From positions 1 to 64,000 of the forward strand of contig LXYH01000006.1 of the NCBI GenBank assembly GCA_001650895.1: 64,000 nucleotides of DNA, written 5' to 3'. Every line of letters starts with the position of its first letter. Within the stretch, counting starts at the first letter, position 1. This DNA comes from Rhodobacteraceae bacterium EhC02 (lineage in GTDB: Bacteria; Pseudomonadota; Alphaproteobacteria; Rhodobacterales; Rhodobacteraceae). Under the pieces are notes generated by a model. It worked only from the letters and a program-made list of their open reading frames with translations. It was not told the DNA's origin and ran no database searches. Of this stretch, positions 1 to 64,000 are shown one piece after another. The translations under genes were made by a program, and so were the position numbers.

Positions 1-540
1 GCGCTCAAACTACAAGCGCAACCCGCCCAACTTATCCCCAAATTCCTTCCCGGATCTCCCTCCGAAGCACCGCTCCGTCGTTCCGTCCGGTCCCCAGCGC
101 CGCGTCTCTGCGTCGCCGTGAGGGGGGTTCTACGGTTTGCCGCAGGAACCCGCAAGGGCTTTTTTCACAAACGTCACATTTTTTTTGGAAATCCGATTTT
201 TCATTGGAATTTAATGGGTTAGGGCAATCTAGTTTCATTTGAGCCGCGTTCTGCGCAAGAAAATGACCGCGGCCAGGATGGTGTGAGAACTACATCTAGC
301 GTTACCCACAGACCTATCCCCAAGAAGAGCCGAAAGCGCCCGCGAGTCGACCGGTCGAGCCTTCAGAAGATGACGGTGACCCTGGCCCATATCCGCGTTG
401 ATGAGGGGGGAATTGGCGGTCGTGAGGGCGAAAATCGGTGCCGGCTCACCCTGACGCAGGAAAACAATTCCATTTGCGCATGTGAATCAGGCCGTTTCCA
501 AGGGTCATTGCCCGGATCATGGGCACAATGGAATCGCCCC
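1..540. other. Intergenic / no supported gene
   Basis: No reading frame here has convincing codon use, a good ribosome site or a recognisable product. The stretch holds an AT-rich patch at about 160-245 and two 9-mers one mismatch away from the DnaA box TTATCCACA, namely TTATCCCCA at 32-40 and TTACCCACA at 302-310. It follows the stop codon of msrQ on the minus strand, so part of it may be 3' untranslated sequence. The true upstream neighbour lies outside the window. Confidence 0.5.
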
Positions 541-1152
541 TCAGGCCCTGCTTGTCCGCCGCGGTCGGGCCAGCACGGGCAGGCGAAGGGCCAGAAGGAC
601 CGCAATCGCCAGAAGATAGACCAAGGGTTCAAGCTGGAATCCCTTGCGCAGCATCACGAAATGAATCGCCCCCAAGGGAACAGCGACATAGGTCAGCTTG
701 TGCAGGCGACGCCACAACGGCCCCAGCCTGCGCACTGACAGATCGTTGGATGTAAGGGCCAGCGGGATGAGCAGCACGAAGGCCGTCATGCCGATGGTTA
801 TATAAGGACGTTTCACGACATCGGCCCAGACCCGTTCAAGTGTCTGCACATCCAGTACCAGCCAGACTAGAAGATGAAGGGCGACATAGGTAAAGCACAG
901 GATGCCAAGGGCACGCCGGAATCGCAGCAGGTTCAGCCCGGCGTAGCGGCGCAGCGGCGTGATGCACAATCCCGCCACCATGATCTGCAAGGCCAGAAGT
1001 CCAAGCTCATGCTCAAGCGCCTTGATCGGCTCGACCCCAAGCCCGCCGGTCAGGCCCAGATACAGAAACCACGGTGCCGGCAGCAGTCCAAGCGTATAGA
1101 CCAGCCAGACGGGGATGCGGCGGACCGCGGTATTCACCTGATCCGCCAGCAT
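541..1152 (-). CDS. msrQ: MsrQ, heme-binding membrane subunit of the MsrPQ methionine sulfoxide reductase
   Basis: A 203-residue, strongly hydrophobic protein with about six membrane segments and conserved histidines (for example in YVALHLLVWL and WRRLHKLTYV). This is the layout of the YedZ/MsrQ b-type cytochrome of the ferric-reductase-like family. In that family it passes electrons from the quinone pool or flavin reductase to periplasmic MsrP, which repairs oxidised methionines in envelope proteins. Its start lies 3 bases after the msrP stop, so the two are co-transcribed with msrP first. Length and hydropathy fit the family. Confidence 0.93.
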   Translation of the reverse strand: MLADQVNTAVRRIPVWLVYTLGLLPAPWFLYLGLTGGLGVEPIKALEHELGLLALQIMVAGLCITPLRRYAGLNLLRFRRALGILCFTYVALHLLVWLVLDVQTLERVWADVVKRPYITIGMTAFVLLIPLALTSNDLSVRRLGPLWRRLHKLTYVAVPLGAIHFVMLRKGFQLEPLVYLLAIAVLLALRLPVLARPRRTSRA

Positions 1153-1155
1153 CGG

Positions 1156-2061
1156 TCAGTAGAACTTTGCCAGGTCCATGCCGGCATAGAGGCTGGCCAC
1201 CTCTTCGGCATAACCGTTCATCATCAGGGTCGGCTCGTTACGGGCAAACAGGCCCGCGCCGATGCGGCGCTCGCTGGCCTGGCTCCAGCGCGGGTGATCC
1301 ACCTCGGGGTTCACATTGCTGTAGAAGCCATATTCGCGCGGCGCGGCCTTGTTCCAGCTGGTCGGCGGCTGCGTGTCAGTCAGGGTAATCCGGACGATCG
1401 ACTTGATCGACTTGAAGCCGTATTTCCATGGCACCACCAGACGCAGGGGCGCGCCGTTCTGATTGGGGATGTCGCGACCATAGATGCCCGTCGCCATGAT
1501 CGTCAGCGGATGCATCGCCTCGTCCAGGCGCAGACCTTCGACATAGGGCCAGTCCAGCACCGGGAAGCGCACGCCGGGCATTTCCTCGGGACGCAGGAGG
1601 GTTTCGAAGGCCACGTATTTCGCGCCCGACTGCACGCCCGCCATGTTCAGAAGGTCGGCCAGTTCGAAACCGTTCCAGGGGATCACCATCGACCAGGCCT
1701 CGACGCAGCGGAAACGGTAGATGCGTTCTTCCACCGTCATGCGGGCCATGATGTCTTCGAATGTGTAATCGGCGGGCCGGTCGACCATGCCGTCGATCCT
1801 GACCGTCCAGGGCGAGGTGGTCATCTGGCCGGCATACTTGGCCGGATCGCCCTTGTCGGTGCCGAATTCATAGAAGTTGTTGTAGCTGGTGATCTCTTCC
1901 CAGGTATTCGGCTTGAGGTCATCAGCCTGCGCGTGGCCCTGCCCCGCCAGCCCGACCAAGCCCAGACCAGCCACACCGGACAACAGTGCGCGGCGATTCA
2001 GATAGACGCTTTCGGGCGTCACATCCCGTTCGGTCAGGTCGGGTTTCCAACGGTTGGCCAT
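1156..2061 (-). CDS. msrP: MsrP, periplasmic molybdopterin-dependent methionine sulfoxide reductase catalytic subunit
   Basis: A 301-residue protein starting [13 protein letters not shown]. The start was chosen because AGGAGAG lies just upstream; an in-frame ATG at 2133 would overlap the neighbouring gene. Residues 20-45 form a twin-arginine signal (Asn22-Arg23-Arg24 followed by a hydrophobic stretch and a GHAQA-type cleavage site), so the folded Mo-enzyme is exported by Tat. The segment RFRCVEAW carries the cysteine that ligates molybdenum in the YedY/MsrP branch of the sulfite oxidase fold. It works with the adjacent MsrQ to reduce protein-bound methionine sulfoxide in the periplasm. Confidence 0.95.
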
Positions 2062-2129
2062 GCGCCTCTCCTCTATGTTGTGCCCGCAAGATCTATCGCG
2101 AAGCCGCGACTTTTCAAAAGCAAGTCTTC

Positions 2130-3623
2130 TCACATTGACGTGGTCGGATTGTAACTTGGGCGAATCTTGTTGAGGGGGATCGACTCGCCATTGGCCTGCA
2201 CCAGCCTGACATGGCGCCGCCGCATCAGGCGCGGCTCGGCCACGCCGACCGAATGGGCGATGGTTTCGACCTCCTTGATGATGGACTTGGCGTAATTCGC
2301 CACCTTTTCATACTTGTCCTCGACCACCAGACCGCGTTGCAGCTTTGGATCATGCGTCGTGATGCCCGTGGGGCAGGTGTTCTTGTTGCACTTCAGCGCC
2401 TGGATGCAGCCAAGGCTGAACATGAAGCCGCGCGCCGAGGCGACGAAATCCGCACCCGCGCAGATCGCCCATGCCACATCGCCGGGATTGACCAGCTTGC
2501 CGCTGGCGATGATGCGGATCCTGTCCTTGAGGCCGTGACGATCCCGCAGATCGACCATCCTGACCAGCGCCTCGCGCAGGGGCATGCCGACAAGATCGAT
2601 CAGGGGCATGGGGGCGGCCCCGGTTCCCCCTTCGCCACCGTCGACGGTGATGAAATCGGGGGCGCAATCCGGCCCGCGCGCATTGATCAGGGTGAACAGA
2701 TCCTCCCATGCATCCGATGATCCGATCACGGTCTTGAAGCCCACCGGCTTGCCCGTGACCCGGCGGATATGTCCGATCACGTCCAGCAGGTCTTCAAAGC
2801 TGTCGATCTCGAGGTGACGATTGGGCGAGACACTGTCGCGCCCCACCGGAATGCCCCGGATCGCCGCGATCTCTTCATTGACCTTTTCACCGGGCAGGAT
2901 GCCGCCCTTGCCGGGTTTCGCGCCCTGCGCCAGCTTCAATTCGAACATCCGCACCTGCGGATTGTCCGACACCGCGCGCAACTTGTCGTCGCTCAGGTTG
3001 CCATCCTCATCGCGCACACCGTATTTCGCCGTGCCGATCTGATAGACGATGTCGCAGGCCCCGCTCAGGTGGAAGGGCGACAGCCCGCCTTCCCCGGTGT
3101 TCAGCCAGATGCCCGCCTTGGCGGCACCACGGCTCAGCGCCTCGACCGCCGGGCGGGAAATCGCACCATAGCTCATGCCGGAGATGTTGAAGATCGACTT
3201 CGCCCGATAGGGAATGGCCGCCGTCGGCCCGATGATCATCGGCTGCGTGACGGAAAACTGATCATCCAGCGGCGGAAAGACCGCGTTCACGAAAATCGGC
3301 GTGCCGGGGATCGACAGGTTGCGTGTCGATCCGAAGGCGACAGTATTCCCCTGCCCCTTGGTCGAATGATAGACCCAGTCCCGCTGCGCGCGGTTGAAGG
3401 GCATCTCCTCGCGGTCCATGGCAAAGAAATACTGCCGGAAAAACTCGCCCAGCGCCGTGAACAGATGCCGGAACCGCCCGATCACCGGATAGTTGCGCCG
3501 CACCGCATCGCCGGTCTGCGTCTTGTCCACGATAAAGAAGAGAAGTGCAGCAAGGACACCAACCCCAAGCACCAAGACAAAGAGAAGCGCCAGAAACAAA
3601 AGCGCGTTCATCGCAAAATCCAT
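2130..3623 (-). CDS. Membrane-anchored FMN-binding glutamate synthase-family protein
   Basis: A 497-residue protein. An N-terminal hydrophobic anchor (about residues 5-30) is followed by the (beta/alpha)8 FMN domain of the GltB central region, including a [13 protein letters not shown] segment. C-terminally there is a C-x5-C-x4-C pattern ([17 protein letters not shown]) like the 3Fe-4S ligands of glutamate synthase. The glutamine amidotransferase and GXGXG domains of true GltB are absent, so it cannot be a complete GOGAT. The start MDFAMNALL was chosen for the AAGGA 8 bases upstream. An FNR-type box ends just before that ribosome site. The physiological reaction of this free-standing family is unknown to me. 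Confidence 0.85.
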
Positions 3624-3636
3624 ACATTCAATCCTT

Positions 3637-3650
3637 TTGATTTGTATCAA
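3637..3650. promoter_or_regulatory. FNR/FnrL-type binding site
   Basis: TTGAT-TTGT-ATCAA is a perfect match to the FNR-family consensus TTGAT-N4-ATCAA. It lies in the divergent region between the GltB-like gene and the DUF302 gene. For the plus-strand gene a -10-like TACAGT at 3672-3677 puts the box near -41.5, the class II activator position. For the minus-strand gene the box directly precedes the ribosome site, a position that suits repression. Confidence 0.75.
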
Positions 3651-3791
3651 TGCAACGCTTGACCACGGCTCTACAGTGCGAAATTCAAGACGTTGCGACA
3701 AGGCGTGTTCGGGCATCGGAAAGACGGGATCGGAACGCGATCCCGTGATCGGATGGCCCGGCTGCCAATGCACTCCAAGGAGGAACCACGC

Positions 3792-4235
3792 ATGAGAACT
3801 CTGTTGATGACAGCAGGCCTCGCCGCCTGCATCGCGACTGCGGCGTCGGCGCAGGACATGATCACATATACAACCGACCAGCCCTTCGAGGATGTGATCT
3901 TCGGGCTGGAGAACGCCATCATCGACCAGGGCCTCGTGATCGACGGCACCTCGCATGTGGGCGACATGCTGGAACGTACGAAGGCCGATGTCGGATCGGA
4001 TGTGACGATCTTCCTCAAGGCCGATGTCTACAGCTTCTGCTCGGCCGCCGTTTCGCGCAAGGTGATGGAGGCCGACCCGATGAACATTGTCTTCTGCCCC
4101 TATGACATCTTTGTTGCCGTGTCGCCCGAGACGCCGGACCAGACGATGATCGGCTTTCGCAGCTATCCCGAAGGCGCGATGAAAGAGGTCGAGGCGCTGC
4201 TTGACACGATCGCGCGCGCGGCGATCGGGCAGTAG
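3792..4235 (+). CDS. Secreted DUF302 domain protein
   Basis: A 147-residue protein whose first 20 residues (MRTLLMTAGLAACIATAASAQ) form a Sec signal peptide. The rest matches the DUF302 fold, with phrases such as YTTDQPFEDVIFGLENAI and IDGTSHVGDMLERTKAD. It contains paired cysteines in FCSAAV and FCPYDI. AAGGAGGAACC gives a strong ribosome site. DUF302 has no settled biochemical role. The upstream FNR box suggests expression under low oxygen, and a terminator follows at 4308-4340. Confidence 0.85.
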   Translation: MRTLLMTAGLAACIATAASAQDMITYTTDQPFEDVIFGLENAIIDQGLVIDGTSHVGDMLERTKADVGSDVTIFLKADVYSFCSAAVSRKVMEADPMNIVFCPYDIFVAVSPETPDQTMIGFRSYPEGAMKEVEALLDTIARAAIGQ

Positions 4236-4307
4236 GCAACCGCAACCACGGGCAGATCAGATCACGACGCACTCGCGCCGGATCACATGAATATCATTGG
4301 AAACCGG

Positions 4308-4340
4308 AAAAGGGCGCGGCTTAGGTCGGCGCCCTTTTTC
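4308..4340 (+). terminator. Rho-independent terminator after the DUF302 gene
   Basis: The stem GGGCGC / GCGCCC with flanking A and T runs (AAAGGGCGC...GCGCCCTTTTT) lies about 75 bases after the stop codon. Confidence 0.8.
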
Positions 4341-4444
4341 GTCAAGCCGCGCAGGCGGAAATCCCCGGTGAACCAGCGACAGGGACGATGCGTAACCGTC
4401 GTGATGCCACTGACGGCGTCCTGATTCAAACCTGGGAGAAAAAG

Positions 4445-4924
4445 ATGTTCCGCAGAACCTACCTCGCCATGACCGCAGCCGCCCTGATGGCTGGTCCCGC
4501 ATTCGCCGGCAGCATGTCCAAGGACATCGTCGACACCGCCGTCGGCGCCGGAAGCTTCAACACGCTGGTCGCCGCCGTGCAGGCCGCGGGCCTGGTCGAC
4601 ACCCTGAAAGGCGAAGGCCCCTTCACCGTCTTCGCCCCCACGGATGAAGCATTCGCAGCCCTGCCCGCAGGCACGGTCGAGGACCTGCTGAAGCCGGAAA
4701 ACAAGGACACGCTGGTTGCGATCCTGACCTATCACGTCGTGGCCGGCAAAGTCATGTCGGGCGACCTGTCCAACGACATGTCCGCCACCACCGTGCAGGG
4801 TGGCGATGTGAAGATCATGACTGAAGGTGGCGTAACGGTGAACGGCGCGAATGTCGTGACTGCCGATATCGAAGCCTCGAACGGCGTGATCCACGTCATC
4901 GACGCGGTGATCCTGCCCGAGTGA
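4445..4924 (+). CDS. Secreted fasciclin (FAS1) domain protein
   Basis: A 159-residue protein: signal peptide [22 protein letters not shown], then one FAS1 domain. The H1/H2 landmarks of the family are present: [19 protein letters not shown] near the middle and [15 protein letters not shown] at the C terminus. FAS1 proteins are extracellular or periplasmic adhesion-type domains; the bacterial partner is generally unknown. The start was chosen by the signal peptide and the GGGAGAAAAAG ribosome site. It is a single-gene unit between terminators at 4308-4340 and 4950-4979. Confidence 0.93.
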
Positions 4925-4949
4925 CCGGAGGCCGGACACCTGTCTACGG

Positions 4950-4979
4950 AAAAGGCGGGCACTTGGCCCGCCTTTTTTG
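4950..4979. terminator. Bidirectional terminator between the fasciclin gene and clpB
   Basis: AAAAGGCGGGC-ACTT-GGCCCGCCTTTTTT folds into a GC stem with A/T tracts on both sides, so it can serve both convergent genes. Confidence 0.9.
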
Positions 4980-5012
4980 TTCAGATCAGGGGTCTGCCGA
5001 CCCGTTCTCCTG

Positions 5013-7631
<2,619 letters not shown>

Positions 7632-7709
7632 GGTCTTTCTCCTTTGTCCAAGCGCCCGCGTATCGTGGTGCCCGCTTTGCGGCACACCCTTTTCCGGGCC
7701 TCGCATCCA

Positions 7710-7738
7710 AGATGGTTGCAGATCGCAACCTGTTCAAG
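7710..7738 (-). promoter_or_regulatory. Candidate RpoH (heat-shock) promoter of clpB with internal palindrome
   Basis: Read on the minus strand, CTTGAAC, then 14 bases, then AACCATCT resembles the sigma-32 elements CTTGAAA and CCCCATNT. It lies about 80 bases upstream of clpB, a classic heat-shock gene. The spacer contains a perfect inverted repeat, GGTTGC-AGATC-GCAACC, at 7714-7730. Confidence 0.65.
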
Positions 7739-7858
7739 ACCCTCCCGCCCCATATGGCCAGAGTTGACTAGAATTTGCCGAAAATAGCCAAAGGCCGAAC
7801 ATACTTTAGCCGCCTCTTTCGTTTATCCATGCGAACAGGAGCAGTGAGGTAATCATTG

Positions 7859-8107
7859 ATGTATATCACGCAAATCGACATCGCGGGCCTGCATATCGAA
7901 CACCATGACAGCGACATGCGTGCGCATGTGGCCGTCTTGTCCGACATGGGCCGCATTCTTGTGGACTGCCGGGTTCCCCTGGACGACATGGCGCCCGAAA
8001 ACCGCAGATCGGCCGTTCTGCACGAAGCCATCCGGCAGCTTCGACGCATGCCGGAGTTTCGCAGCGGCAAGCGCGAAATCCGTGTGGCGGAAGGGCTGCT
8101 TGCCTGA
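7859..8107 (+). CDS. Small uncharacterised protein
   Basis: An 82-residue soluble protein (MYITQIDIAGLHIEHH...) with no signal peptide or membrane segment. It begins beta-rich and ends in an Arg-rich helix (HEAIRQLRRMPEFRSGKREIRVAEG). A GAGGT motif lies 8 bases before the ATG at 7859; a TTG at 7856 is in frame. I do not recognise a family. Codon use and G/C third positions match the neighbours, so it is probably real. It is transcribed divergently from clpB and convergently with the next gene. Confidence 0.7.
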   Translation: MYITQIDIAGLHIEHHDSDMRAHVAVLSDMGRILVDCRVPLDDMAPENRRSAVLHEAIRQLRRMPEFRSGKREIRVAEGLLA

Positions 8108-8122
8108 TCCCTGCCCCTGGGC

Positions 8123-8893
8123 CTAGCGTTTTTTTGGCGTCAGCAGTGACGCCGGGCGCATGGATTGTGCGGCCTGGAACAGGCTGAACGTCTGGTTGAC
8201 GTAATTCACCACGCCCGACAGCTTTTCCAGATAGGAATCAAGTTCCGGCGTACGCTCTGCCTCGACCAGTTGTATCGCGCGGTCCGGTGCGCTGCCCTCG
8301 AACTGGCAATAGAACAAGGGCTCGCCCCGCCGCAGAACAAGCGGCTTTTCAGTGTCGTGCCATTCGAAGGCCCACATCAGGGGACGCGGCCAGATATTGA
8401 CGGGAAAGCGCCCGCCGAAAATCGTGCCCGGCAGCGGATCTGCGCGGTAATGGGCGAAAGTGCCCAACTGCGTCAGATAGAGAACTTCGTCGGCGATGAA
8501 GCAATACGGCAGCGCCATCTGCACCGTGGGACGATCCGGGTAGCGCCACTCGCCCTCATTCACGAGGGTCAGGATCTGACCCAGCTTGCTGCCCCTGACT
8601 GGCGACGCGCCACCCGCCAGATTAACAAGCATTGCCTTGCCCTGATCATCCCGCTTGAATCCGATATGCATATCAAAGGGGCATTTCACAACGAAATACC
8701 GGCTTTCCATCTGCACCACGGCGGGACAGCGCGCGGCAGACTTGGCATGCCCCTTGTGCGTCTGTCGCGATGTCAGCCTTTCGGGGGGATCATAAAGGAC
8801 CGCGCCCTTGTCGCTGGTCAGAAACCAGCCCACCATGATCGGGCCTGATCCTGGCCTGTCGTCGTCCCGGTCGTATGTCACTGAAAAACGCAT
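8123..8893 (-). CDS. Conserved hypothetical protein
   Basis: A 256-residue soluble protein without a signal peptide or obvious membrane segment. It is rich in aromatic residues and prolines (for example NIWPRPLMWAFEWHD, PLVLRRGEPLFYCQFEG), suggesting a beta-sheet enzyme or binding fold. I do not recognise a catalytic motif. The start MRFSVTYD is preceded by AAGAGGT; an upstream in-frame ATG at 8914 has no ribosome site. It is convergent with the small gene at 7859-8107 and divergent from pyrF. Confidence 0.75.
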   Translation of the reverse strand: MRFSVTYDRDDDRPGSGPIMVGWFLTSDKGAVLYDPPERLTSRQTHKGHAKSAARCPAVVQMESRYFVVKCPFDMHIGFKRDDQGKAMLVNLAGGASPVRGSKLGQILTLVNEGEWRYPDRPTVQMALPYCFIADEVLYLTQLGTFAHYRADPLPGTIFGGRFPVNIWPRPLMWAFEWHDTEKPLVLRRGEPLFYCQFEGSAPDRAIQLVEAERTPELDSYLEKLSGVVNYVNQTFSLFQAAQSMRPASLLTPKKR

Positions 8894-9024
8894 GATACCT
8901 CTTACCGCTGTCATGCAATGATGATGCGGCGCGGGGGCACGGTCAATCTGGAGTCTTGCCCGCAGGCAGGCATGCCGCTAACACCGCCCGAACCCTGACA
9001 CGCCCCAGCCCGAAGGATACTGCC

Positions 9025-9726
9025 ATGACAGCCGCCGATGACCGCCTGATCCTTGCCCTTGATGTGCCCAACGCACTGGAAGGGCTGGCGCTGGCCGAAA
9101 AGCTGGGCGATGCGGTCAGCTTCTACAAGATCGGCCTCGGGATGCTGACGGGGGGCGGACTGGCCCTGGCCAATGAGCTGAAGCAGGAACACGGCAAACG
9201 CATTTTCCTGGACATGAAGCTGTTCGATATCGGCGCCACGGTCGAGGCGGCCGTCCGGGGGCTGGCGCAGTATGATCTGGACTTCCTGACCGTTCATGGC
9301 GACCCACATGTGGTGCGCGCCGCGCGTAACGGAGTTGGCGGCAAGGACATGAAGATCCTGGCCGTGACGATCCTGACCTCGCTGGACCGCAGCGACCTTG
9401 ATGCGGCGCTGATCAAGGCCGGCGATGTGACCGACCTGGTGCTGGAACGCGCCGCGCTGGCGTTCGAGGCGGGGGCCGATGGTGTCATCGCCTCACCGCA
9501 GGAGGCGGCGCTGATCCGGGCGCTTCCGCAGGCAAAGGGCCGTCTGATCGTGACGCCGGGGGTCAGGCCCGCAGGCGCCGACAAGGGTGATCAGAAGCGC
9601 ATTGCCACACCCGCGCTGGCGGTCAGGGACGGGGCCGATCACATCGTGGTGGGTCGCCCGATCTGGCAGGCGACCGATCCGCGTCAGGCTGCGCTGGCCA
9701 TTCTGGACGAATTGCGCGGGGCGTGA
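9025..9726 (+). CDS. pyrF: Orotidine 5'-phosphate decarboxylase
   Basis: A 233-residue TIM-barrel enzyme of pyrimidine synthesis that converts OMP to UMP. The family signature is clear: LILALDVPN at the N terminus, FLDMKLFDIG with the catalytic DxKxxD (Lys65), TVHGDP, and the C-terminal phosphate loop VTPGVRP...VVGRPIWQA. Length is typical. Its stop codon lies inside an 18-bp perfect palindrome. It stands alone here, convergent with the NfeD gene. Confidence 0.97.
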   Translation: MTAADDRLILALDVPNALEGLALAEKLGDAVSFYKIGLGMLTGGGLALANELKQEHGKRIFLDMKLFDIGATVEAAVRGLAQYDLDFLTVHGDPHVVRAARNGVGGKDMKILAVTILTSLDRSDLDAALIKAGDVTDLVLERAALAFEAGADGVIASPQEAALIRALPQAKGRLIVTPGVRPAGADKGDQKRIATPALAVRDGADHIVVGRPIWQATDPRQAALAILDELRGA

Positions 9727-9735
9727 TCACGCCCC
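9718..9735. repeat. 18-bp perfect palindrome spanning the pyrF stop
   Basis: GGGGCGTGA followed directly by TCACGCCCC. It could fold as a stem with a TGATCA loop at the convergent ends of pyrF and the NfeD gene. There is no T-run, so it is at best a weak or Rho-assisted terminator. Confidence 0.5.
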
Positions 9736-9744
9736 GCGGGGCAA

Positions 9745-10020
9745 TCAGTTCTCGTTGATGTCGCGATCCCAGATCTTGACCTGACCCTTGCGGATGCCGA
9801 CCAGTCGGCGCAGCGCGATCCAGGCCACCAGCGAGGCAATGGCAAAGACAAGGATCAGCACGAACAGGTTGCCGCCCAGCAGGCCGATCAGCAACAAAAG
9901 ACCGACCAGCGCCGCGCCGATCGCAAAGCCCAGAAGGATGAAGCCGGGCAACATCACCTCGGCCACGGCCAGCGTCACGCCGACAACGACCCAGACCCAC
10001 CATTCCTGCCAGAGCACCAT
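9745..10020 (-). CDS. NfeD-family membrane protein (short form)
   Basis: A 91-residue protein with an N-terminal membrane helix (WWVWVVVGVTLAVAEV) and two more hydrophobic segments, ending in a short basic-acidic tail. It matches the small NfeD1b-like proteins that lack the ClpP-type protease domain. Its start overlaps the stop of the upstream SPFH gene by one base, the usual NfeD-stomatin arrangement. The pair is thought to organise membrane microdomains; the specific role is inferred from family context only. Confidence 0.85.
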   Translation of the reverse strand: MVLWQEWWVWVVVGVTLAVAEVMLPGFILLGFAIGAALVGLLLLIGLLGGNLFVLILVFAIASLVAWIALRRLVGIRKGQVKIWDRDINEN

Positions 10021-10907
10021 CAGCCTTTCCCCTTCAGCAATCCGAAGGCATTGCCGAATGCCTCGAGCGCGGCAGCCGGCAGCAGGATCGTCTGCTTGCC
10101 ATCACCGGTCGCAACCGCTTGCAATGCCTCGACCTGTTTCAAGGCAACCTGGTATTGCGCGGCTTCCAGGCCGTTTTCCTTGATCGCCGCTGCAACGACA
10201 CCGGTTGCATAGGCTTCTGCATCCGCTTCGACCCGGCGCGCCTTGGCCATCTGCTCGGCCGCATAGAGATCGGCATCGGCTGCCAGTTCCACGGCACGCT
10301 TGCGGCCCTCGGCCTCGGTCACCTGGGCGCGGCGGGCGCGCTCGGCGTTGAGCTGCTGCAACATGGCGGATCGCGTGGCCGCATCAAGGTTCACGTCCAG
10401 GATCTCGGCCCGCGTGACCTCGATCCCCCAGTCGTCCACCATGGCGACAACCTGCTCGCGGATCTTGGTGATCAGATCTGCGCGGTTCGACTGCACCTGG
10501 TCCAGTTCGATCTTGCCGATCTCGGAGCGCACGATCCCTGCGACGGTCGTTGCAATCGCGCCATCCACATCACGGATGCGGTACACTGTCTTTTCAGGTT
10601 CGGTGATGCGGTAGAAGACCGATGTTTCGACCTTCAACAACACGTTGTCCGAAGTGATCGCGTCTTGTTCGGCATTCGGCAACTGCCGCTCCAGCACCGA
10701 AATGCGGTGCGCCACGATATCGAGGAAGGGGATGATGAAATTGATTCCCGGCCCCAGCACGACGCGCAGACGACCAAAGCGTTCGACCACATGCTTTTCA
10801 GACTGTGGAACGATCTTGACGGCCTTGTAGAGCGCCACGATCACCAGCAGGGCAATCGCCAGTGAAACGGCGTTTCCTCCTAAAATATCCGTAAGATTAT
10901 CGTTCAT
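10020..10907 (-). CDS. SPFH/Band 7 (stomatin, QmcA-like) membrane protein
   Basis: A 295-residue protein with one N-terminal membrane helix (about residues 10-28), a Band 7 domain (VPQSEKHVVERFGRLRVVLGPGINFIIPFLD), and a long Ala/Glu/Arg-rich coiled coil that drives oligomerisation. It ends with a short hydrophobic, glycine-containing tail. This is the QmcA/paraslipin branch of stomatins, which scaffold membrane domains and modulate FtsH-type proteolysis in other bacteria. It is the first gene of a two-gene unit with the NfeD protein. Confidence 0.92.
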   Translation of the reverse strand: MNDNLTDILGGNAVSLAIALLVIVALYKAVKIVPQSEKHVVERFGRLRVVLGPGINFIIPFLDIVAHRISVLERQLPNAEQDAITSDNVLLKVETSVFYRITEPEKTVYRIRDVDGAIATTVAGIVRSEIGKIELDQVQSNRADLITKIREQVVAMVDDWGIEVTRAEILDVNLDAATRSAMLQQLNAERARRAQVTEAEGRKRAVELAADADLYAAEQMAKARRVEADAEAYATGVVAAAIKENGLEAAQYQVALKQVEALQAVATGDGKQTILLPAAALEAFGNAFGLLKGKG

Positions 10908-10991
10908 TCAAATTCACTCCCTTATGCACGCCTGAAGATAACCTGATGTCTGGGCCAAGGGAATCGGTGAATTGCTTGCCTTGGCAGTAGA

Positions 10992-11429
10992 TCACATCGA
11001 CCGAAGATAAAGGCGCAGCCTGTCCTGAAAATGCGGGATCGCCAGTGGATCGGAAAGGTATGCCGCGGGTGTCATCAGGTGCCAGCCTTGCCCCTCGTTT
11101 CCGAAAACAACGTCATTCACCCGCGTCTCGTGCAGGTGGGCGGCAAAGAACCAGACCGGCCCCGCGCTGCCGATGAACCTTTGCCCCCAGCGCAGATCGC
11201 GCAGGCCGACCGCCAAGCCCAGTTCCTCGCGGGTTTCGCGCATCACGCAGTCTTGCGGGGATTCCTGCCCCTCGCGCCCGCCCCCCGGCAGGTCCAGACG
11301 GCCGGGCCAGGGAATTTCGGGGGTATCGTCGCGCAGGATCGTGATCAGGCTGTCGCCCAGGAACAGGGCCAGCTTGGCCCCGATGAAATTCTGCCCGGTG
11401 ATATCGGTTTCCTGTGTCATCCCCCTCAT
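10992..11429 (-). CDS. Nudix hydrolase
   Basis: A 145-residue protein with a clear Nudix box, GGGREGQESPQDCVMRETREEL, matching GX5EX7REUXEEXGU. It would cleave a nucleoside diphosphate linked to another moiety; the substrate is not readable from sequence. The start is either the ATG at 11429 or the one at 11420 (MTQETDI). The G-rich AGGGGG between them directly abuts the second. It is divergent from dinB. Confidence 0.85.
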   Translation of the reverse strand: MRGMTQETDITGQNFIGAKLALFLGDSLITILRDDTPEIPWPGRLDLPGGGREGQESPQDCVMRETREELGLAVGLRDLRWGQRFIGSAGPVWFFAAHLHETRVNDVVFGNEGQGWHLMTPAAYLSDPLAIPHFQDRLRLYLRSM

Positions 11430-11478
11430 ATATGCTGAAACTCAGCCATACCGATACCATGTGCCCGGATTTCCCCCG

Positions 11479-12732
11479 ATGCCCAGCCTGTGCCGCGACT
11501 GCCTGACCCGCTTCGACGCAGCCGCCCGCTGTCCGTCATGCGGACGACCGCGCATTGTCAGCCATCCCGAACTGGACAGCCTGACCATCGCGCATATGGA
11601 TTGCGACGCCTTCTATGCCTCGGTCGAGAAGCGGGACAACCCGGCTTTGGTGGACAAACCGGTGATCATCGGCGGGGGACGGCGCGGCGTGGTGTCCACG
11701 GCCTGCTACATCGCCCGGATCAAGGGCGTCCGATCCGCCATGCCGATGTTCCAGGCGCTGAAACTGTGCCCCGAAGCGGTGGTGATCAAACCGCGCATGC
11801 AGGCCTATGTCGACGCCTCGCGCGCAATCCGCGCCATGATGGAAGAATTGACGCCGGCAATCGAGCCGCTGTCGCTGGACGAGGCGTTTCTGGACCTGAC
11901 AGGCACGGAACGCCTGCATGGTGCGCCGCCAGCCGTCATGCTGGCGCGGCTGGTGCGCCGAATGAAGACGGAACTGGGCCTGACAGGATCCATCGGCCTG
12001 AGCCACAACAAGTTCCTGGCCAAGGTCGCATCGGACATGAACAAACCGCACGGGTTTTCGGTGATCGGACGCAGCGACACGGCCGCGTTCCTGCGCGGCA
12101 AGCCGGTACGGATGATCTGGGGCGTCGGACAGGCGGCACAGGCGGCACTTGAGGCCGCGGGCATCCGCAGCTTTGACGACCTGCTGCGTTGGGAGGCGCG
12201 CGACCTGACCGCGCGTTTCGGCAGCATGGGGGACCGTCTGTGGCACCTGGCGCGCGGACAGGATACCCGGCGCGTGTCGCGCGACACTCCGATGAAATCC
12301 ATCTCGAACGAGACGACTTTTTCCGAAGACACGTCAGACCCGGACATCCTTGACGGCCATATCTGGCGGCTGGCCGAGAAGGTGGCCGACCGCGCCAAGG
12401 CCAAGGCGCTGGCAGGCCGGGTGGTGACACTGAAACTCAAGCGGGCGGATCACCGGATCCTGACCCGGCGCCACGCCATGCGCGATGCCACGCAACTGGC
12501 GGACAGGCTTTACCGCGAGGCGCGCGCCCTGTTCGACCAGGGGCCGAACGCCGGACCCTATCGCCTGATCGGGGTAGGGCTGTCCGATCTGGTGCCTGAA
12601 AATGCCGCGGATCTGTCGCATGATCTGCTGGACCCGCAAGCCGCAGCGCGTCACCGGGCTGAACGCGCGACCGATTCGATCCGGGCACGTTTCGGCGAGG
12701 ATGCCATTCTCAAGGGACGCGCCCTCAGATAG
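11479..12732 (+). CDS. dinB: DNA polymerase IV with N-terminal zinc ribbon
   Basis: A 417-residue Y-family translesion polymerase. Catalytic motifs are intact: HMDCDAFYASVE (first Asp) and SLDEAFLDL (second Asp-Glu). Thumb and little-finger regions follow. The first 25 residues carry two CxxC pairs (Cys5/8 and Cys18/21), which I read as a zinc ribbon absent from the E. coli enzyme. An in-frame GTG lies 18 bases upstream, so the start is not certain. No LexA box was recognised in the short upstream gap. Confidence 0.93.
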   Translation: MPSLCRDCLTRFDAAARCPSCGRPRIVSHPELDSLTIAHMDCDAFYASVEKRDNPALVDKPVIIGGGRRGVVSTACYIARIKGVRSAMPMFQALKLCPEAVVIKPRMQAYVDASRAIRAMMEELTPAIEPLSLDEAFLDLTGTERLHGAPPAVMLARLVRRMKTELGLTGSIGLSHNKFLAKVASDMNKPHGFSVIGRSDTAAFLRGKPVRMIWGVGQAAQAALEAAGIRSFDDLLRWEARDLTARFGSMGDRLWHLARGQDTRRVSRDTPMKSISNETTFSEDTSDPDILDGHIWRLAEKVADRAKAKALAGRVVTLKLKRADHRILTRRHAMRDATQLADRLYREARALFDQGPNAGPYRLIGVGLSDLVPENAADLSHDLLDPQAAARHRAERATDSIRARFGEDAILKGRALR

Positions 12733-12738
12733 GCGCAA

Positions 12739-13599
12739 TCATTCCGCCGCCAGCCTTTGTTTGCGCTGTCCGATGTCGATGATGCGGCCGATCACACCGG
12801 TCATGGCCTTCTGGAAATTGACGAAATTGCCATTGGGGCGGATCAGCTGCTCGTTCATGTAAAGCGCGCGATCGACTTCGATCTGCACGACATGCTGGCT
12901 GCGGGCCGGTCGGCCGTAATGCTGGGTCGTGTAGGCCCCCGCAAATGGCGCATTGCGCGCCACGACAAGTCCGGTTCCTTCAAACGCGGCCTCGACCTGA
13001 TCCACCACCCATGGGGCCGCGGATGCGCCGAACCTGTCCCCCAACACGATATCGGGCCGCCGCGCACCGGACCTTGCAATACCGTCCATGGCCTCGTGCG
13101 GCATGGAATGGCAGTCGATCAGGATTGCCTCACCGAATTGCCCATGCGCCTCGTCCAGCAGACGTTGAAGCATGGCATGATAGGGTCGCCAAAAGCCGGT
13201 GATCCGGCCTTGCACCTCGTCCAGTTGCAACTTGCCACGATAGATCGCCCTGCCTCCGGCCACCACGCGGGGGACCACCCCCAGCCCTGATGCGATGCGC
13301 GGATTATGCGTCAGCCCGCGCACCCCGTCGATGAGGGCGGGGTCCAATTCATCCGCGCTGCGGTTCAGGTCGATATAGGCGCGCGGTGCGCCCGCCAGAA
13401 GCAGGGGCGCGCCAAGGTCGGGCGCCGCCTGGTAAAGCCTGTCGACAAAGGCGTCCTCGGAAGTCCGGATCGAATGCTCGTCCAGTACCGTGCGGCGCAG
13501 AAAGCTCCAGGGGTAGTCGCGGCCGCTGTGGGGCGACGCGAATATCACGCTGGTGCGTGTTTCTTCCGGCCGGATCAAGTGGTAGGCTACCGATGGCAT
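12739..13599 (-). CDS. N-formylglutamate amidohydrolase-family protein
   Basis: A 286-residue protein with family motifs FASPHSGRDYP near the N terminus, RAYIDLNRSADELD, LIDCHSMP and a C-terminal QIEVDRALYMNE. These carry the probable zinc-binding His/Glu residues. The reference enzyme (HutG) releases glutamate from N-formylglutamate in histidine breakdown, but no other hut gene is nearby, so the substrate is uncertain. GAGGACGACAC gives a good ribosome site. It ends 6 bases from the convergent dinB. Confidence 0.88.
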   Translation of the reverse strand: MPSVAYHLIRPEETRTSVIFASPHSGRDYPWSFLRRTVLDEHSIRTSEDAFVDRLYQAAPDLGAPLLLAGAPRAYIDLNRSADELDPALIDGVRGLTHNPRIASGLGVVPRVVAGGRAIYRGKLQLDEVQGRITGFWRPYHAMLQRLLDEAHGQFGEAILIDCHSMPHEAMDGIARSGARRPDIVLGDRFGASAAPWVVDQVEAAFEGTGLVVARNAPFAGAYTTQHYGRPARSQHVVQIEVDRALYMNEQLIRPNGNFVNFQKAMTGVIGRIIDIGQRKQRLAAE

Positions 13600-13655
13600 G
13601 TGTCGTCCTCGCTATAAACCTATCATAGCGCGATAAATCGCTTTGCCAAAAGCCC

Positions 13656-13684
13656 TTGATCCTGCTTCCGACTCCTTTTATAGA
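13656..13684 (+). promoter_or_regulatory. Sigma-70 promoter of tRNA-Val
   Basis: TTGATC (13656-13661), a 17-base spacer and TATAGA (13679-13684) form a near-consensus housekeeping promoter. Transcription would start near 13691, about 60 bases before the tRNA. Confidence 0.75.
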
Positions 13685-13750
13685 CCACGAACCGGCGCGG
13701 AATCCCGCGCCCCTCTTCGTTTCAGAGGGCGCAGTTCCGACCGGTATCAT

Positions 13751-13825
13751 GGGTGATTAGCTCAGTGGTAGAGCACTTCGTTGACATCGAAGGGGTCACA
13801 AGTTCGAACCTTGTATCGCCCACCA
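13751..13825 (+). tRNA. tRNA-Val (anticodon GAC)
   Basis: A 75-base gene with full cloverleaf. Acceptor arm GGGTGAT pairs with ATCGCCC (one G-T pair), the D arm contains AGCTCAGTGGTAGAGC, the anticodon loop is TTGACAT, and the T arm contains GTTCGAAC. The CCA end is encoded. Anticodon GAC reads GUC and GUU valine codons. Confidence 0.97.
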
Positions 13826-13857
13826 TGATTTCTCCATTCCGGTAACGGGATGTATCT

Positions 13858-13878
13858 CTGGCCCCCTCGGGGGCCATT
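13858..13878 (+). terminator. Possible terminator or processing hairpin after tRNA-Val
   Basis: TGGCCCCC-TC-GGGGGCCA is a strong GC stem between the tRNA and rpmJ. There is no T-run, so it may attenuate or process the transcript rather than end it. Confidence 0.45.
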
Positions 13879-13951
13879 TCACCGTCCCGGGCAACCGGGA
13901 CAAGGCAACCACAAGGCGCAAGGCCCGCGCCGCGACTGATAGGAGAGGACC

Positions 13952-14077
13952 ATGAAGGTCAAGAACTCGCTCCGCTCGCTCAAGAACCGGCATCGCGACT
14001 GCCGTGTCGTGCGCCGCAAAGGCCGCGTCTACGTGATCAACAAGACGCAGCGTCGGTTCAAAGCCCGTCAGGGCTGA
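13952..14077 (+). CDS. rpmJ: Ribosomal protein L36 (bL36)
   Basis: A 41-residue, highly basic protein ([16 protein letters not shown]...) ending FKARQG. It is the longer bL36 form with a single cysteine, which lacks the four zinc ligands of the short form and is common in alphaproteobacteria. AGGAGAGGACC provides a strong ribosome site. A perfect terminator follows 20 bases after the stop. It may share the tRNA-Val transcript. Confidence 0.97.
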
Positions 14078-14099
14078 TCGACACGCGATCGCTGAACGA

Positions 14100-14127
14100 A
14101 AAGACCGCCCCTCGGGGCGGTCTTTTT
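14100..14127 (+). terminator. Rho-independent terminator after rpmJ
   Basis: AAAGACCGCCCC-TC-GGGGCGGTCTTTTT is a long perfect stem followed by a T-run. Confidence 0.92.
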
Positions 14128-14155
14128 GTTTTGGCCGATGTGGGTCGCGTGAGGA

Positions 14156-15376
14156 TCAGTCGTAGACGCGCTGATCCTCGATGACCTTGCCGTCATTGGG
14201 CAGGCTGCCGGGGCTGAGCAGCTCGATCTTGCCTTTCAGCTTCAGCACCTCGGCCACTGTGCTGGCATAGGCATCGGCATTGCCACCCGCAGATTCGATC
14301 TGCACGGTCATCACATCCATCTCGCCTTCCCGGCTGGCGATGACCCGCGCGCGGCTGATCTCGGCATGTTTGGCGACAAGCTGCGCCACCTGCTCTGGGC
14401 GCACGAACATGCCCTTGATCTTGGTGGTCTGATCGGCCCGACCCATCCAGCCCTTGATGCGCATGTTGGTGCGGCCACAGGGGCTGACCCCCTCCATCAC
14501 CGCGCTCAGATCGCCCGTGGCAAAGCGGATCAGCGGATAATCGGGGTTGAGCGTGGTCACGACCACTTCGCCGACCTGACCGGGCGCCACCGGATCGCCA
14601 GTGCCGGGTGTCACGATCTCGACGATCACGCCTTCGTCCACGATCATGCCTTCCTGCGCCTCGCTCTCATAGGCGATATTGCCCAGATCAGCGGTGGCAT
14701 AGCATTGCAGGCACAGGATCCCGCGATCGGCATATTCCTTGCGCAGCGAGGGGAACAAGGCGCCCCCGCCCACGGCGGCGCGGGTGATGCCAAGCTGCAC
14801 GCCCATCTCGTCGGCCTTGTCCAGAATCACCTTCAGGTAATCCGGTGTGCCCGCATAAGCGGTAACGCCGACATCACGGCTGGCGGTGACCTGCAGTTCC
14901 GTCTGGCCGGTGCCCGCAGGCAGAACGGCCGCGCCGACGGCGCGCGCCCCGGATTCAAAGATCATGCCGGCCGGAGTCAGATGGTAGCCAAAGCAGTTCT
15001 GCACGATATCGCCGCGCCCGATGCCGCAGGCGTTCAGGAAACGCCCCATGCGCCACCAGTCATGTTCCGTTCCGCCCGGCTCATAGATCGGACCCGGGGA
15101 CTGGAAGATATGCGCAAAGCCATGCGCAGGGCGGGTCGTCAGCCCGCCGAATGGTCCGCTGGCCGCTTGCGCGCGCCCCAGATCCGACTTGCGCAGAACC
15201 GGCAGCATGGCCAGCGCGTCAAGCGTGGTGATGCCGGCAGGGTTCACCCCGTCCAGGGCTCCGGCATATCCCGGCAGCGGCTTGGCGCGTGTGATCTGAT
15301 CCGGCAGAGCCTTGGCCAGATGGGCTGCACGCTGTGCCGCGCTGCGTGTTTCGAGTTCATCAAAAAAGCGGGTCAT
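14156..15376 (-). CDS. Phenylacetate-CoA ligase-like AMP-forming ligase (PaaK family)
   Basis: A 406-residue protein with the compact two-domain layout of PaaK. It has a GTEHDWWRMGRFLNACG segment, GGGALFPSLRKEY and YATADLGNIAYE in the adenylation core, then an IKGMFVRPEQVAQLV hinge and a small C-terminal domain. It would activate an aryl or other carboxylic acid to its CoA ester. The ATG at 15376 has AAGG 7 bases upstream. It is last in the direction of the ABC-importer operon, 46 bases after livF, so it probably acts on the imported substrate, whose identity is not known. Confidence 0.85.
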   Translation of the reverse strand: MTRFFDELETRSAAQRAAHLAKALPDQITRAKPLPGYAGALDGVNPAGITTLDALAMLPVLRKSDLGRAQAASGPFGGLTTRPAHGFAHIFQSPGPIYEPGGTEHDWWRMGRFLNACGIGRGDIVQNCFGYHLTPAGMIFESGARAVGAAVLPAGTGQTELQVTASRDVGVTAYAGTPDYLKVILDKADEMGVQLGITRAAVGGGALFPSLRKEYADRGILCLQCYATADLGNIAYESEAQEGMIVDEGVIVEIVTPGTGDPVAPGQVGEVVVTTLNPDYPLIRFATGDLSAVMEGVSPCGRTNMRIKGWMGRADQTTKIKGMFVRPEQVAQLVAKHAEISRARVIASREGEMDVMTVQIESAGGNADAYASTVAEVLKLKGKIELLSPGSLPNDGKVIEDQRVYD

Positions 15377-15422
15377 GGGAGACCTTTCGCATAACCTGAC
15401 TGGAAAAATGAAATGGGTCGGA

Positions 15423-16247
15423 TCAGCTGAGCCAGCGCTTGCGCCGACGATAGGACCGCACATCACGGAATGACTTTCGCCCTTCTTCCGAAACCCCGAG
15501 GTAGAATTCCTTGACGTCGGGGTTTTCGCGCAGATCGGCGGCCGGGCCATCCATCACGACGCGACCGGATTCCAGGATATAGCCATAATGCGCGAAACGC
15601 AGGGCGACGTTCGTATTCTGCTCGGCCAGAAGGAAGGTGTTGCCCTCTTTCTCGTTGAGGTTCTTCACGATGGTGAAGATCTCTTCCACAAGCTGCGGTG
15701 CCAGACCCATGCTGGGCTCGTCCAGCAGGATCGTCTCGGGCCGGCTCATCAGAGCGCGGCCGATCGCGACCATCTGCTGCTCACCGCCCGAGGTATAGCC
15801 CGCCTGGCTCTTGCGGCGTTCCTTCAGCCGCGGGAAATAGTCGTAGACCATCTGCAGGTCGGCCTCGATGGCGCCCTTGCCGTCCTTGCGCGTATAGGCG
15901 CCGGTCAGCAGGTTTTCTTCGACGGTCAGGTGTTCGAAACAGTGGCGGCCTTCCATCACCTGGATGACGCCCTTCTGCACCAGGTCGTTCGGGCTCAGGT
16001 CCTGGACCCGCTCGCCACGATACAGGATGTTGCCCTTCGTGACCTCGCCGCGTTCTGAATGCAGCAGGTTGGAAATAGCCTTGAGCGTGGTGGTCTTGCC
16101 CGCGCCATTGCCGCCCAGCAGCGCGGTGATCCCGCCCTTGGGCACCTTGAGCGACACGCCCTTGAGCACGAGGATCACGTGATTGTAGATCACCTCGATG
16201 TTGTTGACCTCAAGAAGGTTTTCTTCGGTCCGGCCTGCGTCCAGCAT
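15423..16247 (-). CDS. Branched-chain-type ABC importer ATPase (LivF family)
   Basis: A 274-residue ABC ATPase with Walker A GGNGAGKTT, Q-loop region, signature TSGGEQQMVAIGRAL and Walker B TILLDEPSMGL. The compact form with LAEQNTNVALRFAHYGYILESG near the C terminus is typical of LivF. The C-terminal tail is basic. It pairs with the LivG-type ATPase at 20106-20927 to drive the LivH/LivM permease. GGAGCGTGAGAC precedes the ATG. It follows the binding-protein gene after a 122-base gap containing a hairpin and a repeated motif. Confidence 0.93.
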   Translation of the reverse strand: MLDAGRTEENLLEVNNIEVIYNHVILVLKGVSLKVPKGGITALLGGNGAGKTTTLKAISNLLHSERGEVTKGNILYRGERVQDLSPNDLVQKGVIQVMEGRHCFEHLTVEENLLTGAYTRKDGKGAIEADLQMVYDYFPRLKERRKSQAGYTSGGEQQMVAIGRALMSRPETILLDEPSMGLAPQLVEEIFTIVKNLNEKEGNTFLLAEQNTNVALRFAHYGYILESGRVVMDGPAADLRENPDVKEFYLGVSEEGRKSFRDVRSYRRRKRWLS

Positions 16248-16306
16248 GTCTCACGCTCCGTTAAGGTTAACGCGCCCTTCTGCGGGGAGGGGCAGCGTCC
16301 AGTCTT

Positions 16307-16325
16307 CTTCTTGCTTCAAATATCC
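16307..16325 (-). repeat. Copy 1 of a 19-bp intergenic repeat
   Basis: The plus strand reads CTTCTTGCTTCAAATATCC, matching copies at 43490-43508 and 60124-60142 with only two variable positions. On the minus strand it follows the binding-protein stop and a hairpin. Confidence 0.7.
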
Positions 16326-16332
16326 AAAATAC

Positions 16333-16357
16333 GCGGGCAGCCACATGGACTGCCCGC
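16333..16357 (-). terminator. Hairpin after the substrate-binding protein gene
   Basis: GCGGGCAG-N9-CTGCCCGC forms an 8-bp perfect stem 13 bases after the stop codon. It lacks a T-run and sits inside the operon, so it may set the high binding-protein/ATPase ratio by protecting upstream mRNA or attenuating transcription. Confidence 0.6.
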
Positions 16358-16369
16358 AGCGGGTCTGGA

Positions 16370-17653
16370 TCAGTTACAACCCGGTGTGATGTTGGCCTCG
16401 GCCGCATAGGCTGACGAATCTTCCGCGATCAGCGGGTTCAGGACGTCCTGATCCGACTGCTGGAAGTCAGAGATCATGTTCCAGGACTTGGATGCATAAT
16501 CCCACTGCACAACCGCCACCAGGCCGTCACCGCCGTGGTTCTGGCAGCTGACCTTGAACGAGGGACCAAAGCCCGGCAGACCCAGTTCGGTCATCTTGGC
16601 TTCGGTGATTTCCAGGTTCTCCATCCCGTCGCGCATCTGCGCCGGGGTCAGGGCTGCGGTGTTGTGGATCGCCTGTGCGGTTTTCGCCGCTTCGGCTGCC
16701 AGCATGGCCGCATAGAGACCGCGGTTATAAAGCGCGGTGCCGATCTGGTCGCCTGCACCGGCCGCTTTGCCCTTGTCCACGACATGCGTCTTGATGTCGT
16801 CGAACAGCGGGTAGTTTGCGCCGGTCGCATGGAAGGTCAGTGCCTTGTAGCCGTTGGCGCCGTCACCTGCGGGCAGCACGTCGTTTTCCGAACCCGACCA
16901 CCAGATGCCGATGAAGTTTTCCATCGGGAAACGGATGTTCACGGCTTCCTGGATGGCGACCTGGTTCATCACGCCCCAGCCCCACATCAGGACATAGTCG
17001 GGCTTGTCGCGGCGGATCTGCAGCCACTGGGACTTCTGCTCCTGGCCGGGGTGATCGACCGGCAGCAGGGTCAGCTCGTAGCCGTGCTTCTTGGCCAGCT
17101 CTTCCAGGGTGCGGATCGGTTCCTTGCCATAGGCAGAGTTGTGATAGACCAGCGCGACCTTCTTGCCGCTGATGTCGCCACCGTTGATGTCCAGCAGGTG
17201 CTTGATGCCGACGGATGCGCCATCCCAGTAGTTGGCGGGATAGTTGAAGATGTTGCGGAACACTTCACCGTTCTTGGCCGAGGTCCGGCCATAGCCCATC
17301 GAGTGGACCGGGATGCCGTCTGCGGTTGCCTTGGGGATCAGCTGGTATGTGATGCCGGTGGACAGCGGCTGATAGACCAGCGCGCCCGAACCCTTGGTGG
17401 ATTCGTAGCATTCCACACCCTTTTCGGTGTTGTAGCCGGTTTCGCACTCGATCAGGTTGACCGGCTCCCCACCGATGCCGCCGTCACGCTCGTTGAGCAG
17501 GGTAAAGTAATCCTGATACCCGTCCGCGAAGGGGATCCCGTTCGCCGCATAGGGTCCGGTCCGATAGCTGAGCGCCGTAAAGGTCAGCTCGGCCATCGCA
17601 GGTGCTGCCGCCACGATGGCTGCGGTCACCGCTGTAATCAGTTTCAGTTTCAT
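16370..17653 (-). CDS. Periplasmic substrate-binding protein of branched-chain-type ABC importer
   Basis: A 427-residue protein with a Sec signal peptide (MKLKLITAVTAAIVAAAPAMA) followed by a type I periplasmic-binding fold of the Leu/Ile/Val receptor family (Peripla_BP_6). Phrases such as FADGYQDYFTLLNERDGGIGG and VALVYHNSAYGKEP are typical. In the operons that carry acyl-CoA ligases these receptors usually bind carboxylates rather than amino acids. The ligand cannot be read here. GGGAGGATAACCCG gives a strong ribosome site. Confidence 0.93.
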   Translation of the reverse strand: MKLKLITAVTAAIVAAAPAMAELTFTALSYRTGPYAANGIPFADGYQDYFTLLNERDGGIGGEPVNLIECETGYNTEKGVECYESTKGSGALVYQPLSTGITYQLIPKATADGIPVHSMGYGRTSAKNGEVFRNIFNYPANYWDGASVGIKHLLDINGGDISGKKVALVYHNSAYGKEPIRTLEELAKKHGYELTLLPVDHPGQEQKSQWLQIRRDKPDYVLMWGWGVMNQVAIQEAVNIRFPMENFIGIWWSGSENDVLPAGDGANGYKALTFHATGANYPLFDDIKTHVVDKGKAAGAGDQIGTALYNRGLYAAMLAAEAAKTAQAIHNTAALTPAQMRDGMENLEITEAKMTELGLPGFGPSFKVSCQNHGGDGLVAVVQWDYASKSWNMISDFQQSDQDVLNPLIAEDSSAYAAEANITPGCN

Positions 17654-17728
17654 CGGGTTATCCTCCCTTGGTTTTTCCGATGGTGATGTCCGGAAGCAAG
17701 CCTCCGAAAAAGTTGCCTTGCCCCCGCC

Positions 17729-18841
17729 CTAGTGCGGGAAGGGCCAAAGCCGCAATTTTTCCTTGGTCACGCGCCATAGCTGCGCAAGACCATGCGGTTC
17801 GGCGATCAGAAAGATGATGATCAGTGCGCCGACGATCATGAATTCCAGATGCGCGGCAAGGTCCGTGGGCCAGCCCAGCGCGCCCACAAGCGTGTTCTTC
17901 AGGAACACGGGCAGCAGCACCAGGAAGGCCGCGCCGGCGAAGGAGCCAAAGATTGACCCCAGGCCACCGATGATGACCATGAACAGCACGAGGAACGATT
18001 TCTGGATGCCGAAGGCCTCGCCAACTTCGACAGCGCCAAGGTAGACCGCGAAGAACAGCGCGCCCGAGATGCCGACAAAGAAGGACGACACGGCAAAGGC
18101 GCTGAGCTTGGCGCGCAACGGGTCGACGCCGATGATCTCGGCCGCGATGTCCATGTCGCGGATCGCCATCCATTTGCGCCCGAACGACCCGCGGGTCAGG
18201 TTGCGCGCGATGATCGCGCTGAATGCCACGAACACCAGGCAGAAGAGGTACATCGCCCAGGCGTCCGCGTTCGGTCCGGTGATCGCAACCCCGGCGATGT
18301 GATGCTCGGGCGCCGAGATCTGCCCCGAAGCCGAGTAGTTGTAGAACCAGGACACGCGGTTGAACACCCAGACCAGGAAGAACTGCGCGGCCAGTGTCGC
18401 GACCGCAAGGTAGAAACCCTTGATCCGCAGGCTGGGCAGGCCGAACAGCACGCCCACAAGCGCCGTGGTCAGGCCACCCATCAACACGCTGAAGAAGATG
18501 TTGAACTCGGGCAGGCGGAACAGCAGCTCGCCACCCCACCAGATGTCGATGCCGGTCATGAACTTGTAGCAGGCATAGGCGCCCACTGCCATGAAACCAC
18601 CCGTACCCAGCGAAACCTGGCCGCAATACCCGATCAGGATGTTCAGGCCGATGGCTGCAATCGAATAGATCAGGAACGGCATGAAGACCGCGTTGACCCA
18701 GTAGTCGTTGATCACGAAGGGAATGATCGCGAAAGCCACGAACAGCACCGCATAGTAACGGTAACGGTCGAACTTGATCGGGAAGGTCTGGTTGTCATCC
18801 ACGTAGGATGTCTTGAAATCGCCTGCCTCACGGTAGAACAT
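17729..18841 (-). CDS. Branched-chain-type ABC importer permease (LivM family)
   Basis: A 370-residue inner-membrane protein with about ten membrane segments. It carries the LivM hallmark GLNILIGYCGQVSLGTGGFMAVGAYA and a C-terminal GLGSIFGSFAGAAFLVLLP segment. It starts 6 bases from the stop of the small membrane protein upstream, so it is in the same transcript. It forms the translocation pore with the LivH-type subunit. Confidence 0.93.
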   Translation of the reverse strand: MFYREAGDFKTSYVDDNQTFPIKFDRYRYYAVLFVAFAIIPFVINDYWVNAVFMPFLIYSIAAIGLNILIGYCGQVSLGTGGFMAVGAYACYKFMTGIDIWWGGELLFRLPEFNIFFSVLMGGLTTALVGVLFGLPSLRIKGFYLAVATLAAQFFLVWVFNRVSWFYNYSASGQISAPEHHIAGVAITGPNADAWAMYLFCLVFVAFSAIIARNLTRGSFGRKWMAIRDMDIAAEIIGVDPLRAKLSAFAVSSFFVGISGALFFAVYLGAVEVGEAFGIQKSFLVLFMVIIGGLGSIFGSFAGAAFLVLLPVFLKNTLVGALGWPTDLAAHLEFMIVGALIIIFLIAEPHGLAQLWRVTKEKLRLWPFPH

Positions 18842-18847
18842 CAGCCC

Positions 18848-19066
18848 TTACCCCTCTTCGCGGATTTTCGACATGTGGCGCACTCCGGGCGTTCCATGCG
18901 AGAGTTTCAGATAGGCGACCACGCCGGTGACGAAGCCCAGACCGGCCAGAAGGCTGGCAATCGTGATCTGGTGCTGCGACAAGTCTCCGGCGGTCAGCGC
19001 CAGGTAGCCAAAGGCCCAGAAGCCGGACCAGGCGACAACATTGATGATGGCGATCAGTTTTTTCAT
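18848..19066 (-). CDS. Small two-helix membrane protein inside the importer operon
   Basis: A 72-residue protein (MKKLIAIINVVAWSG...) with two hydrophobic segments, about residues 3-26 and 36-58, and a charged C terminus. It lies between the LivH and LivM genes, in register with tight coupling. A GTG at 19072 would overlap the LivH stop as GTGA; the ATG at 19066 has AGAGGG 8 bases upstream. I do not recognise a family. The context suggests an accessory subunit or stabiliser of this importer. Confidence 0.75.
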   Translation of the reverse strand: MKKLIAIINVVAWSGFWAFGYLALTAGDLSQHQITIASLLAGLGFVTGVVAYLKLSHGTPGVRHMSKIREEG

Positions 19067-19068
19067 GA

Positions 19069-20055
19069 TCACACCCTCTCGATGATCTTCTCGCCGAACA
19101 GGCCCTGCGGCCGGAACACAAGGAAGACCAGTGCCAGCACATAGGCGAACCAGTTTTCGGTAGCACCCCCCATCATGCCGCCCAGGGTGAATTCGAACAG
19201 CTTTTCACCCACGCCGATGATCAACCCGCCCACGATGGCACCAGGGATCGAGGTGAAGCCACCCAGCATCAGAACCGGCAGCGCCTTGAGCGCGATCAGC
19301 GACAGCGAGAACTGCACGCCCGATTTCGCACCCCACATGATGCCGGCGACCAGCGCCACGAAGCCCGCGATCGACCAGACGAGGATCCAGATGTAGTTCA
19401 GCGAAATCCCCACGGACAGCGCCGCCTGGTGATCATCGGCCACGGCACGCAGCGCGCGGCCCTGCTTGGAATACTGGCTGTAGAGGGTCAGCGCGATCAC
19501 GAGGATCACGGCAACCACGGCGGCCACGATATCCAGATTGTCGATGAAGAAGCCGTAACCGAACAGGTTGAAGGTCACCTCGTCGATGGTTTCGTTGATG
19601 CCCTGCGGCAGGCCGACATCCAGTTTCTTGATGTCACCGCCCCACATCATGTCGCTGAGACCTTCGAGGAAATAGGCAAGCCCGATGGTCGCCATGAACA
19701 GGATGATCGGTTCCTGGTTCACCAGATGCTTGAAGACAAAGCGGTTCACGGCCCAGGCCAGGAAGATCATCACGCCCATCGTCAGCAGGATCGCGAGGAT
19801 CGCGGGCACGTGCCAGCCGAAATGATGGATATCGGTGCCAAGGATGGCGTTGATCAGGTGGCTGAAGGGCACATCGCCATTCATGATGCCCACAAGCGTC
19901 GCCGCCGAGAACAGCGCCATGACGCCTTGCGCATAGTTGAAGATGCCGCTGGCCTTGTAGATCAGCACGAAGCCAAGGGCGACCAGCGCATAAAGGACGC
20001 CTGCCATCAGCCCGTTCAGCGTCACCTCGATGGCAAAGAGAAGTTGGTCAGGCAT
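19069..20055 (-). CDS. Branched-chain-type ABC importer permease (LivH family)
   Basis: A 328-residue inner-membrane protein with about eight membrane helices. Hallmarks are LNGLMAGVLYALVALGFVLIYKASGIFNYAQG and a C-terminal GGFTSIPGAIVGGLIIGVGEKL. The ATG at 20055 (MPDQLLFAIEV) is preferred because AGGGAG lies 8 bases upstream; a GTG at 20064 would overlap that site. It follows the LivG ATPase by about 50 bases. Confidence 0.93.
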   Translation of the reverse strand: MPDQLLFAIEVTLNGLMAGVLYALVALGFVLIYKASGIFNYAQGVMALFSAATLVGIMNGDVPFSHLINAILGTDIHHFGWHVPAILAILLTMGVMIFLAWAVNRFVFKHLVNQEPIILFMATIGLAYFLEGLSDMMWGGDIKKLDVGLPQGINETIDEVTFNLFGYGFFIDNLDIVAAVVAVILVIALTLYSQYSKQGRALRAVADDHQAALSVGISLNYIWILVWSIAGFVALVAGIMWGAKSGVQFSLSLIALKALPVLMLGGFTSIPGAIVGGLIIGVGEKLFEFTLGGMMGGATENWFAYVLALVFLVFRPQGLFGEKIIERV

Positions 20056-20105
20056 GCGAAGCACTCCCTGCGAAACTGTTGAAAGGACGGCGTGCGTGCA
20101 GCGGA

Positions 20106-20927
20106 TCAGTCATGGGCCACACCAAGGTAGGCATCGATCACAGCCTGGTTGCTGCGCACCTCGTCGGGCGTGCCGTCGCCGATCTTCTTGCCGTAATCCA
20201 TCACGACCACGCGGTCGGACAGGTCCATCACCACGCCCATGTCATGTTCGATCAGCGCGATCGTGGTGCCGAATTCGTCGTTCACGTCCAGGATGAAGCG
20301 GCTCATGTCCTCTTTTTCCTCGACGTTCATGCCGGCCATGGGTTCGTCCAGCAGCAAGAGCTTGGGTTCGGCCGCCAGTGCACGGGCCAGTTCCACACGC
20401 TTTTTCAGACCATAGGGCAAGCGCGCCACGGGGGTCTTGCGGATCGCCTGGATTTCCAGAAAGTCGATGATCTTTTCCACGACTTCGCGGTTCTCGACTT
20501 CTTCCTTCTCGGCCTTGCCCTTCCAGATGGCCTGCTCCAGCATGCCGCTTTTCATATGGGTCAGGCGTCCGGTCATCACGTTGTCCAGAACGCTCATGCC
20601 TTCGAACAAGGCGATGTTCTGGAAGGTGCGGGCAATGCCCTGCTGGGCCACCTGATAGGGCTTCATCGGCGGACGCTTGGCCCCGCGGAACCAGACTTCG
20701 CCCTCCTGCGGGACATAGAAGCCCGAGATGACGTTCAGCATGGATGACTTGCCCGCGCCGTTCGGTCCGATGATCGCGCGGATCTCGCCCTCGCGGATGT
20801 CAAAGCTGATGTCGGTGATCGCTTTCACCCCACCGAAGCGCAGCGTGATGTTCTTCATCTCCATCATCACGCCGCCGATCTTGCGACCGTCGGCGGTGGT
20901 GTAACCTTCTGTGCTCATCTGGTTCAT
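20106..20927 (-). CDS. Branched-chain-type ABC importer ATPase (LivG family)
   Basis: A 273-residue ABC ATPase. It has Walker A GPNGAGKSS, the ARTFQNIALFEGMSVLDNV region typical of LivG, signature-region LPYGLKKRVELARAL and Walker B LLLLDEPMAGM, then ALIEHDMGVVMDLSDRVVVMDYG. The signature loop reads LPYG rather than LSGG, a variant common in this family. Its ATG overlaps the stop of the acyl-CoA ligase by 4 bases (ATGA), which indicates translational coupling. Confidence 0.94.
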   Translation of the reverse strand: MNQMSTEGYTTADGRKIGGVMMEMKNITLRFGGVKAITDISFDIREGEIRAIIGPNGAGKSSMLNVISGFYVPQEGEVWFRGAKRPPMKPYQVAQQGIARTFQNIALFEGMSVLDNVMTGRLTHMKSGMLEQAIWKGKAEKEEVENREVVEKIIDFLEIQAIRKTPVARLPYGLKKRVELARALAAEPKLLLLDEPMAGMNVEEKEDMSRFILDVNDEFGTTIALIEHDMGVVMDLSDRVVVMDYGKKIGDGTPDEVRSNQAVIDAYLGVAHD

Positions 20928-22897
20928 TCTGCTGCCATCTTCTGCGTCGTGACGGGCTGCACCTTGGCGTCCCGGATCTCGAGCGTTGCACTGATGTATC
21001 CCTTGCGCCCGTCCTCATATGTCACTTCCGTGCGGGTGCTGATCTTGTCGGACCCGTCGTACAGCGCGGTGATCAGATCGTGGAACTTGTCCTCGACGAT
21101 GCGGCGGCGGACCTTGCGGGTGCGGGTCATTTCGCCGTCATCGGCATCCAGTTCCTTGTGCAGGATCAGGAAGCGATGGATCTGGCAGCCCGAGAGCATC
21201 GGGTCATCCGCGATCGACCGGTTCACTTCCTCGACATGGGCCTGCACCTGGGCCAGCACCTTGGGATGCCCGGCCAGTTCCTGATAGGAGGAATAGGCGA
21301 TGTTGTTGCGTTCGGCCCAGTTGCCCACCGCGCTGAGGTCGATGTTGATGAAGGCCATGCAGCGGTCGCGGCCATTGCCGAAAACAACTGCTTCCAGGAT
21401 GTTCGGGTAGAACTTCAGCTTGTTCTCGACATACTTGGGCGCGAACAGGCTGCCGTCGGCCATCTTGCCCACGTCCTTGGCCCGGTCGATGATCCGCAGG
21501 TGGCCCGATCCTTCCTCGATGAAGCCCGCGTCGCCAGTGGCGACCCAGCCTTCGGGATCCTTGGTGTCGGCGGTGCTTTCGGGGTTCTTGTAGTAGTATT
21601 CGAACACACCGGGGCTGCGGTAATACACCTCGCCATTGTCGCCGATCTTCAGCTCGACACCCGGTGCCGGCACGCCCACGGTATCCGAACGCACCTCGCC
21701 ATCGGGCTGCATGGTGATGAACACCGTCGCCTCGGTCTGGCCGTACAGCTGTTTCAGGTTGATCCCGAGGCTGCGATAGAAATCGAAGATCTCGGGGCCG
21801 ATCGCTTCGCCTGCGGTATAGCCGATGCGGACGCGGCTGAAACCAAGGGTGTTCTTCAGCGGCCCGTAGACGAACAGATCGCCCAGCTTGTACTTCATCC
21901 GGTCCATGAAACCCACGGGCTTGCCGTCCAGAATGGCGGGACCGACCTTGCGGGCGTGGGCCATGAAAGTGTCGAACAGCCATTTCTTCATCCGGCTGGC
22001 GTCTTCCATGCGGATCATGACGTTGGTCAGCTGGGTCTCGAAAACACGGGGCGGGGCAAAGTAATAGGTGGGACCGATCTCGCGCAGGTCGGTGACCATA
22101 GTCTCGGGGCTTTCGGGGCAGTTCACGCAGAACCCGGCCCAGTAGGCCTGCCCGACCGAGAAGATGAAATCGCCCACCCAGGCCATCGGCAGGTAGGCAA
22201 GGATTTCCTCGTCCGGGCCCAGCTTGTCGAAGTCCGACGAGTTATGCGCGCTTTCGATGATGTTGCGGTTGCTCAGCACCACACCCTTGGGCTTGCCGGT
22301 CGTGCCCGAGGTGTAAAGCATCACGCAGGTCGAGGACATGTCCAGCTTGGCCCGGCGCTTTTCCAGTTCGGGCGTGAACTCGTCACGCGCGGCATGGCCC
22401 TGCTCCTGCACATGGCTGAATTCATGCAGGCGGGAATGATCGTATTTCCGAAGCCCCCGCGGATCGAGGTAGATCATGTGTTCGAACTGGTGCAGGCGGT
22501 CCTGCACCTCGATCACCTTGTCGACCTGTTCCTGGTCCTCGACGATGATGAAGCGTGCACCGCAATGATCGAGGACATATGCCATCTCTTCGGCTGCAGA
22601 GTCCTGGTAAAGCGGCACGGGGACCGCACCCACGGACTGCGCCGCGACCATCGACCAATACAATTGCGGACGGTTGCTGCCGATGATGGCGACGAAATCG
22701 CCTTCGTTGACGCCAAGGTTTATCAGCCCAAGCGCGAAGTTATCCACTTCGCGCTGAACGTCCTTCCACGTCCAGGTCTGCCAGATGCCGAATTCCTTTT
22801 GGCGGAACGCGGGCTTGTCCGCGAACTTCTGGGCGTTGCGCTGCAACAGCGCCGGTATGGACACGAGTCCACCGGTCGCCTGTGACGACTGTGCCAA
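20924..22897 (-). CDS. AMP-forming acyl-CoA ligase (long-chain fatty acid-CoA ligase type)
   Basis: A 657-residue ANL-superfamily enzyme. The P-loop motif MLYTSGTTGKPKGVVLSN, the GQTEA motif and the STGD-like ATGDAGF segment are present. It would convert a carboxylic acid, CoA and ATP to acyl-CoA. I place the start at TTG 22897 because GGGAGGG lies 8 bases upstream and homology begins there; no ATG fits (the frame stays open to 22987). It is the first gene of the importer operon, which suggests that the imported acid is trapped as a CoA ester. Confidence 0.88.
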   Translation of the reverse strand: MAQSSQATGGLVSIPALLQRNAQKFADKPAFRQKEFGIWQTWTWKDVQREVDNFALGLINLGVNEGDFVAIIGSNRPQLYWSMVAAQSVGAVPVPLYQDSAAEEMAYVLDHCGARFIIVEDQEQVDKVIEVQDRLHQFEHMIYLDPRGLRKYDHSRLHEFSHVQEQGHAARDEFTPELEKRRAKLDMSSTCVMLYTSGTTGKPKGVVLSNRNIIESAHNSSDFDKLGPDEEILAYLPMAWVGDFIFSVGQAYWAGFCVNCPESPETMVTDLREIGPTYYFAPPRVFETQLTNVMIRMEDASRMKKWLFDTFMAHARKVGPAILDGKPVGFMDRMKYKLGDLFVYGPLKNTLGFSRVRIGYTAGEAIGPEIFDFYRSLGINLKQLYGQTEATVFITMQPDGEVRSDTVGVPAPGVELKIGDNGEVYYRSPGVFEYYYKNPESTADTKDPEGWVATGDAGFIEEGSGHLRIIDRAKDVGKMADGSLFAPKYVENKLKFYPNILEAVVFGNGRDRCMAFINIDLSAVGNWAERNNIAYSSYQELAGHPKVLAQVQAHVEEVNRSIADDPMLSGCQIHRFLILHKELDADDGEMTRTRKVRRRIVEDKFHDLITALYDGSDKISTRTEVTYEDGRKGYISATLEIRDAKVQPVTTQKMAAE

Positions 22898-23021
22898 ATC
22901 TTTCCCTCCCTTGCGCCCGTTCTCCCTCCGGGCCGGTGACCACCTTGATCGGCGATTCTTTACCGAGCTTCGATGGTGCACCTGCAAGGCTCTACGTCAA
23001 CTTTTTCCTGATGATTTCCCA

Positions 23022-23042
23022 ATTGTTACGAATTGTAACAAT
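23022..23042. promoter_or_regulatory. Palindromic operator candidate between importer operon and two-component genes
   Basis: ATTGTTAC-GAATT-GTAACAAT has perfect 8-bp arms. It lies in the 214-base divergent region, 70 bases before the kinase ATG and about 125 bases before the ligase start. Such a site would suit a dimeric regulator controlling both directions. Confidence 0.65.
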
Positions 23043-23111
23043 CGCAGGCCGGATCGGGCACTAGGCGGGCGCGGCTTGTGGTGCTAGCCATACCCGACCA
23101 GAGGACTGACG

Positions 23112-25034
23112 ATGACGACCGCACCGATCGACACTTCCGCGATGACCATGGCCGGGTTGAACCTGATCCAGCAGGCGCTGTCGATCTATGACAGCGACCT
23201 GCACCTCGTGGTATGCAATCGCCCCTTCCGCGAGATGTTCGACCTTCCGGTGGAATTGACGACGCCCGGTGCGCGCTTCGAGGATACGATCCGCTTTCTG
23301 GCGGAGCGGGGCGAATACGGACCGATCAACGACCTGACCGAAGCCGTGCGCATCCGCGTCGAACAGGCCCGCGCCTTCGAGCCGCATTACATGGAACGGG
23401 TGCGTCCCGACGGGCGCAGCATCAGCGTCGAAGGCTCGCCCCTGCCGCAGGGGGGATGGGTCACCGTCTACACGGACATCACCCCGACCAAGCGGCAGGA
23501 GGCCTTGTTGCGCGCAAGGTCCGAAGAGTTGAGCGACAAGGTGCTGGCCTATGCCGAGGAGTTGAGCGCCACCAACCGCAAGCTGGAGGCGACCATCACC
23601 GCGCTGGAGGAAGCCAAGCGCCAGTTGACCGAGACCGAGGCACGCACCCGCCAGACGACCGAGATGATGCCCGCGCATATCTCGCATGTCGGGCGCGACC
23701 GCTGCTACACCTTCTCGAACCGCAAACTGGGTGTCGTGATGCCGGGCCGGCAAACGAATATCCTGGGCCTGCCCATCCGGAAGGCGCTTGGCGAATCAGC
23801 CTATACCGCGATTCAGCCGCATCTGGACGCCGCGTTCTTCGGCACCGCGTCCGTGTTTGAATTCAATGACGAGGACAGCTCGCGCCGCATTCGCGCGGCC
23901 TTCACGCCGGACCGCGCGCCGGATGGACAGATCAATGGTGTCTACATCCTGTCGATGGACGTGACCGAAGAAAGCCAGGCCCGTAGCGCCCTGCAACAGA
24001 CGCGGCGGCGCGAAATGGCGGCCCAGTTGACCAGCGGCATGGCGCATGACTTTTCGAACCTGCTGACGATCATCCTGGGCAGCCAGTCGCGCCTGCAGCG
24101 CATGGACCTGCCAGCCGAGGCGCGCGACCTTGTGGCCGCGACACTGTCCGCGGCCCATCGCGGCGGGGCACTGCTGAACCGGATCGGGGACATCACCGGT
24201 GCCCGCGAATGGAACCCCACCACCGCCGACCTGCGCGCCGCCCTGTCCGATCTGGAAACGCTGGCCGCACCGGCCTTGCCGCCCGGTATCGCGCTGAGCA
24301 TCCACAACGCCATCCCGCATGATGCGCTGATGCTGGACACAGGCATGTTGCAGGATTCCCTGTTGAACCTGATCCTGAATGCGCGCGACGCCTGCGGCGC
24401 GACGGGCGATATCCGGCTTGAGGTGACCCCGGTGCAGAACACCTGGGCAGAGTTCACCGTCACAGACACGGGACCCGGCTTTTCGGAGGCTGCGCTTGAA
24501 CATGCACTCGAGCCGTTTTTCACCACCAAGGGTGGCGAAGGCACGGGGCTGGGGCTGGCCATGGTCTATGACATGGTCAAGCTTGCCGGCGGGCGCGTCG
24601 TGATCGGCAATACCGAACAGGGTGGCAAGGTCAGCCTGCGTCTGCCGCTGCGGCCTGCTGCCCTTGCGCTTTCGCCCGGCCTTGTGCTGCTGGTCGAAGA
24701 CAGTCCCGATCTGCGCGTCGGCATCCGCGAGATGCTGCGCGATTTCGGCCATGCGGTCATCGAAGCCGCAAGCGTGGACGAGGCGATGGCGCTGCTGGAT
24801 CAGGTGCCGGATATCGCGCTGATCCTGTCCGACATCACGCTCGAGGGGCATGAAACCGGGCTGGACCTGCTGGACCGTCTGCCCCCGGGCCATCCGCCTT
24901 GCCGGCTGATGACATCCTTGCCACGTGATCATCCCTATCACAAAAGCGCTGTCGCGCGGGTACCCGTGCTGATGAAACCATTCAGCGCCAGCGGCCTGTC
25001 CGCATTCCTGCAAGGCAGAGGCAAGACACCATGA
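23112..25034 (+). CDS. Cytoplasmic PAS-containing hybrid histidine kinase
   Basis: A 640-residue protein with no membrane segment. Domains in order: PAS (about 15-125, LIQQALSIYDSDLHLVVCNRPF), a coiled-coil linker (about 130-185), a second PAS (about 190-290), a DHp helix pair with GMAHDFSNLLTII (His312), an HATPase domain with NLILNARDA, DTGPGFSE and GTGLGLAMVYD, and a C-terminal receiver domain with Asp574 in LILSDITLEG. The next gene, a response regulator, overlaps its stop by 4 bases. Being divergent from the importer operon, it probably senses a related intracellular ligand. Confidence 0.92.
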   Translation: MTTAPIDTSAMTMAGLNLIQQALSIYDSDLHLVVCNRPFREMFDLPVELTTPGARFEDTIRFLAERGEYGPINDLTEAVRIRVEQARAFEPHYMERVRPDGRSISVEGSPLPQGGWVTVYTDITPTKRQEALLRARSEELSDKVLAYAEELSATNRKLEATITALEEAKRQLTETEARTRQTTEMMPAHISHVGRDRCYTFSNRKLGVVMPGRQTNILGLPIRKALGESAYTAIQPHLDAAFFGTASVFEFNDEDSSRRIRAAFTPDRAPDGQINGVYILSMDVTEESQARSALQQTRRREMAAQLTSGMAHDFSNLLTIILGSQSRLQRMDLPAEARDLVAATLSAAHRGGALLNRIGDITGAREWNPTTADLRAALSDLETLAAPALPPGIALSIHNAIPHDALMLDTGMLQDSLLNLILNARDACGATGDIRLEVTPVQNTWAEFTVTDTGPGFSEAALEHALEPFFTTKGGEGTGLGLAMVYDMVKLAGGRVVIGNTEQGGKVSLRLPLRPAALALSPGLVLLVEDSPDLRVGIREMLRDFGHAVIEAASVDEAMALLDQVPDIALILSDITLEGHETGLDLLDRLPPGHPPCRLMTSLPRDHPYHKSAVARVPVLMKPFSASGLSAFLQGRGKTP

Positions 25035-25735
25035 GCACACCACTGGTCACCATCCTCGATGACGAGCCCGCAATCCGCAACATGCTGGCCCATGCCCTGA
25101 CCGAGGCCGGATTCCGCACGATGAGCTTCGGTCGCGCCACCGAGTTCGAGGCCGCCCTGAAAACCGCAACCCCCGATATCTGCCTTGTGGACCTGTCGCT
25201 GCCGGATCGTGACGGGCTGACCCTGGTGCATCGCCTGGCGCTGGAACAGGGCGCCGTGGTCATCATCATCTCGGGTCGGGCGCAGGTGCAGGACCGTGTG
25301 ACCGGGCTGGAACTGGGGGCGGATGACTACATCATTAAGCCCTTCGATCCGGCCGAGGTCGTGGCCCGCATCCGTGCGCGTCTGCGCCGGGGCCAGCCCG
25401 TCACGCAGACCGGGCAGACTGCGTTGTTCAACGGCTGGACGGCCCATTTCGACCGGTATGCGCTTGAGGATGACAGCGGCGTCGAGACACCGTTTTCCCA
25501 TGCCGAAGGTGAAGTGCTGCGCCTGTTCCTCGAGCGGCCCAAGCGCCTGATCTCACGCGCGATGATGCAGGAGATATTGGGCGGTGCGGCCAGCGACAGT
25601 TTCGACCGGGCAATGGATGTGCGCATATCAAGGCTGCGGACAAAGCTGCGCGAAGACCCGAAAAACCCGCGCCTGATCAAGACGATCTATGGCGCCGGTT
25701 ACATCTTTCTGGGCGATGTGGCCTGGACCGGATAG
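25031..25735 (+). CDS. OmpR-family response regulator
   Basis: A 234-residue protein. A receiver domain (residues 1-120) has DDE at the N terminus, phosphoacceptor Asp54 in CLVDLSLPDRDG, and a KPF switch lysine. A winged-helix DNA-binding domain follows (about 135-230), with the family ending RLIKTIYGAGYIFLG. It overlaps the kinase gene as ATGA, so the two are made together. It is the obvious candidate to bind the palindrome at 23022-23042. Confidence 0.95.
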   Translation: MSTPLVTILDDEPAIRNMLAHALTEAGFRTMSFGRATEFEAALKTATPDICLVDLSLPDRDGLTLVHRLALEQGAVVIIISGRAQVQDRVTGLELGADDYIIKPFDPAEVVARIRARLRRGQPVTQTGQTALFNGWTAHFDRYALEDDSGVETPFSHAEGEVLRLFLERPKRLISRAMMQEILGGAASDSFDRAMDVRISRLRTKLREDPKNPRLIKTIYGAGYIFLGDVAWTG

Positions 25736-25746
25736 TCTGACCAGCG

Positions 25747-26952
25747 TCAGTGCGCCTTGCACAGGTCGGGCAAGGCGCGCGCCATGACCTCAAGGCCCGT
25801 CAGAAGATCGGCCTCGTCCGTATCCTCGGCAAAGGCATGGCTGATCCCGCCGATCGAGGGTACGAACATCATCGCGGCCGGCATAAGGGCCGCCACGTTG
25901 GTGGCGTCATGCAGCGCGCCCGATTGCATCTCGCGCCAGCGGCCGGGAACAAGGTCTTGCGCCGCCGCACCAAGTGCCGCGCGCAACCCGCGATCCATTG
26001 CGACAGGTTCCAGACCCAGCATGCCGGAAAAGGACAGGGCCATGCCGCGTTCCGCGGCAACCTCGGTTGCGGTCTGGCGGATCACGTCCTCCATCCGCTT
26101 GAGACGCCCGGTGTCGCCATCGCGCCACTGCATGGAAAAGGTGACGCGACCGGGAACGATCGAATGTGCGCCGGGATGCAGATCGACATGGCCGATGGTC
26201 CAGACGGATTGCGGCGTCACGACGTTGCGCAGCCTGTCGTTCAGCGCGGTGTTGAAGGCCGACAGCACCTGAAAGGCATCGCGGCGGCGGTGCATGGGCG
26301 TGGTGCCTGCATGGTTCTGTTCGCCCTCCAGCGTGATGGTCATGTCACGGATGCCGACGATATCGGTGACAACGCCAATCGCCTGCCCGGCCTCGTGCAG
26401 CCATGGCCCCTGTTCGATGTGGCATTCGACAAAGCCGGTGAACCGTGCGGGATCGATAGGTTCACCCGCCAGATGCGCCATGGCGGAACGGGCATCGGCA
26501 AAGGTGACGCCTGCGCTGTCCGTCAGCCTGTCGGCCTTGTCCAGAGGCAACTGGCCCGACCAGATCGCGCTGCCGGTGGTGACGCCAAAGCGCCCTTCCT
26601 CATCCTGGAAATTGGCCACGGATACCGCAGGGCCGCCGGCCTCTTGTGTGGCCCGCGCGATTTCCAGCGCCATGACCACGCCCAGCGCCCCGTCCAGCCA
26701 GCCGCCCTCGGGCTGGCTGTCGCTATGCGATCCCATCAGAAGCGACCGGCCCGGTGCCAAGCCGAAGAGGTTGCCAACCGTATCGAAGCGCGGCTCCAGC
26801 CCGGCGGCGTCCATCTGCCCTGCCAGCCATTCACGCGCGGCGATATCGGCACCCGAATAAGCCGGGCGCACCACGCCCTTGCCCACGCCGGACGCGCCGA
26901 ACTGCCGCAACGCATGCAGATCCTTGAGAAACCGTTCGCCGTTGACCTGCAT
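25747..26952 (-). CDS. M20-family amidohydrolase (allantoate amidohydrolase / N-carbamoyl-L-amino acid hydrolase type)
   Basis: A 401-residue metallohydrolase. Metal-binding motifs are visible: [42 protein letters not shown] and the C-terminal [11 protein letters not shown]. The family cleaves N-carbamoyl groups from allantoate, ureidoglycolate or carbamoyl amino acids. Allantoate would fit the purine-breakdown gene puuD elsewhere in the window, but that link is inference. AGGGGGTAATC supports the ATG at 26952; the open frame continues upstream without a better start. Confidence 0.88.
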
Positions 26953-27081
26953 GATTACCCCCTGTTCCCGCTGGAAGGCCACAAAACCGGGAATGGTCCG
27001 GCTTGTCCAGCCACCGCATTCGCGGTTGTCTTGGCTTGCCACGTGACCTAGGTCTGCAACGCATGCAGAGGAAGCGTTTCG

Positions 27082-27741
27082 ATGTCACAGATCACCCTTG
27101 TTCGCCATGGCCAGGCCCAGACCAAAGCACGTGACGAGACCGGGTATGACAGCCTGAGCCCGCTTGGCCATCAACAGGCCGCCTGGCTGGGGGAACATCT
27201 GCGGGACACGCGTGAACAGATCACCCGCGTCTATTGCGGCACGCTGATCCGTCACGTCGAAACGGCCACGGCGATGCAAGCGGGGCATTACGCCGAGATC
27301 GTGCAGGACGCGCGGCTGAACGAAATGCAATTCTTCACCCTGGCCCATCTGTTCAGCGAACAGCATGGCGTCGCATTGCCGCAATCGCGCGAAGGCTTCG
27401 TGGCCTACATGCCGCAGCTTCTGATGGCCTGGGAGGCCGGAACGATCGAAGAGGCCCCCGAAAGCTTTGACGATTTCCAGAACCGTGTGGGCGATGCGAT
27501 GGCCGATATCGGCATGGGCCGTGGACCTGCACTTGTCGTCACCTCGGGCGGGCTGATCGGGATGGTGTTGCGCCAGACCATGGGGCTGGGCACACCCGCC
27601 TTTGCGCGGGCCTGCATCGCGATCATGAACACCTCCGTGCATCGCCTGCACCGTCTGGGCACGGACATGGCCGTGACCCAGTTCAATGCCGTGCCCCATC
27701 TGGACCGGCCTGATCGTCAACACGCACAAACGCATCTTTAA
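27082..27741 (+). CDS. Histidine phosphatase-family protein
   Basis: A 219-residue protein of the phosphoglycerate-mutase-like superfamily. The catalytic [10 protein letters not shown] motif is at residues 5-14, [10 protein letters not shown] follows, and a second conserved segment [14 protein letters not shown] ends the fold. It lacks the long insertion of true phosphoglycerate mutase, so it is a phosphatase of unknown substrate. GAGGAAGC precedes the ATG. It is divergent from the M20 hydrolase and may be first in the transcript leading to the saccharopine genes, 56 bases downstream. Confidence 0.9.
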
Positions 27742-27797
27742 GCCGCCCCTGCCCTTGGCTATGGTGCGCGTGACACTTCCGCCGAAAGAACAGAACC

Positions 27798-28853
27798 ATG
27801 ACACATCTGTGGGTCCGCGCCGAACAGCGCGCGAACGAAGAACGGGTCGGCCTGACCCCCGAAGGCTGTGCCGCGCTGATCAAGGCGGGCATTCGCGTGA
27901 CAATCGAGGAAAGCGACGTACGCGCCATCGCCATCGACGGCTATCGTGCCGCTGGCGCTGCGATTGCCGCGCAGAACAGCTGGCCCGACGCGCCCGCCGA
28001 CGCGATCATCTTCGGGCTGAAGGAACTGCCAGAAGATGGCACGCCTTTGCCGCATCGCCACATCATGTTCGGCCATGCCTTCAAGGGGCAGCCTGCCGGT
28101 CAGGACCTTCTCAAGCGGTTCAAGGCTGGAAGCGGGACGCTTTATGACCTGGAGTACCTGGTCGATGAGAATGGTCGCCGCGTCGCCGCCTTTGGCTATT
28201 GGGCGGGTTTCGCGGGCGCCGCTGTCGCGCTGAAATGCTGGCTTGCACAGCAAGAGGGCGAGATCTGCGGACCCGTCGGCGTCTATGCCGGGCGTGACGC
28301 GCTGGTGGCAGACCTGACCGCTGCGATGGGCGACATCAAGGCAGAGCCCCCGCGCGCCATCGTCATCGGGGCCTTGGGGCGCGTTGGTACTGGTGCGTCC
28401 GACCTGTGCGAGGCGATGGGGATGCAGGTCACCCGCTGGGACATGGCCGAAACCGCCAGCGGCGGGCCATTTCCGCAGATCATGGAACAAGAGATCTTCC
28501 TGAACTGCATCCTGGCGCGGCCCGGCACGCCTGTTTTCGTGCCGGCGACGGCAACCACAGACCCGCGCACCCTGACCGTGATCGGCGACATCGCCTGCGA
28601 TCCGACCAGTGATTTCTCGCCCATCAAGGTCTATGACCGCACCACCACATGGGCCGAACCCGCGTTGCGGGTCCATGACACCCCCCCGCTGGATGTGACC
28701 GCGATCGACAACCTGCCCTCCATGCTGCCGGTTGAAAGCTCGCAGGATTACGCGGCCCAGCTTCTGCCGACACTTCTGGAACTGAATCACCTCGAAACCG
28801 GCGTCTGGGAGCGTGCGAAAGACACCTTCCTGACCCATCTGGCAAAGGTCTGA
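27798..28853 (+). CDS. Saccharopine dehydrogenase, lysine-forming type (LYS1-like)
   Basis: A 351-residue NAD-dependent enzyme resembling fungal Lys1, which interconverts saccharopine with lysine plus 2-oxoglutarate. The N-terminal alanine dehydrogenase-like region (WVRAEQRANEERVGLTPEGC) is followed by FGHAFKGQP and YDLEYLVDENGRRVAAFGYWAG, then a Rossmann segment AIVIGALGRVGTGA. It is 1 base from the SemiSWEET gene and in the same operon as a LYS9-like enzyme. In some bacteria this pair runs lysine breakdown under osmotic stress. Confidence 0.92.
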   Translation: MTHLWVRAEQRANEERVGLTPEGCAALIKAGIRVTIEESDVRAIAIDGYRAAGAAIAAQNSWPDAPADAIIFGLKELPEDGTPLPHRHIMFGHAFKGQPAGQDLLKRFKAGSGTLYDLEYLVDENGRRVAAFGYWAGFAGAAVALKCWLAQQEGEICGPVGVYAGRDALVADLTAAMGDIKAEPPRAIVIGALGRVGTGASDLCEAMGMQVTRWDMAETASGGPFPQIMEQEIFLNCILARPGTPVFVPATATTDPRTLTVIGDIACDPTSDFSPIKVYDRTTTWAEPALRVHDTPPLDVTAIDNLPSMLPVESSQDYAAQLLPTLLELNHLETGVWERAKDTFLTHLAKV

Positions 28854-28854
28854 C

Positions 28855-29106
28855 ATGACGCCACTCTACATCGGCTACGCGGCCGCCATACTGGGCACGA
28901 TCTGCTGGATCCCTCAGGCCCTGCAGGTCTGGCGCACGCGTGACACCCGCAGCCTGTCACTTGTCGCGCAGGTCCTGTTTCTGATCACCGTGTCGCTATG
29001 GCTGGCTTACGGGATCATGATCGTCGACTGGCCGCTGATCCTGGCCAATATCGTGTCGGTGACGGCGATGATTGCCATCGTCACGGCCAAGCTGAAATTC
29101 AAGTAA
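28855..29106 (+). CDS. SemiSWEET-type transporter
   Basis: An 83-residue protein with three membrane helices and the PQ-loop motif in the first (CWIPQALQVWRTRDTRSLS). This is the half-size bacterial relative of SWEET sugar carriers, which dimerises to form a pore. It begins 1 base after the lysine-forming saccharopine dehydrogenase stop and ends 14 bases before the second dehydrogenase. That placement suggests transport of an amino acid or osmolyte linked to the pathway, not necessarily sugar. Confidence 0.9.
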   Translation: MTPLYIGYAAAILGTICWIPQALQVWRTRDTRSLSLVAQVLFLITVSLWLAYGIMIVDWPLILANIVSVTAMIAIVTAKLKFK

Positions 29107-29120
29107 GGAAAGGAAAGCCC

Positions 29121-30266
29121 ATGACCATCCACTGGTGCGGCACCGGCCTGTCGGCCATCCCCGGCCTGCGTCGCCTGATCGAGGCGGGGCATGATGTCAC
29201 CGTCTGGAACCGTTCCGTCGACAAGGCACGCAAGACGGTGGGCGATCTGACCGACCGGATCAAGGCCTTCGACATCGATGCACTTGGCGCCGAGCTGGCC
29301 AAAGGCGATGTGGTCGTGTCGATGCTGCCCGCAGACTGGCATGTGCCGCTGGCGAAACTCTGCCTTGAGAAGGACGCGCATTTCGTGTCCTCGTCCTATA
29401 TCGCGCCGGAAATGCGGGCGCTGGACGATACGTTCCGCGACAAGGGCCTGTGTTCGGTCAACGAAGTGGGTCTTGATCCGGGCATCGACCACCTGATGGC
29501 GCATCATCTTGTCGCCGAATATCGCGCCTCGGATGCCTATGATGCGGCGAATGCGATCTCGTTCCTGTCTTATTGCGGCGGTGTTCCGAAGATCCCGAAC
29601 GCCTTCCGCTACAAGTTCAGCTGGTCACCGCTGGGCGTGCTGAAGGCGCTGCGCTCGCCCTCGCGGTCAATCCGCAACTTCTCGGAACTGCGGGTGGATC
29701 GTCCGTGGAACGCGCTCAGCAGCTATGACGCGCCCTTGCCAACGCCCGAGACATTCGAGGTCTATCCGAACCGCGATTCGATCCCCTTCATGGAGGATTA
29801 CCGTTTCGATCCCGCCTGGCCGGTGCGCGATTTCGTGCGCGGCACGTTGCGGCTGAACGGCTGGTCGGATGCCTGGGCCGATGTCTTCGCCGAGATCGAG
29901 ACACTGACCGGCCCCGAGGGCGATGCAAGGCTGAAGGACATGTCCGATCAGTTCTGGTCGGAAAACGCCTATGACGAGGGCGAGCCTGACCGGGTGGTGC
30001 TTTGCGTGGAACTGAAGGCCGAAAAGGATGGCAAGACCGTCTGGCACAAGTCCTATGTGATGGATGCCTGGGGCGATGCGCGCGGCACGGCGATGGCGCG
30101 GCTTGTGTCGATCCCTGTTTCCCTGGCGGTCGAAGCCGTTCTGGCCCGCGAGATCCCGGCCGGCGTATCCGCCGCACCCTCAGATCCGCGACTTGTGACG
30201 CGCTGGATGGCCGAGATCGACAAACTGGCGCAGCATCTGCAGATCGTGGACCGCAACCCGGCCTGA
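29121..30266 (+). CDS. Saccharopine dehydrogenase, glutamate-forming type (LYS9-like)
   Basis: A 381-residue enzyme. The N-terminal Rossmann region is IHWCGTGLSAIPGLRRLIEAGHDVTVWNRS, and SVNEVGLDPGIDHLMAHHLV matches the saccharopine reductase family. It would convert saccharopine to glutamate and aminoadipate semialdehyde, completing lysine breakdown with the upstream gene. AAGGAAAGGAAAG is the ribosome site. A strong terminator closes the operon at 30289-30325. Confidence 0.92.
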   Translation: MTIHWCGTGLSAIPGLRRLIEAGHDVTVWNRSVDKARKTVGDLTDRIKAFDIDALGAELAKGDVVVSMLPADWHVPLAKLCLEKDAHFVSSSYIAPEMRALDDTFRDKGLCSVNEVGLDPGIDHLMAHHLVAEYRASDAYDAANAISFLSYCGGVPKIPNAFRYKFSWSPLGVLKALRSPSRSIRNFSELRVDRPWNALSSYDAPLPTPETFEVYPNRDSIPFMEDYRFDPAWPVRDFVRGTLRLNGWSDAWADVFAEIETLTGPEGDARLKDMSDQFWSENAYDEGEPDRVVLCVELKAEKDGKTVWHKSYVMDAWGDARGTAMARLVSIPVSLAVEAVLAREIPAGVSAAPSDPRLVTRWMAEIDKLAQHLQIVDRNPA

Positions 30267-30288
30267 TCCAGCGCTGATGTCCAGACGG

Positions 30289-30325
30289 AAAAGCCCCGCC
30301 CGGGATGACCTGGGCGGGGCTTTTT
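30289..30325. terminator. Bidirectional terminator
   Basis: AAAAGCCCCGCCC-N10-GGGCGGGGCTTTTT. It ends the saccharopine operon and can also end the convergent secreted-protein gene at 30383. Confidence 0.9.
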
Positions 30326-30382
30326 GAACAACGGGGAGCTGTTCATCGACGCCGGGGAGGAGGCCGGCATCGGGAAGGACAC

Positions 30383-30691
30383 TTAGCGCGGTGCGAAGGT
30401 CACGGCGGTGTTGTTGGCCGGTGCGTTGAAGCTGTAGACAGTCACCTGGCCGTCTTCTGCAATCGCCTGCTCGCGGGGCTCGAGGATCAGGGCTGCGTCG
30501 ACCAGCAGTTCGGTACCTGCGGTGGCCGAGATCATGTCGCTGCCCGAGATGCCGCGATCACGTTCGAACACGGTGACGGTGGCGGCTTCGGCGCGGGTGC
30601 CCAGAATGTCATTGCTGGTTGCGATGTCACCTGCATAGGCGACGGATCCACAGGTAGCAGCGGCGATGGCGGTCATGATGATGCGGTTCAT
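30383..30691 (-). CDS. Small secreted protein of unknown function
   Basis: A 102-residue protein with a Sec signal peptide (MNRIIMTAIAAATCGSVAYAG) and an acidic mature part of about 80 residues containing no cysteine. The start at 30691 is preferred because GGAG lies 7 bases upstream and the signal peptide begins there; the frame is open to 30763. I do not recognise a domain. It has its own terminator and a long AT-rich upstream region, so it is probably a monocistronic gene. Confidence 0.75.
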   Translation of the reverse strand: MNRIIMTAIAAATCGSVAYAGDIATSNDILGTRAEAATVTVFERDRGISGSDMISATAGTELLVDAALILEPREQAIAEDGQVTVYSFNAPANNTAVTFAPR

Positions 30692-31013
30692 GGTGTAACT
30701 CCGTTTGTTTCGGTTACGATCGTTTTTGATCTGAACCCAATATGACGTCGCACCAGCGCACATTCAAAACACAGCTGCTCAAGGGAATGTGTGACCGCGC
30801 CATCTTGAAGGCTGAAACTTTTCCCAGAGACGAAAAACCAGAATTTTTACTGTTTTAATACAAATACTTCTGAAACTTTTTTTCCGTGCAGCCTGAAATG
30901 TTGCTAACGACTCACGTGAATGGCATCGCAAGGAGAGGGAAATCGTGAGGCGGGACAGCCCCCTGCCTTGAGGTCAATTATCGAAAAGCCGCACTCGCTT
31001 GGTGCAAAAACGC
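30692..31013. other. Intergenic region, AT-rich in the middle
   Basis: About 320 bases without a supported gene. AT-rich sequence at 30820-30890 may hold the promoter of the secreted-protein gene on the minus strand. On the plus strand AAGGAGAGGG at 30930-30939 precedes a nine-codon GTG reading frame (30945-30971), which is recorded as a finding only. Confidence 0.5.
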
Positions 31014-31036
31014 ACAAAACCTGCAAAAAGGCAGGC
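31014..31036 (-). terminator. Terminator after the DUF3775 gene
   Basis: On the minus strand GCCTGC-CTTTTT-GCAGGTTTTG forms a short stem and T-rich tail about 20 bases after the stop codon. Confidence 0.6.
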
Positions 31037-31056
31037 AATTCCAGTCCACGGATTGC

Positions 31057-31383
31057 CTAACCGCCTCGAATCAAATCATCTTCTTCGTCGATGGCAGACA
31101 GCCCAAGGGCATCAAGCCCGTTTTCAAGATGATCGGACAGATGCGGCGTGCCCAACAGGTAATCGGCGGTTGGTGTCGTGGCTTCCCGGGTGGCGGTGCG
31201 GATCGCCTCTTGCAGTTCTTCAGGCTCGAAAGAGCCGCGACCGATCCACATCAGGGCGACCAGACTGGTCTGTTCCTCGTCACTCAGCCGATCGATGAAG
31301 GCACGCAATTCGCCCTCGGCGCGGTTCAACTCGCGCGACATCAGAACGACCTGGGCGATCTTGTTGACTGATATCTCCAGCAT
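31057..31383 (-). CDS. DUF3775 domain protein
   Basis: A 108-residue, acidic, mostly helical protein beginning MLEISVNKIAQVVLMSRELNRAEGELRAFIDRL. The segment SDEEQTSLVALMWIGRGSF and the acidic C terminus match DUF3775, a family of small soluble proteins common in Rhodobacterales and related orders. No function is known to me. It lies 68 bases after the SDR gene on the same strand, so it could be a weakly coupled last gene of that operon. Confidence 0.85.
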   Translation of the reverse strand: MLEISVNKIAQVVLMSRELNRAEGELRAFIDRLSDEEQTSLVALMWIGRGSFEPEELQEAIRTATREATTPTADYLLGTPHLSDHLENGLDALGLSAIDEEDDLIRGG

Positions 31384-31451
31384 GGCAGGGATCCTCCTGT
31401 TGGCACTATGCCAGACAGTGGTGATCCCTCCAAACGGAAGCGTCCTTGATC

Positions 31452-32186
31452 TCAGGCAAAGAGGCGGTAATACATCCAGTCCGGCATGAACTGGGACAAC
31501 CGGAACAGCCAGCTGAACACGGTGGGAAAGCTGCGCTTGAAGCGGGTTTCGTCGTTCATCAACTCGAACATGTCCTGCGCGGCCTCTTCCGGCTCCATCA
31601 GGAATGGCATCCGGAATTCGTTCTTGTCGGTCAGGCGGGTCCGGATGAAACCGGGGTTAGCCACCTGCACACGCACGCCGGTCTTGCGCAGATCGGCATA
31701 GAGGCTTTCGGCCAGGGACATCGTGCCGGCCTTCGACGCGGCGTAACCGATCGCGCCGGGCAGGCCGCGAAACCCGGACAGTGATCCGGTGATGACGATA
31801 TGCCCGGAGTCACGTTCCACCATCTGCGGGATCACGGCACCGACAGCGCGCACGGCGCCGGTGAAATTGATGTCGGCCATCGCCTCGGCCTGATCGGCGT
31901 TCCATTTCTGCGCGGGCATCGGCCAATAGACCCCGGCCAGGTATACCATCCCGTCGATCTGCCCAACCTGCGCGGCCGCCTTTTCGACGCTGACCCGGTC
32001 GCCGACATCGACAGGCACGAAAGAAGCCTTGCCCGGCAATTCGGCCACCAGCGCCCTTAGACGATCCTCATTGCGGGCGGAAACGATCACTTCCACACCG
32101 GCGCTGCTCAGCTTGTGGGCAAGAGCCGCGCCCAGCCCCTCGCTTGCGCCGATCAGCCAGTACCGCTTGCCCTGCCAGTTCATCAT
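31452..32186 (-). CDS. Short-chain dehydrogenase/reductase
   Basis: A 244-residue SDR. It has the cofactor motif GASEGLGAALA, an SARN segment, active-site Ser in ITGSLSG and the YxxxK pair in GYAASKAG. Its start overlaps the DUF3833 stop (ATGA). The gene order SDR, DUF3833, MFS, DUF1365, FAD oxidase next to rpoE-chrR recalls the RSP1087-1091 group of Rhodobacter sphaeroides, which belongs to the singlet-oxygen regulon. The substrate is unknown. Confidence 0.92.
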   Translation of the reverse strand: MMNWQGKRYWLIGASEGLGAALAHKLSSAGVEVIVSARNEDRLRALVAELPGKASFVPVDVGDRVSVEKAAAQVGQIDGMVYLAGVYWPMPAQKWNADQAEAMADINFTGAVRAVGAVIPQMVERDSGHIVITGSLSGFRGLPGAIGYAASKAGTMSLAESLYADLRKTGVRVQVANPGFIRTRLTDKNEFRMPFLMEPEEAAQDMFELMNDETRFKRSFPTVFSWLFRLSQFMPDWMYYRLFA

Positions 32187-32749
32187 TCCGCATCCACCTT
32201 GCGCATTGTCGCGACCAGCTCGGCCACGGGAATCCCGAATTTGCGAAACTGGCTGCGGTTCATCACCGTGCCGTTGGGCGCAAGATACATCCAGTCCACG
32301 GTATCGAGGACATGGCCGCCCGATTCCTCGGGCAAACGGATCCGGTATTTCAACTGCACGGCCGAACCCGACATCTGACCGCTTCCCGGTGTCACAAGAT
32401 CGTCGGCATCCGCCTTGATCTGCCCGTCATTGCCGATTTCCAGACGCCATTCGCGATCCTGCGTTGCACCGCTGTCATACATGAAATGCTCGCGCATCAC
32501 GCCACGGTTTCCGTCCCACCGCGCTTCGAACTTGCCGACGAAGCGCGATGTGACGCGGCCCAGCGGGCCATAGATCACGCCTTCGCACAGGATCGGGCCG
32601 TTCAGATGTTCGCGCAGGTCAAACTGGGGCGCGCCACCTTCATAATCTTCCGGGGCCTGGGAGGTGAATGACCAGAACCGTGCCTTGGCCCAAAGCGCGC
32701 CAAGGACCAGAGCCATTCCAAGAAGCATGAAGAGAAGAGAATCCGCCAT
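32183..32749 (-). CDS. DUF3833 family protein
   Basis: A 188-residue protein with one N-terminal hydrophobic segment (about residues 4-20), so membrane-anchored or secreted. A beta-rich domain follows, including YGPLGRVTSRFVGKFEARWDG and GSAVQLKYRIRLP, matching DUF3833. The family has no assigned biochemical role but usually travels with SDR and cyclopropane-synthase-type lipid genes. The ATG directly follows the MFS stop, with GAGGACTAG as ribosome site. Confidence 0.85.
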   Translation of the reverse strand: MADSLLFMLLGMALVLGALWAKARFWSFTSQAPEDYEGGAPQFDLREHLNGPILCEGVIYGPLGRVTSRFVGKFEARWDGNRGVMREHFMYDSGATQDREWRLEIGNDGQIKADADDLVTPGSGQMSGSAVQLKYRIRLPEESGGHVLDTVDWMYLAPNGTVMNRSQFRKFGIPVAELVATMRKVDAE

Positions 32750-33982
32750 CTAGTCCTCTTTCCAGTTGGTTGTGGCCAGCAGGCCAATGGCAAGCAGTTT
32801 CAGAAGGCAGGGCACAAGCCCGTAAGCCAGGCTGAGCGCCAGAAGTGCGTCATCGGAATTGTCGGTCCCGGCGCGAAAGCCGGCGGCTTCCAAGGCGGGC
32901 AGCAGGGCAATCGCGGCAAAGGCCAGGGACAGTTTCGACACGAAGGACCACAGCCCGAAAGCGCCGGATGCACCCGGCGCGATCCGCGCCATGCGTGCGG
33001 CGAAGATCGCGGGCAAAAGCGTCATGTCCGCGCCCAGCGCCGCACCCGACGCAATGCAGATGACCGCGAAGGCCAGTGTATCACCAGCCCCAAGGGTCAA
33101 GGCAAAGCCAAAGGCCGAAATGGCAAGGACCATGCCCGCCATGAGCACCCTTTTGGGTCCATGGACCTCGGCCGCCCTGCCCCAGAACGGGGTTGCAACG
33201 GCTGCCGACAGAAAGAACAGCAACAGGAACGGGCCTTCCCAGCCGGGGGCGGCAAGCCTGCTTTCGACGAAGAACAGGAACAGGGTGGAACTGACGGCGA
33301 CGGGCGCCGCGTTGACCAATGCGATAAGCAACAGCCTCCGCGCGAGGGGATCGCGCAGGACCGGCAGCATGCCCGCCTCGGCTGTGTCGTGCGTGCCCGC
33401 CCACTGATGACGCATCAGCCAGACGGCGCCGAGGCCAAGAATGGCAAAGCCAAGGGCAAAGCCCTCGAACCCGCCCAGGGCCACGGGCGCCACGGCTGCC
33501 ACGCAAACACCCAGAAGGGCGCCGGTCTCACGCCACCGGGCCAGCCTGATGTGGCCTGCGGGCCCCATCGTTCCGGCGGTCTGCACACCCTGAGCATAGA
33601 AACAGATGGTCAGGAAACTGAAAGCCGAAAAGACGCCCGCCAGCATCAGCGCGAACCAGATCAGCGGCGCGACCGGCGGTGTGACGGCGAACAGCCCCAA
33701 CATTGACGCCACCATGAGGGCAACGCCACCCGCAACAGCCAGCGCGCGCTGGTGCCGCAATGCACCGGCAAGCCGTCCCAGCAGTGGATCCTGAACCACG
33801 TCAAACAGGCGCAGGCCGAATAGAACAGCACCCAAGGCTGCCAGCGACACGCCGTATTCATCCACATAAACCTTGGGGGCGTGGATGTAGATCGGCAATC
33901 CGGCCGCCGCCAGAAGGGCCGCAAAGACCCCGTAGGCTGGCAGTGCGGGCGCCGCGGGCAATGTCGCGCTCAGCGTGTTCAC
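32750..33982 (-). CDS. MFS transporter (glycoside-pentoside-hexuronide symporter-like)
   Basis: A 410-residue protein with about twelve membrane helices. It has a LAALGAVLFGLRLFDVVQDPLLGRLAG region like the GPH/MelB branch of MFS. The start is a GTG overlapping the DUF1365 stop (GTGA), with AGAGGTCAGCAG upstream. Its place between putative furan fatty acid genes and DUF3833/SDR suggests transport of a lipid-related or stress-related solute rather than sugar; this is inference. Confidence 0.88.
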   Translation of the reverse strand: MNTLSATLPAAPALPAYGVFAALLAAAGLPIYIHAPKVYVDEYGVSLAALGAVLFGLRLFDVVQDPLLGRLAGALRHQRALAVAGGVALMVASMLGLFAVTPPVAPLIWFALMLAGVFSAFSFLTICFYAQGVQTAGTMGPAGHIRLARWRETGALLGVCVAAVAPVALGGFEGFALGFAILGLGAVWLMRHQWAGTHDTAEAGMLPVLRDPLARRLLLIALVNAAPVAVSSTLFLFFVESRLAAPGWEGPFLLLFFLSAAVATPFWGRAAEVHGPKRVLMAGMVLAISAFGFALTLGAGDTLAFAVICIASGAALGADMTLLPAIFAARMARIAPGASGAFGLWSFVSKLSLAFAAIALLPALEAAGFRAGTDNSDDALLALSLAYGLVPCLLKLLAIGLLATTNWKED

Positions 33983-34734
33983 CTGCTGACCTCTTCAATG
34001 GGCGGTTCGGGGCGGGGTCGATAGGCCACGCCTTTCCACCACAGTTTGACCGCTTGCCAGTGGATGAGCGCCAGAACCCGCCGCGATCCGAAGGGGCGCC
34101 GCAAGGCGGCACCCAGGATGCCCATGCTGGTCAGGGGTTTGCGCGCGCCGACAAGTGTCGCGATCACGCCGCCATTTCCGCCGGTATAGTCGATCCAGAT
34201 CCCGATCCGGTCCGCGCGGATATCAAAGCGGAACTCATACCCGCCCTCGACCGGCTGAAAGGGGCTGACATGCATCAGCTTGGTGGCGCGCATCCGGTCC
34301 TCGGCCGTGATCGGGCCGTGATCATCGCGATGCACCAGGTAGGAATGACGATCTCCGAAGGTGTTCGTCACCTCGGCGATGACGACGCGCAGATCATCCT
34401 GCCCATCGCGGCAGAGCCAGAAGGACACGGGGTTGAACACATGCCCCATGACACGCGGCTGTGTCAGAAGTTCGATCCGGGCCGGTTCCTCGATCCCATG
34501 CGCGGCCAGCACATCGCGCACCCAATGGGCACCGCGACCCTGCTTGGGCAGCCCGCCATGATCGCTGTCCCAGACCGAGGTCAGGTTGCCACGATTGCGC
34601 CCGAAAAGGGTGGGCGCGCCCTGCGGATGCTCTGCATCCAGCAACAGGTAGTCCACCCCGTAGCGGAAGGCGTTTTCCACGCCACCCTTGCGCCCATGCC
34701 AGGTATGGCCGGCGATATGGTCGATCCTTGTCAC
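33979..34734 (-). CDS. DUF1365 protein, candidate UfaO of furan fatty acid synthesis
   Basis: A 251-residue protein with the DUF1365 hallmarks HTWHGRKGGVENAFRYGVDYLLLD, TQPRVMGHVFNPVSFWLC and KLMHVSPFQPVEGGYEF. In Rhodobacter sphaeroides the equivalent next to the flavin enzyme (RSP1090) is reported, from my recall, as UfaO, needed to insert oxygen in making methylated furan fatty acids. The start is a GTG that overlaps the upstream stop (GTGA). It is the second gene of the operon. Confidence 0.82.
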   Translation of the reverse strand: MTRIDHIAGHTWHGRKGGVENAFRYGVDYLLLDAEHPQGAPTLFGRNRGNLTSVWDSDHGGLPKQGRGAHWVRDVLAAHGIEEPARIELLTQPRVMGHVFNPVSFWLCRDGQDDLRVVIAEVTNTFGDRHSYLVHRDDHGPITAEDRMRATKLMHVSPFQPVEGGYEFRFDIRADRIGIWIDYTGGNGGVIATLVGARKPLTSMGILGAALRRPFGSRRVLALIHWQAVKLWWKGVAYRPRPEPPIEEVSR

Positions 34735-36029
34735 TGGGCGGCCACCAGTGCCACGTTGTTGCGCGACAGCGCCTCGACCACGTCCACGGCGCTGGCCAGC
34801 CCGTCCTCGTGGAAGCCGTGACGCATCCAGGCACCGCAGAACCATGTGTTGCGCGTCCCGTTCGCCGCGCGCACCCGCTCCTGTGCCGCAAGCGCCGCCA
34901 TGTCATAGACCGGATGGCGCAGTGTGACCTGGTCATAGATCAGGTCTTCGCGGATGGAACGGGTGCTGTTCAGCGTGACGAAATGCGGATCATCCTGCGG
35001 GATCGGCTGCAGCGAGTTCATCCAGTAGGTCAGGTCGATCTTGTCGGTGTCCTTGTCCATGATCTCGGTATAGTTCCAGGACGACCAGACCACCTTGCGC
35101 TGGGGCATGACGGCAGGATCGGCATGCAGCACGATATCATTGGGCTGATAGGCGATTGCGCCCAGGTTTGCCTTTTCCTCTGGCGTGGAATCGGCCAGCA
35201 GGCGCAGGGTGTCGTCGGAATGGGTGGCAAAGATCACCTCGTCGAAGGCTTCCCATTCGCCGCCCTGCACCTTGATCTCGGCACCCAGATGCGGACGGCG
35301 GACGGCGTCAACCGGCGTTCCCAGGCGGAATGTCACGCCCTGCGCACGCATCGCATCGCCCAGGCGGCGCACATATTCGACCGACCCGCCCTGCACGGTG
35401 AACCACTGATGCTGGCCCGTCGTGTTCAGAAGCGCGTGGTTTTCAAAGAACTGGATCATCGCATGGGCCGGGAAGTCCATGATCTGTTCGACCGGCGTGG
35501 ACCAGATCGCACCCGAGAGCGGCAGAAGATAGTAATCGCGGAACCAGTCGCCCGTCCCAAGCTGTTCCAGGAATTCACCGGTCGTCAGGCTGCGGTCCTG
35601 TGCCACGACAAGGGCCTGTGCGTTGAACTTCAGGATATCGCGCACCATGCCCAGGAATTTCGGGTTCACGATGTTGCGCTTCTGCGCGAAGAGCGCCGAA
35701 AGGCTGGTCAGCGCATATTCCAGCTGCCCCCCCTTGAGGGAGGCGCCAAAGCTCATGTTCGACTTCACCACCGGCACATTCAGGCGGTCGAACAGTGCCG
35801 CCATATGTGGATAGTTGGCATAGTTGAACACGATGAAGCCGGTATCGACCGGCTGGTCACCATTCTTGCCGGCAACGATGGTGCGGGCATGGCCGCCCAG
35901 TCTTGGTTCGGCTTCGAACAGGGTTACATTATGGGTATCGGCCAACATGTGCGCCGCCCCCATGCCTGAAATTCCTGCTCCGATGACGGCAATTTTTCTT
36001 GGGGCAACGCGGCCCGCTTCGAATGGCAT
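34731..36029 (-). CDS. FAD-dependent oxidase/desaturase, candidate UfaD
   Basis: A 432-residue amine-oxidase-fold flavoprotein. The N-terminal dinucleotide motif is IAVIGAGISGMGAAHML, then EAEPRLGGHARTI, and WSTPVEQIMDFPAHAMIQFF is typical of the family next to DUF1365. RSP1091 of Rhodobacter sphaeroides occupies the same position and is recalled as UfaD, the desaturase of 11-methyl fatty acids in furan lipid synthesis. MPFEAG is chosen as start; GGAG lies 10 bases upstream. It is divergent from rpoE, which probably controls it. Confidence 0.82.
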   Translation of the reverse strand: MPFEAGRVAPRKIAVIGAGISGMGAAHMLADTHNVTLFEAEPRLGGHARTIVAGKNGDQPVDTGFIVFNYANYPHMAALFDRLNVPVVKSNMSFGASLKGGQLEYALTSLSALFAQKRNIVNPKFLGMVRDILKFNAQALVVAQDRSLTTGEFLEQLGTGDWFRDYYLLPLSGAIWSTPVEQIMDFPAHAMIQFFENHALLNTTGQHQWFTVQGGSVEYVRRLGDAMRAQGVTFRLGTPVDAVRRPHLGAEIKVQGGEWEAFDEVIFATHSDDTLRLLADSTPEEKANLGAIAYQPNDIVLHADPAVMPQRKVVWSSWNYTEIMDKDTDKIDLTYWMNSLQPIPQDDPHFVTLNSTRSIREDLIYDQVTLRHPVYDMAALAAQERVRAANGTRNTWFCGAWMRHGFHEDGLASAVDVVEALSRNNVALVAAQ

Positions 36030-36124
36030 GTGGGTATGACTCCGGTCGACGTGAATTCGAATTTTGATGGGAATACGCAGTAGATCGCGTTTTGGATGAT
36101 TTACAGAAAAAATCACATGCGCGG

Positions 36125-36154
36125 TGATCCAGACGCCGCATGCCCCCGTAATGA
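36125..36154 (+). promoter_or_regulatory. Candidate RpoE-type promoter of rpoE-chrR
   Basis: TGATCC (36125-36130), an 18-base spacer and TAATGA (36149-36154). The -35 TGATCC is the element recognised by the group IV sigma factor RpoE in Rhodobacter sphaeroides, so rpoE would be autoregulated. Transcription would begin near 36160, giving a leader of about 110 bases. Confidence 0.6.
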
Positions 36155-36270
36155 TCGGTATGTTAAACTTGGTCGACCCTTCGGATGCAAATGTCGCCTC
36201 GTCCCCGCCCGCCCTGCGTGGTAGGACTGTGGCAAAAGCAGATTTGTCCGCGAAGGCGAAGCCATTGGCC

Positions 36271-36816
36271 ATGAAGACAAAATACGATCCAACCGACTGG
36301 ATCACCCATATTGCCCGGATCAGGGAAGACCAGGACCAGGCGGCTTTCGCCGAACTGTTCCAGTACTTCGCGCCACGGGTGAAGGCATTTCTGATGCGAT
36401 CCGGGGCTGATGCAACCCTGGCAGAAGAATGCACACAGGAGGTCATGGCGACGCTCTGGCAGAAGGCGCATCTGTTCGATGCGTCCCGCGCCTCGGTTGC
36501 TACCTGGGTGTTCACGATCGCACGGAACCGTAAGATTGACGCGCTGCGCAAACAGCGGCGCCCCGAACCCGAAGACCTCGACTGGGGTCCCGAAGAAGAG
36601 CCGGATCAGGAGGACATCCTGAGCCTGCAACAGGAAAGCGAACAACTGGGGCGCGCGATCGCCGCCCTGCCCGATAAACAGAGGGAACTGATCGAAAAGG
36701 CCTATTTCGGCGATTTGTCGCATAGCGAGATCGCAGAACAGACCGGGTTGCCCCTTGGCACGATCAAATCCCGCATCAGATTGGCGTTGGACAGGCTTCG
36801 CCACGCAATGAAGTGA
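36271..36816 (+). CDS. rpoE: RpoE, ECF (group IV) sigma factor of the singlet-oxygen response
   Basis: A 181-residue sigma factor. Region 2 has AFAELFQYFAPRVKAFLMRSG, AEECTQEVMATLWQKA and TWVFTIARNRKIDALR. Region 4 has LPDKQRELIEKAYFGDLSHSEIAEQTGLPLGTIKSRIRLALDRLR. This is the ECF11-type RpoE of Rhodobacter, freed from ChrR by singlet oxygen. MKTKYDPTDW is taken as start by family length; the frame is open from an ATG at 36161. The stop overlaps a possible GTG of chrR. Confidence 0.93.
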   Translation: MKTKYDPTDWITHIARIREDQDQAAFAELFQYFAPRVKAFLMRSGADATLAEECTQEVMATLWQKAHLFDASRASVATWVFTIARNRKIDALRKQRRPEPEDLDWGPEEEPDQEDILSLQQESEQLGRAIAALPDKQRELIEKAYFGDLSHSEIAEQTGLPLGTIKSRIRLALDRLRHAMK

Positions 36817-36824
36817 TAATAAAG

Positions 36825-37481
36825 ATGCATAACGTGAAACATCATCTGACAGACCAACTGCTGATGGCTTATTCGGCAGGCTCCCTGCCCGAGGCGTTCA
36901 ATCTGATCGTGGCGGCACATGTGTCTATGTGTGACGAGTGCCGCGCGCAACTGGCAAGCTTTGACAGCGTCGGCGGCGCACTTCTGGACGGAACCGACAG
37001 TGAGCCCGTATCGCAGGAATGCTTTGCCGAGACGATGCGACTGATCTCGTCAGGTGCGCTGCGCCCCGAAAAGCCGTCGTCGCCATGTGCGGACACAAAG
37101 GCCATCCTACCGGCGCCCGTGCGCGAATATGTGGGCGGTGATGTCGACAAGGTGAAATGGAAACCGATCGGCATGGGCGTGAAGCAGGCGATTTTGCCGA
37201 CCTCCAAGGATGCTTCTGCGCGTCTGCTTTATATCCCGGCAGGTGCTGCCGTGCCGGATCACGGGCATCGCGGGATGGAATTGACGCTTGTTCTGCAAGG
37301 CGCCTTTGTCGATGAGACGGATCGCTTTGCCCGTGGCGATATCGAGATCGCGGATGAGGAAGTGACACATACCCCCGTTGCAGACATCGGCGAGGATTGC
37401 ATCTGTCTTGCCGCGACCGATGCGCCCCTGCGGTTCAACAAGCTGATCCCGCGCATCGCGCAGCCGTTCTTTCGCATCTGA
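36825..37481 (+). CDS. chrR: ChrR, zinc-binding cupin anti-sigma factor
   Basis: A 218-residue protein. The N-terminal anti-sigma domain has zinc ligands His7, His32, Cys36 and Cys39 (HHLTDQLL, AAHVSMCDEC). The C-terminal cupin has a second metal site in PDHGHRGMELTLVLQGAF. The family ending RFNKLIPRIAQPFFRI closely matches Rhodobacter sphaeroides ChrR. It holds RpoE inactive until singlet oxygen or organic peroxide arrives. A GTG at 36813 could be an alternative start. A terminator follows. Confidence 0.95.
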   Translation: MHNVKHHLTDQLLMAYSAGSLPEAFNLIVAAHVSMCDECRAQLASFDSVGGALLDGTDSEPVSQECFAETMRLISSGALRPEKPSSPCADTKAILPAPVREYVGGDVDKVKWKPIGMGVKQAILPTSKDASARLLYIPAGAAVPDHGHRGMELTLVLQGAFVDETDRFARGDIEIADEEVTHTPVADIGEDCICLAATDAPLRFNKLIPRIAQPFFRI

Positions 37482-37504
37482 CACGGCGGCACATTTCAAC
37501 GCAT

Positions 37505-37532
37505 GGGGCGGTCCACAGGGGCCGCCCTTTTT
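37505..37532 (+). terminator. Terminator after chrR
   Basis: GGGGCGG-N10-CCGCCC-TTTTT, 24 bases after the chrR stop and just before the convergent rmuC stop. Confidence 0.8.
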
Positions 37533-37535
37533 CGT

Positions 37536-38723
37536 TCACGGCTCGCGCCGTTGCCCCTGCGCAAGAACAAGCGGCGGCTGTTCATGATCGACTTCGGGGA
37601 TCACATCCTCGAAATCGAAATTGTCCAGCCGCTTGGCCCGGCGCCCGGCCTTGTCGGCGCTGACCTTGATATCCGCGATATCGCGCGCGGCCTGGCCAAA
37701 ATGGCGATCCAGATTCTCGACCCTTTGGCCCAAACGCTCAACGTCCTGCGACAGCAGACCCAGTTCACGCCGGATGGCGCCGGCCTGCTCGCGCATGCGC
37801 GCATCCTTGAGGATCGCACGCATGGTGTTCAGCGTGGCCATGCAGGTCGTGGGCGACACGATCCAGACGCGGGCTGCAAATCCCTCGCGGACCAGTTCGG
37901 GGAAATTGGCGTGCAATTCGGCATAGACCGCCTCGGAGGGGAGGAACATCAGCGCACCGTCAGCGGTTTCACCCTCGATGATGTAACGCTCGGAAATCGC
38001 CTTGATATGACCACGCACGGACTGGCGCAGCAGGCTGGCCGCGCGATTCAGGTCACCGGGATTGTCCGCGCGCCGCAACGCCTCATAGGCTTCCAGCGGG
38101 AACTTGCTGTCCACCACGATCGGACCGGGGGGATTGGGCAGATGAATCAGGCAATCGGCCCGCCGCCCGTTCGACAGCGTGGCCTGCATCCTGTAGCTGT
38201 CGGCAGGCAGCGCCTTGCCGACAATATCGTGCAACTGGATCTCGCCGAAGGCGCCGCGCGTCTGCTTGTTCGACAGGATGTCCTGCAGAGACAGCACATC
38301 GCCCGACAGCTTGGTGATGTTGTCCTGCGCCTTGTCGATGGCAGCCAGCCTTTGCTGCAATTCACCCAGCGACTGCGCGGTGCGGCGTGCCGATCCATGC
38401 AGTGTTTCTGTCATCTGCCCCGTGACATGCGCCAGCCGCTGCTCCATCAGGCGCATCATCTGCGCCTGCGCGGCCGCCTGCGCCTCGGCGACATGGGTCA
38501 GACCGCCTGACAGTTGCTGCTGACCATCGCCCAGCCCCTGCACGCGCGACGCCATGTAGGCCATCTGTTGCGCCAGCGGTTCCGCCAGCCTTGCCGACCG
38601 TGCGGCGGCGCGCAGGGCAAGGATCAGCAACACAAGCACCAGCAGCGCCAGCAGCATTCCTGCCAGCGCCAGCATCACCGCCGGATCATCCAGCGCATAG
38701 CTCTGACCGCCCAGCGTGATCAT
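37536..38723 (-). CDS. rmuC: RmuC-family DNA recombination protein
   Basis: A 395-residue protein with one N-terminal membrane helix (about residues 16-40), a long Ala/Gln/Glu-rich coiled coil (about 45-150), and the RmuC nuclease-like core: [36 protein letters not shown] and [22 protein letters not shown]. RmuC limits inversions and is thought to be a nuclease acting at short repeats. The start MITLGG overlaps the mutL stop (ATGA), so it is translationally coupled to mismatch repair. Confidence 0.93.
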
Positions 38724-40564
38724 CGCCGCCCGAACAGCCGCTCGATATCGGCCAGTTTCAGTTCGACATAGGTGGGACGGCCGTGGTTGCACTGCCCGGA
38801 ATGGGGGGTGGCTTCCATTTCGCGCAGCAGGGCGTTCATCTCTTCAGCGCGCATGCGGCGACCTGACCGGATAGAGCCGTGACAGGCGACACGGCTGAGG
38901 ATCGCCTCAAGCCGGGTCTGGATGCCGGTGCTTTCCCCCTGATCGGCAAGTTCGTCGAGGATATCGAGGATCATGGCGCGCGCATTGACTGCCCCCAGCA
39001 GGGCAGGTGTTTCGCGCACGGCGATGGCCCCACCACCGAAGGGTTCGACCCCCAGGCCAAGGCGGGCCAGATCATCGGCATGATCCAGCAGACGCGCGCA
39101 ATCTGTCGGCGACAGCTCGACGATTTCGGGGATCAGGAGGGCCTGTGCCGCGATGCCATTCTCGGCCATCTGACGTTTGAGGCGCTCGTAGACCAGCCGT
39201 TCATGTGCGGCGTGCTGATCCACGATGACCATGCCCGTGTCGGTCTGGGCGATGATGTAGTTTTCATGCACCTGCGCGCGGGCCGCGCCCAGCGGCAGCG
39301 CGGTTTCCTCGACCTCTGGCGCGGTCTCTTCGACCCTTGCCGCATAGGTCGTCGAGGGCATCTCGGCAAACCCGGGCGACTGCGCTGCATAGGATGCCTG
39401 CCGCGCGGCAAGGCTGGGGCGATCCATCTGGTAGACGCGGGCCGGTTGATGGGGTGCGGCAGGTTCCGGGCGAAATGCACCCAGGGTCGCCGCCGCAACC
39501 GTGGTCGAGGCACGATGTCCCGCTTCGGCCAGCGCATGACGCAGAGCGGTGACGATCAGGCCCCGCGCCATGCCGGGATCGCGAAAGCGGACCTCGGATT
39601 TGGCGGGATGGACGTTCACATCCACCATCTGCGGATCACAGTCCAGAAACAGCGCCGCCGCCGGGTGTCTGTCGCGGCTGAGGAAATCCGCATAGGCCCC
39701 GCGCAACGCTCCGATCAACAGGCGGTCCTGCACCGGACGGCCATTCACGAACAGGAATTGCGCCACGGATGATCCGCGCGAATAGGTGGGCAAAGCGGCA
39801 TAGCCAGTCAGATGAAACCCTTCGCGTTCCGCGTCGATCCGCAGGGCGTTGTCGGCAAAATCGCCGCCCAGAACACGCGCCAGCCGCCCGTGCAGCGCAT
39901 CGAACAGGTCGCCGGTTTCACCGTCCGCCCGGAACAGTACCCGCCCATCGCCCCCGCCCGAGACGTCGCGCAGCGTGAAGGACACGAATGGCTCGGCCAT
40001 GGCCAAGCGCTTGATCACATCGCTGATCGCCTGCTGTTCGGCCCGGTCCGAACGCATGAACTTCAGGCGCGCAGGCGTGGCGTAGAATAGATCGCGCAGC
40101 TCGACCACGGTACCTGTCGTCAGGGCGGCGGGCTTGACGGGGCCGATCTTCCCGCCCGCAACAGTGATCTGCGCTGCATCCTGCCCGCCTGTGCGGCTGG
40201 TGATGGTCAGGCGGCCGACCGCCCCCAGCGATGGCAGCGCCTCGCCACGAAAGCCGAAGCTGTGGATGTTCAGAAGGTCCGAGCCGTCGATCTTGGACGT
40301 GGCATGACGCGACAGCGCCAGCGGCAGATCATCCGGCGCCATGCCGCAACCGTCATCAGTGACACGGATCAGGGTCTTGCCACCATCGGCCAGCGCGATG
40401 TCGATCCTGCGTGCGCCGGCATCCAGCGCGTTTTCCACCAGCTCCTTGACCGCCGACGCGGGACGCTCCACCACTTCGCCTGCCGCGATCCGGTTGATCG
40501 CTGCCTCGTCAAGTTGCCTGATGACAGGGCGGTTTTCGCCTATCTTGGGGTTCGGATGTGCCAT
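38720..40564 (-). CDS. mutL: DNA mismatch repair protein MutL
   Basis: A 614-residue GHKL ATPase. The N terminus has [41 protein letters not shown], and [12 protein letters not shown] proline- and alanine-rich linker follows (about 330-430). The C-terminal domain contains [12 protein letters not shown], the endonuclease motif DQHA(x)2E(x)4E, and a late SIRSGRRM segment. This implies a nicking MutL in an organism without MutH, as in most alphaproteobacteria. MAHPNPK is taken as start. Confidence 0.96.
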
Positions 40565-40626
40565 GCCGCAAAACCTAGCATGGCCTGATCCGATTCGACC
40601 ACCATCCAGCAGCGCCTCAGCGCAGA

Positions 40627-41850
40627 TCAGCCACCCGTGGCCGCCTTGTACCATGCCACGATCGCCGCGCGCTCTTCTGCTTCCATGTAGGACAGGTTCG
40701 CGGGTGGCATCGCATGGCTGATGCCTGCCTGCAGATAGATCGCGCGCGCCGCGCCAGCGATATGCGCCTCTGTGTCCAGACGCACGCCTTTGGGCGCCCA
40801 AAGCAGCCCCTCCCAGAACGGCTCGGCCGCGTGGCACATGGAACACCGCCCCATCACGATGTCATGCACCTGCTCGAAACCTTCGGCCTGGGCAAAGCGC
40901 AGGGCGGCCCCCTGCGCTTCCTCTGGTGCATCCGAACGGAACATCGGCGCGGTGCTGAGCCACATGATCGCGATGAAGATCAGAACGGTGGCCGCCCAGG
41001 TCCATGTGGGGTTGCCGATGCGTGCGTGCATCGAATTGAAGTAATGGCGGATCGTGACGCCCATCAGGAACACAAGGCTGGCGATGATCCATGTGTTGTC
41101 GGTGGCGAAAGCCAGGGGATAGTGGTTCGACAGCATCAGGAAGATGACGGGCAGCGTCAGGTAGTTGTTGTGCGTGCTGCGCTGCTTGGCGATCTTGCCG
41201 TATTTCGGATCGGGTTTGCGCCCGGCGATCAAGTCCGCCACCACGATTTTCTGGTTGGGGATGATGATGAAGAAGACGTTCCCGCTCATGATCGTGGCGG
41301 TGAAGGCCCCCAGGTGCAGCATGGCGGCACGCCCCGAGAAGACGCTGGTGTAGAAATAGGCCATCGCCACCAGCACCACGAACAGCGCCAGCATAAGCCC
41401 GGTCTGGTTCGCATCCACGAAGACCTTGCAGAGCGTGTTGTAGACAAGCCAGCCAAAGGCAAGCGAGGCCAGCGACAGGCCCACGGCCTGCCAGGTCGCC
41501 AGTTCCATCACGGCAGGGTCGATCAGGTAGAATTCGGCCCCCAGGTAATAGACAAGAACCAGCAGGAAAAAGCCGCTCATCCAGGTCCAGTAGCTTTGCC
41601 ATTTGTGCCAGATCAGCCCGTCGGGCATGTTCGCCGGGGCCACCAGGTATTTCTGGATGTGATAGAAACCGCCGCCGTGCACCTGCCATTCCTCGCCATC
41701 GGCGCCCGAGGCCAGGTTGCGGTCACGGTGCAGGCCAAGGTCCAGCGCGATGAAGTAGAAGGAAGACCCGATCCAGGCGATTGCCGTGATCACGTGCAGC
41801 CAGCGCACCGCGAATTCAAGCCAGGCACCCATTGCGGCCAGATCATACAT
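40627..41850 (-). CDS. puuD: PuuD, membrane-bound urate hydroxylase with cytochrome c domain
   Basis: A 407-residue protein with about eight membrane helices ([21 protein letters not shown] at the N terminus) and a C-terminal cytochrome c domain with heme motif CSMCH. This architecture is the PuuD urate oxidase of Agrobacterium and others, which converts urate to 5-hydroxyisourate and passes electrons to the respiratory chain. GGAGAGCGTG supports the ATG at 41850. No other purine-breakdown gene is adjacent. Confidence 0.92.
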
Positions 41851-41950
41851 CACGCTCTCCTTCGGGCAGGGGTTTCGATCAGGCTATCGCAGCATCAACT
41901 TGTTTGTTAATCCTGCGAATGACGGGAACAGTTTCAAGCAAAGACTGATA

Positions 41951-42898
41951 ATGGCCTATGTGAACAACATCAGAATGTTCCTGCGTGTCTTCGAATTGGG
42001 CAGCATGAGCGCGGCGGCCCGTGACCAGCGCACGTCCCCCGCCGTCGCGTCGGCCCGCATTGCGGAGCTTGAAAAGCATTTGGGGGTGCGCCTGTTCAAT
42101 CGCACCACCCGCGCGCTCAACCCCACGGAACACGGACGCCTGTTCTATGACGGGGCGGCCCGCATCCTGCAGGCGATCGACGAGGCGGAAGCCGAGGTCA
42201 TGGCCGCCACGCAATCGCCGCGCGGGACCTTGTTCGTGGCAGCCCCCCTTGGCGTCGGACGCCGATTTATCGCGCCTGCCGTTCCGGGCTTCAAACGGGA
42301 CTATCCCCAGATCGACATCCGCCTGCGCCTGTCGGACCGGGTGATCGACGTGACCGGCGAAGGTCTTGATCTTGCCTTTCACCTTGGCCCCCTGACGGAT
42401 AGCGACCTCAAGGTCAGGGTCATTGCCGATTGCCCGCGCGTCCTGTGTGCGGCACCCGACTATATCGCGCGGCGCGGGATGCCGGCAGATGGGACAGCGC
42501 TGGTGCGCGACCGGCATGACTGCCTGAACCTGCGGTTTCCGGGCGCAAAGGAATTCCAGTGGACCTTGCTGACGACAGACGGCCCCAAGCGGTTCGAGGT
42601 GACAGGCCCGCTGGAATCCGACGATGGCGATGTCCTGACAGGCTGGGCGCTTGACGGGGCGGGAATCGTGATGAAGCCGCTTTTCGAGGTGGCCGAACAT
42701 CTGCGACGCGGCGCGCTTGTGCCCGTGGCAACCGCAACACCGCCCTTGCCCACGCAGTTGGCTTGCCTCTCGCCCAGCCGAAAATATCGTGATCCCAAGG
42801 TCCAGCGCTTCACCGAAGTGATGATCGCCCATTGCAAGGACGCCCTGGCAAGCCTTGATATGTCATTGAAACCAGATAACCCTGAAAGGACTGAGTGA
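41951..42898 (+). CDS. LysR-family transcriptional regulator
   Basis: A 315-residue protein. The N-terminal winged helix-turn-helix (about residues 3-62, VNNIRMFLRVFELGSMSAAARDQ...SAVASARIAELEKHLGVRLFNRTTR-like) is followed by a substrate-binding domain (about 90-300) of the CrgA-like branch. It is divergent from puuD, with 100 bases between the starts, so it could regulate urate oxidation; it is also coupled to the rhodanese gene downstream (TGATG overlap). The effector is unknown. Confidence 0.92.
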   Translation: MAYVNNIRMFLRVFELGSMSAAARDQRTSPAVASARIAELEKHLGVRLFNRTTRALNPTEHGRLFYDGAARILQAIDEAEAEVMAATQSPRGTLFVAAPLGVGRRFIAPAVPGFKRDYPQIDIRLRLSDRVIDVTGEGLDLAFHLGPLTDSDLKVRVIADCPRVLCAAPDYIARRGMPADGTALVRDRHDCLNLRFPGAKEFQWTLLTTDGPKRFEVTGPLESDDGDVLTGWALDGAGIVMKPLFEVAEHLRRGALVPVATATPPLPTQLACLSPSRKYRDPKVQRFTEVMIAHCKDALASLDMSLKPDNPERTE

Positions 42899-43272
42899 TG
42901 AAATCCGAAACCGTCGGCGATGCCGTGTTCGAGACCTGGACCGCAGAGGAACTGGCTGCGGCCTTCAACCGGAACGAGGTGGTGGTCATCGATGTGCGCA
43001 CGCCGCAGGAATACATGTTCGAACATATCGAAGGCGCGCTGCTGATGCCGCTGGCCTTCTTCAATCCCCACAAACTGCCGGGTCAGTCCGACAAGCGAAT
43101 CGTGTTCCATTGCGGATCAGGCGTGCGCAGCGAGCGGGTCAGCCGCGCCGCGATCGAGGCGGGTGTCACCCGCGTCGCCCATCTGGAAGGCGGGTTCGCC
43201 GCATGGAAAGCGGCAAAGCAACCCTACATCGGGACAAACATGGCGACAGGCGCGCCGCAACCCGTGTCCTGA
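42898..43272 (+). CDS. Rhodanese-domain sulfurtransferase
   Basis: A 124-residue single rhodanese domain. VVVIDVRTPQEYMFEHIEGALLMPL leads to the active-site loop HCGSGVRSERV with catalytic Cys72, then LEGGFAAWKAA. It would carry persulfide sulfur between donors and acceptors such as thiosulfate and cyanide or protein thiols. AAGGA lies 8 bases before the ATG, inside the end of the LysR gene. No signal peptide is present, so it is cytoplasmic. Confidence 0.93.
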   Translation: MKSETVGDAVFETWTAEELAAAFNRNEVVVIDVRTPQEYMFEHIEGALLMPLAFFNPHKLPGQSDKRIVFHCGSGVRSERVSRAAIEAGVTRVAHLEGGFAAWKAAKQPYIGTNMATGAPQPVS

Positions 43273-43577
43273 TCAAGGACCGGCGCCGGACCAGCCCGAT
43301 CAAGGCCGGTCCGGGCCGGTGCCGCAAAGACCACGCGTTACCTTGCAGAAAACGCCGCATCCTGGCTGCCGCCGGTCCGACAGCATCGCGGATGCTACGG
43401 ATCAGCCGGGTTGCGGGCCATCCATGGACATGCCTGTCCGGCGCCTCATCTTGACCCGAAAACCCCTGACAGCTGGTTAACACCCGCTTCTTCTTGCCTG
43501 AAATATCCTCGGGGGGGCGTCCCGCAGGGACGGGGGGGGGCAGACAGCCCCCCAGCACCATTTCCACCTGCCAAGCA
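43273..43577. other. Intergenic region with a repeated motif and hairpins
   Basis: About 305 bases without a supported gene, between the convergent rhodanese and amtB genes. The left half is GC-rich with no clear structure. The right half carries the 19-bp repeat at 43490-43508 and two hairpins, CGTCCC-GCA-GGGACG at 43518-43532 and GGGGGG-N7-CCCCCC at 43535-43553. Confidence 0.6.
43490..43508 (-). repeat. Copy 2 of the 19-bp intergenic repeat
   Basis: The plus strand reads CTTCTTGCCTGAAATATCC. It lies beyond the amtB terminator and next to two GC hairpins. Confidence 0.7.
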
Positions 43578-43606
43578 CAAAAAACCCGGGCGCGGACGCC
43601 CGGGTT
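43578..43606 (-). terminator. Terminator after amtB
   Basis: On the minus strand AACCCGGGCG-TCCG-CGCCCGGGTT followed by TTTT; perfect 10-bp arms, about 33 bases after the stop. Confidence 0.92.
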
Positions 43607-43638
43607 CCCTGTCGTGCTGATCTCTCGGGAGGAAAGGA

Positions 43639-44955
<1,317 letters not shown>

Positions 44956-44977
44956 GTATCCTTTCCCCCGGCGCGGT

Positions 44978-45316
44978 TCAGACCGCGTCCTCATTGGTTT
45001 CACCGGTCCGGACGCGCACGGCCTGTGCCACATCCAGAACGAAGATCTTGCCGTCACCGATCTTGCCGGTCTTGGCGGTTGCGGTGATCGTGTCGACGAC
45101 CTGGTCGGCCATGCCATCGTTCACCACGATCTCGAGTTTGACCTTCGGCACGAAGTTCACGGCATATTCGGCACCGCGATAGATTTCGGTATGGCCCGAC
45201 TGAGATCCAAAGCCCTTGATTTCAGTGACCATCATGCCGCGCACGCCGATGTCGGTCAGAGCTTCACGGACCTCCTCGAGCTTGAACGGCTTGATCGTTG
45301 CAATGATGAGTTTCAC
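44978..45316 (-). CDS. glnK: PII nitrogen regulatory protein (GlnK)
   Basis: A 112-residue PII protein with [20 protein letters not shown], the T-loop [13 protein letters not shown] carrying the uridylylation site Tyr51, and the ATP-binding [11 protein letters not shown]. Linkage to amtB marks it as GlnK rather than GlnB. The start codon is GTG, with AAGGGG 6 bases upstream. It senses 2-oxoglutarate, ATP/ADP and nitrogen status and plugs AmtB when nitrogen is plentiful. The AT-rich upstream region has TTGTGC repeats. Confidence 0.95.
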
Positions 45317-45443
45317 CTGTGTCCCCTTCGTCTGGAGCGGGATAGGGCCCGCATGTTGCAGTTGCAGAAAAGCGGTTTGAGGCTGGATTCTGAAAGACCG
45401 CGCAGGGAAACCGGTCCCGGAAACCGGAGCAAATGTACAATTT

Positions 45444-45478
45444 TTGTGCGATATAGGTTTTTTGACTATTTATTGTGC
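45444..45478. promoter_or_regulatory. Possible regulatory repeats upstream of glnK-amtB
   Basis: TTGTGC occurs at 45444-45449 and 45473-45478, 29 bases apart, in an AT-rich patch. GTACAA at 45435-45440 forms an imperfect palindrome with the first. The TGCAC/GTGCA core resembles half of an NtrC site, but the match is partial. Confidence 0.35.
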
Positions 45479-45572
45479 AAAACAAAAAGCCTTGAGCCGC
45501 GTCGCAAGGGTCAACATTTGCCCAAGTCGTCGCTATATTCGCCCAAACAACAGATGCCGGGCAGAGCAGAGC

Positions 45573-47780
45573 ATGAGTGATTCAGGTCGACGGAAGCCAC
45601 CGTTAGTGGCGGACAAGCGCGTTGTTGCGAAAAAGGCCAGCCCTGTGGCGAAGACGCCCGCATCGAAGCCTTCGAAAGCATCCTCGCGCAAATCCGCGCC
45701 CCGGCGCACGGGCCGCCGGCGCAATCCGATCGTGGCGGTTTTCGCAGGTTTGTTCGGCTGGATCTGGCGAATCGTCTGGGGCTTCACCTGGCGCGTGGGT
45801 CTGATCACGGCCCTGATCCTGGCCGGTGCGATCGGCTATTTCTACACGACGCTGCCAGAGGCAAGTGCACTTCTGGACGGTCGCCAGCGCGGCTCGGTCA
45901 CATTGCTGGATGCGGATGGGCGCGTCTTTGCCTGGCGCGGAAACCAGTTCGGCGGTGTCGTCAGCGCCGAGACGATATCCCCGCATCTGAAGAATGCCGT
46001 CATCGCGACCGAGGACAAGCGATTCTACCGCCATCTGGGCCTGTCGCCGCGCGGCATCGCCGGGGCGATCCGGATCAACCTGCGCGAGGGGCGCGGACCG
46101 TTGTCCGGCAACGGGGGCTCCACGATCACCCAGCAGACAGCCAAGCTTTTGTGCCTGGGCGTGGCCTATGATCCGCAGCAGTGGAAATCCGAAACCGAAT
46201 ACGAGGCAGACTGCCGGCGCGGATCCTTGTCACGCAAGATAAAGGAGGCGGTCTATGCCTTCGCGCTGGAGGCCAAGTACACCAAGGATGAAATCCTTTC
46301 GATCTACATCAACCGCGCCTACCTAGGTGGCGGAGCCTATGGCGCCGAGGCCGCGTCACAGCGATATTTCGGCAAGACTTCGGGCCAGTTGATCCCGGCC
46401 GAGGCCGCCATGCTGGCGGGGCTGCTGACCGCGCCCACAAGCCTTGCGCCGACCAACAACCTGCAACGCTCGCAGAACCGGGCCGCCACGGTCATACGCC
46501 TCATGCAGGATCAGGGCTATCTGACCCAGGCGCAGGCCGAGGATGCATTGGCCAATCCCGCCCAACTGTCCGAAGCGGCCGAAGCGCGCGCGGGCGGCTT
46601 CTTTGCCGATTGGGTCATGTCATCGGGCCCTGAATTCTTCACCCGCAACACGACCGAGGATGTCGTGATCCGCACCACCCTGGATCCGCGGATCCAGAAA
46701 GCCGCCGAAGAGGCCATGCTCTATATCTTCGAGAACAAGGTGCGCGAAGGGTCCAAGGCGCAGGCGGCCATCGTTGTCATGTCATCGGACGGCGCGGTGC
46801 GCGCCATGGTCGGGGGGCGCGATACCAAGGTGGTGGGCGCTTTCAACAGGGCCACGCAGGCGCGGCGACAGACCGGATCGGCCTTCAAGCCCTTCGTCTA
46901 TGCCGCGGCACTGGATCTTGGCTATTCGCCCAACGACATCATCGACGATTCGCCCTATTGCGTGAACATTCCCGGATCGGGCGAATGGTGTCCCAACAAC
47001 TATGACCGCAGCTTCAACGGGCCGGTCACGATGACCGAAGCCCTGTCGCGATCCCTGAACATCCCGGCCGTGAAGGTCGCGCAAAGCGTGGGGCTGGAAA
47101 CCGTGCGGACGGTTGCCACGCAATTCGGCATACAGTCCGACCTAGCGGCAGGGCCAGCCCTGGCGCTTGGCGCCTCGGAGGCCACGCTGATCGAGACGAC
47201 CGGCGCCTTTGCAGGCATCCTGAACGGCGGCTCGGCGGTGACGCCCTACGGCCTTGTGGAATTGCGGATGCAGGGCGAGGATGAGCCGCTGATGACCGCG
47301 ACGGGCGGCATGGGCGAACGTGTGATCCGCCAGGAGGCGGCAGAACAGCTGACCTGGATGCTGCATCAGGTCACGACCCGCGGGACAGGCACGCGTGCCA
47401 ACCTCAAGGATCGCGATGTCGCCGGAAAGACCGGCACGACACAGGCCGCGCGCGACGCATGGTTCATCGGATATTCCGCCGATTATGTCGCCGGTGTCTG
47501 GATGGGGTACGATGACAACACCCCCCTGACAGGTGTCACCGGCAGCGGGCTGCCATCGGAAATCTGGCACGAGGTGATGGCGCGCGTGCATGAAGGCCTG
47601 CCGCCCCGCCCCCTGCCGATGCTGGCCCCGGCGGCGCAGCCGCAGGTGCAGGCGCCACAAGTGTCCGCGGGTCAGGATCCCTGGCAAGGCCAGCCGCGCG
47701 GCACCAGCAACGGCCAGCCCGAAACCCAGACCGCGATCGAACAGTTGTTCCGCGATCTGTTCGGCGCAGGCCGGAACTGA
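45573..47780 (+). CDS. Class A penicillin-binding protein (PBP1A family)
   Basis: A 735-residue bifunctional peptidoglycan synthase. A basic cytoplasmic tail (residues 1-55) and one membrane helix (about 58-92) come first. The glycosyltransferase domain has ATEDKRFYRHLG with catalytic Glu147 and GGSTITQQTAK. The transpeptidase has SxxK at Ser436-Lys439 (GSAFKPF), SLN and KTG at 619-621. The C-terminal 60 residues are proline- and glutamine-rich. It stands alone, divergent from glnK, with a terminator after it. Confidence 0.94.
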   Translation: MSDSGRRKPPLVADKRVVAKKASPVAKTPASKPSKASSRKSAPRRTGRRRNPIVAVFAGLFGWIWRIVWGFTWRVGLITALILAGAIGYFYTTLPEASALLDGRQRGSVTLLDADGRVFAWRGNQFGGVVSAETISPHLKNAVIATEDKRFYRHLGLSPRGIAGAIRINLREGRGPLSGNGGSTITQQTAKLLCLGVAYDPQQWKSETEYEADCRRGSLSRKIKEAVYAFALEAKYTKDEILSIYINRAYLGGGAYGAEAASQRYFGKTSGQLIPAEAAMLAGLLTAPTSLAPTNNLQRSQNRAATVIRLMQDQGYLTQAQAEDALANPAQLSEAAEARAGGFFADWVMSSGPEFFTRNTTEDVVIRTTLDPRIQKAAEEAMLYIFENKVREGSKAQAAIVVMSSDGAVRAMVGGRDTKVVGAFNRATQARRQTGSAFKPFVYAAALDLGYSPNDIIDDSPYCVNIPGSGEWCPNNYDRSFNGPVTMTEALSRSLNIPAVKVAQSVGLETVRTVATQFGIQSDLAAGPALALGASEATLIETTGAFAGILNGGSAVTPYGLVELRMQGEDEPLMTATGGMGERVIRQEAAEQLTWMLHQVTTRGTGTRANLKDRDVAGKTGTTQAARDAWFIGYSADYVAGVWMGYDDNTPLTGVTGSGLPSEIWHEVMARVHEGLPPRPLPMLAPAAQPQVQAPQVSAGQDPWQGQPRGTSNGQPETQTAIEQLFRDLFGAGRN

Positions 47781-47811
47781 CCGGCCCGGACCGGCCATGA
47801 AACCGGGCATG

Positions 47812-47850
47812 AAAAAAGGCGCGTCCCATCGGGCGCGCCTTTCTCTTTTT
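47812..47850. terminator. Bidirectional terminator
   Basis: AAAAAAGGCGCG-TCCCATCGGG-CGCGCCTTTCTC between the convergent penicillin-binding protein and mlaC genes. Confidence 0.85.
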
Positions 47851-47870
47851 CAGGATCAGTCGACGCCCAT

Positions 47871-48488
47871 TCAGGCCGATGCGCGCAGATCCGCAATCAT
47901 CGCGTCGATATTGCCGCCGCGCCGGTCCAGCATCGCGCCGATCTCGGTCCGTTCGGTCAGAAGCATGTTGATGCCTTCGATGAAGAGGTTGAAGAACAGG
48001 TCCTTGCCGCTGCGATCAGAGACAAGGAACGTCACTTCGAAGGGTGCCTGCCCGCGCAATACTGCAAGGCTCTTGACCTCGTAGAAGCTTTTGACCTGGC
48101 GTGCGCCCTGCACTTCGATCTGGCCACCGATGAATTCACGGAAGCGGCGCCCGTATTTCACCGAGATGTAGCGCTGAAACACGGTCGTGAACTCGCGCAT
48201 CTGTGCCGGCGTCGCGCGACGCGCATCGACGCCCATCGCATAGCTTGCGATCGTGGGTACATCGGCATAGCGGGCAAAGATGCGTTCGAACTCGACATAC
48301 ATCGCCTGTTCGGACTTGCCCGAGGCAATCACCTGGTTGATATCAGCCACCAGGGCATCGACCAGGGTCTTTGCCCGTTCTGTCGTCATCGCCATGGCCG
48401 TGTCCGGCAGGGCAAGACCGAATCCGGCCAGGCCAATGGTCGCGGCCACGGATCCGATTGCGAAGCGGCGTGTCACATCACTCTTCAT
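47871..48488 (-). CDS. mlaC: MlaC-family periplasmic phospholipid carrier
   Basis: A 205-residue protein of the MlaC/Ttg2D family. Landmarks are ADVPTIASYAMGVDARRATPAQMREFTTVFQRYISVKYG and a C-terminal LLTERTEIGAMLDRRGG. The signal peptide holds two arginines before the hydrophobic stretch (TRRFAIGSVAAT), so Tat export is possible. The protein would shuttle phospholipids between MlaA and the inner-membrane ABC complex. GAGGACCC precedes the ATG, which lies 10 bases inside the mlaA gene. Confidence 0.92.
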   Translation of the reverse strand: MKSDVTRRFAIGSVAATIGLAGFGLALPDTAMAMTTERAKTLVDALVADINQVIASGKSEQAMYVEFERIFARYADVPTIASYAMGVDARRATPAQMREFTTVFQRYISVKYGRRFREFIGGQIEVQGARQVKSFYEVKSLAVLRGQAPFEVTFLVSDRSGKDLFFNLFIEGINMLLTERTEIGAMLDRRGGNIDAMIADLRASA

Positions 48489-49326
48489 AAGGGTCCTCGT
48501 AGGGGTCATCATAGGCATCGGCCTGTCCTGATGCATATGGGTCGTCATAGGTTGCTTCACCAGACCGCCCAAGCGTGAACCGCCTGTTCTGCAGGTAAAT
48601 CAATCGCGATTGGGCATAGCTGTCGGCGCTGTCATAAAGAACGGAATCGATCGTGTCCCCGAAACGGCCACGATCCGCGACCACATCCAGAGCCTGCGCC
48701 CCGATCCGGATCTCGTTCTGCGTTCCCGACAGAACGGTGGACAGGGGGTTGGTGAACAGGTCCACGACATGCCCGACGGCATCGCGCTGGGTCGATGGGC
48801 CACGGAACGGCAATTCGACGTAATGCCCCTCTTTCGCGCCCCAGACATGCAGTGTTTCACCGAAATCCGTATCGACCTCGGGCACGCCCGTGATGTCGCC
48901 CACATCGACCAGTCCGGCAAAGCCGATGGTGCTGTTGATCGCGAAACGGTAGGTATTCGTCAGCGCGCCCTTGAAATTGCCCTGCAGCAGGTTGTTCACC
49001 ACCAGTCCGGGGGCCGACAGGTTCGAGGCGAAATTATCCGCCACCAGCCGAAGGTCCTCGGGCACGGCGCGCGTGTAACCGCGCGACAAGGGACGAAGGA
49101 CTGCGCGATCAACCGCCTTGTTGAATTCATGAACGTTCCGGTTCCGCTCTTCGAAAGGGTCGCTGATCCCGTCGCGGGTCACCGCGGCACCGGGGTCCTG
49201 CGCGGCGCAGCCCGCCAAAAAGATCACCGCGCACAGCGGCAGCACACGGGCCCAAGCGGACTGTATCGTGGAAAACCGAAAAGCATGGGAAATGTGTTGC
49301 AATGTAAGATCCGTGTTCAAGAGCAT
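48478..49326 (-). CDS. mlaA: MlaA (VacJ) outer-membrane lipoprotein
   Basis: A 282-residue lipoprotein with lipobox LAGCA near residue 40. Family motifs are DPFEERNRNVHEFNKAVDRAVLRPL, NNLLQGNFKGALTNTYRFAINSTIGFAGLVDVG and LPFRGPSTQRDAVG. It removes misplaced phospholipids from the outer membrane. The ATG at 49326 gives a rather long signal sequence, and a TTG about 8 codons in is possible. The last 25 residues are acidic and Tyr-rich (DDPY repeats). It overlaps mlaC by 11 bases; mlaFEDB are not in this window. Confidence 0.93.
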   Translation of the reverse strand: MLLNTDLTLQHISHAFRFSTIQSAWARVLPLCAVIFLAGCAAQDPGAAVTRDGISDPFEERNRNVHEFNKAVDRAVLRPLSRGYTRAVPEDLRLVADNFASNLSAPGLVVNNLLQGNFKGALTNTYRFAINSTIGFAGLVDVGDITGVPEVDTDFGETLHVWGAKEGHYVELPFRGPSTQRDAVGHVVDLFTNPLSTVLSGTQNEIRIGAQALDVVADRGRFGDTIDSVLYDSADSYAQSRLIYLQNRRFTLGRSGEATYDDPYASGQADAYDDPYEDPYEE

Positions 49327-49508
49327 TTGATCTGAAATCCCGGGCGCATGACCGGCGAATTTGACGTGCGCGACGCGCCCTTTTCGGTTCTTCCGATTGC
49401 GCCGCTAACCCAAAGTTAGGTCATTTCATTATACCGTCCAACCCGCAGACGGAAGAGCGGTCCGGAATCGACCGGTAAATTCTTGGTGCAAATTGCGGGA
49501 TATGTCGC

Positions 49509-51260
49509 ATGCAGACAGCAGATTTCCACCCCGGCCTTTCCGAATTGCGCGCTGCACGGCGGGCAAGCCTTGGTTTGTTCTGGTGGGTGGGGCTGTTCAG
49601 CATCTTCACCAACATCCTGATCCTGACCGGCCCGGTCTACATGCTTCAGGTCTATGACCGGGTACTGATCAGCAAGTCTTTGCCGACACTTGCCGCCCTC
49701 ACCCTGCTTGCCGGGTTCCTTTATGCGGTGATGGGTCTGCTGGATCACGCCAGGGGACGGATCATGATCAGGATCGGCGCACGTTTCCAGCACGGGATGG
49801 AACGCCGCGTCTTTGACGCGATGCTGCGAAATGACCTGGTCGGACGGCATGCGCTGCAAGGGCAGCGGCAGGCCGGGCCGCACCAGCTTGAGGCGGTTCA
49901 ACGGCTGATGACCTCGCAGGCTGTGCTGGCCCTGTTCGATCTGCCGTGGGTGCCGATCTTCGCGATCGGCATCGCGATGTTTCATCCCTGGCTTGGGGCG
50001 CTGGCACTTGGGGGTGGGGCGTTTCTGATCCTTCTGGCCTGGGCCAACCAGGCCCTCACCCGGCGCTCGGTGATTGGTGCCAACAGCGCGGGGGCGGCGG
50101 CCATGGCTTTTGGCGCCCAGGTCGGGGCCTCTGTCGAAACGGTCCAGGCTGCTGGCCTGCGCGAACAGGTCGCCGCGCGCTGGCAGGGCGCACGCGACAA
50201 GGCGCTTTCGATGCAGGTCCATGCGGCCGATGTCGGCGGCAGCATGACCGTGGCGCTGAAAACCTGCAGGCTGTTCCTGCAGACGGCCATGCTTGGGCTT
50301 GGCGCCTGGCTGGTCATCAGGGATGAGATCAGTGCAGGCGCGATGATTGCCGCATCGATCCTTCTTGCGCGGGGCCTGGCCCCGATCGAGCAGATGATCG
50401 GTAGCTGGCCCCTGTTCACGCAGGCGCGTGACGGGTGGCATGACCTTGCCCGGCTGCTGACCGAGATGCCGGCCCCGATACCGGGGATCGCACTGCCCAC
50501 CCCCGCCGCGCACCTTGACGTGCAGGCGCTGACGGTCATTCCACCGGGCGCGGCGCAACCGGTCCTCAGGATGGTGAACCTTGCCGTCCGACCCGGACAG
50601 GCGATCGGCGTGATCGGCCCGTCGGGTGCCGGCAAGTCCGCGCTGGCCCGCGCGGTCTGCAACCTTTGGCCGCCTGCGACAGGCGCGATCCGGCTGGATG
50701 GCGCGACGCTGGATCAGTATGACCCCGTCAGCCTTGGTCGGCACATCGGCTATCTGCCGCAGCGGGTTGATCTTTTCGACGGAACCATCGCCGAGAATAT
50801 CGCCCGCCTCTCGCCCGGCCCAGAGGCCGAAAAGGTAATCACCGCAGCCCGCAAGGCCGGAGCGCATGACATGATCCTGCGCCTGCCGGATGGCTATGCG
50901 ACACGAATCGAGGCAGGTGGCAGCCGCTTGTCGGGGGGGCAGATCCAGCGGATCGGACTGGCGCGCGCCCTCTTTGAAAACCCCGTGCTTCTGGTTCTGG
51001 ACGAACCCAACGCCCATCTGGACCATGACGGGGCCAGCGCCTTGAACGCGACCATTCGCACCATGAAATCCGAAGGGCGTTCCGTTCTGATCATGACCCA
51101 TTGCCCCGCCGCCATCGCGGAATGCGACCTGATCCTGGTGATCGACCGCGGGCAGCGCGTGGCATTCGGCCCTCGGCACGACATCCTGCGCGATGTTCTG
51201 GACAATCCGCAGGATCTGCGCGCGACGCAGAGCCAAACCACAAGGGTCTGGGGGGCGTGA
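49509..51260 (+). CDS. Type I secretion ABC transporter (PrtD-like permease/ATPase)
   Basis: A 583-residue export ABC protein. It has a membrane domain of about six helices (residues 25-290) with no C39 peptidase, then an ATPase with Walker A GPSGAGKSAL, signature LSGGQIQRIGLARAL and Walker B LLVLDEPNAHLD. The NALFR-like start and length match the PrtD/AprD group that exports RTX-type proteins. It is coupled to an HlyD-type adaptor. No substrate protein or TolC is nearby. Confidence 0.92.
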   Translation: MQTADFHPGLSELRAARRASLGLFWWVGLFSIFTNILILTGPVYMLQVYDRVLISKSLPTLAALTLLAGFLYAVMGLLDHARGRIMIRIGARFQHGMERRVFDAMLRNDLVGRHALQGQRQAGPHQLEAVQRLMTSQAVLALFDLPWVPIFAIGIAMFHPWLGALALGGGAFLILLAWANQALTRRSVIGANSAGAAAMAFGAQVGASVETVQAAGLREQVAARWQGARDKALSMQVHAADVGGSMTVALKTCRLFLQTAMLGLGAWLVIRDEISAGAMIAASILLARGLAPIEQMIGSWPLFTQARDGWHDLARLLTEMPAPIPGIALPTPAAHLDVQALTVIPPGAAQPVLRMVNLAVRPGQAIGVIGPSGAGKSALARAVCNLWPPATGAIRLDGATLDQYDPVSLGRHIGYLPQRVDLFDGTIAENIARLSPGPEAEKVITAARKAGAHDMILRLPDGYATRIEAGGSRLSGGQIQRIGLARALFENPVLLVLDEPNAHLDHDGASALNATIRTMKSEGRSVLIMTHCPAAIAECDLILVIDRGQRVAFGPRHDILRDVLDNPQDLRATQSQTTRVWGA

Positions 51261-52567
51261 CGGTTGACGCAAACTCGCGCTATCCGACCAGTCAGCCCAT
51301 CGTGACGGGCCTGATTGCCCTGGCCGTGCTGCTGGGGGGCTTTGCGACCTGGGCCGCGTTCACCAAGATTTCGGGCGCTGTCGTTGCCAGTGGCCGGATC
51401 GAGCTGGAGCAGAACCGGCAAGTGGTGCAGCATCCCGATGGCGGCCCGATCCGTGACATCCTTGTCGCAGAGGGCATGCCAGTCGCGGCAGGCCAGATCC
51501 TGATCCGCCTTGACGGTGCCGCGCTGTCGTCCGAATTGGCCCTGCTTGAGGCGGAATTGTTCGATGTCATGGCCCGCCGTGGCCGCAACGAGGCCGAGCT
51601 TGACGGGCTGGAAGAGCCGGTCTTCGACCCCTTGCTGTTGTCCGCCGCGCATCGGGACCCGGCCATAGCCAGCCTTGTCGAAGGACAAAGGCAATGGATG
51701 GCGGCACGGCGTGACGCGGCGCAGCTTCAGGCCGACCAGCTTGAACTGCGTGTCCAGCAGATCGCGAGGCAGATCGAGGGGCTGACCGCGCAACGCGAGG
51801 CCGTGGAAATCCAGCAGGATCTGATCACGCAGGAGCTTGCCAATCAAAGGATCCTGCTTGACCGCGGCCTTGCCCAGGCCAGCCGCATTCTTGACCTGCA
51901 ACGGGAATTGGCCGCGCTCACCGGGGTCATCGGCGCGGTGGACGCGCAGAGGGCCGAGGCCGAAAGCCGGGTTGCGCAGATCCGGCTTGAGTTGCTGCAA
52001 CTGCGCGACGGCCGGCGCGAAGAGGCGATCACCCGCCTGCGTGATCTGCAACCGCGCGAATTGGACATGCAGGAAAAACGGCGCGCCCTGCTGGAGCGGT
52101 TGAACCGCCTTGAGGTCCGCGCGCCGGTCGCGGGAATCATCCATGGCTTGCAGGTCCACTCGAAAGGCGCGGTTCTGCGGCCCGCTGATCCGATCCTGTC
52201 GATCGTACCGCAGGACCAGCCCTTGATCGTTGCGGCGCAGATCGACCCTTTGCATGTGGGCAGCGTCTTTCCCGGCCAGGAAGTCACGCTGCGCTTTCCC
52301 GCGCTTCAGACCGAAGACATTCCCGATCTTGTCGGAAAGGTCGCGCACATATCGGCCGACGCCTTTGCCGATCCAACATCAGGACGGTTCTTCTACCGTG
52401 CGGCGATCGTACCGGATGCTTCCGGAACAGAGGGGCTGCCAAAGGGACCGCTTCTGCTTCCCGGCATGCCGGTCGATGCCTTCCTGCACACAGGCGACCG
52501 GACGGTTCTGCAATACCTGCTGAAACCGCTGGCGGATGGTGTCAACCTGGCCCTGCGCGAGGAATAG
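51257..52567 (+). CDS. Type I secretion periplasmic adaptor (HlyD family)
   Basis: A 436-residue membrane-fusion protein. It has one N-terminal helix (about residues 12-35), a biotinyl-lipoyl-like hairpin (VVQHPDGGPIRDILVAEGMPVAAGQILIRLD), long coiled coils (about 85-270), and a C-terminal beta-barrel (VAAQIDPLHVGSVFPGQEVTLRFPA). It links the inner-membrane ABC exporter to an outer-membrane channel. The start is a GTG overlapping the exporter stop (GTGA), with a G-rich site upstream. Confidence 0.92.
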   Translation: MTVDANSRYPTSQPIVTGLIALAVLLGGFATWAAFTKISGAVVASGRIELEQNRQVVQHPDGGPIRDILVAEGMPVAAGQILIRLDGAALSSELALLEAELFDVMARRGRNEAELDGLEEPVFDPLLLSAAHRDPAIASLVEGQRQWMAARRDAAQLQADQLELRVQQIARQIEGLTAQREAVEIQQDLITQELANQRILLDRGLAQASRILDLQRELAALTGVIGAVDAQRAEAESRVAQIRLELLQLRDGRREEAITRLRDLQPRELDMQEKRRALLERLNRLEVRAPVAGIIHGLQVHSKGAVLRPADPILSIVPQDQPLIVAAQIDPLHVGSVFPGQEVTLRFPALQTEDIPDLVGKVAHISADAFADPTSGRFFYRAAIVPDASGTEGLPKGPLLLPGMPVDAFLHTGDRTVLQYLLKPLADGVNLALREE

Positions 52568-52675
52568 GGCGGCGTTCGATAACGGGAGATCCTGCCCGTG
52601 ATCCGTTTGCGGTTTCCTTCTGCAGCGAAGCCCGGTAGCGTCCGGCGCAAATCACCCGCGACACGGAGACTACCC

Positions 52676-53140
52676 ATGACCAGCGCCATCGAAACCCGTC
52701 TTGCCGAACTTGGTGTAACCCTGCCTTCCGCGCCCGCTCCTGCGGCGAATTACGTGCCCTTCGTCCAGGCGGGCAACCTTGTCTTCGTGTCCGGACAGAT
52801 CTCGAACGGGCCCGATGGGCTGATCAAGGGACGACTGGGCGACACAATGGATATCGAGGCAGGTGCCGCCGCAGCCAAGGCCTGCGCGATCAGTCTTCTG
52901 GCGCAACTCAAGGCCGCATGTGGCGGCGACATCGACCGGCTGGAGCGTGTGGTCAAGCTGACGGGTTTCGTCAATTCGACCGCGGATTTCACCGATCAGC
53001 CCAAGGTGATCAACGGAGCCTCGGACTTCCTGGTGGAAGCGCTGGGCGACATGGGGCGGCATTCGCGGTCCGCGGTATCCGCCGCAGCCCTGCCCCTGGG
53101 TGTCGCCGTCGAAATCGAAGCGATCTTCCAGATCAAATGA
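52676..53140 (+). CDS. RidA-family protein
   Basis: A 154-residue protein of the YjgF/YER057c/UK114 family. The family phrases are present: AANYVPFVQAGNLVFVSGQISNGPDG and a late GRHSRSAVSAAALPLGVAVEIEAIFQI. RidA proteins hydrolyse reactive enamine/imine intermediates from PLP enzymes. The longer N terminus places it in the Rid2-7-like groups rather than canonical RidA. Its stop overlaps the start of the glycerophosphodiesterase. Confidence 0.92.
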   Translation: MTSAIETRLAELGVTLPSAPAPAANYVPFVQAGNLVFVSGQISNGPDGLIKGRLGDTMDIEAGAAAAKACAISLLAQLKAACGGDIDRLERVVKLTGFVNSTADFTDQPKVINGASDFLVEALGDMGRHSRSAVSAAALPLGVAVEIEAIFQIK

Positions 53141-53904
53141 GCCGGCTTCCCGCGCAATTCCTGGGGGCGCCGATCGCACATCGCGCCCTGCACGACCTTG
53201 CGGCCGGGCGGCCGGAAAACTCGCCCTCCGCCATCGAGGCCGCCTGCCGGGCCGGATACGGGATCGAGATCGACCTGCAACTGTCCTCGGACGGTCAGGC
53301 CATGGTGTTCCATGACTACGACCTCAACCGGTTGACACATGAGGTCGGACCAGTGCGCCAGCGCAGCGCGCAAGCACTTGGGCAAATCTGCCTCAGGGGC
53401 GGGACGGACGGGATACCCCGGCTTGACCAGGTTCTGGCGCAGGTGGCGGGGCGCGTTCCCCTGCTGATCGAGATCAAGGATCAGGACGGTGCCATGGGCG
53501 CCGGTGTCGGCGCGCTCGAGGCGGCGGCGGCAAGGACCCTGAAAGGCTATGACGGGCCCGTGGCCGTCATGTCGTTCAACCCTCATTCGATGACGGCGAT
53601 GGCCGGACTGGCCCCAGATCTGCCGCGCGGTTTGACGACCTGCGACTATACGGCAGAGGATTGGCCGCTTTTGCCGGCCGGCACGCGCACCAGATTGCGC
53701 GATATCCCCGATTACGACGCAACGGGGGCCTGTTTCATCAGCCACCAGGCCAGCGATCTGGGGGCGACGCGTGTAGCTGATCTCAAGGCGCGCGGTGCCG
53801 CGATCCTGTGCTGGACGATCCGTTCCCCCGAGGCCGAGGCCGCGGCACGACAGATTGCGCATAATGTCACCTTCGAAGGTTATCCCGCCGCGATCCCGGC
53901 TTGA
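53137..53904 (+). CDS. Glycerophosphodiester phosphodiesterase-family protein
   Basis: A 255-residue TIM-barrel enzyme. The GDPD motif is intact: AHRALHDLAAGRPENSPSAIEAA and GIEIDLQLSSDGQAMVFHDYDLNRLT, then PLLIEIKDQ. It would release glycerol 3-phosphate from deacylated phospholipids. No signal peptide is seen, so it is cytoplasmic. The ATG overlaps the RidA stop (ATGA). Confidence 0.92.
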   Translation: MSRLPAQFLGAPIAHRALHDLAAGRPENSPSAIEAACRAGYGIEIDLQLSSDGQAMVFHDYDLNRLTHEVGPVRQRSAQALGQICLRGGTDGIPRLDQVLAQVAGRVPLLIEIKDQDGAMGAGVGALEAAAARTLKGYDGPVAVMSFNPHSMTAMAGLAPDLPRGLTTCDYTAEDWPLLPAGTRTRLRDIPDYDATGACFISHQASDLGATRVADLKARGAAILCWTIRSPEAEAAARQIAHNVTFEGYPAAIPA

Positions 53905-53956
53905 TCGGCCCATCCACCGATCCAGATTATAGGGCGCATGAAGGGGGCACGCCGCC

Positions 53957-55144
53957 ATGAGTGACGACATGATCGAGATCGACATGCTGGGCAGCCTGTC
54001 GGAGATCCCGCAGACCGCGTGGGACGCATGTGCCTGCCCCGAAACCGCGGATGGTGGTCCGCCGCTGGACCCTTTCACCACCTGGCGTTTTCTCAAGGCA
54101 CTGGAAGACAGCGGATCGGTGGGTGCCGGATCGGGATGGCAGCCACGCCACCTGGTCGCGCGGCAAGACGGTCAGGTGATCGCCTGCGCCCCGATGTATG
54201 CCAAGTCGCACAGCCAGGGCGAATATATCTTCGATCACAACTGGGCCCATGCCTATGAACGCGCGGGCGGGCGCTATTATCCCAAGCTTCAGATCGCGGT
54301 GCCCTTCACGCCCGCCACGGGACGGCGTTTCCTGACCCGGCCCGGATTCGAGGAAGCCGGACAGGCCGCGCTGGTGCAAGGGGCGGTCGAGCTGACGGAC
54401 AAGAACAGCCTGTCCTCGCTTCACGTGACATTCTGCACCCGGTCCGAGGCAGAGGCCGGCCAGACGATGGGCCTGATGCATCGCGTCACCCAGCAATACC
54501 ACTGGGAGAACGCGGACTATCGCGATTTCGACGGATTCCTTGCCTCTCTTTCATCGCGCAAGCGCAAGATGATCCGCAAGGAACGCGAGCGCGCCCAGGC
54601 CTTCGGCGGGCAGATCGTGGCCCTGACGGGCGATCAGATCGAGCCGTGGCACTGGGACCATTTCTGGCGTTTCTACCAGGATACGGGCGCGCGCAAATGG
54701 GGCACACCCTACCTGACGCGCCGCTTCTTCGATATCGCGCATGACACGATGCGCCCCGACATGCTGCTTGTTCTGGCCCTGCGTGACGGTGTACCGGTGG
54801 CGGGCGCGCTGAACTTCATCGGGCGGCAGACCCTGTTCGGGCGCTACTGGGGCTGCACAGAGGATCATCCCTGCCTGCATTTCGAACTGTGCTATTATCA
54901 GGCCATGGATGTCGCGATCGCAAAGGGGATGGCGCGTGTCGAGGCCGGCGCGCAGGGGGAACACAAGCTGGCGCGCGGTTATCTGCCGGTCCCGATCCAT
55001 TCCCTGCACTGGATCCGCCAGCCCGGTTTTGCCGATGCCGTCGCCCGCTACCTCGAGGCGGAACGCCGCGCCGTCACCGAAGACATCGAGGTTCTGACGG
55101 CCTATGGTCCGTTCAGAAAGACCCAAATGGAGGAACAGGAATGA
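53957..55144 (+). CDS. FemAB-like GNAT-fold protein (PF04339 type)
   Basis: A 395-residue soluble protein. The family regions are [19 protein letters not shown] near the N terminus, [37 protein letters not shown], and the C-terminal [41 protein letters not shown]. Proteins of this type were once named peptidoglycan biosynthesis or DUF482; the acyl acceptor is unknown. Its stop overlaps the pterin dehydratase start as ATGA. Confidence 0.88.
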
Positions 55145-55431
55145 CCGAACGCCTCAGCGATACAGGCCGCAAGACCATGCTGGAGCCCTTGTTCGAAACG
55201 GGCTGGCGCATGGTCGAAGACCGCGACGCCATCACCAAGACATTCCAGTTCAAGGATTTCACCGAAGCCTTTGGCTGGATGACGCAGGCGGCTCTTTGGG
55301 CCGAAAAATGGAACCATCACCCCGAATGGTCAAATGTCTACAAGACCGTGACGGTGGTTCTGACCACACATGACGTCGATGGGCTGTCGGCGCTGGATGC
55401 AAAGCTGGCCCGCAAGATGGACAGCCTCTGA
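55141..55431 (+). CDS. 4a-hydroxytetrahydrobiopterin dehydratase (pterin-4a-carbinolamine dehydratase)
   Basis: A 96-residue enzyme that recycles the pterin cofactor of aromatic hydroxylases. The family signature [24 protein letters not shown] with the active-site His-His-Pro and Trp/Tyr spacing is intact. The translation start overlaps the upstream stop by 4 bases. No phenylalanine hydroxylase is seen in this window, so its partner pathway is unclear. Confidence 0.95.
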
Positions 55432-55462
55432 CCTTCTGCCGACGCAATTTCAAGGAAGTCAT

Positions 55463-56305
55463 ATGCAAGACCTGATGAACACCGAGATCTGGAACGGAAC
55501 CACGCTGGCGGACGTTCTGACCCTTGAATTCCTGGCCTCTCTTGCCGGATCGGTCGTGGGCGCGCTGGCGCTGGTTCTGGGCGGGTTCATCGTGGCGGGC
55601 TGGGCGCGCAACCGGGTCATCGGCCTGTCGCGGCGCTACAAGCGGCTGGACGGCACGCTGTTCAGCTTCCTCGGCAACATCCTGCGCTACGTGATCCTGG
55701 CCTTCACCGCGCTGTTCGTGCTGAACACCTTCGGGATCCAGACGACCTCCATCGTGGCCGTGATCGGTGCCGCAGGCCTTGCCATCGGCCTTGCACTGCA
55801 AGGCACGCTGTCGAACGTGGCGGCGGGCGTGATGATCATCCTGTTTCGCCCCTTCAAGAACGGTGATTTCGTCGAGGTTGCCGGCCAATCGGGAACCGTG
55901 CAGGAGATCTCGTTGAACTTTACCGAACTGTCCTCGGTGGGAAATGTGCAGGTGATCATCCCCAACAGCCAGGTCTGGGGCAATGTCATCGTGAACTATT
56001 CCGCCTATGACACGCGGCGCGCGGAATGGATCTTCGGCGTGTCATATGACGCGGACCTGGAGAAGGCCGAGACGATCATCCGCGATACGATCATGGCCGA
56101 TCCACGGTCCAGGACCGATCCCGCGCCCTTCTTCCAGGTCAACAACCTTGGCTATTTTTCGGTCGATTTCCTTGTGCGGGTCTGGTGCGCCTCGGGCGAC
56201 TATTTCCAGTATCAGGCGGACATGAAGCGCGCCGTGAAGGAAGCGCTTGATGCAGGCGGCATCGACATTCCTTTCCCGACACGGACGATGATTAACGCCG
56301 CGTGA
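55463..56305 (+). CDS. Small-conductance mechanosensitive channel (MscS family)
   Basis: A 280-residue channel. Three membrane helices come first, with the pore-lining TM3 AVIGAAGLAIGLALQGTLSNVAAGVMIILFRPFKNGDFVEV, then the cytoplasmic vestibule beta domain with VIIPNSQVWGNVIVNYS. It opens under hypo-osmotic stress to release solutes. AAGGAAG lies 6 bases before the ATG. A bidirectional terminator follows the stop. Confidence 0.95.
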   Translation: MQDLMNTEIWNGTTLADVLTLEFLASLAGSVVGALALVLGGFIVAGWARNRVIGLSRRYKRLDGTLFSFLGNILRYVILAFTALFVLNTFGIQTTSIVAVIGAAGLAIGLALQGTLSNVAAGVMIILFRPFKNGDFVEVAGQSGTVQEISLNFTELSSVGNVQVIIPNSQVWGNVIVNYSAYDTRRAEWIFGVSYDADLEKAETIIRDTIMADPRSRTDPAPFFQVNNLGYFSVDFLVRVWCASGDYFQYQADMKRAVKEALDAGGIDIPFPTRTMINAA

Positions 56306-56324
56306 CGACCATCGCATCCGACAA

Positions 56325-56363
56325 CAAAAAACCCCCGCCGGGCAATGCCGGGCGGGGGTTTTG
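56325..56363. terminator. Bidirectional terminator between mscS and the peroxiredoxin gene
   Basis: AAAAAACCCCCGCC-N12-GGCGGGGGTTTT, with A and T tracts on both sides. Confidence 0.9.
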
Positions 56364-56378
56364 CACCAATTCACAGGC

Positions 56379-56867
56379 TCAGATCGCGGCCAGCAGCGCC
56401 TCGCCGCCCGAAATCTCGCAGGTGCCGGGGCTTTCCTCGGGGTGGAAAACCTTGACCACACCATCTTCGACCAGCATGGCATAGCGCTTTGACCGCGCGA
56501 CAAGCCCAGCGGGCGGCGCGTCAAAGTCCATGCCGATCGCCTTGGTGAATTCGCTGGTGGCATCGGACAGCATGGTGATGCCGGCGGCGGTCGCGCCTGT
56601 CGCCTCGCCCCAGGCTTTCATGACGAAGGGATCATTGACGCTGATGCAGATGATCTCGTCCACACCCTTGGCGGCGAACTGATCCTTGGTACGAATGAAA
56701 CTCGGCACATGGGCAGAGTGGCATGTGGGTGTGAATGCGCCCGGCACCGCGAAGATCGCAACCTTGCGGCCTTTCAGCTTTTCGCCCAGGGCCACCGCTT
56801 CCGGCCCCTTGTCACCCATCTTCACAAGCTTTGCGTCGGGCAGATTTGCCCCGGTCGAAATCGTCAT
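56379..56867 (-). CDS. Peroxiredoxin (Prx5 type)
   Basis: A 162-residue thiol peroxidase. The peroxidatic motif AVPGAFTPTCHSAHVPSF has Cys49, and a second cysteine lies near the C terminus (SPGTCEISGG). This is the Prx5 subfamily, glutaredoxin- or thioredoxin-dependent. It removes hydrogen peroxide and alkyl peroxides in the cytoplasm. AGGAACAGG precedes the ATG. It is divergent from the ferredoxin-reductase-type gene. Confidence 0.95.
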   Translation of the reverse strand: MTISTGANLPDAKLVKMGDKGPEAVALGEKLKGRKVAIFAVPGAFTPTCHSAHVPSFIRTKDQFAAKGVDEIICISVNDPFVMKAWGEATGATAAGITMLSDATSEFTKAIGMDFDAPPAGLVARSKRYAMLVEDGVVKVFHPEESPGTCEISGGEALLAAI

Positions 56868-56957
56868 CCTGTTCCTAACCTTGGGTTTGCGTTATCCGGT
56901 ATCGTGGATATAGGGTGCCGCGCAATCCGAGGCCAATACTTTCGAAAAGGAACAGGG

Positions 56958-58169
56958 ATGATGCATGTTGTCGTCGTCGGAGCCGGTCAGGCCGGATCGT
57001 CACTGGTCGCAAAGTTGCGCAATTCCGGGTTTGACGGATCCATCACGCTGATCGGTGCCGAACCCGTTCCGCCCTATCAGCGCCCGCCCCTGTCGAAAGC
57101 CTATCTGCTGGGTGACATGGCGCTGGACCGCCTGTTCCTGCGGCCTGAAAGTTTCTATGCCGAGCATCGGATCGACCTGCGCCTGAATACCCGCGTCACC
57201 GGGATTGACCGCACCGCGCATACCGTCACCCTGAATGGCGAGGTCATGCCCTATGATCAGCTGGTGCTTGCCACCGGGTCGGACCCGCGGCGCCTGCCCG
57301 CCAGCATCGGCGGGGCGCTGGAAGGCGTCTTCGTGGTGCGTGATCTGGCTGATGTCGACGCCATGGCCCCGCATGTCGTGGCGGGCAAACGCGCGCTGAT
57401 CGTGGGCGGCGGCTATATCGGGCTTGAGGCTGCAGCGGTGGCCGCCAAGCGGGGGCTTGATGTGACACTGGTCGAAATGGCGGACCGGATCCTGCAAAGG
57501 GTCGCAGCCCCCGAGACATCCGACTTTTTCCGCGCCCTGCATCAAGGGCATGGTGTGACCATCCGCGAGGGTATCGGGCTGGACCGCCTGCTGGGCGAAG
57601 GGCATGTCACCGGCGCACGGCTGAGCGACGGCACCGAGCTGCCGGTCGATCTGGTGATCGTCGGTGTCGGCATCACACCTGGTACCGCGTTGGCCGAGGC
57701 GGCTGGCCTCGAGATCGAGAACGGGATCAAGGTGGATGCGCAGGGCCGCACATCGGACCCGGCGATCTGGGCCGCCGGGGATTGCGCCTCGTTTCCCTGG
57801 CAGGATGGGCGGATCCGGCTGGAAAGCGTGCCGAACGCGATCGAACAGGCGGAATGCGTGGCCGAGAACATCATGGGCGCCGGCAAGGACTATGTTGCGA
57901 AACCCTGGTTCTGGTCGGATCAGTATGACGTGAAGCTCCAGATCGCCGGGCTGAATACGGGCTATGACCGAACAGTGGTGCGGCCGGGCGACAAGCCGGG
58001 CAGCCAGTCCGTCTGGTACTATCGGGGCGATGCGCTGCTGGCTGTGGACGCGATGAACGATCCGCGCGCCTACATGATCGGCAAGCGTCTGATCGAGGCG
58101 GGTCAATCGCCCGCACCGGCGGCTGTGGCCGATCCGGAAACCCCGCTGAAATCACTGCTTCCCGCATGA
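56958..58169 (+). CDS. FAD-dependent ferredoxin/rubredoxin reductase-type oxidoreductase
   Basis: A 403-residue flavoprotein with FAD motif VVVVGAGQAGSSLVAKLR, NAD motif ALIVGGGYIGLEAAAVAAKRG and the AAGDCASF segment near the second FAD site. The C-terminal reductase domain (WFWSDQYDVKLQIAGL) matches the putidaredoxin-reductase/BphA4 class, which feeds electrons from NADH to a 2Fe-2S ferredoxin. No ferredoxin or oxygenase lies next to it. Its stop overlaps rsmD (ATGA). Confidence 0.92.
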   Translation: MMHVVVVGAGQAGSSLVAKLRNSGFDGSITLIGAEPVPPYQRPPLSKAYLLGDMALDRLFLRPESFYAEHRIDLRLNTRVTGIDRTAHTVTLNGEVMPYDQLVLATGSDPRRLPASIGGALEGVFVVRDLADVDAMAPHVVAGKRALIVGGGYIGLEAAAVAAKRGLDVTLVEMADRILQRVAAPETSDFFRALHQGHGVTIREGIGLDRLLGEGHVTGARLSDGTELPVDLVIVGVGITPGTALAEAAGLEIENGIKVDAQGRTSDPAIWAAGDCASFPWQDGRIRLESVPNAIEQAECVAENIMGAGKDYVAKPWFWSDQYDVKLQIAGLNTGYDRTVVRPGDKPGSQSVWYYRGDALLAVDAMNDPRAYMIGKRLIEAGQSPAPAAVADPETPLKSLLPA

Positions 58170-58726
58170 GGATCGTTGCCGGGCGGTTTCGGGGCCGTGC
58201 CCTTGCGGCCCTGGGCAAAGGTGATCCCGGCGCGCATCTGCGGCCGACAACGGATCGCACCCGCGAAAGCCTGTTCAACATGCTGGCCGGTGGCCGTTTC
58301 GGCGACCCGATCAACGGCGCGCGCGTTCTGGACCTGTTCGCAGGGACCGGCGCGCTGGGGCTCGAGGCGCTGTCGCGCGGGGCAACACATGCCGTTTTCG
58401 TGGACGACGGGACCAAGGCGCTGGCGCTGATCCGGCAGAATGTCGCGATCTGCGAGGCCGGGGCAGAGACGCGGATCATCAAGCGTGATGCGCGTCGCCT
58501 TCCCCCGAATGACGGCCTGCCTTTCGACCTGATCTTTCTGGATCCGCCATATGCAAAGGGCATGGGGGAACAGGCGCTGCGTCAGGCCCTGGCGCAAGGC
58601 TGGATAGCCGCCGAGGCGCTGATCGTCTGGGAGGAAAGTGCCGCGATCCTGCCGCCCGAGGGCGTGACCCTGCTGGAAAGCCGCCGCTACGGCGATACGG
58701 TGATCAGCCTGCTGCGCGCAGACTGA
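58166..58726 (+). CDS. rsmD: 16S rRNA (guanine(966)-N2)-methyltransferase RsmD
   Basis: A 186-residue SAM-dependent methyltransferase. Motif I is VLDLFAGTGALGLEALSRGA and the catalytic DPPY box is LIFLDPPYAKG. The start MRIVAGRFRGRALA is typical. It modifies G966 of 16S rRNA late in 30S assembly. The ATG overlaps the preceding stop. Confidence 0.96.
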   Translation: MRIVAGRFRGRALAALGKGDPGAHLRPTTDRTRESLFNMLAGGRFGDPINGARVLDLFAGTGALGLEALSRGATHAVFVDDGTKALALIRQNVAICEAGAETRIIKRDARRLPPNDGLPFDLIFLDPPYAKGMGEQALRQALAQGWIAAEALIVWEESAAILPPEGVTLLESRRYGDTVISLLRAD

Positions 58727-58884
58727 CCCGACCGGCGCTTGGCAGATGGCCCGGCCCCTGCGGGGGTGCCATTCACGGTCGCGCCCGCGACGCGGCAAAA
58801 AGACGACGCACCATGGGGTCGGAAACGGGAAAGCATGGCAGGACATGCGGGTTCAGCTTGCCGGGACATTGATCCGGAATATCC

Positions 58885-60102
58885 ATGGCAACCCGTTACA
58901 TACCCATCTGGACCCGCTTTGCCCCCACGCCCGGCGTTCGAGGTTTCGCGACCCTCCAGGGATTCGAGGCCATCACACGCGGAATCCTGATCTCTGTCTT
59001 TCCGCTCGAAATGTACCGCGCCCTTCAGGATGCGCAGACCGTGTCCCAGGTCTATTTCATGATCGGGATCACATCCCTGCTGGGCGGGTTGATGGTGCCC
59101 TGGCTGAATCGCTTCCTGCCACGCCGCTGGATGTATACCACCGGTGCCTCGCTTTATGTGCTGGGCTCGATCGTGGCGGTTCTGGGGGGCACCGACATGA
59201 TCATGTTCGCCCTGCTCTGCAACACGCTGGCGACGGTGATCACCTTCGTCTGCTTCAATGCCTATGTGCTGGACTATATCGCGCGGGTCGACCTGGGGCG
59301 GGCCGAGTCGATGCGGATGTTCTATTCCGCTCTTGGCTGGACGGTGGGGCCGGTTCTGGGTGTGACCCTGATGGCGCTCTGGCGGCCAGCGCCTTTCGTG
59401 GTCGCCGGCGTCTCGGCCCTGTGCATGCTGTCGGTCTTCTGGTCGATGCGGCTGGGCAATGGCAAGCTGATCAGCCGGGCGCGCGCGCCCGCCCCCAACC
59501 CGCTGGCCTTTCTGGGGCGTTTCTTCGCGCAACCGCGCCTGATCGCGGGCTGGCTGTTCGCGGTGATCCGGTCCTGCGGCTGGTGGGTCTATGTCGTCTA
59601 CCTGCCGATCTTCGCCGTCGAGTCCGGGCTGGGCGAAGCCACGGGCGGGATCGTCCTGTCGATCACCAATGGCACGCTTTTCTTGACGCCGCTGATGCTG
59701 CGCTTCGTTCAGGCCAGTTCGATCCGCACGGCGGTGCGTTTCGGGTTTTTCGCGGCAGGCGCGTTGTTCATCGCGGCCGGCGTTGGCCAGTGGCTGCCAT
59801 GGGGGGCGGTGGCCTTGCTGATGCTGGCGTCTTTCTGCCTGATCCTGCTGGATGTCTGCGGCGGTCTGCCCTTCCTGATGGCGGTCAAACCCTCGGAACG
59901 GACCGAGATGTCGGCCGTCTATTCCAGCTTCCGCGATGTATCGGGCATCCTGACCCCCGGCATCGCCTGGCTGGTCCTGCTGGCAGCCCCCTTGCCGGGG
60001 GTCTTCATGGCCTGCGGTGCCGGGCTCTGGCTGGCATGGGGTATCGCGGGGCGCCTGCATCCGCGCCTGGGGCGCGCACGCATCCGCCTGCCCGCTGTCT
60101 GA
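58885..60102 (+). CDS. MFS transporter
   Basis: A 405-residue protein with about twelve membrane helices and few charged residues in them. Loop motifs NRFLPRRWMYTTGASLY and RVDLGRAESMRMFYSALGWTVGPVLGV mark a MFS antiporter of uncharacterised substrate. It is not similar to the GPH-type carrier at 32750. Its 158-base upstream gap has no clear promoter. It ends 78 bases from the convergent map gene. Confidence 0.88.
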   Translation: MATRYIPIWTRFAPTPGVRGFATLQGFEAITRGILISVFPLEMYRALQDAQTVSQVYFMIGITSLLGGLMVPWLNRFLPRRWMYTTGASLYVLGSIVAVLGGTDMIMFALLCNTLATVITFVCFNAYVLDYIARVDLGRAESMRMFYSALGWTVGPVLGVTLMALWRPAPFVVAGVSALCMLSVFWSMRLGNGKLISRARAPAPNPLAFLGRFFAQPRLIAGWLFAVIRSCGWWVYVVYLPIFAVESGLGEATGGIVLSITNGTLFLTPLMLRFVQASSIRTAVRFGFFAAGALFIAAGVGQWLPWGAVALLMLASFCLILLDVCGGLPFLMAVKPSERTEMSAVYSSFRDVSGILTPGIAWLVLLAAPLPGVFMACGAGLWLAWGIAGRLHPRLGRARIRLPAV

Positions 60103-60123
60103 CCGGCGCGGCATCGGCTGTTT

Positions 60124-60142
60124 CTTCTTGCCTCAAATATCC
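60124..60142 (-). repeat. Copy 3 of the 19-bp intergenic repeat
   Basis: The plus strand reads CTTCTTGCCTCAAATATCC. On the minus strand it lies 38 bases after the map stop, preceded by a nested hairpin, CCGCG/CGCGG with inner CGGA/TCCG, at 60143-60170. Confidence 0.7.
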
Positions 60143-60179
60143 CCGCGCGGAGCGCATTCCGCCATCGCGGACAAAGGCA

Positions 60180-60992
60180 TCAGCCGTAAGTGGGGTGGAA
60201 CCGTCCTGCGGGCGAGAGTGTGAAGATCTCGCACCCGGTCGCCGTGACACCCACGGAATGCTCGAACTGGGCGCTCAGCGACTTGTCGCGGGTCACGGCT
60301 GTCCAGTCATCGGCCAGGACCTTGGTTTCGGGGCGTCCCAGGTTCACCATGGGCTCGATGGTGAAGAACATCCCTTCCTCCAGCACCGGTCCGGTACCCG
60401 GACGGCCATAATGCAGCACATTCGGTGGCGCATGAAAGACGCGCCCCAGGCCATGGCCGCAGAAGTCTCGCACCACGCTCATGCGGTGCCCTTCGACGAA
60501 GGACTGGATCGCATGGCCGATGTCACCAAACGTGTTGCCCGGTCTGACCGCCTCGATCCCCAGCATCAGCGCATCATGGGTCACCTGGATCAGGCGCTCT
60601 GCCTTGCGGGACAGGGTACCCGCGGCATACATGCGGCTGGTATCGCCGAACCAGCCATCAACGATCACGGTGACATCGATGTTCAGGATGTCGCCATCCT
60701 TCAGCTTCTTGTCGCCGGGAATGCCATGACAGACCACGTGGTTCAGGCTGATGCAGCTGGCATGCTGATAGCCCTTGTAGCCGATCGTGGCCGATTTCAC
60801 GCCTGCGGCCTCGACCTTGTCCTCGATGATCCGGTCCAGCTCGCCGGTGGTGATGCCGGGCTGCACGAATTCCGCGATCTCGTCCAGGATGGTTGCCGCA
60901 ACCTGTCCGGCACGGTGCATTCCGGCAAAGTCACCGTCTTCGTGAATTCGGATGCCATCCCGTGTAAGGCGGCCGCGATGCTGATCGTTCAA
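60180..60992 (-). CDS. map: Methionine aminopeptidase type I
   Basis: A 270-residue metalloprotease that removes the N-terminal methionine of new proteins. The dinuclear-metal ligands can be read: DILNIDVTVIVDGWFGDTSRM (two Asp), GHGLGRVFHAPPNV (His), FFTIEPMVNLG (Glu) and QFEHSVGVT (Glu). The CISLNHVVCHGIPG segment holds the conserved His. Length is typical. It is a single gene, divergent-side neighbour sfsA being on the same strand upstream. Confidence 0.97.
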   Translation of the reverse strand: MNDQHRGRLTRDGIRIHEDGDFAGMHRAGQVAATILDEIAEFVQPGITTGELDRIIEDKVEAAGVKSATIGYKGYQHASCISLNHVVCHGIPGDKKLKDGDILNIDVTVIVDGWFGDTSRMYAAGTLSRKAERLIQVTHDALMLGIEAVRPGNTFGDIGHAIQSFVEGHRMSVVRDFCGHGLGRVFHAPPNVLHYGRPGTGPVLEEGMFFTIEPMVNLGRPETKVLADDWTAVTRDKSLSAQFEHSVGVTATGCEIFTLSPAGRFHPTYG

Positions 60993-61039
60993 ACCGGGGC
61001 TCCGTCCTGAAAATCCGTTTTGTCTTTATTTAGGCCGAT

Positions 61040-61777
61040 TTATCCGAAGTTGCCAGTCAAGCCAAGGGCGGGCGTCAGCGGATGTGACAATCCGATCCCA
61101 TCGGGGTCAAGCCTGCAAGCTTGGCAAACCACCTCGACACCGGCCGCATGTGCGGCCGATGCCGCGGCCGCATAGGCCGGGTCGATGTCGCGGGCCAGGT
61201 CAAAACGGGTGCAATCACTGCGCTGCACAAGATAGAAAAGCACCGCGCGATGCCCTTGCCGCGCCATGTCGGCCAGTTCGCCAAGATGCTTGGCCCCACG
61301 CGCGGTCACGCTGTCGGGGAATTCGGCAAGGCCCTCCTGCCGGCTGAGGGTGACGCTTTTAACCTCGACATAGGCATCAGGCAGACCCGGTTCGCGCAGC
61401 AGGAAATCGACGCGGCTTGAGGTGCCATAGGCCTGTTCCGGCAGGACTGTCCCATAGGCCGCAAGTGCAGGTATCGCACGTGCCTCCAATGCCGCGCGCA
61501 GCATCCGGTTGGGTAGCGCGGTATCGATCCCGGTGAAATGGCCATCGCAATGATCCACCAGCCGCCAACCGTAGCGCAGCTTTTTCTTCGGGTCTTCGTT
61601 GCGTTCCAGCCAGATTCTTGTGCCCGGCGTCGCCAACCCCAGCATCGCGCCGGGATTGGGGCAATGGGCCACGACCTGCTGACCGGCATCGGGGCCGGTT
61701 TCAGGCACCACATCGGCAAGAAACCGTTTATAGCGGCGGATCAGCCGGGCGGGCAGCAGAGGGGTTGGAAAGCGCAT
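61040..61777 (-). CDS. sfsA: SfsA family DNA/RNA nuclease-like protein
   Basis: A 245-residue protein. Motifs are VVAHCPNPGAMLGL, SSRVDFLL, YVEVKSVTLSRQEGLAEFPDSVTARGAKHLGEL and a C-terminal GVEVVCQACRLDPDGI. SfsA was first described as a maltose-metabolism stimulator and has a nuclease-like fold with the D-EVK signature. MRFPTPL is the start by family length. It is divergent from the CinA-like gene, 46 bases away. Confidence 0.94.
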   Translation of the reverse strand: MRFPTPLLPARLIRRYKRFLADVVPETGPDAGQQVVAHCPNPGAMLGLATPGTRIWLERNEDPKKKLRYGWRLVDHCDGHFTGIDTALPNRMLRAALEARAIPALAAYGTVLPEQAYGTSSRVDFLLREPGLPDAYVEVKSVTLSRQEGLAEFPDSVTARGAKHLGELADMARQGHRAVLFYLVQRSDCTRFDLARDIDPAYAAAASAAHAAGVEVVCQACRLDPDGIGLSHPLTPALGLTGNFG

Positions 61778-61823
61778 GGGCTTGGGCCTATACCGAGGCA
61801 TCTGATGTTTCAAGGACAGCGCC

Positions 61824-62546
61824 ATGACCAATCCAACCGCCGCCATGATCGTGATCGGGGACGAGATCCTGTCGGGTCGCACCCGCGACAGCAACATGCA
61901 TTACCTGGCGGGCGAGCTGACCAAGGTCGGTATCGACCTGCGCGAGGTGCGCGTGGTCAGCGATGACGCACCCGCCATCGTGGCAGCCGTCAGGGCCCTG
62001 TCCGGGACCTATACCCATGTCTTCACCTCGGGCGGGATCGGGCCGACCCATGATGACATCACGGCGGATTGCATCGCGCAGGCCTTCGACCGGCATATCG
62101 ATGTGCGTGACGATGCCCGCGCGCTTCTGGCGGCGCATTATGCCCGCACCGGGAGCGAGCTGAACGCCGCCCGCCTGCGGATGGCGCGCATTCCCGATGG
62201 GGCCAGCCTGATCGAAAACCCGGTCTCGACCGCACCGGGCTTCACAGTCGAAAACGTGCATGTCATGGCGGGCGTGCCTTCGGTCTTTCAGGCCATGGTC
62301 GCCTCGATCCTGCCGACTCTGACAGGCGGCAAGCCGCTGCTGTCGCAGACCCTGCGCATTCAGCGCGGCGAAGGCGATATCGCCGGTCCGCTGGCCGATC
62401 TGGCGCAACGCTATCCGGACCTGTCGATGGGGTCCTATCCGTTCCAGCAAAACGGGGTCTACGGCGCCAATATCGTGATCCGGGGACAGGATGGTGCGCA
62501 GGTTGATGCCGCGATGGCGGAACTGTCGGCCCTGTTTCCCGCATGA
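61824..62546 (+). CDS. CinA N-terminal-type molybdopterin-binding domain protein
   Basis: A 240-residue protein with the MoaB/Mog fold: AAMIVIGDEILSGRTRDSNMHYLAGEL, FTSGGIGPTHDDIT and HVMAGVPSVFQAM. It lacks the C-terminal nicotinamide-nucleotide amidase of full CinA, so it is the short form found in alphaproteobacteria. The family hydrolyses ADP-ribose-type or other pyrophosphates; the exact role here is unknown. It overlaps the GNAT gene (ATGA). Confidence 0.92.
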   Translation: MTNPTAAMIVIGDEILSGRTRDSNMHYLAGELTKVGIDLREVRVVSDDAPAIVAAVRALSGTYTHVFTSGGIGPTHDDITADCIAQAFDRHIDVRDDARALLAAHYARTGSELNAARLRMARIPDGASLIENPVSTAPGFTVENVHVMAGVPSVFQAMVASILPTLTGGKPLLSQTLRIQRGEGDIAGPLADLAQRYPDLSMGSYPFQQNGVYGANIVIRGQDGAQVDAAMAELSALFPA

Positions 62547-63274
62547 CGCCGGATCTGGCGCAGCTTTATGACGTGATCGACGGGACCTGGCCCGCAGCCG
62601 AGACGCGGCGTCAGGGACATATGCTGCTGCGGCGTGGCGAAGGGGGCGGGCAACGCGTGTCGGCAGCGACTGCGCTTGGCCACGTCACGCCGCAGGATGT
62701 CGATGCCGCCGAAGCGGCGATGCAGGCCATGGGACAGCCCCGGCTGTTCCAGATCAGGGCAGGCGACAGGGCGCTGGATGACCTGCTGGCGCAGCGCGGC
62801 CATGTGATCGTCGACCCTGTCAATCTCTATGTCGCCCATGTCGATGTGCTGGCCACACGCAGTCCACCACCCGTGACGGCCTTCTGCGTATGGGAGCCAC
62901 TGGCCATCCAGATCGATATCTGGGCCAAGGGCGGGATCGGATCCGGTCGGCTTGCCGTCATGCACAGGGCGAAGGGGCCGAAAATCTCGATCCTCGGACG
63001 GCTAAATGATCATCCCGGCGGCACCGCGTTTGTCGCGATTCATGACGGGATCGCCATGGTCCACGCGGTCGAGGTACTGCCGCATCAACGCAAGCAGGGG
63101 ATGGCAGGCTGGTTCATGCGGCTTGCCGCATTCTGGGCCCGCGACAACGGGGCCAGCCATATTGCCGTGGTCTGCACACAGGCGAACACGGCGGCGAATG
63201 CGCTCTATGCTTCCCTCGGGATGGCGCTTGTGGGACAGTATCACTACCGCAAACATCCAGATGACGTGAAATGA
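62543..63274 (+). CDS. GNAT-family acetyltransferase
   Basis: A 243-residue protein whose C-terminal third carries the acetyl-CoA binding fold: AVEVLPHQRKQGMAGWFMRLAAFWARDNGASHIAVVCTQANTAANALYASLGM. The N-terminal half is less conserved, as in many two-domain GNATs. The acceptor substrate is unknown. It is translated with the upstream CinA-like gene (ATGA overlap). Confidence 0.88.
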   Translation: MTPDLAQLYDVIDGTWPAAETRRQGHMLLRRGEGGGQRVSAATALGHVTPQDVDAAEAAMQAMGQPRLFQIRAGDRALDDLLAQRGHVIVDPVNLYVAHVDVLATRSPPPVTAFCVWEPLAIQIDIWAKGGIGSGRLAVMHRAKGPKISILGRLNDHPGGTAFVAIHDGIAMVHAVEVLPHQRKQGMAGWFMRLAAFWARDNGASHIAVVCTQANTAANALYASLGMALVGQYHYRKHPDDVK

Positions 63275-63281
63275 GCCAAGC

Positions 63282-63854
63282 ATGAGCACCAAAGACCAGC
63301 CCACCGCCCTCGACCTGCCGCAAGTCGATCCGCTGCCGCCCGCCACGCAGAAGTATTTCGACATCTGTCAGGACAAGCTGGGCATGGTGCCGAACGTGCT
63401 GCGCGCCCATGCCTTCGACATCGACAAGCTGAACACCTTTTCCGCCCTCTACAATGACCTGATGCTGGCAAACAGCGGCCTCAGCAAACTTGAGCGCGAG
63501 ATGATCGCGGTCACGGTTTCGTCCATCAACCGCTGCTTCTATTGCCTGACGGCGCATGGTGCGGCGGTCAGGCAACTGTCCGGCGATCCCAAGCTGGGCG
63601 AGATGCTGGTGATGAACTACCGGGTGGCGCCGCTGGATGCACGGCAACGCGCGATGCTGGATTTCGCGGCGCTGGTCACGACCGCCTCGGCCACGATAGA
63701 GGAAGATCACCGCCAGGCCCTGCGCGATGTGGGGTTCACGGATCGCGACATCTGGGACATCGCCAATGTCGCGGCCTTCTACAACATGACGAACCGGGTC
63801 GCGTCGGCCACGGACATGCGCCCCAATGACGAGTATCATGCGCAGGCCAGGTAA
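63282..63854 (+). CDS. Peroxidase-related AhpD-like protein
   Basis: A 190-residue protein of the carboxymuconolactone decarboxylase/AhpD superfamily. The segment NRCFYCLTAHGAAVRQLSG holds the CxxC and the conserved His of an alkylhydroperoxidase-like site, preceded by LSKLEREMIAVTVSS. It belongs to the 'peroxidase-related enzyme' group; physiological partner unknown. It starts 7 bases after the GNAT gene, suggesting one operon. Confidence 0.9.
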   Translation: MSTKDQPTALDLPQVDPLPPATQKYFDICQDKLGMVPNVLRAHAFDIDKLNTFSALYNDLMLANSGLSKLEREMIAVTVSSINRCFYCLTAHGAAVRQLSGDPKLGEMLVMNYRVAPLDARQRAMLDFAALVTTASATIEEDHRQALRDVGFTDRDIWDIANVAAFYNMTNRVASATDMRPNDEYHAQAR

Positions 63855-63863
63855 CATGACGGG

Positions 63864-64000
63864 ATGAGGATGATCCGCCTGTCCCATCGGCCCATTGCAG
63901 GAATGGCGCTGATCCTCGGGCTGGCCCTGGCCGGTCCGGCGGCAGCGCTGGACCTGACCTTGCCCTTCAGCAGTCAGTTGACCACCCGCGTCGTCACGGC
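63864..64000 (+). CDS. Start of a secreted protein, truncated by the window end
   Basis: The first 45 residues are visible: a signal peptide (MRMIRLSHRPIAGMALILGLALAGPAAA) then ALDLTLPFSSQLTTRVV. The mature start resembles OmpA-family proteins of roseobacters as I recall them, but too little is present for assignment. It begins 9 bases after the preceding stop, so it may belong to that operon. Confidence 0.6.
   Translation, partial: MRMIRLSHRPIAGMALILGLALAGPAAALDLTLPFSSQLTTRVVT

Follow-up and report, generated by a model that had tools for sequence, protein, structure and literature searches.

The window, which is the whole stretch of 64,000 nucleotides from Rhodobacteraceae bacterium EhC02 analysed here, contains three codirectional genes in the order LKR, SemiSWEET, and SDH (Table 1), with gaps of 1 base between the first and second genes and 14 bases between the second and third. 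The original prediction, made from the sequence alone, had given these genes with the same sizes and gaps, and had named the outer two as saccharopine dehydrogenases and the middle one as a SemiSWEET; all of this was confirmed. Over its full length, the LKR product was homologous to the NAD+-dependent, L-lysine-forming saccharopine dehydrogenase of yeast (E 1.8e-77; residues 4-351 aligned with 14-375). The solved structures 2q99, 2qrj, and 3ugk matched residues 4-351 with E values of about 2e-77, and the product scored 90.5 bits with AlaDh_PNT_N. The SDH product matched the fungal saccharopine reductase [NADP+, L-glutamate-forming] 1e5l with E 8.2e-43, and both Sacchrp_dh_NADP and Sacchrp_dh_C (141 bits) were above the cut-off.

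Table 1. Features of the three-gene locus, with positions in the window
Feature	Position	Strand	Basis
LKR gene (NAD+, L-lysine-forming saccharopine dehydrogenase; yeast Lys1 homologue), 351 aa	27798..28853	+	homology, domains
SemiSWEET gene, GTxCWxPQ clade, 83 aa, three transmembrane helices	28855..29106	+	family score, fold
Spacer, 14 bases, with a purine-rich ribosome-binding-like stretch 5' of the third gene	29107..29120	+	direct sequence reading
SDH gene (NADP+, L-glutamate-forming saccharopine dehydrogenase), 381 aa, ATG at 29121	29121..30266	+	homology, domains
Candidate intrinsic terminator, AAAGCCCCGCCC ... GGGCGGGGCTTTTT	30290..30325	+	by eye

The candidate terminator likely would close the three-gene unit; it was absent from the automated terminator scan, in which the loop limit was 8 bases, whereas the loop here is about 10 bases. 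A sigma-70-like promoter was not found in the scan of 27000-30600. Rfam gave no matches at 20000-40000; thus, no known riboswitch is present in that region. The genome of the window has a strong lysA match (473.8 bits; cut-off 297.9), so that lysine probably comes from the diaminopimelate route and the LKR-SDH pair would be catabolic, which suggests that the pair works here in the direction of lysine degradation.

Elsewhere in the window, a hydantoinase/carbamoylase-family amidase is encoded at 25747-27042 (minus strand; TIGR01879, 283.5 bits, cut-off 204), with a hybrid sensor kinase and then a response regulator at 23112-25735 (plus strand; by sequence reading) upstream of the amidase, and a conserved DUF3775 protein is encoded at 31057-31383 (minus strand; 109 bits, cut-off 27). 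By reading, the genome also has two polyamine routes, namely, a homospermidine synthase and a carboxynorspermidine decarboxylase/dehydrogenase pair; the loci (L225, G000:C20, around 42370-42789; and L226, G000:C23, around 260401-261993) have saccharopine-dehydrogenase-like domains.

The 83-residue protein scored 83.8 bits with the NF037968 SemiSWEET_2 model (cut-off 80), 28.0 bits with MtN3_slv (cut-off 23.7), and 29.8 bits with PQ-loop (cut-off 22), and matched LbSemiSWEET (4qnc) with E 2.7e-14. Its AlphaFold2 model is a three-helix bundle (mean pLDDT 93.1), in which helix 1 breaks directly N-terminal to P20-Q21, the PQ hinge. In a fold search with this model, the top solved matches were SemiSWEETs, with TM-scores by query length of up to 0.88. 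It is the only SemiSWEET with a useful score in the genome (E 0.6 for the second match). We also considered the relative scores of the PQ-loop and MtN3 Pfam models as a pointer to amino-acid cargo and rejected it because control SemiSWEETs behave alike: the clade of the window protein, described below, is no nearer to the PQ-loop model than the controls are, and it scores lower than the controls on both models.

For the family survey, 248 genomes, one per genus code, were each searched with all three window proteins. SemiSWEET matches were obtained in 10 genomes, LKR matches in 154, and SDH matches in 111; the pair counts rest on the LKR matches listed, which cover 149 of the 154 genomes. Both enzymes were present in 102 of these; their genes were same-strand neighbours in 101 and on separate contigs in one. 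In 94 of the 101 adjacent pairs, the gap was 4-166 bases long without an insert. The gap was 263-282 bases long in the other seven, and a SemiSWEET filled all seven, being the sole type of insert among the 101 pairs. The other three of the 10 SemiSWEET matches were one hisD locus and two distant sequences (36-37% identity) located elsewhere. Thus, the enzyme pair is common, and the SemiSWEET is a minority insert that is dispensable for the pathway.

Seen from the carrier side, by contrast, the link to this slot is tight. A scan with the seven slot carriers as queries, covering one genome per species, gave 69 loci: 57 had LKR, the carrier, and SDH in order, one had LKR and the carrier at a contig end, one had the carrier and SDH only, and 10 had neither enzyme. 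Among 244 genomes sampled across the order, a carrier of the window's type was found in 17, and 16 of the 17, the window included, were in the LKR-SDH slot; the seventeenth was a hisD locus. This sample and the family survey overlap in two genomes with a carrier in the LKR-SDH slot (G000 and G238). None of the short flanks of the 29 control SemiSWEETs had LKR, SDH, or hisD next to the gene. With 57 of 69 loci and 16 of 17 order-wide carriers in the slot, the association is strong and beyond chance. Conservation of the three-gene order, which had been proposed earlier as a check, therefore held when counted by carriers but not when counted by enzyme pairs. A plasmid search gave 398 matching records, all with less than 60% identity, and none of the best 25 had a rhodobacterial host by name.

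Of the 10 loci with neither enzyme, two from Paracoccus (L061 and L078) had hisD directly upstream of the carrier. Among the 121 genomes of the genus Paracoccus that were searched, the carrier was found in six, and in all six it was located between hisD and the UPF0262 gene, very close to both (L009 in G023, and L234-L238 in five more genomes of the genus); the identity of hisD and UPF0262 was confirmed by Pfam in L009. These carriers form one group (support 90) inside the clade. The genome that contains the window has hisD and the UPF0262 gene as neighbours with no carrier between them (L239).

The other eight outlying clade loci are in neither the LKR-SDH slot nor the hisD slot. Four loci from Pseudovibrio adjoin a GNAT gene and an NAD-glutamate dehydrogenase gene; of the rest, one is from Roseibium, two face genes for U32 peptidases, and one follows a BKACE gene. 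For the outlying contexts, Pfam was applied to one locus per kind, and the others were read by eye. In the last case (L080:77-2303), the clade SemiSWEET lies about 20 bases after the BKACE (beta-keto acid cleavage) gene, together with a class-III aminotransferase gene; this single case may be a third context of the amino-acid type.

The tight coupling to two soluble enzymes that act in series would also fit a membrane anchor or assembly factor, which is not mainly a transporter and keeps the two dehydrogenases close to the membrane or to one another. We consider this very improbable, as clade members also occur elsewhere, most LKR-SDH pairs exist without the carrier, and the protein has the full SemiSWEET fold with constrained hinge, pocket, and gate positions.

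We then compared residues between 76 clade carriers (66 from the lysine slot and 10 from outside it) and the 29 controls, which were other SemiSWEETs from the class (30 sequences, from which the window row was removed). Seven rows that had been fetched twice or were cut (L016, L033, L039, L041, L043, L053, and L060) stay among the 66, so that this count includes a few near-copies; they were excluded from the trees, the distance test, and the identity list. The pocket and gate roles of the compared sites were taken from passages of PMC4309421 and PMC5972207. As described there, the pocket of EcSemiSWEET comprises Thr15, Trp50, and Asn66, its inner gate Phe19, Met39, Tyr40, and Phe43, and its outer gate Tyr53, Arg57, and Asp59 (PMC4309421); the pocket of LbSemiSWEET comprises Thr13, Trp48, and Asn64 (Jia et al., PMC5972207).

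The clade, which is alphaproteobacterial, separated from the controls with a support of 98 in a tree built from no more than 81 columns, and P and Q of the PQ hinge were kept in 76/76 clade carriers. At the pocket Thr site (Lb Thr13), Gly was found in 74 of the 76 carriers, including the window protein, and Ser in two; 24 of the 29 controls had Thr, and none had Gly. The pocket Thr binds sugar hydroxyls and is typical of SemiSWEETs, but is not strictly defining. The gate Phe site (Phe17) was occupied by Trp in all of the clade carriers and in 1/29 controls. At the gate Tyr site, 70 clade carriers had Asn and six had Gln, as in the window protein, whereas neither residue was found in the controls (0/29). 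The main sugar-contact residues, Trp49 and Asn65 (Lb Trp48 and Asn64), were kept in 76/76. In 56 of the 66 lysine-slot carriers, the outer-gate Asp was present without the Arg partner found in LbSemiSWEET and EcSemiSWEET, and the other 10 had Ala; the unpaired acidic residue could favour a cationic cargo.

In hisD-slot carriers that were added subsequently, the gate Tyr site was Thr in two and the pocket site was Ser in one (read by eye); thus, the signature is not absolute. It belongs to the clade and not to the lysine slot, as 10 of the 76 carriers are outside the slot, two of them beside hisD and eight in neither slot.

An ordinary SemiSWEET for sugars or small polyols, which is in the slot only because co-expression there is convenient or inserts are tolerated, would agree with the retention of the pocket Trp and Asn in every clade carrier, with the many LKR-SDH pairs that lack a carrier, and with the varied contexts of other SemiSWEETs (in our own loci and in passages of PMC5972207). 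We regard such a cargo as unlikely here. No other gene was seen in the slot of the 101 pairs, nearly all of the order-wide carriers (16/17) are in this slot, and the second slot is again in an amino-acid dehydrogenase operon. Moreover, three residues of the substrate path differ from those of the sugar-tested proteins, and, within their short flanks, 0/29 control SemiSWEETs adjoin any of these dehydrogenase genes.

To follow the carrier on the tree of the enzymes, we used 149 LKR-SDH pairs, of which 57 had the carrier; 92 of the 94 insert-free pairs were retrieved, and two that were cut at contig ends (G207 and G236) were left out. The presence of the carrier takes 17 changes on this tree, at least 13 of which are forced by starred branches. 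Its distribution there is patchy, and we rejected the idea that it entered the slot once and was then inherited vertically; the tree cannot separate gain from loss. We looked for SemiSWEET remnants in 22 of the 94 insert-free loci, most of them among the longest gaps. In none did a reading frame exceed the best score from 20 shuffled sequences, and loss of the carrier by decay thus found no support in these loci.

Distances between carriers correlated with those between enzymes (0.51; none of 2000 permutations was as high), which would point to only partial co-inheritance. In Leisingera (L032 and L044), LKR and SDH were 93% and 95% identical and the carriers 71% identical, and in Shimia (L025 and L038) the values were 84% and 88% for the enzymes and 54% for the carriers. 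The reverse case was also seen: L067 and L178 shared 89% identity in the carrier, and 76% and 69% in the enzymes. We read this pattern as repeated gain or exchange of carriers at one slot, in which carrier lineages appear to have been swapped; the low identities of the Shimia carriers could also be due to fast divergence. Twenty of the 24 pairs listed were close pairs. The carrier dN/dS was 0-0.11 in 19 of them and 0.113 in the twentieth (Thalassovita, L047 and L057), and the carrier gene is under purifying selection with strong constraint.

Some database labels of the loci deserve mention. L043, labelled as the actinobacterium Nocardioides marinus, carries a rhodobacterial cassette, and the label looks wrong. 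L035, L036, and L039, labelled as Opitutaceae and Flavobacteriia, hold rhodobacterial genes and are probably binning errors; L036 and L039 have one contig name under two organism names, and L035, which has no LKR upstream, may be a chimera.

Our own reading, tentative and somewhat short of probable, is that the clade SemiSWEET is a passive amino-acid carrier, for which the sequences and gene neighbourhoods suggest L-lysine as the most likely cargo here and histidine in the Paracoccus hisD operon. Amino-acid cargo is favoured because there are two amino-acid slots, the substrate path is changed, and the relatives include PQLC2, LAAT-1, and Ypq1-3. The SemiSWEET presumably works as a homodimer, through which the solute would cross the inner membrane down its gradient. 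LKR and SDH would convert lysine and 2-oxoglutarate into saccharopine, and then saccharopine into glutamate and aminoadipate semialdehyde; as the carrier gene is located between the two, the carrier and the enzymes would be made together. L-lysine may then enter for degradation, or leave when in excess, and the sister carriers of the hisD operon may do likewise for histidine. Because the membrane potential would pull a cationic cargo inward, lysine uptake for breakdown is the simpler direction; overflow export of lysine is a possible alternative.

The original prediction had taken the gene context to point to a cargo from this amino-acid pathway. The conserved order among carriers, the altered pocket, and the hisD slot bear this out in part, but the 94/101 pairs without the carrier and the eight clade loci in neither slot stand against an amino-acid cargo, as does the retention of Trp49 and Asn65. 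Further points against our reading are that the signature marks the clade and not the lysine slot, that 10 of the 66 lysine-slot carriers lack the acidic outer-gate residue, that the clade is no nearer than the controls to the PQ-loop Pfam model, that PQ-loop lysine carriers have seven helices instead of three, and that lysine is reportedly not degraded via saccharopine in Phaeobacter inhibens (passages of PMC5653290).

The cargo list in that prediction had also included later products of the pathway. A carrier of saccharopine, of aminoadipate semialdehyde or its ring form piperideine-6-carboxylate, of pipecolate, or of aminoadipate would serve as an overflow valve or an osmolyte route, and its gene sits precisely between the genes of the enzymes that form and consume saccharopine. 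Passages of the literature report that lysine catabolites are osmolytes in Ruegeria pomeroyi (PMC4334477) and that a cured Phaeobacter strain accumulates pipecolate (PMC5653290). We consider such a cargo quite unlikely, since the hisD slot of the same clade has no such intermediate in common, and saccharopine would be large and charged for the small pocket. As for the osmolyte idea, the published link between lysine catabolism and salt in R. pomeroyi agrees with it, but the route preferred there at high salt is that of lysine dehydrogenase and not that of saccharopine (passages of PMC4334477). Lysine is thus the most likely member of the list, and nothing favours saccharopine, aminoadipate semialdehyde, or pipecolate over it.

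The arrangement itself was already known in one strain. Jia et al. (2018, PMC5972207) printed a SemiSWEET between saccharopine dehydrogenase genes for Leisingera sp. ANG1 (A0A0B4DPF1), and passages of that paper suggest a role in lysine metabolism and call the enzyme genes two subunits. The ANG1 locus (L068) has LKR, SemiSWEET, and SDH in order, as in the window. Among the open-licence papers searched, this was the only one in which SemiSWEET and saccharopine appeared together, and SemiSWEET and histidinol dehydrogenase were not found together in any of them. The distribution, the slot counts, the clade, the pocket change, and the hisD slot, all given here, are absent from the passages of PMC5972207 and of the other papers cited. 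According to the same source, nothing is known about the physiological function of bacterial SemiSWEETs. The two conserved amino-acid slots and the three linked changes of the path now give a short testable list, that is, lysine, histidine, and the residues.

The saccharopine pathway of LKR and SDH is shared with R. pomeroyi, a member of the same bacterial order, in which lysine catabolism is linked to salt (passages of PMC4334477). Compared with the solved SemiSWEETs, LbSemiSWEET (4qnc), EcSemiSWEET (4x5m), TySemiSWEET (4rng), and BjSemiSWEET (9kax), the window protein shares the fold, the PQ hinge, a gate Tyr, and the Trp and Asn of the pocket. It differs from them in having Gly for the pocket Thr, Trp for the gate Phe/Tyr/Leu, Gln (Asn in most relatives) for the gate Tyr/Phe, and Ile for the outer-gate Arg of the Lb and Ec proteins.

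A wider proposal, possible but less likely than not, is that a SemiSWEET subclade moved from sugars to amino acids and gave a GTxCWxPQ lysine carrier in the LKR-SDH slot and a histidine carrier in the hisD slot. With three helices, such a bacterial protein would be a minimal equivalent of the PQ-loop carriers that move Lys, Arg, or His in eukaryotes, and it would have passed between lineages while keeping its places in the operons. If so, the SWEET/PQ-loop group would include amino-acid transport even among its smallest members, and lysine breakdown in abundant marine bacteria would be linked to a passive carrier for lysine. PQ-loop cationic amino-acid carriers have seven helices with two PQ motifs. 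The window protein, with 83 residues, three membrane helices, and one PQ motif, does not have this architecture, and it had no close sequence match among PQ-loop carriers (cystinosin at E 0.58). PQLC2, LAAT-1, and Ypq1-3 are eukaryotic proteins of seven helices, but they belong to the same superfamily as the window SemiSWEET, and passive movement of Lys, Arg, or His has been reported for them (passages of PMC7440668).
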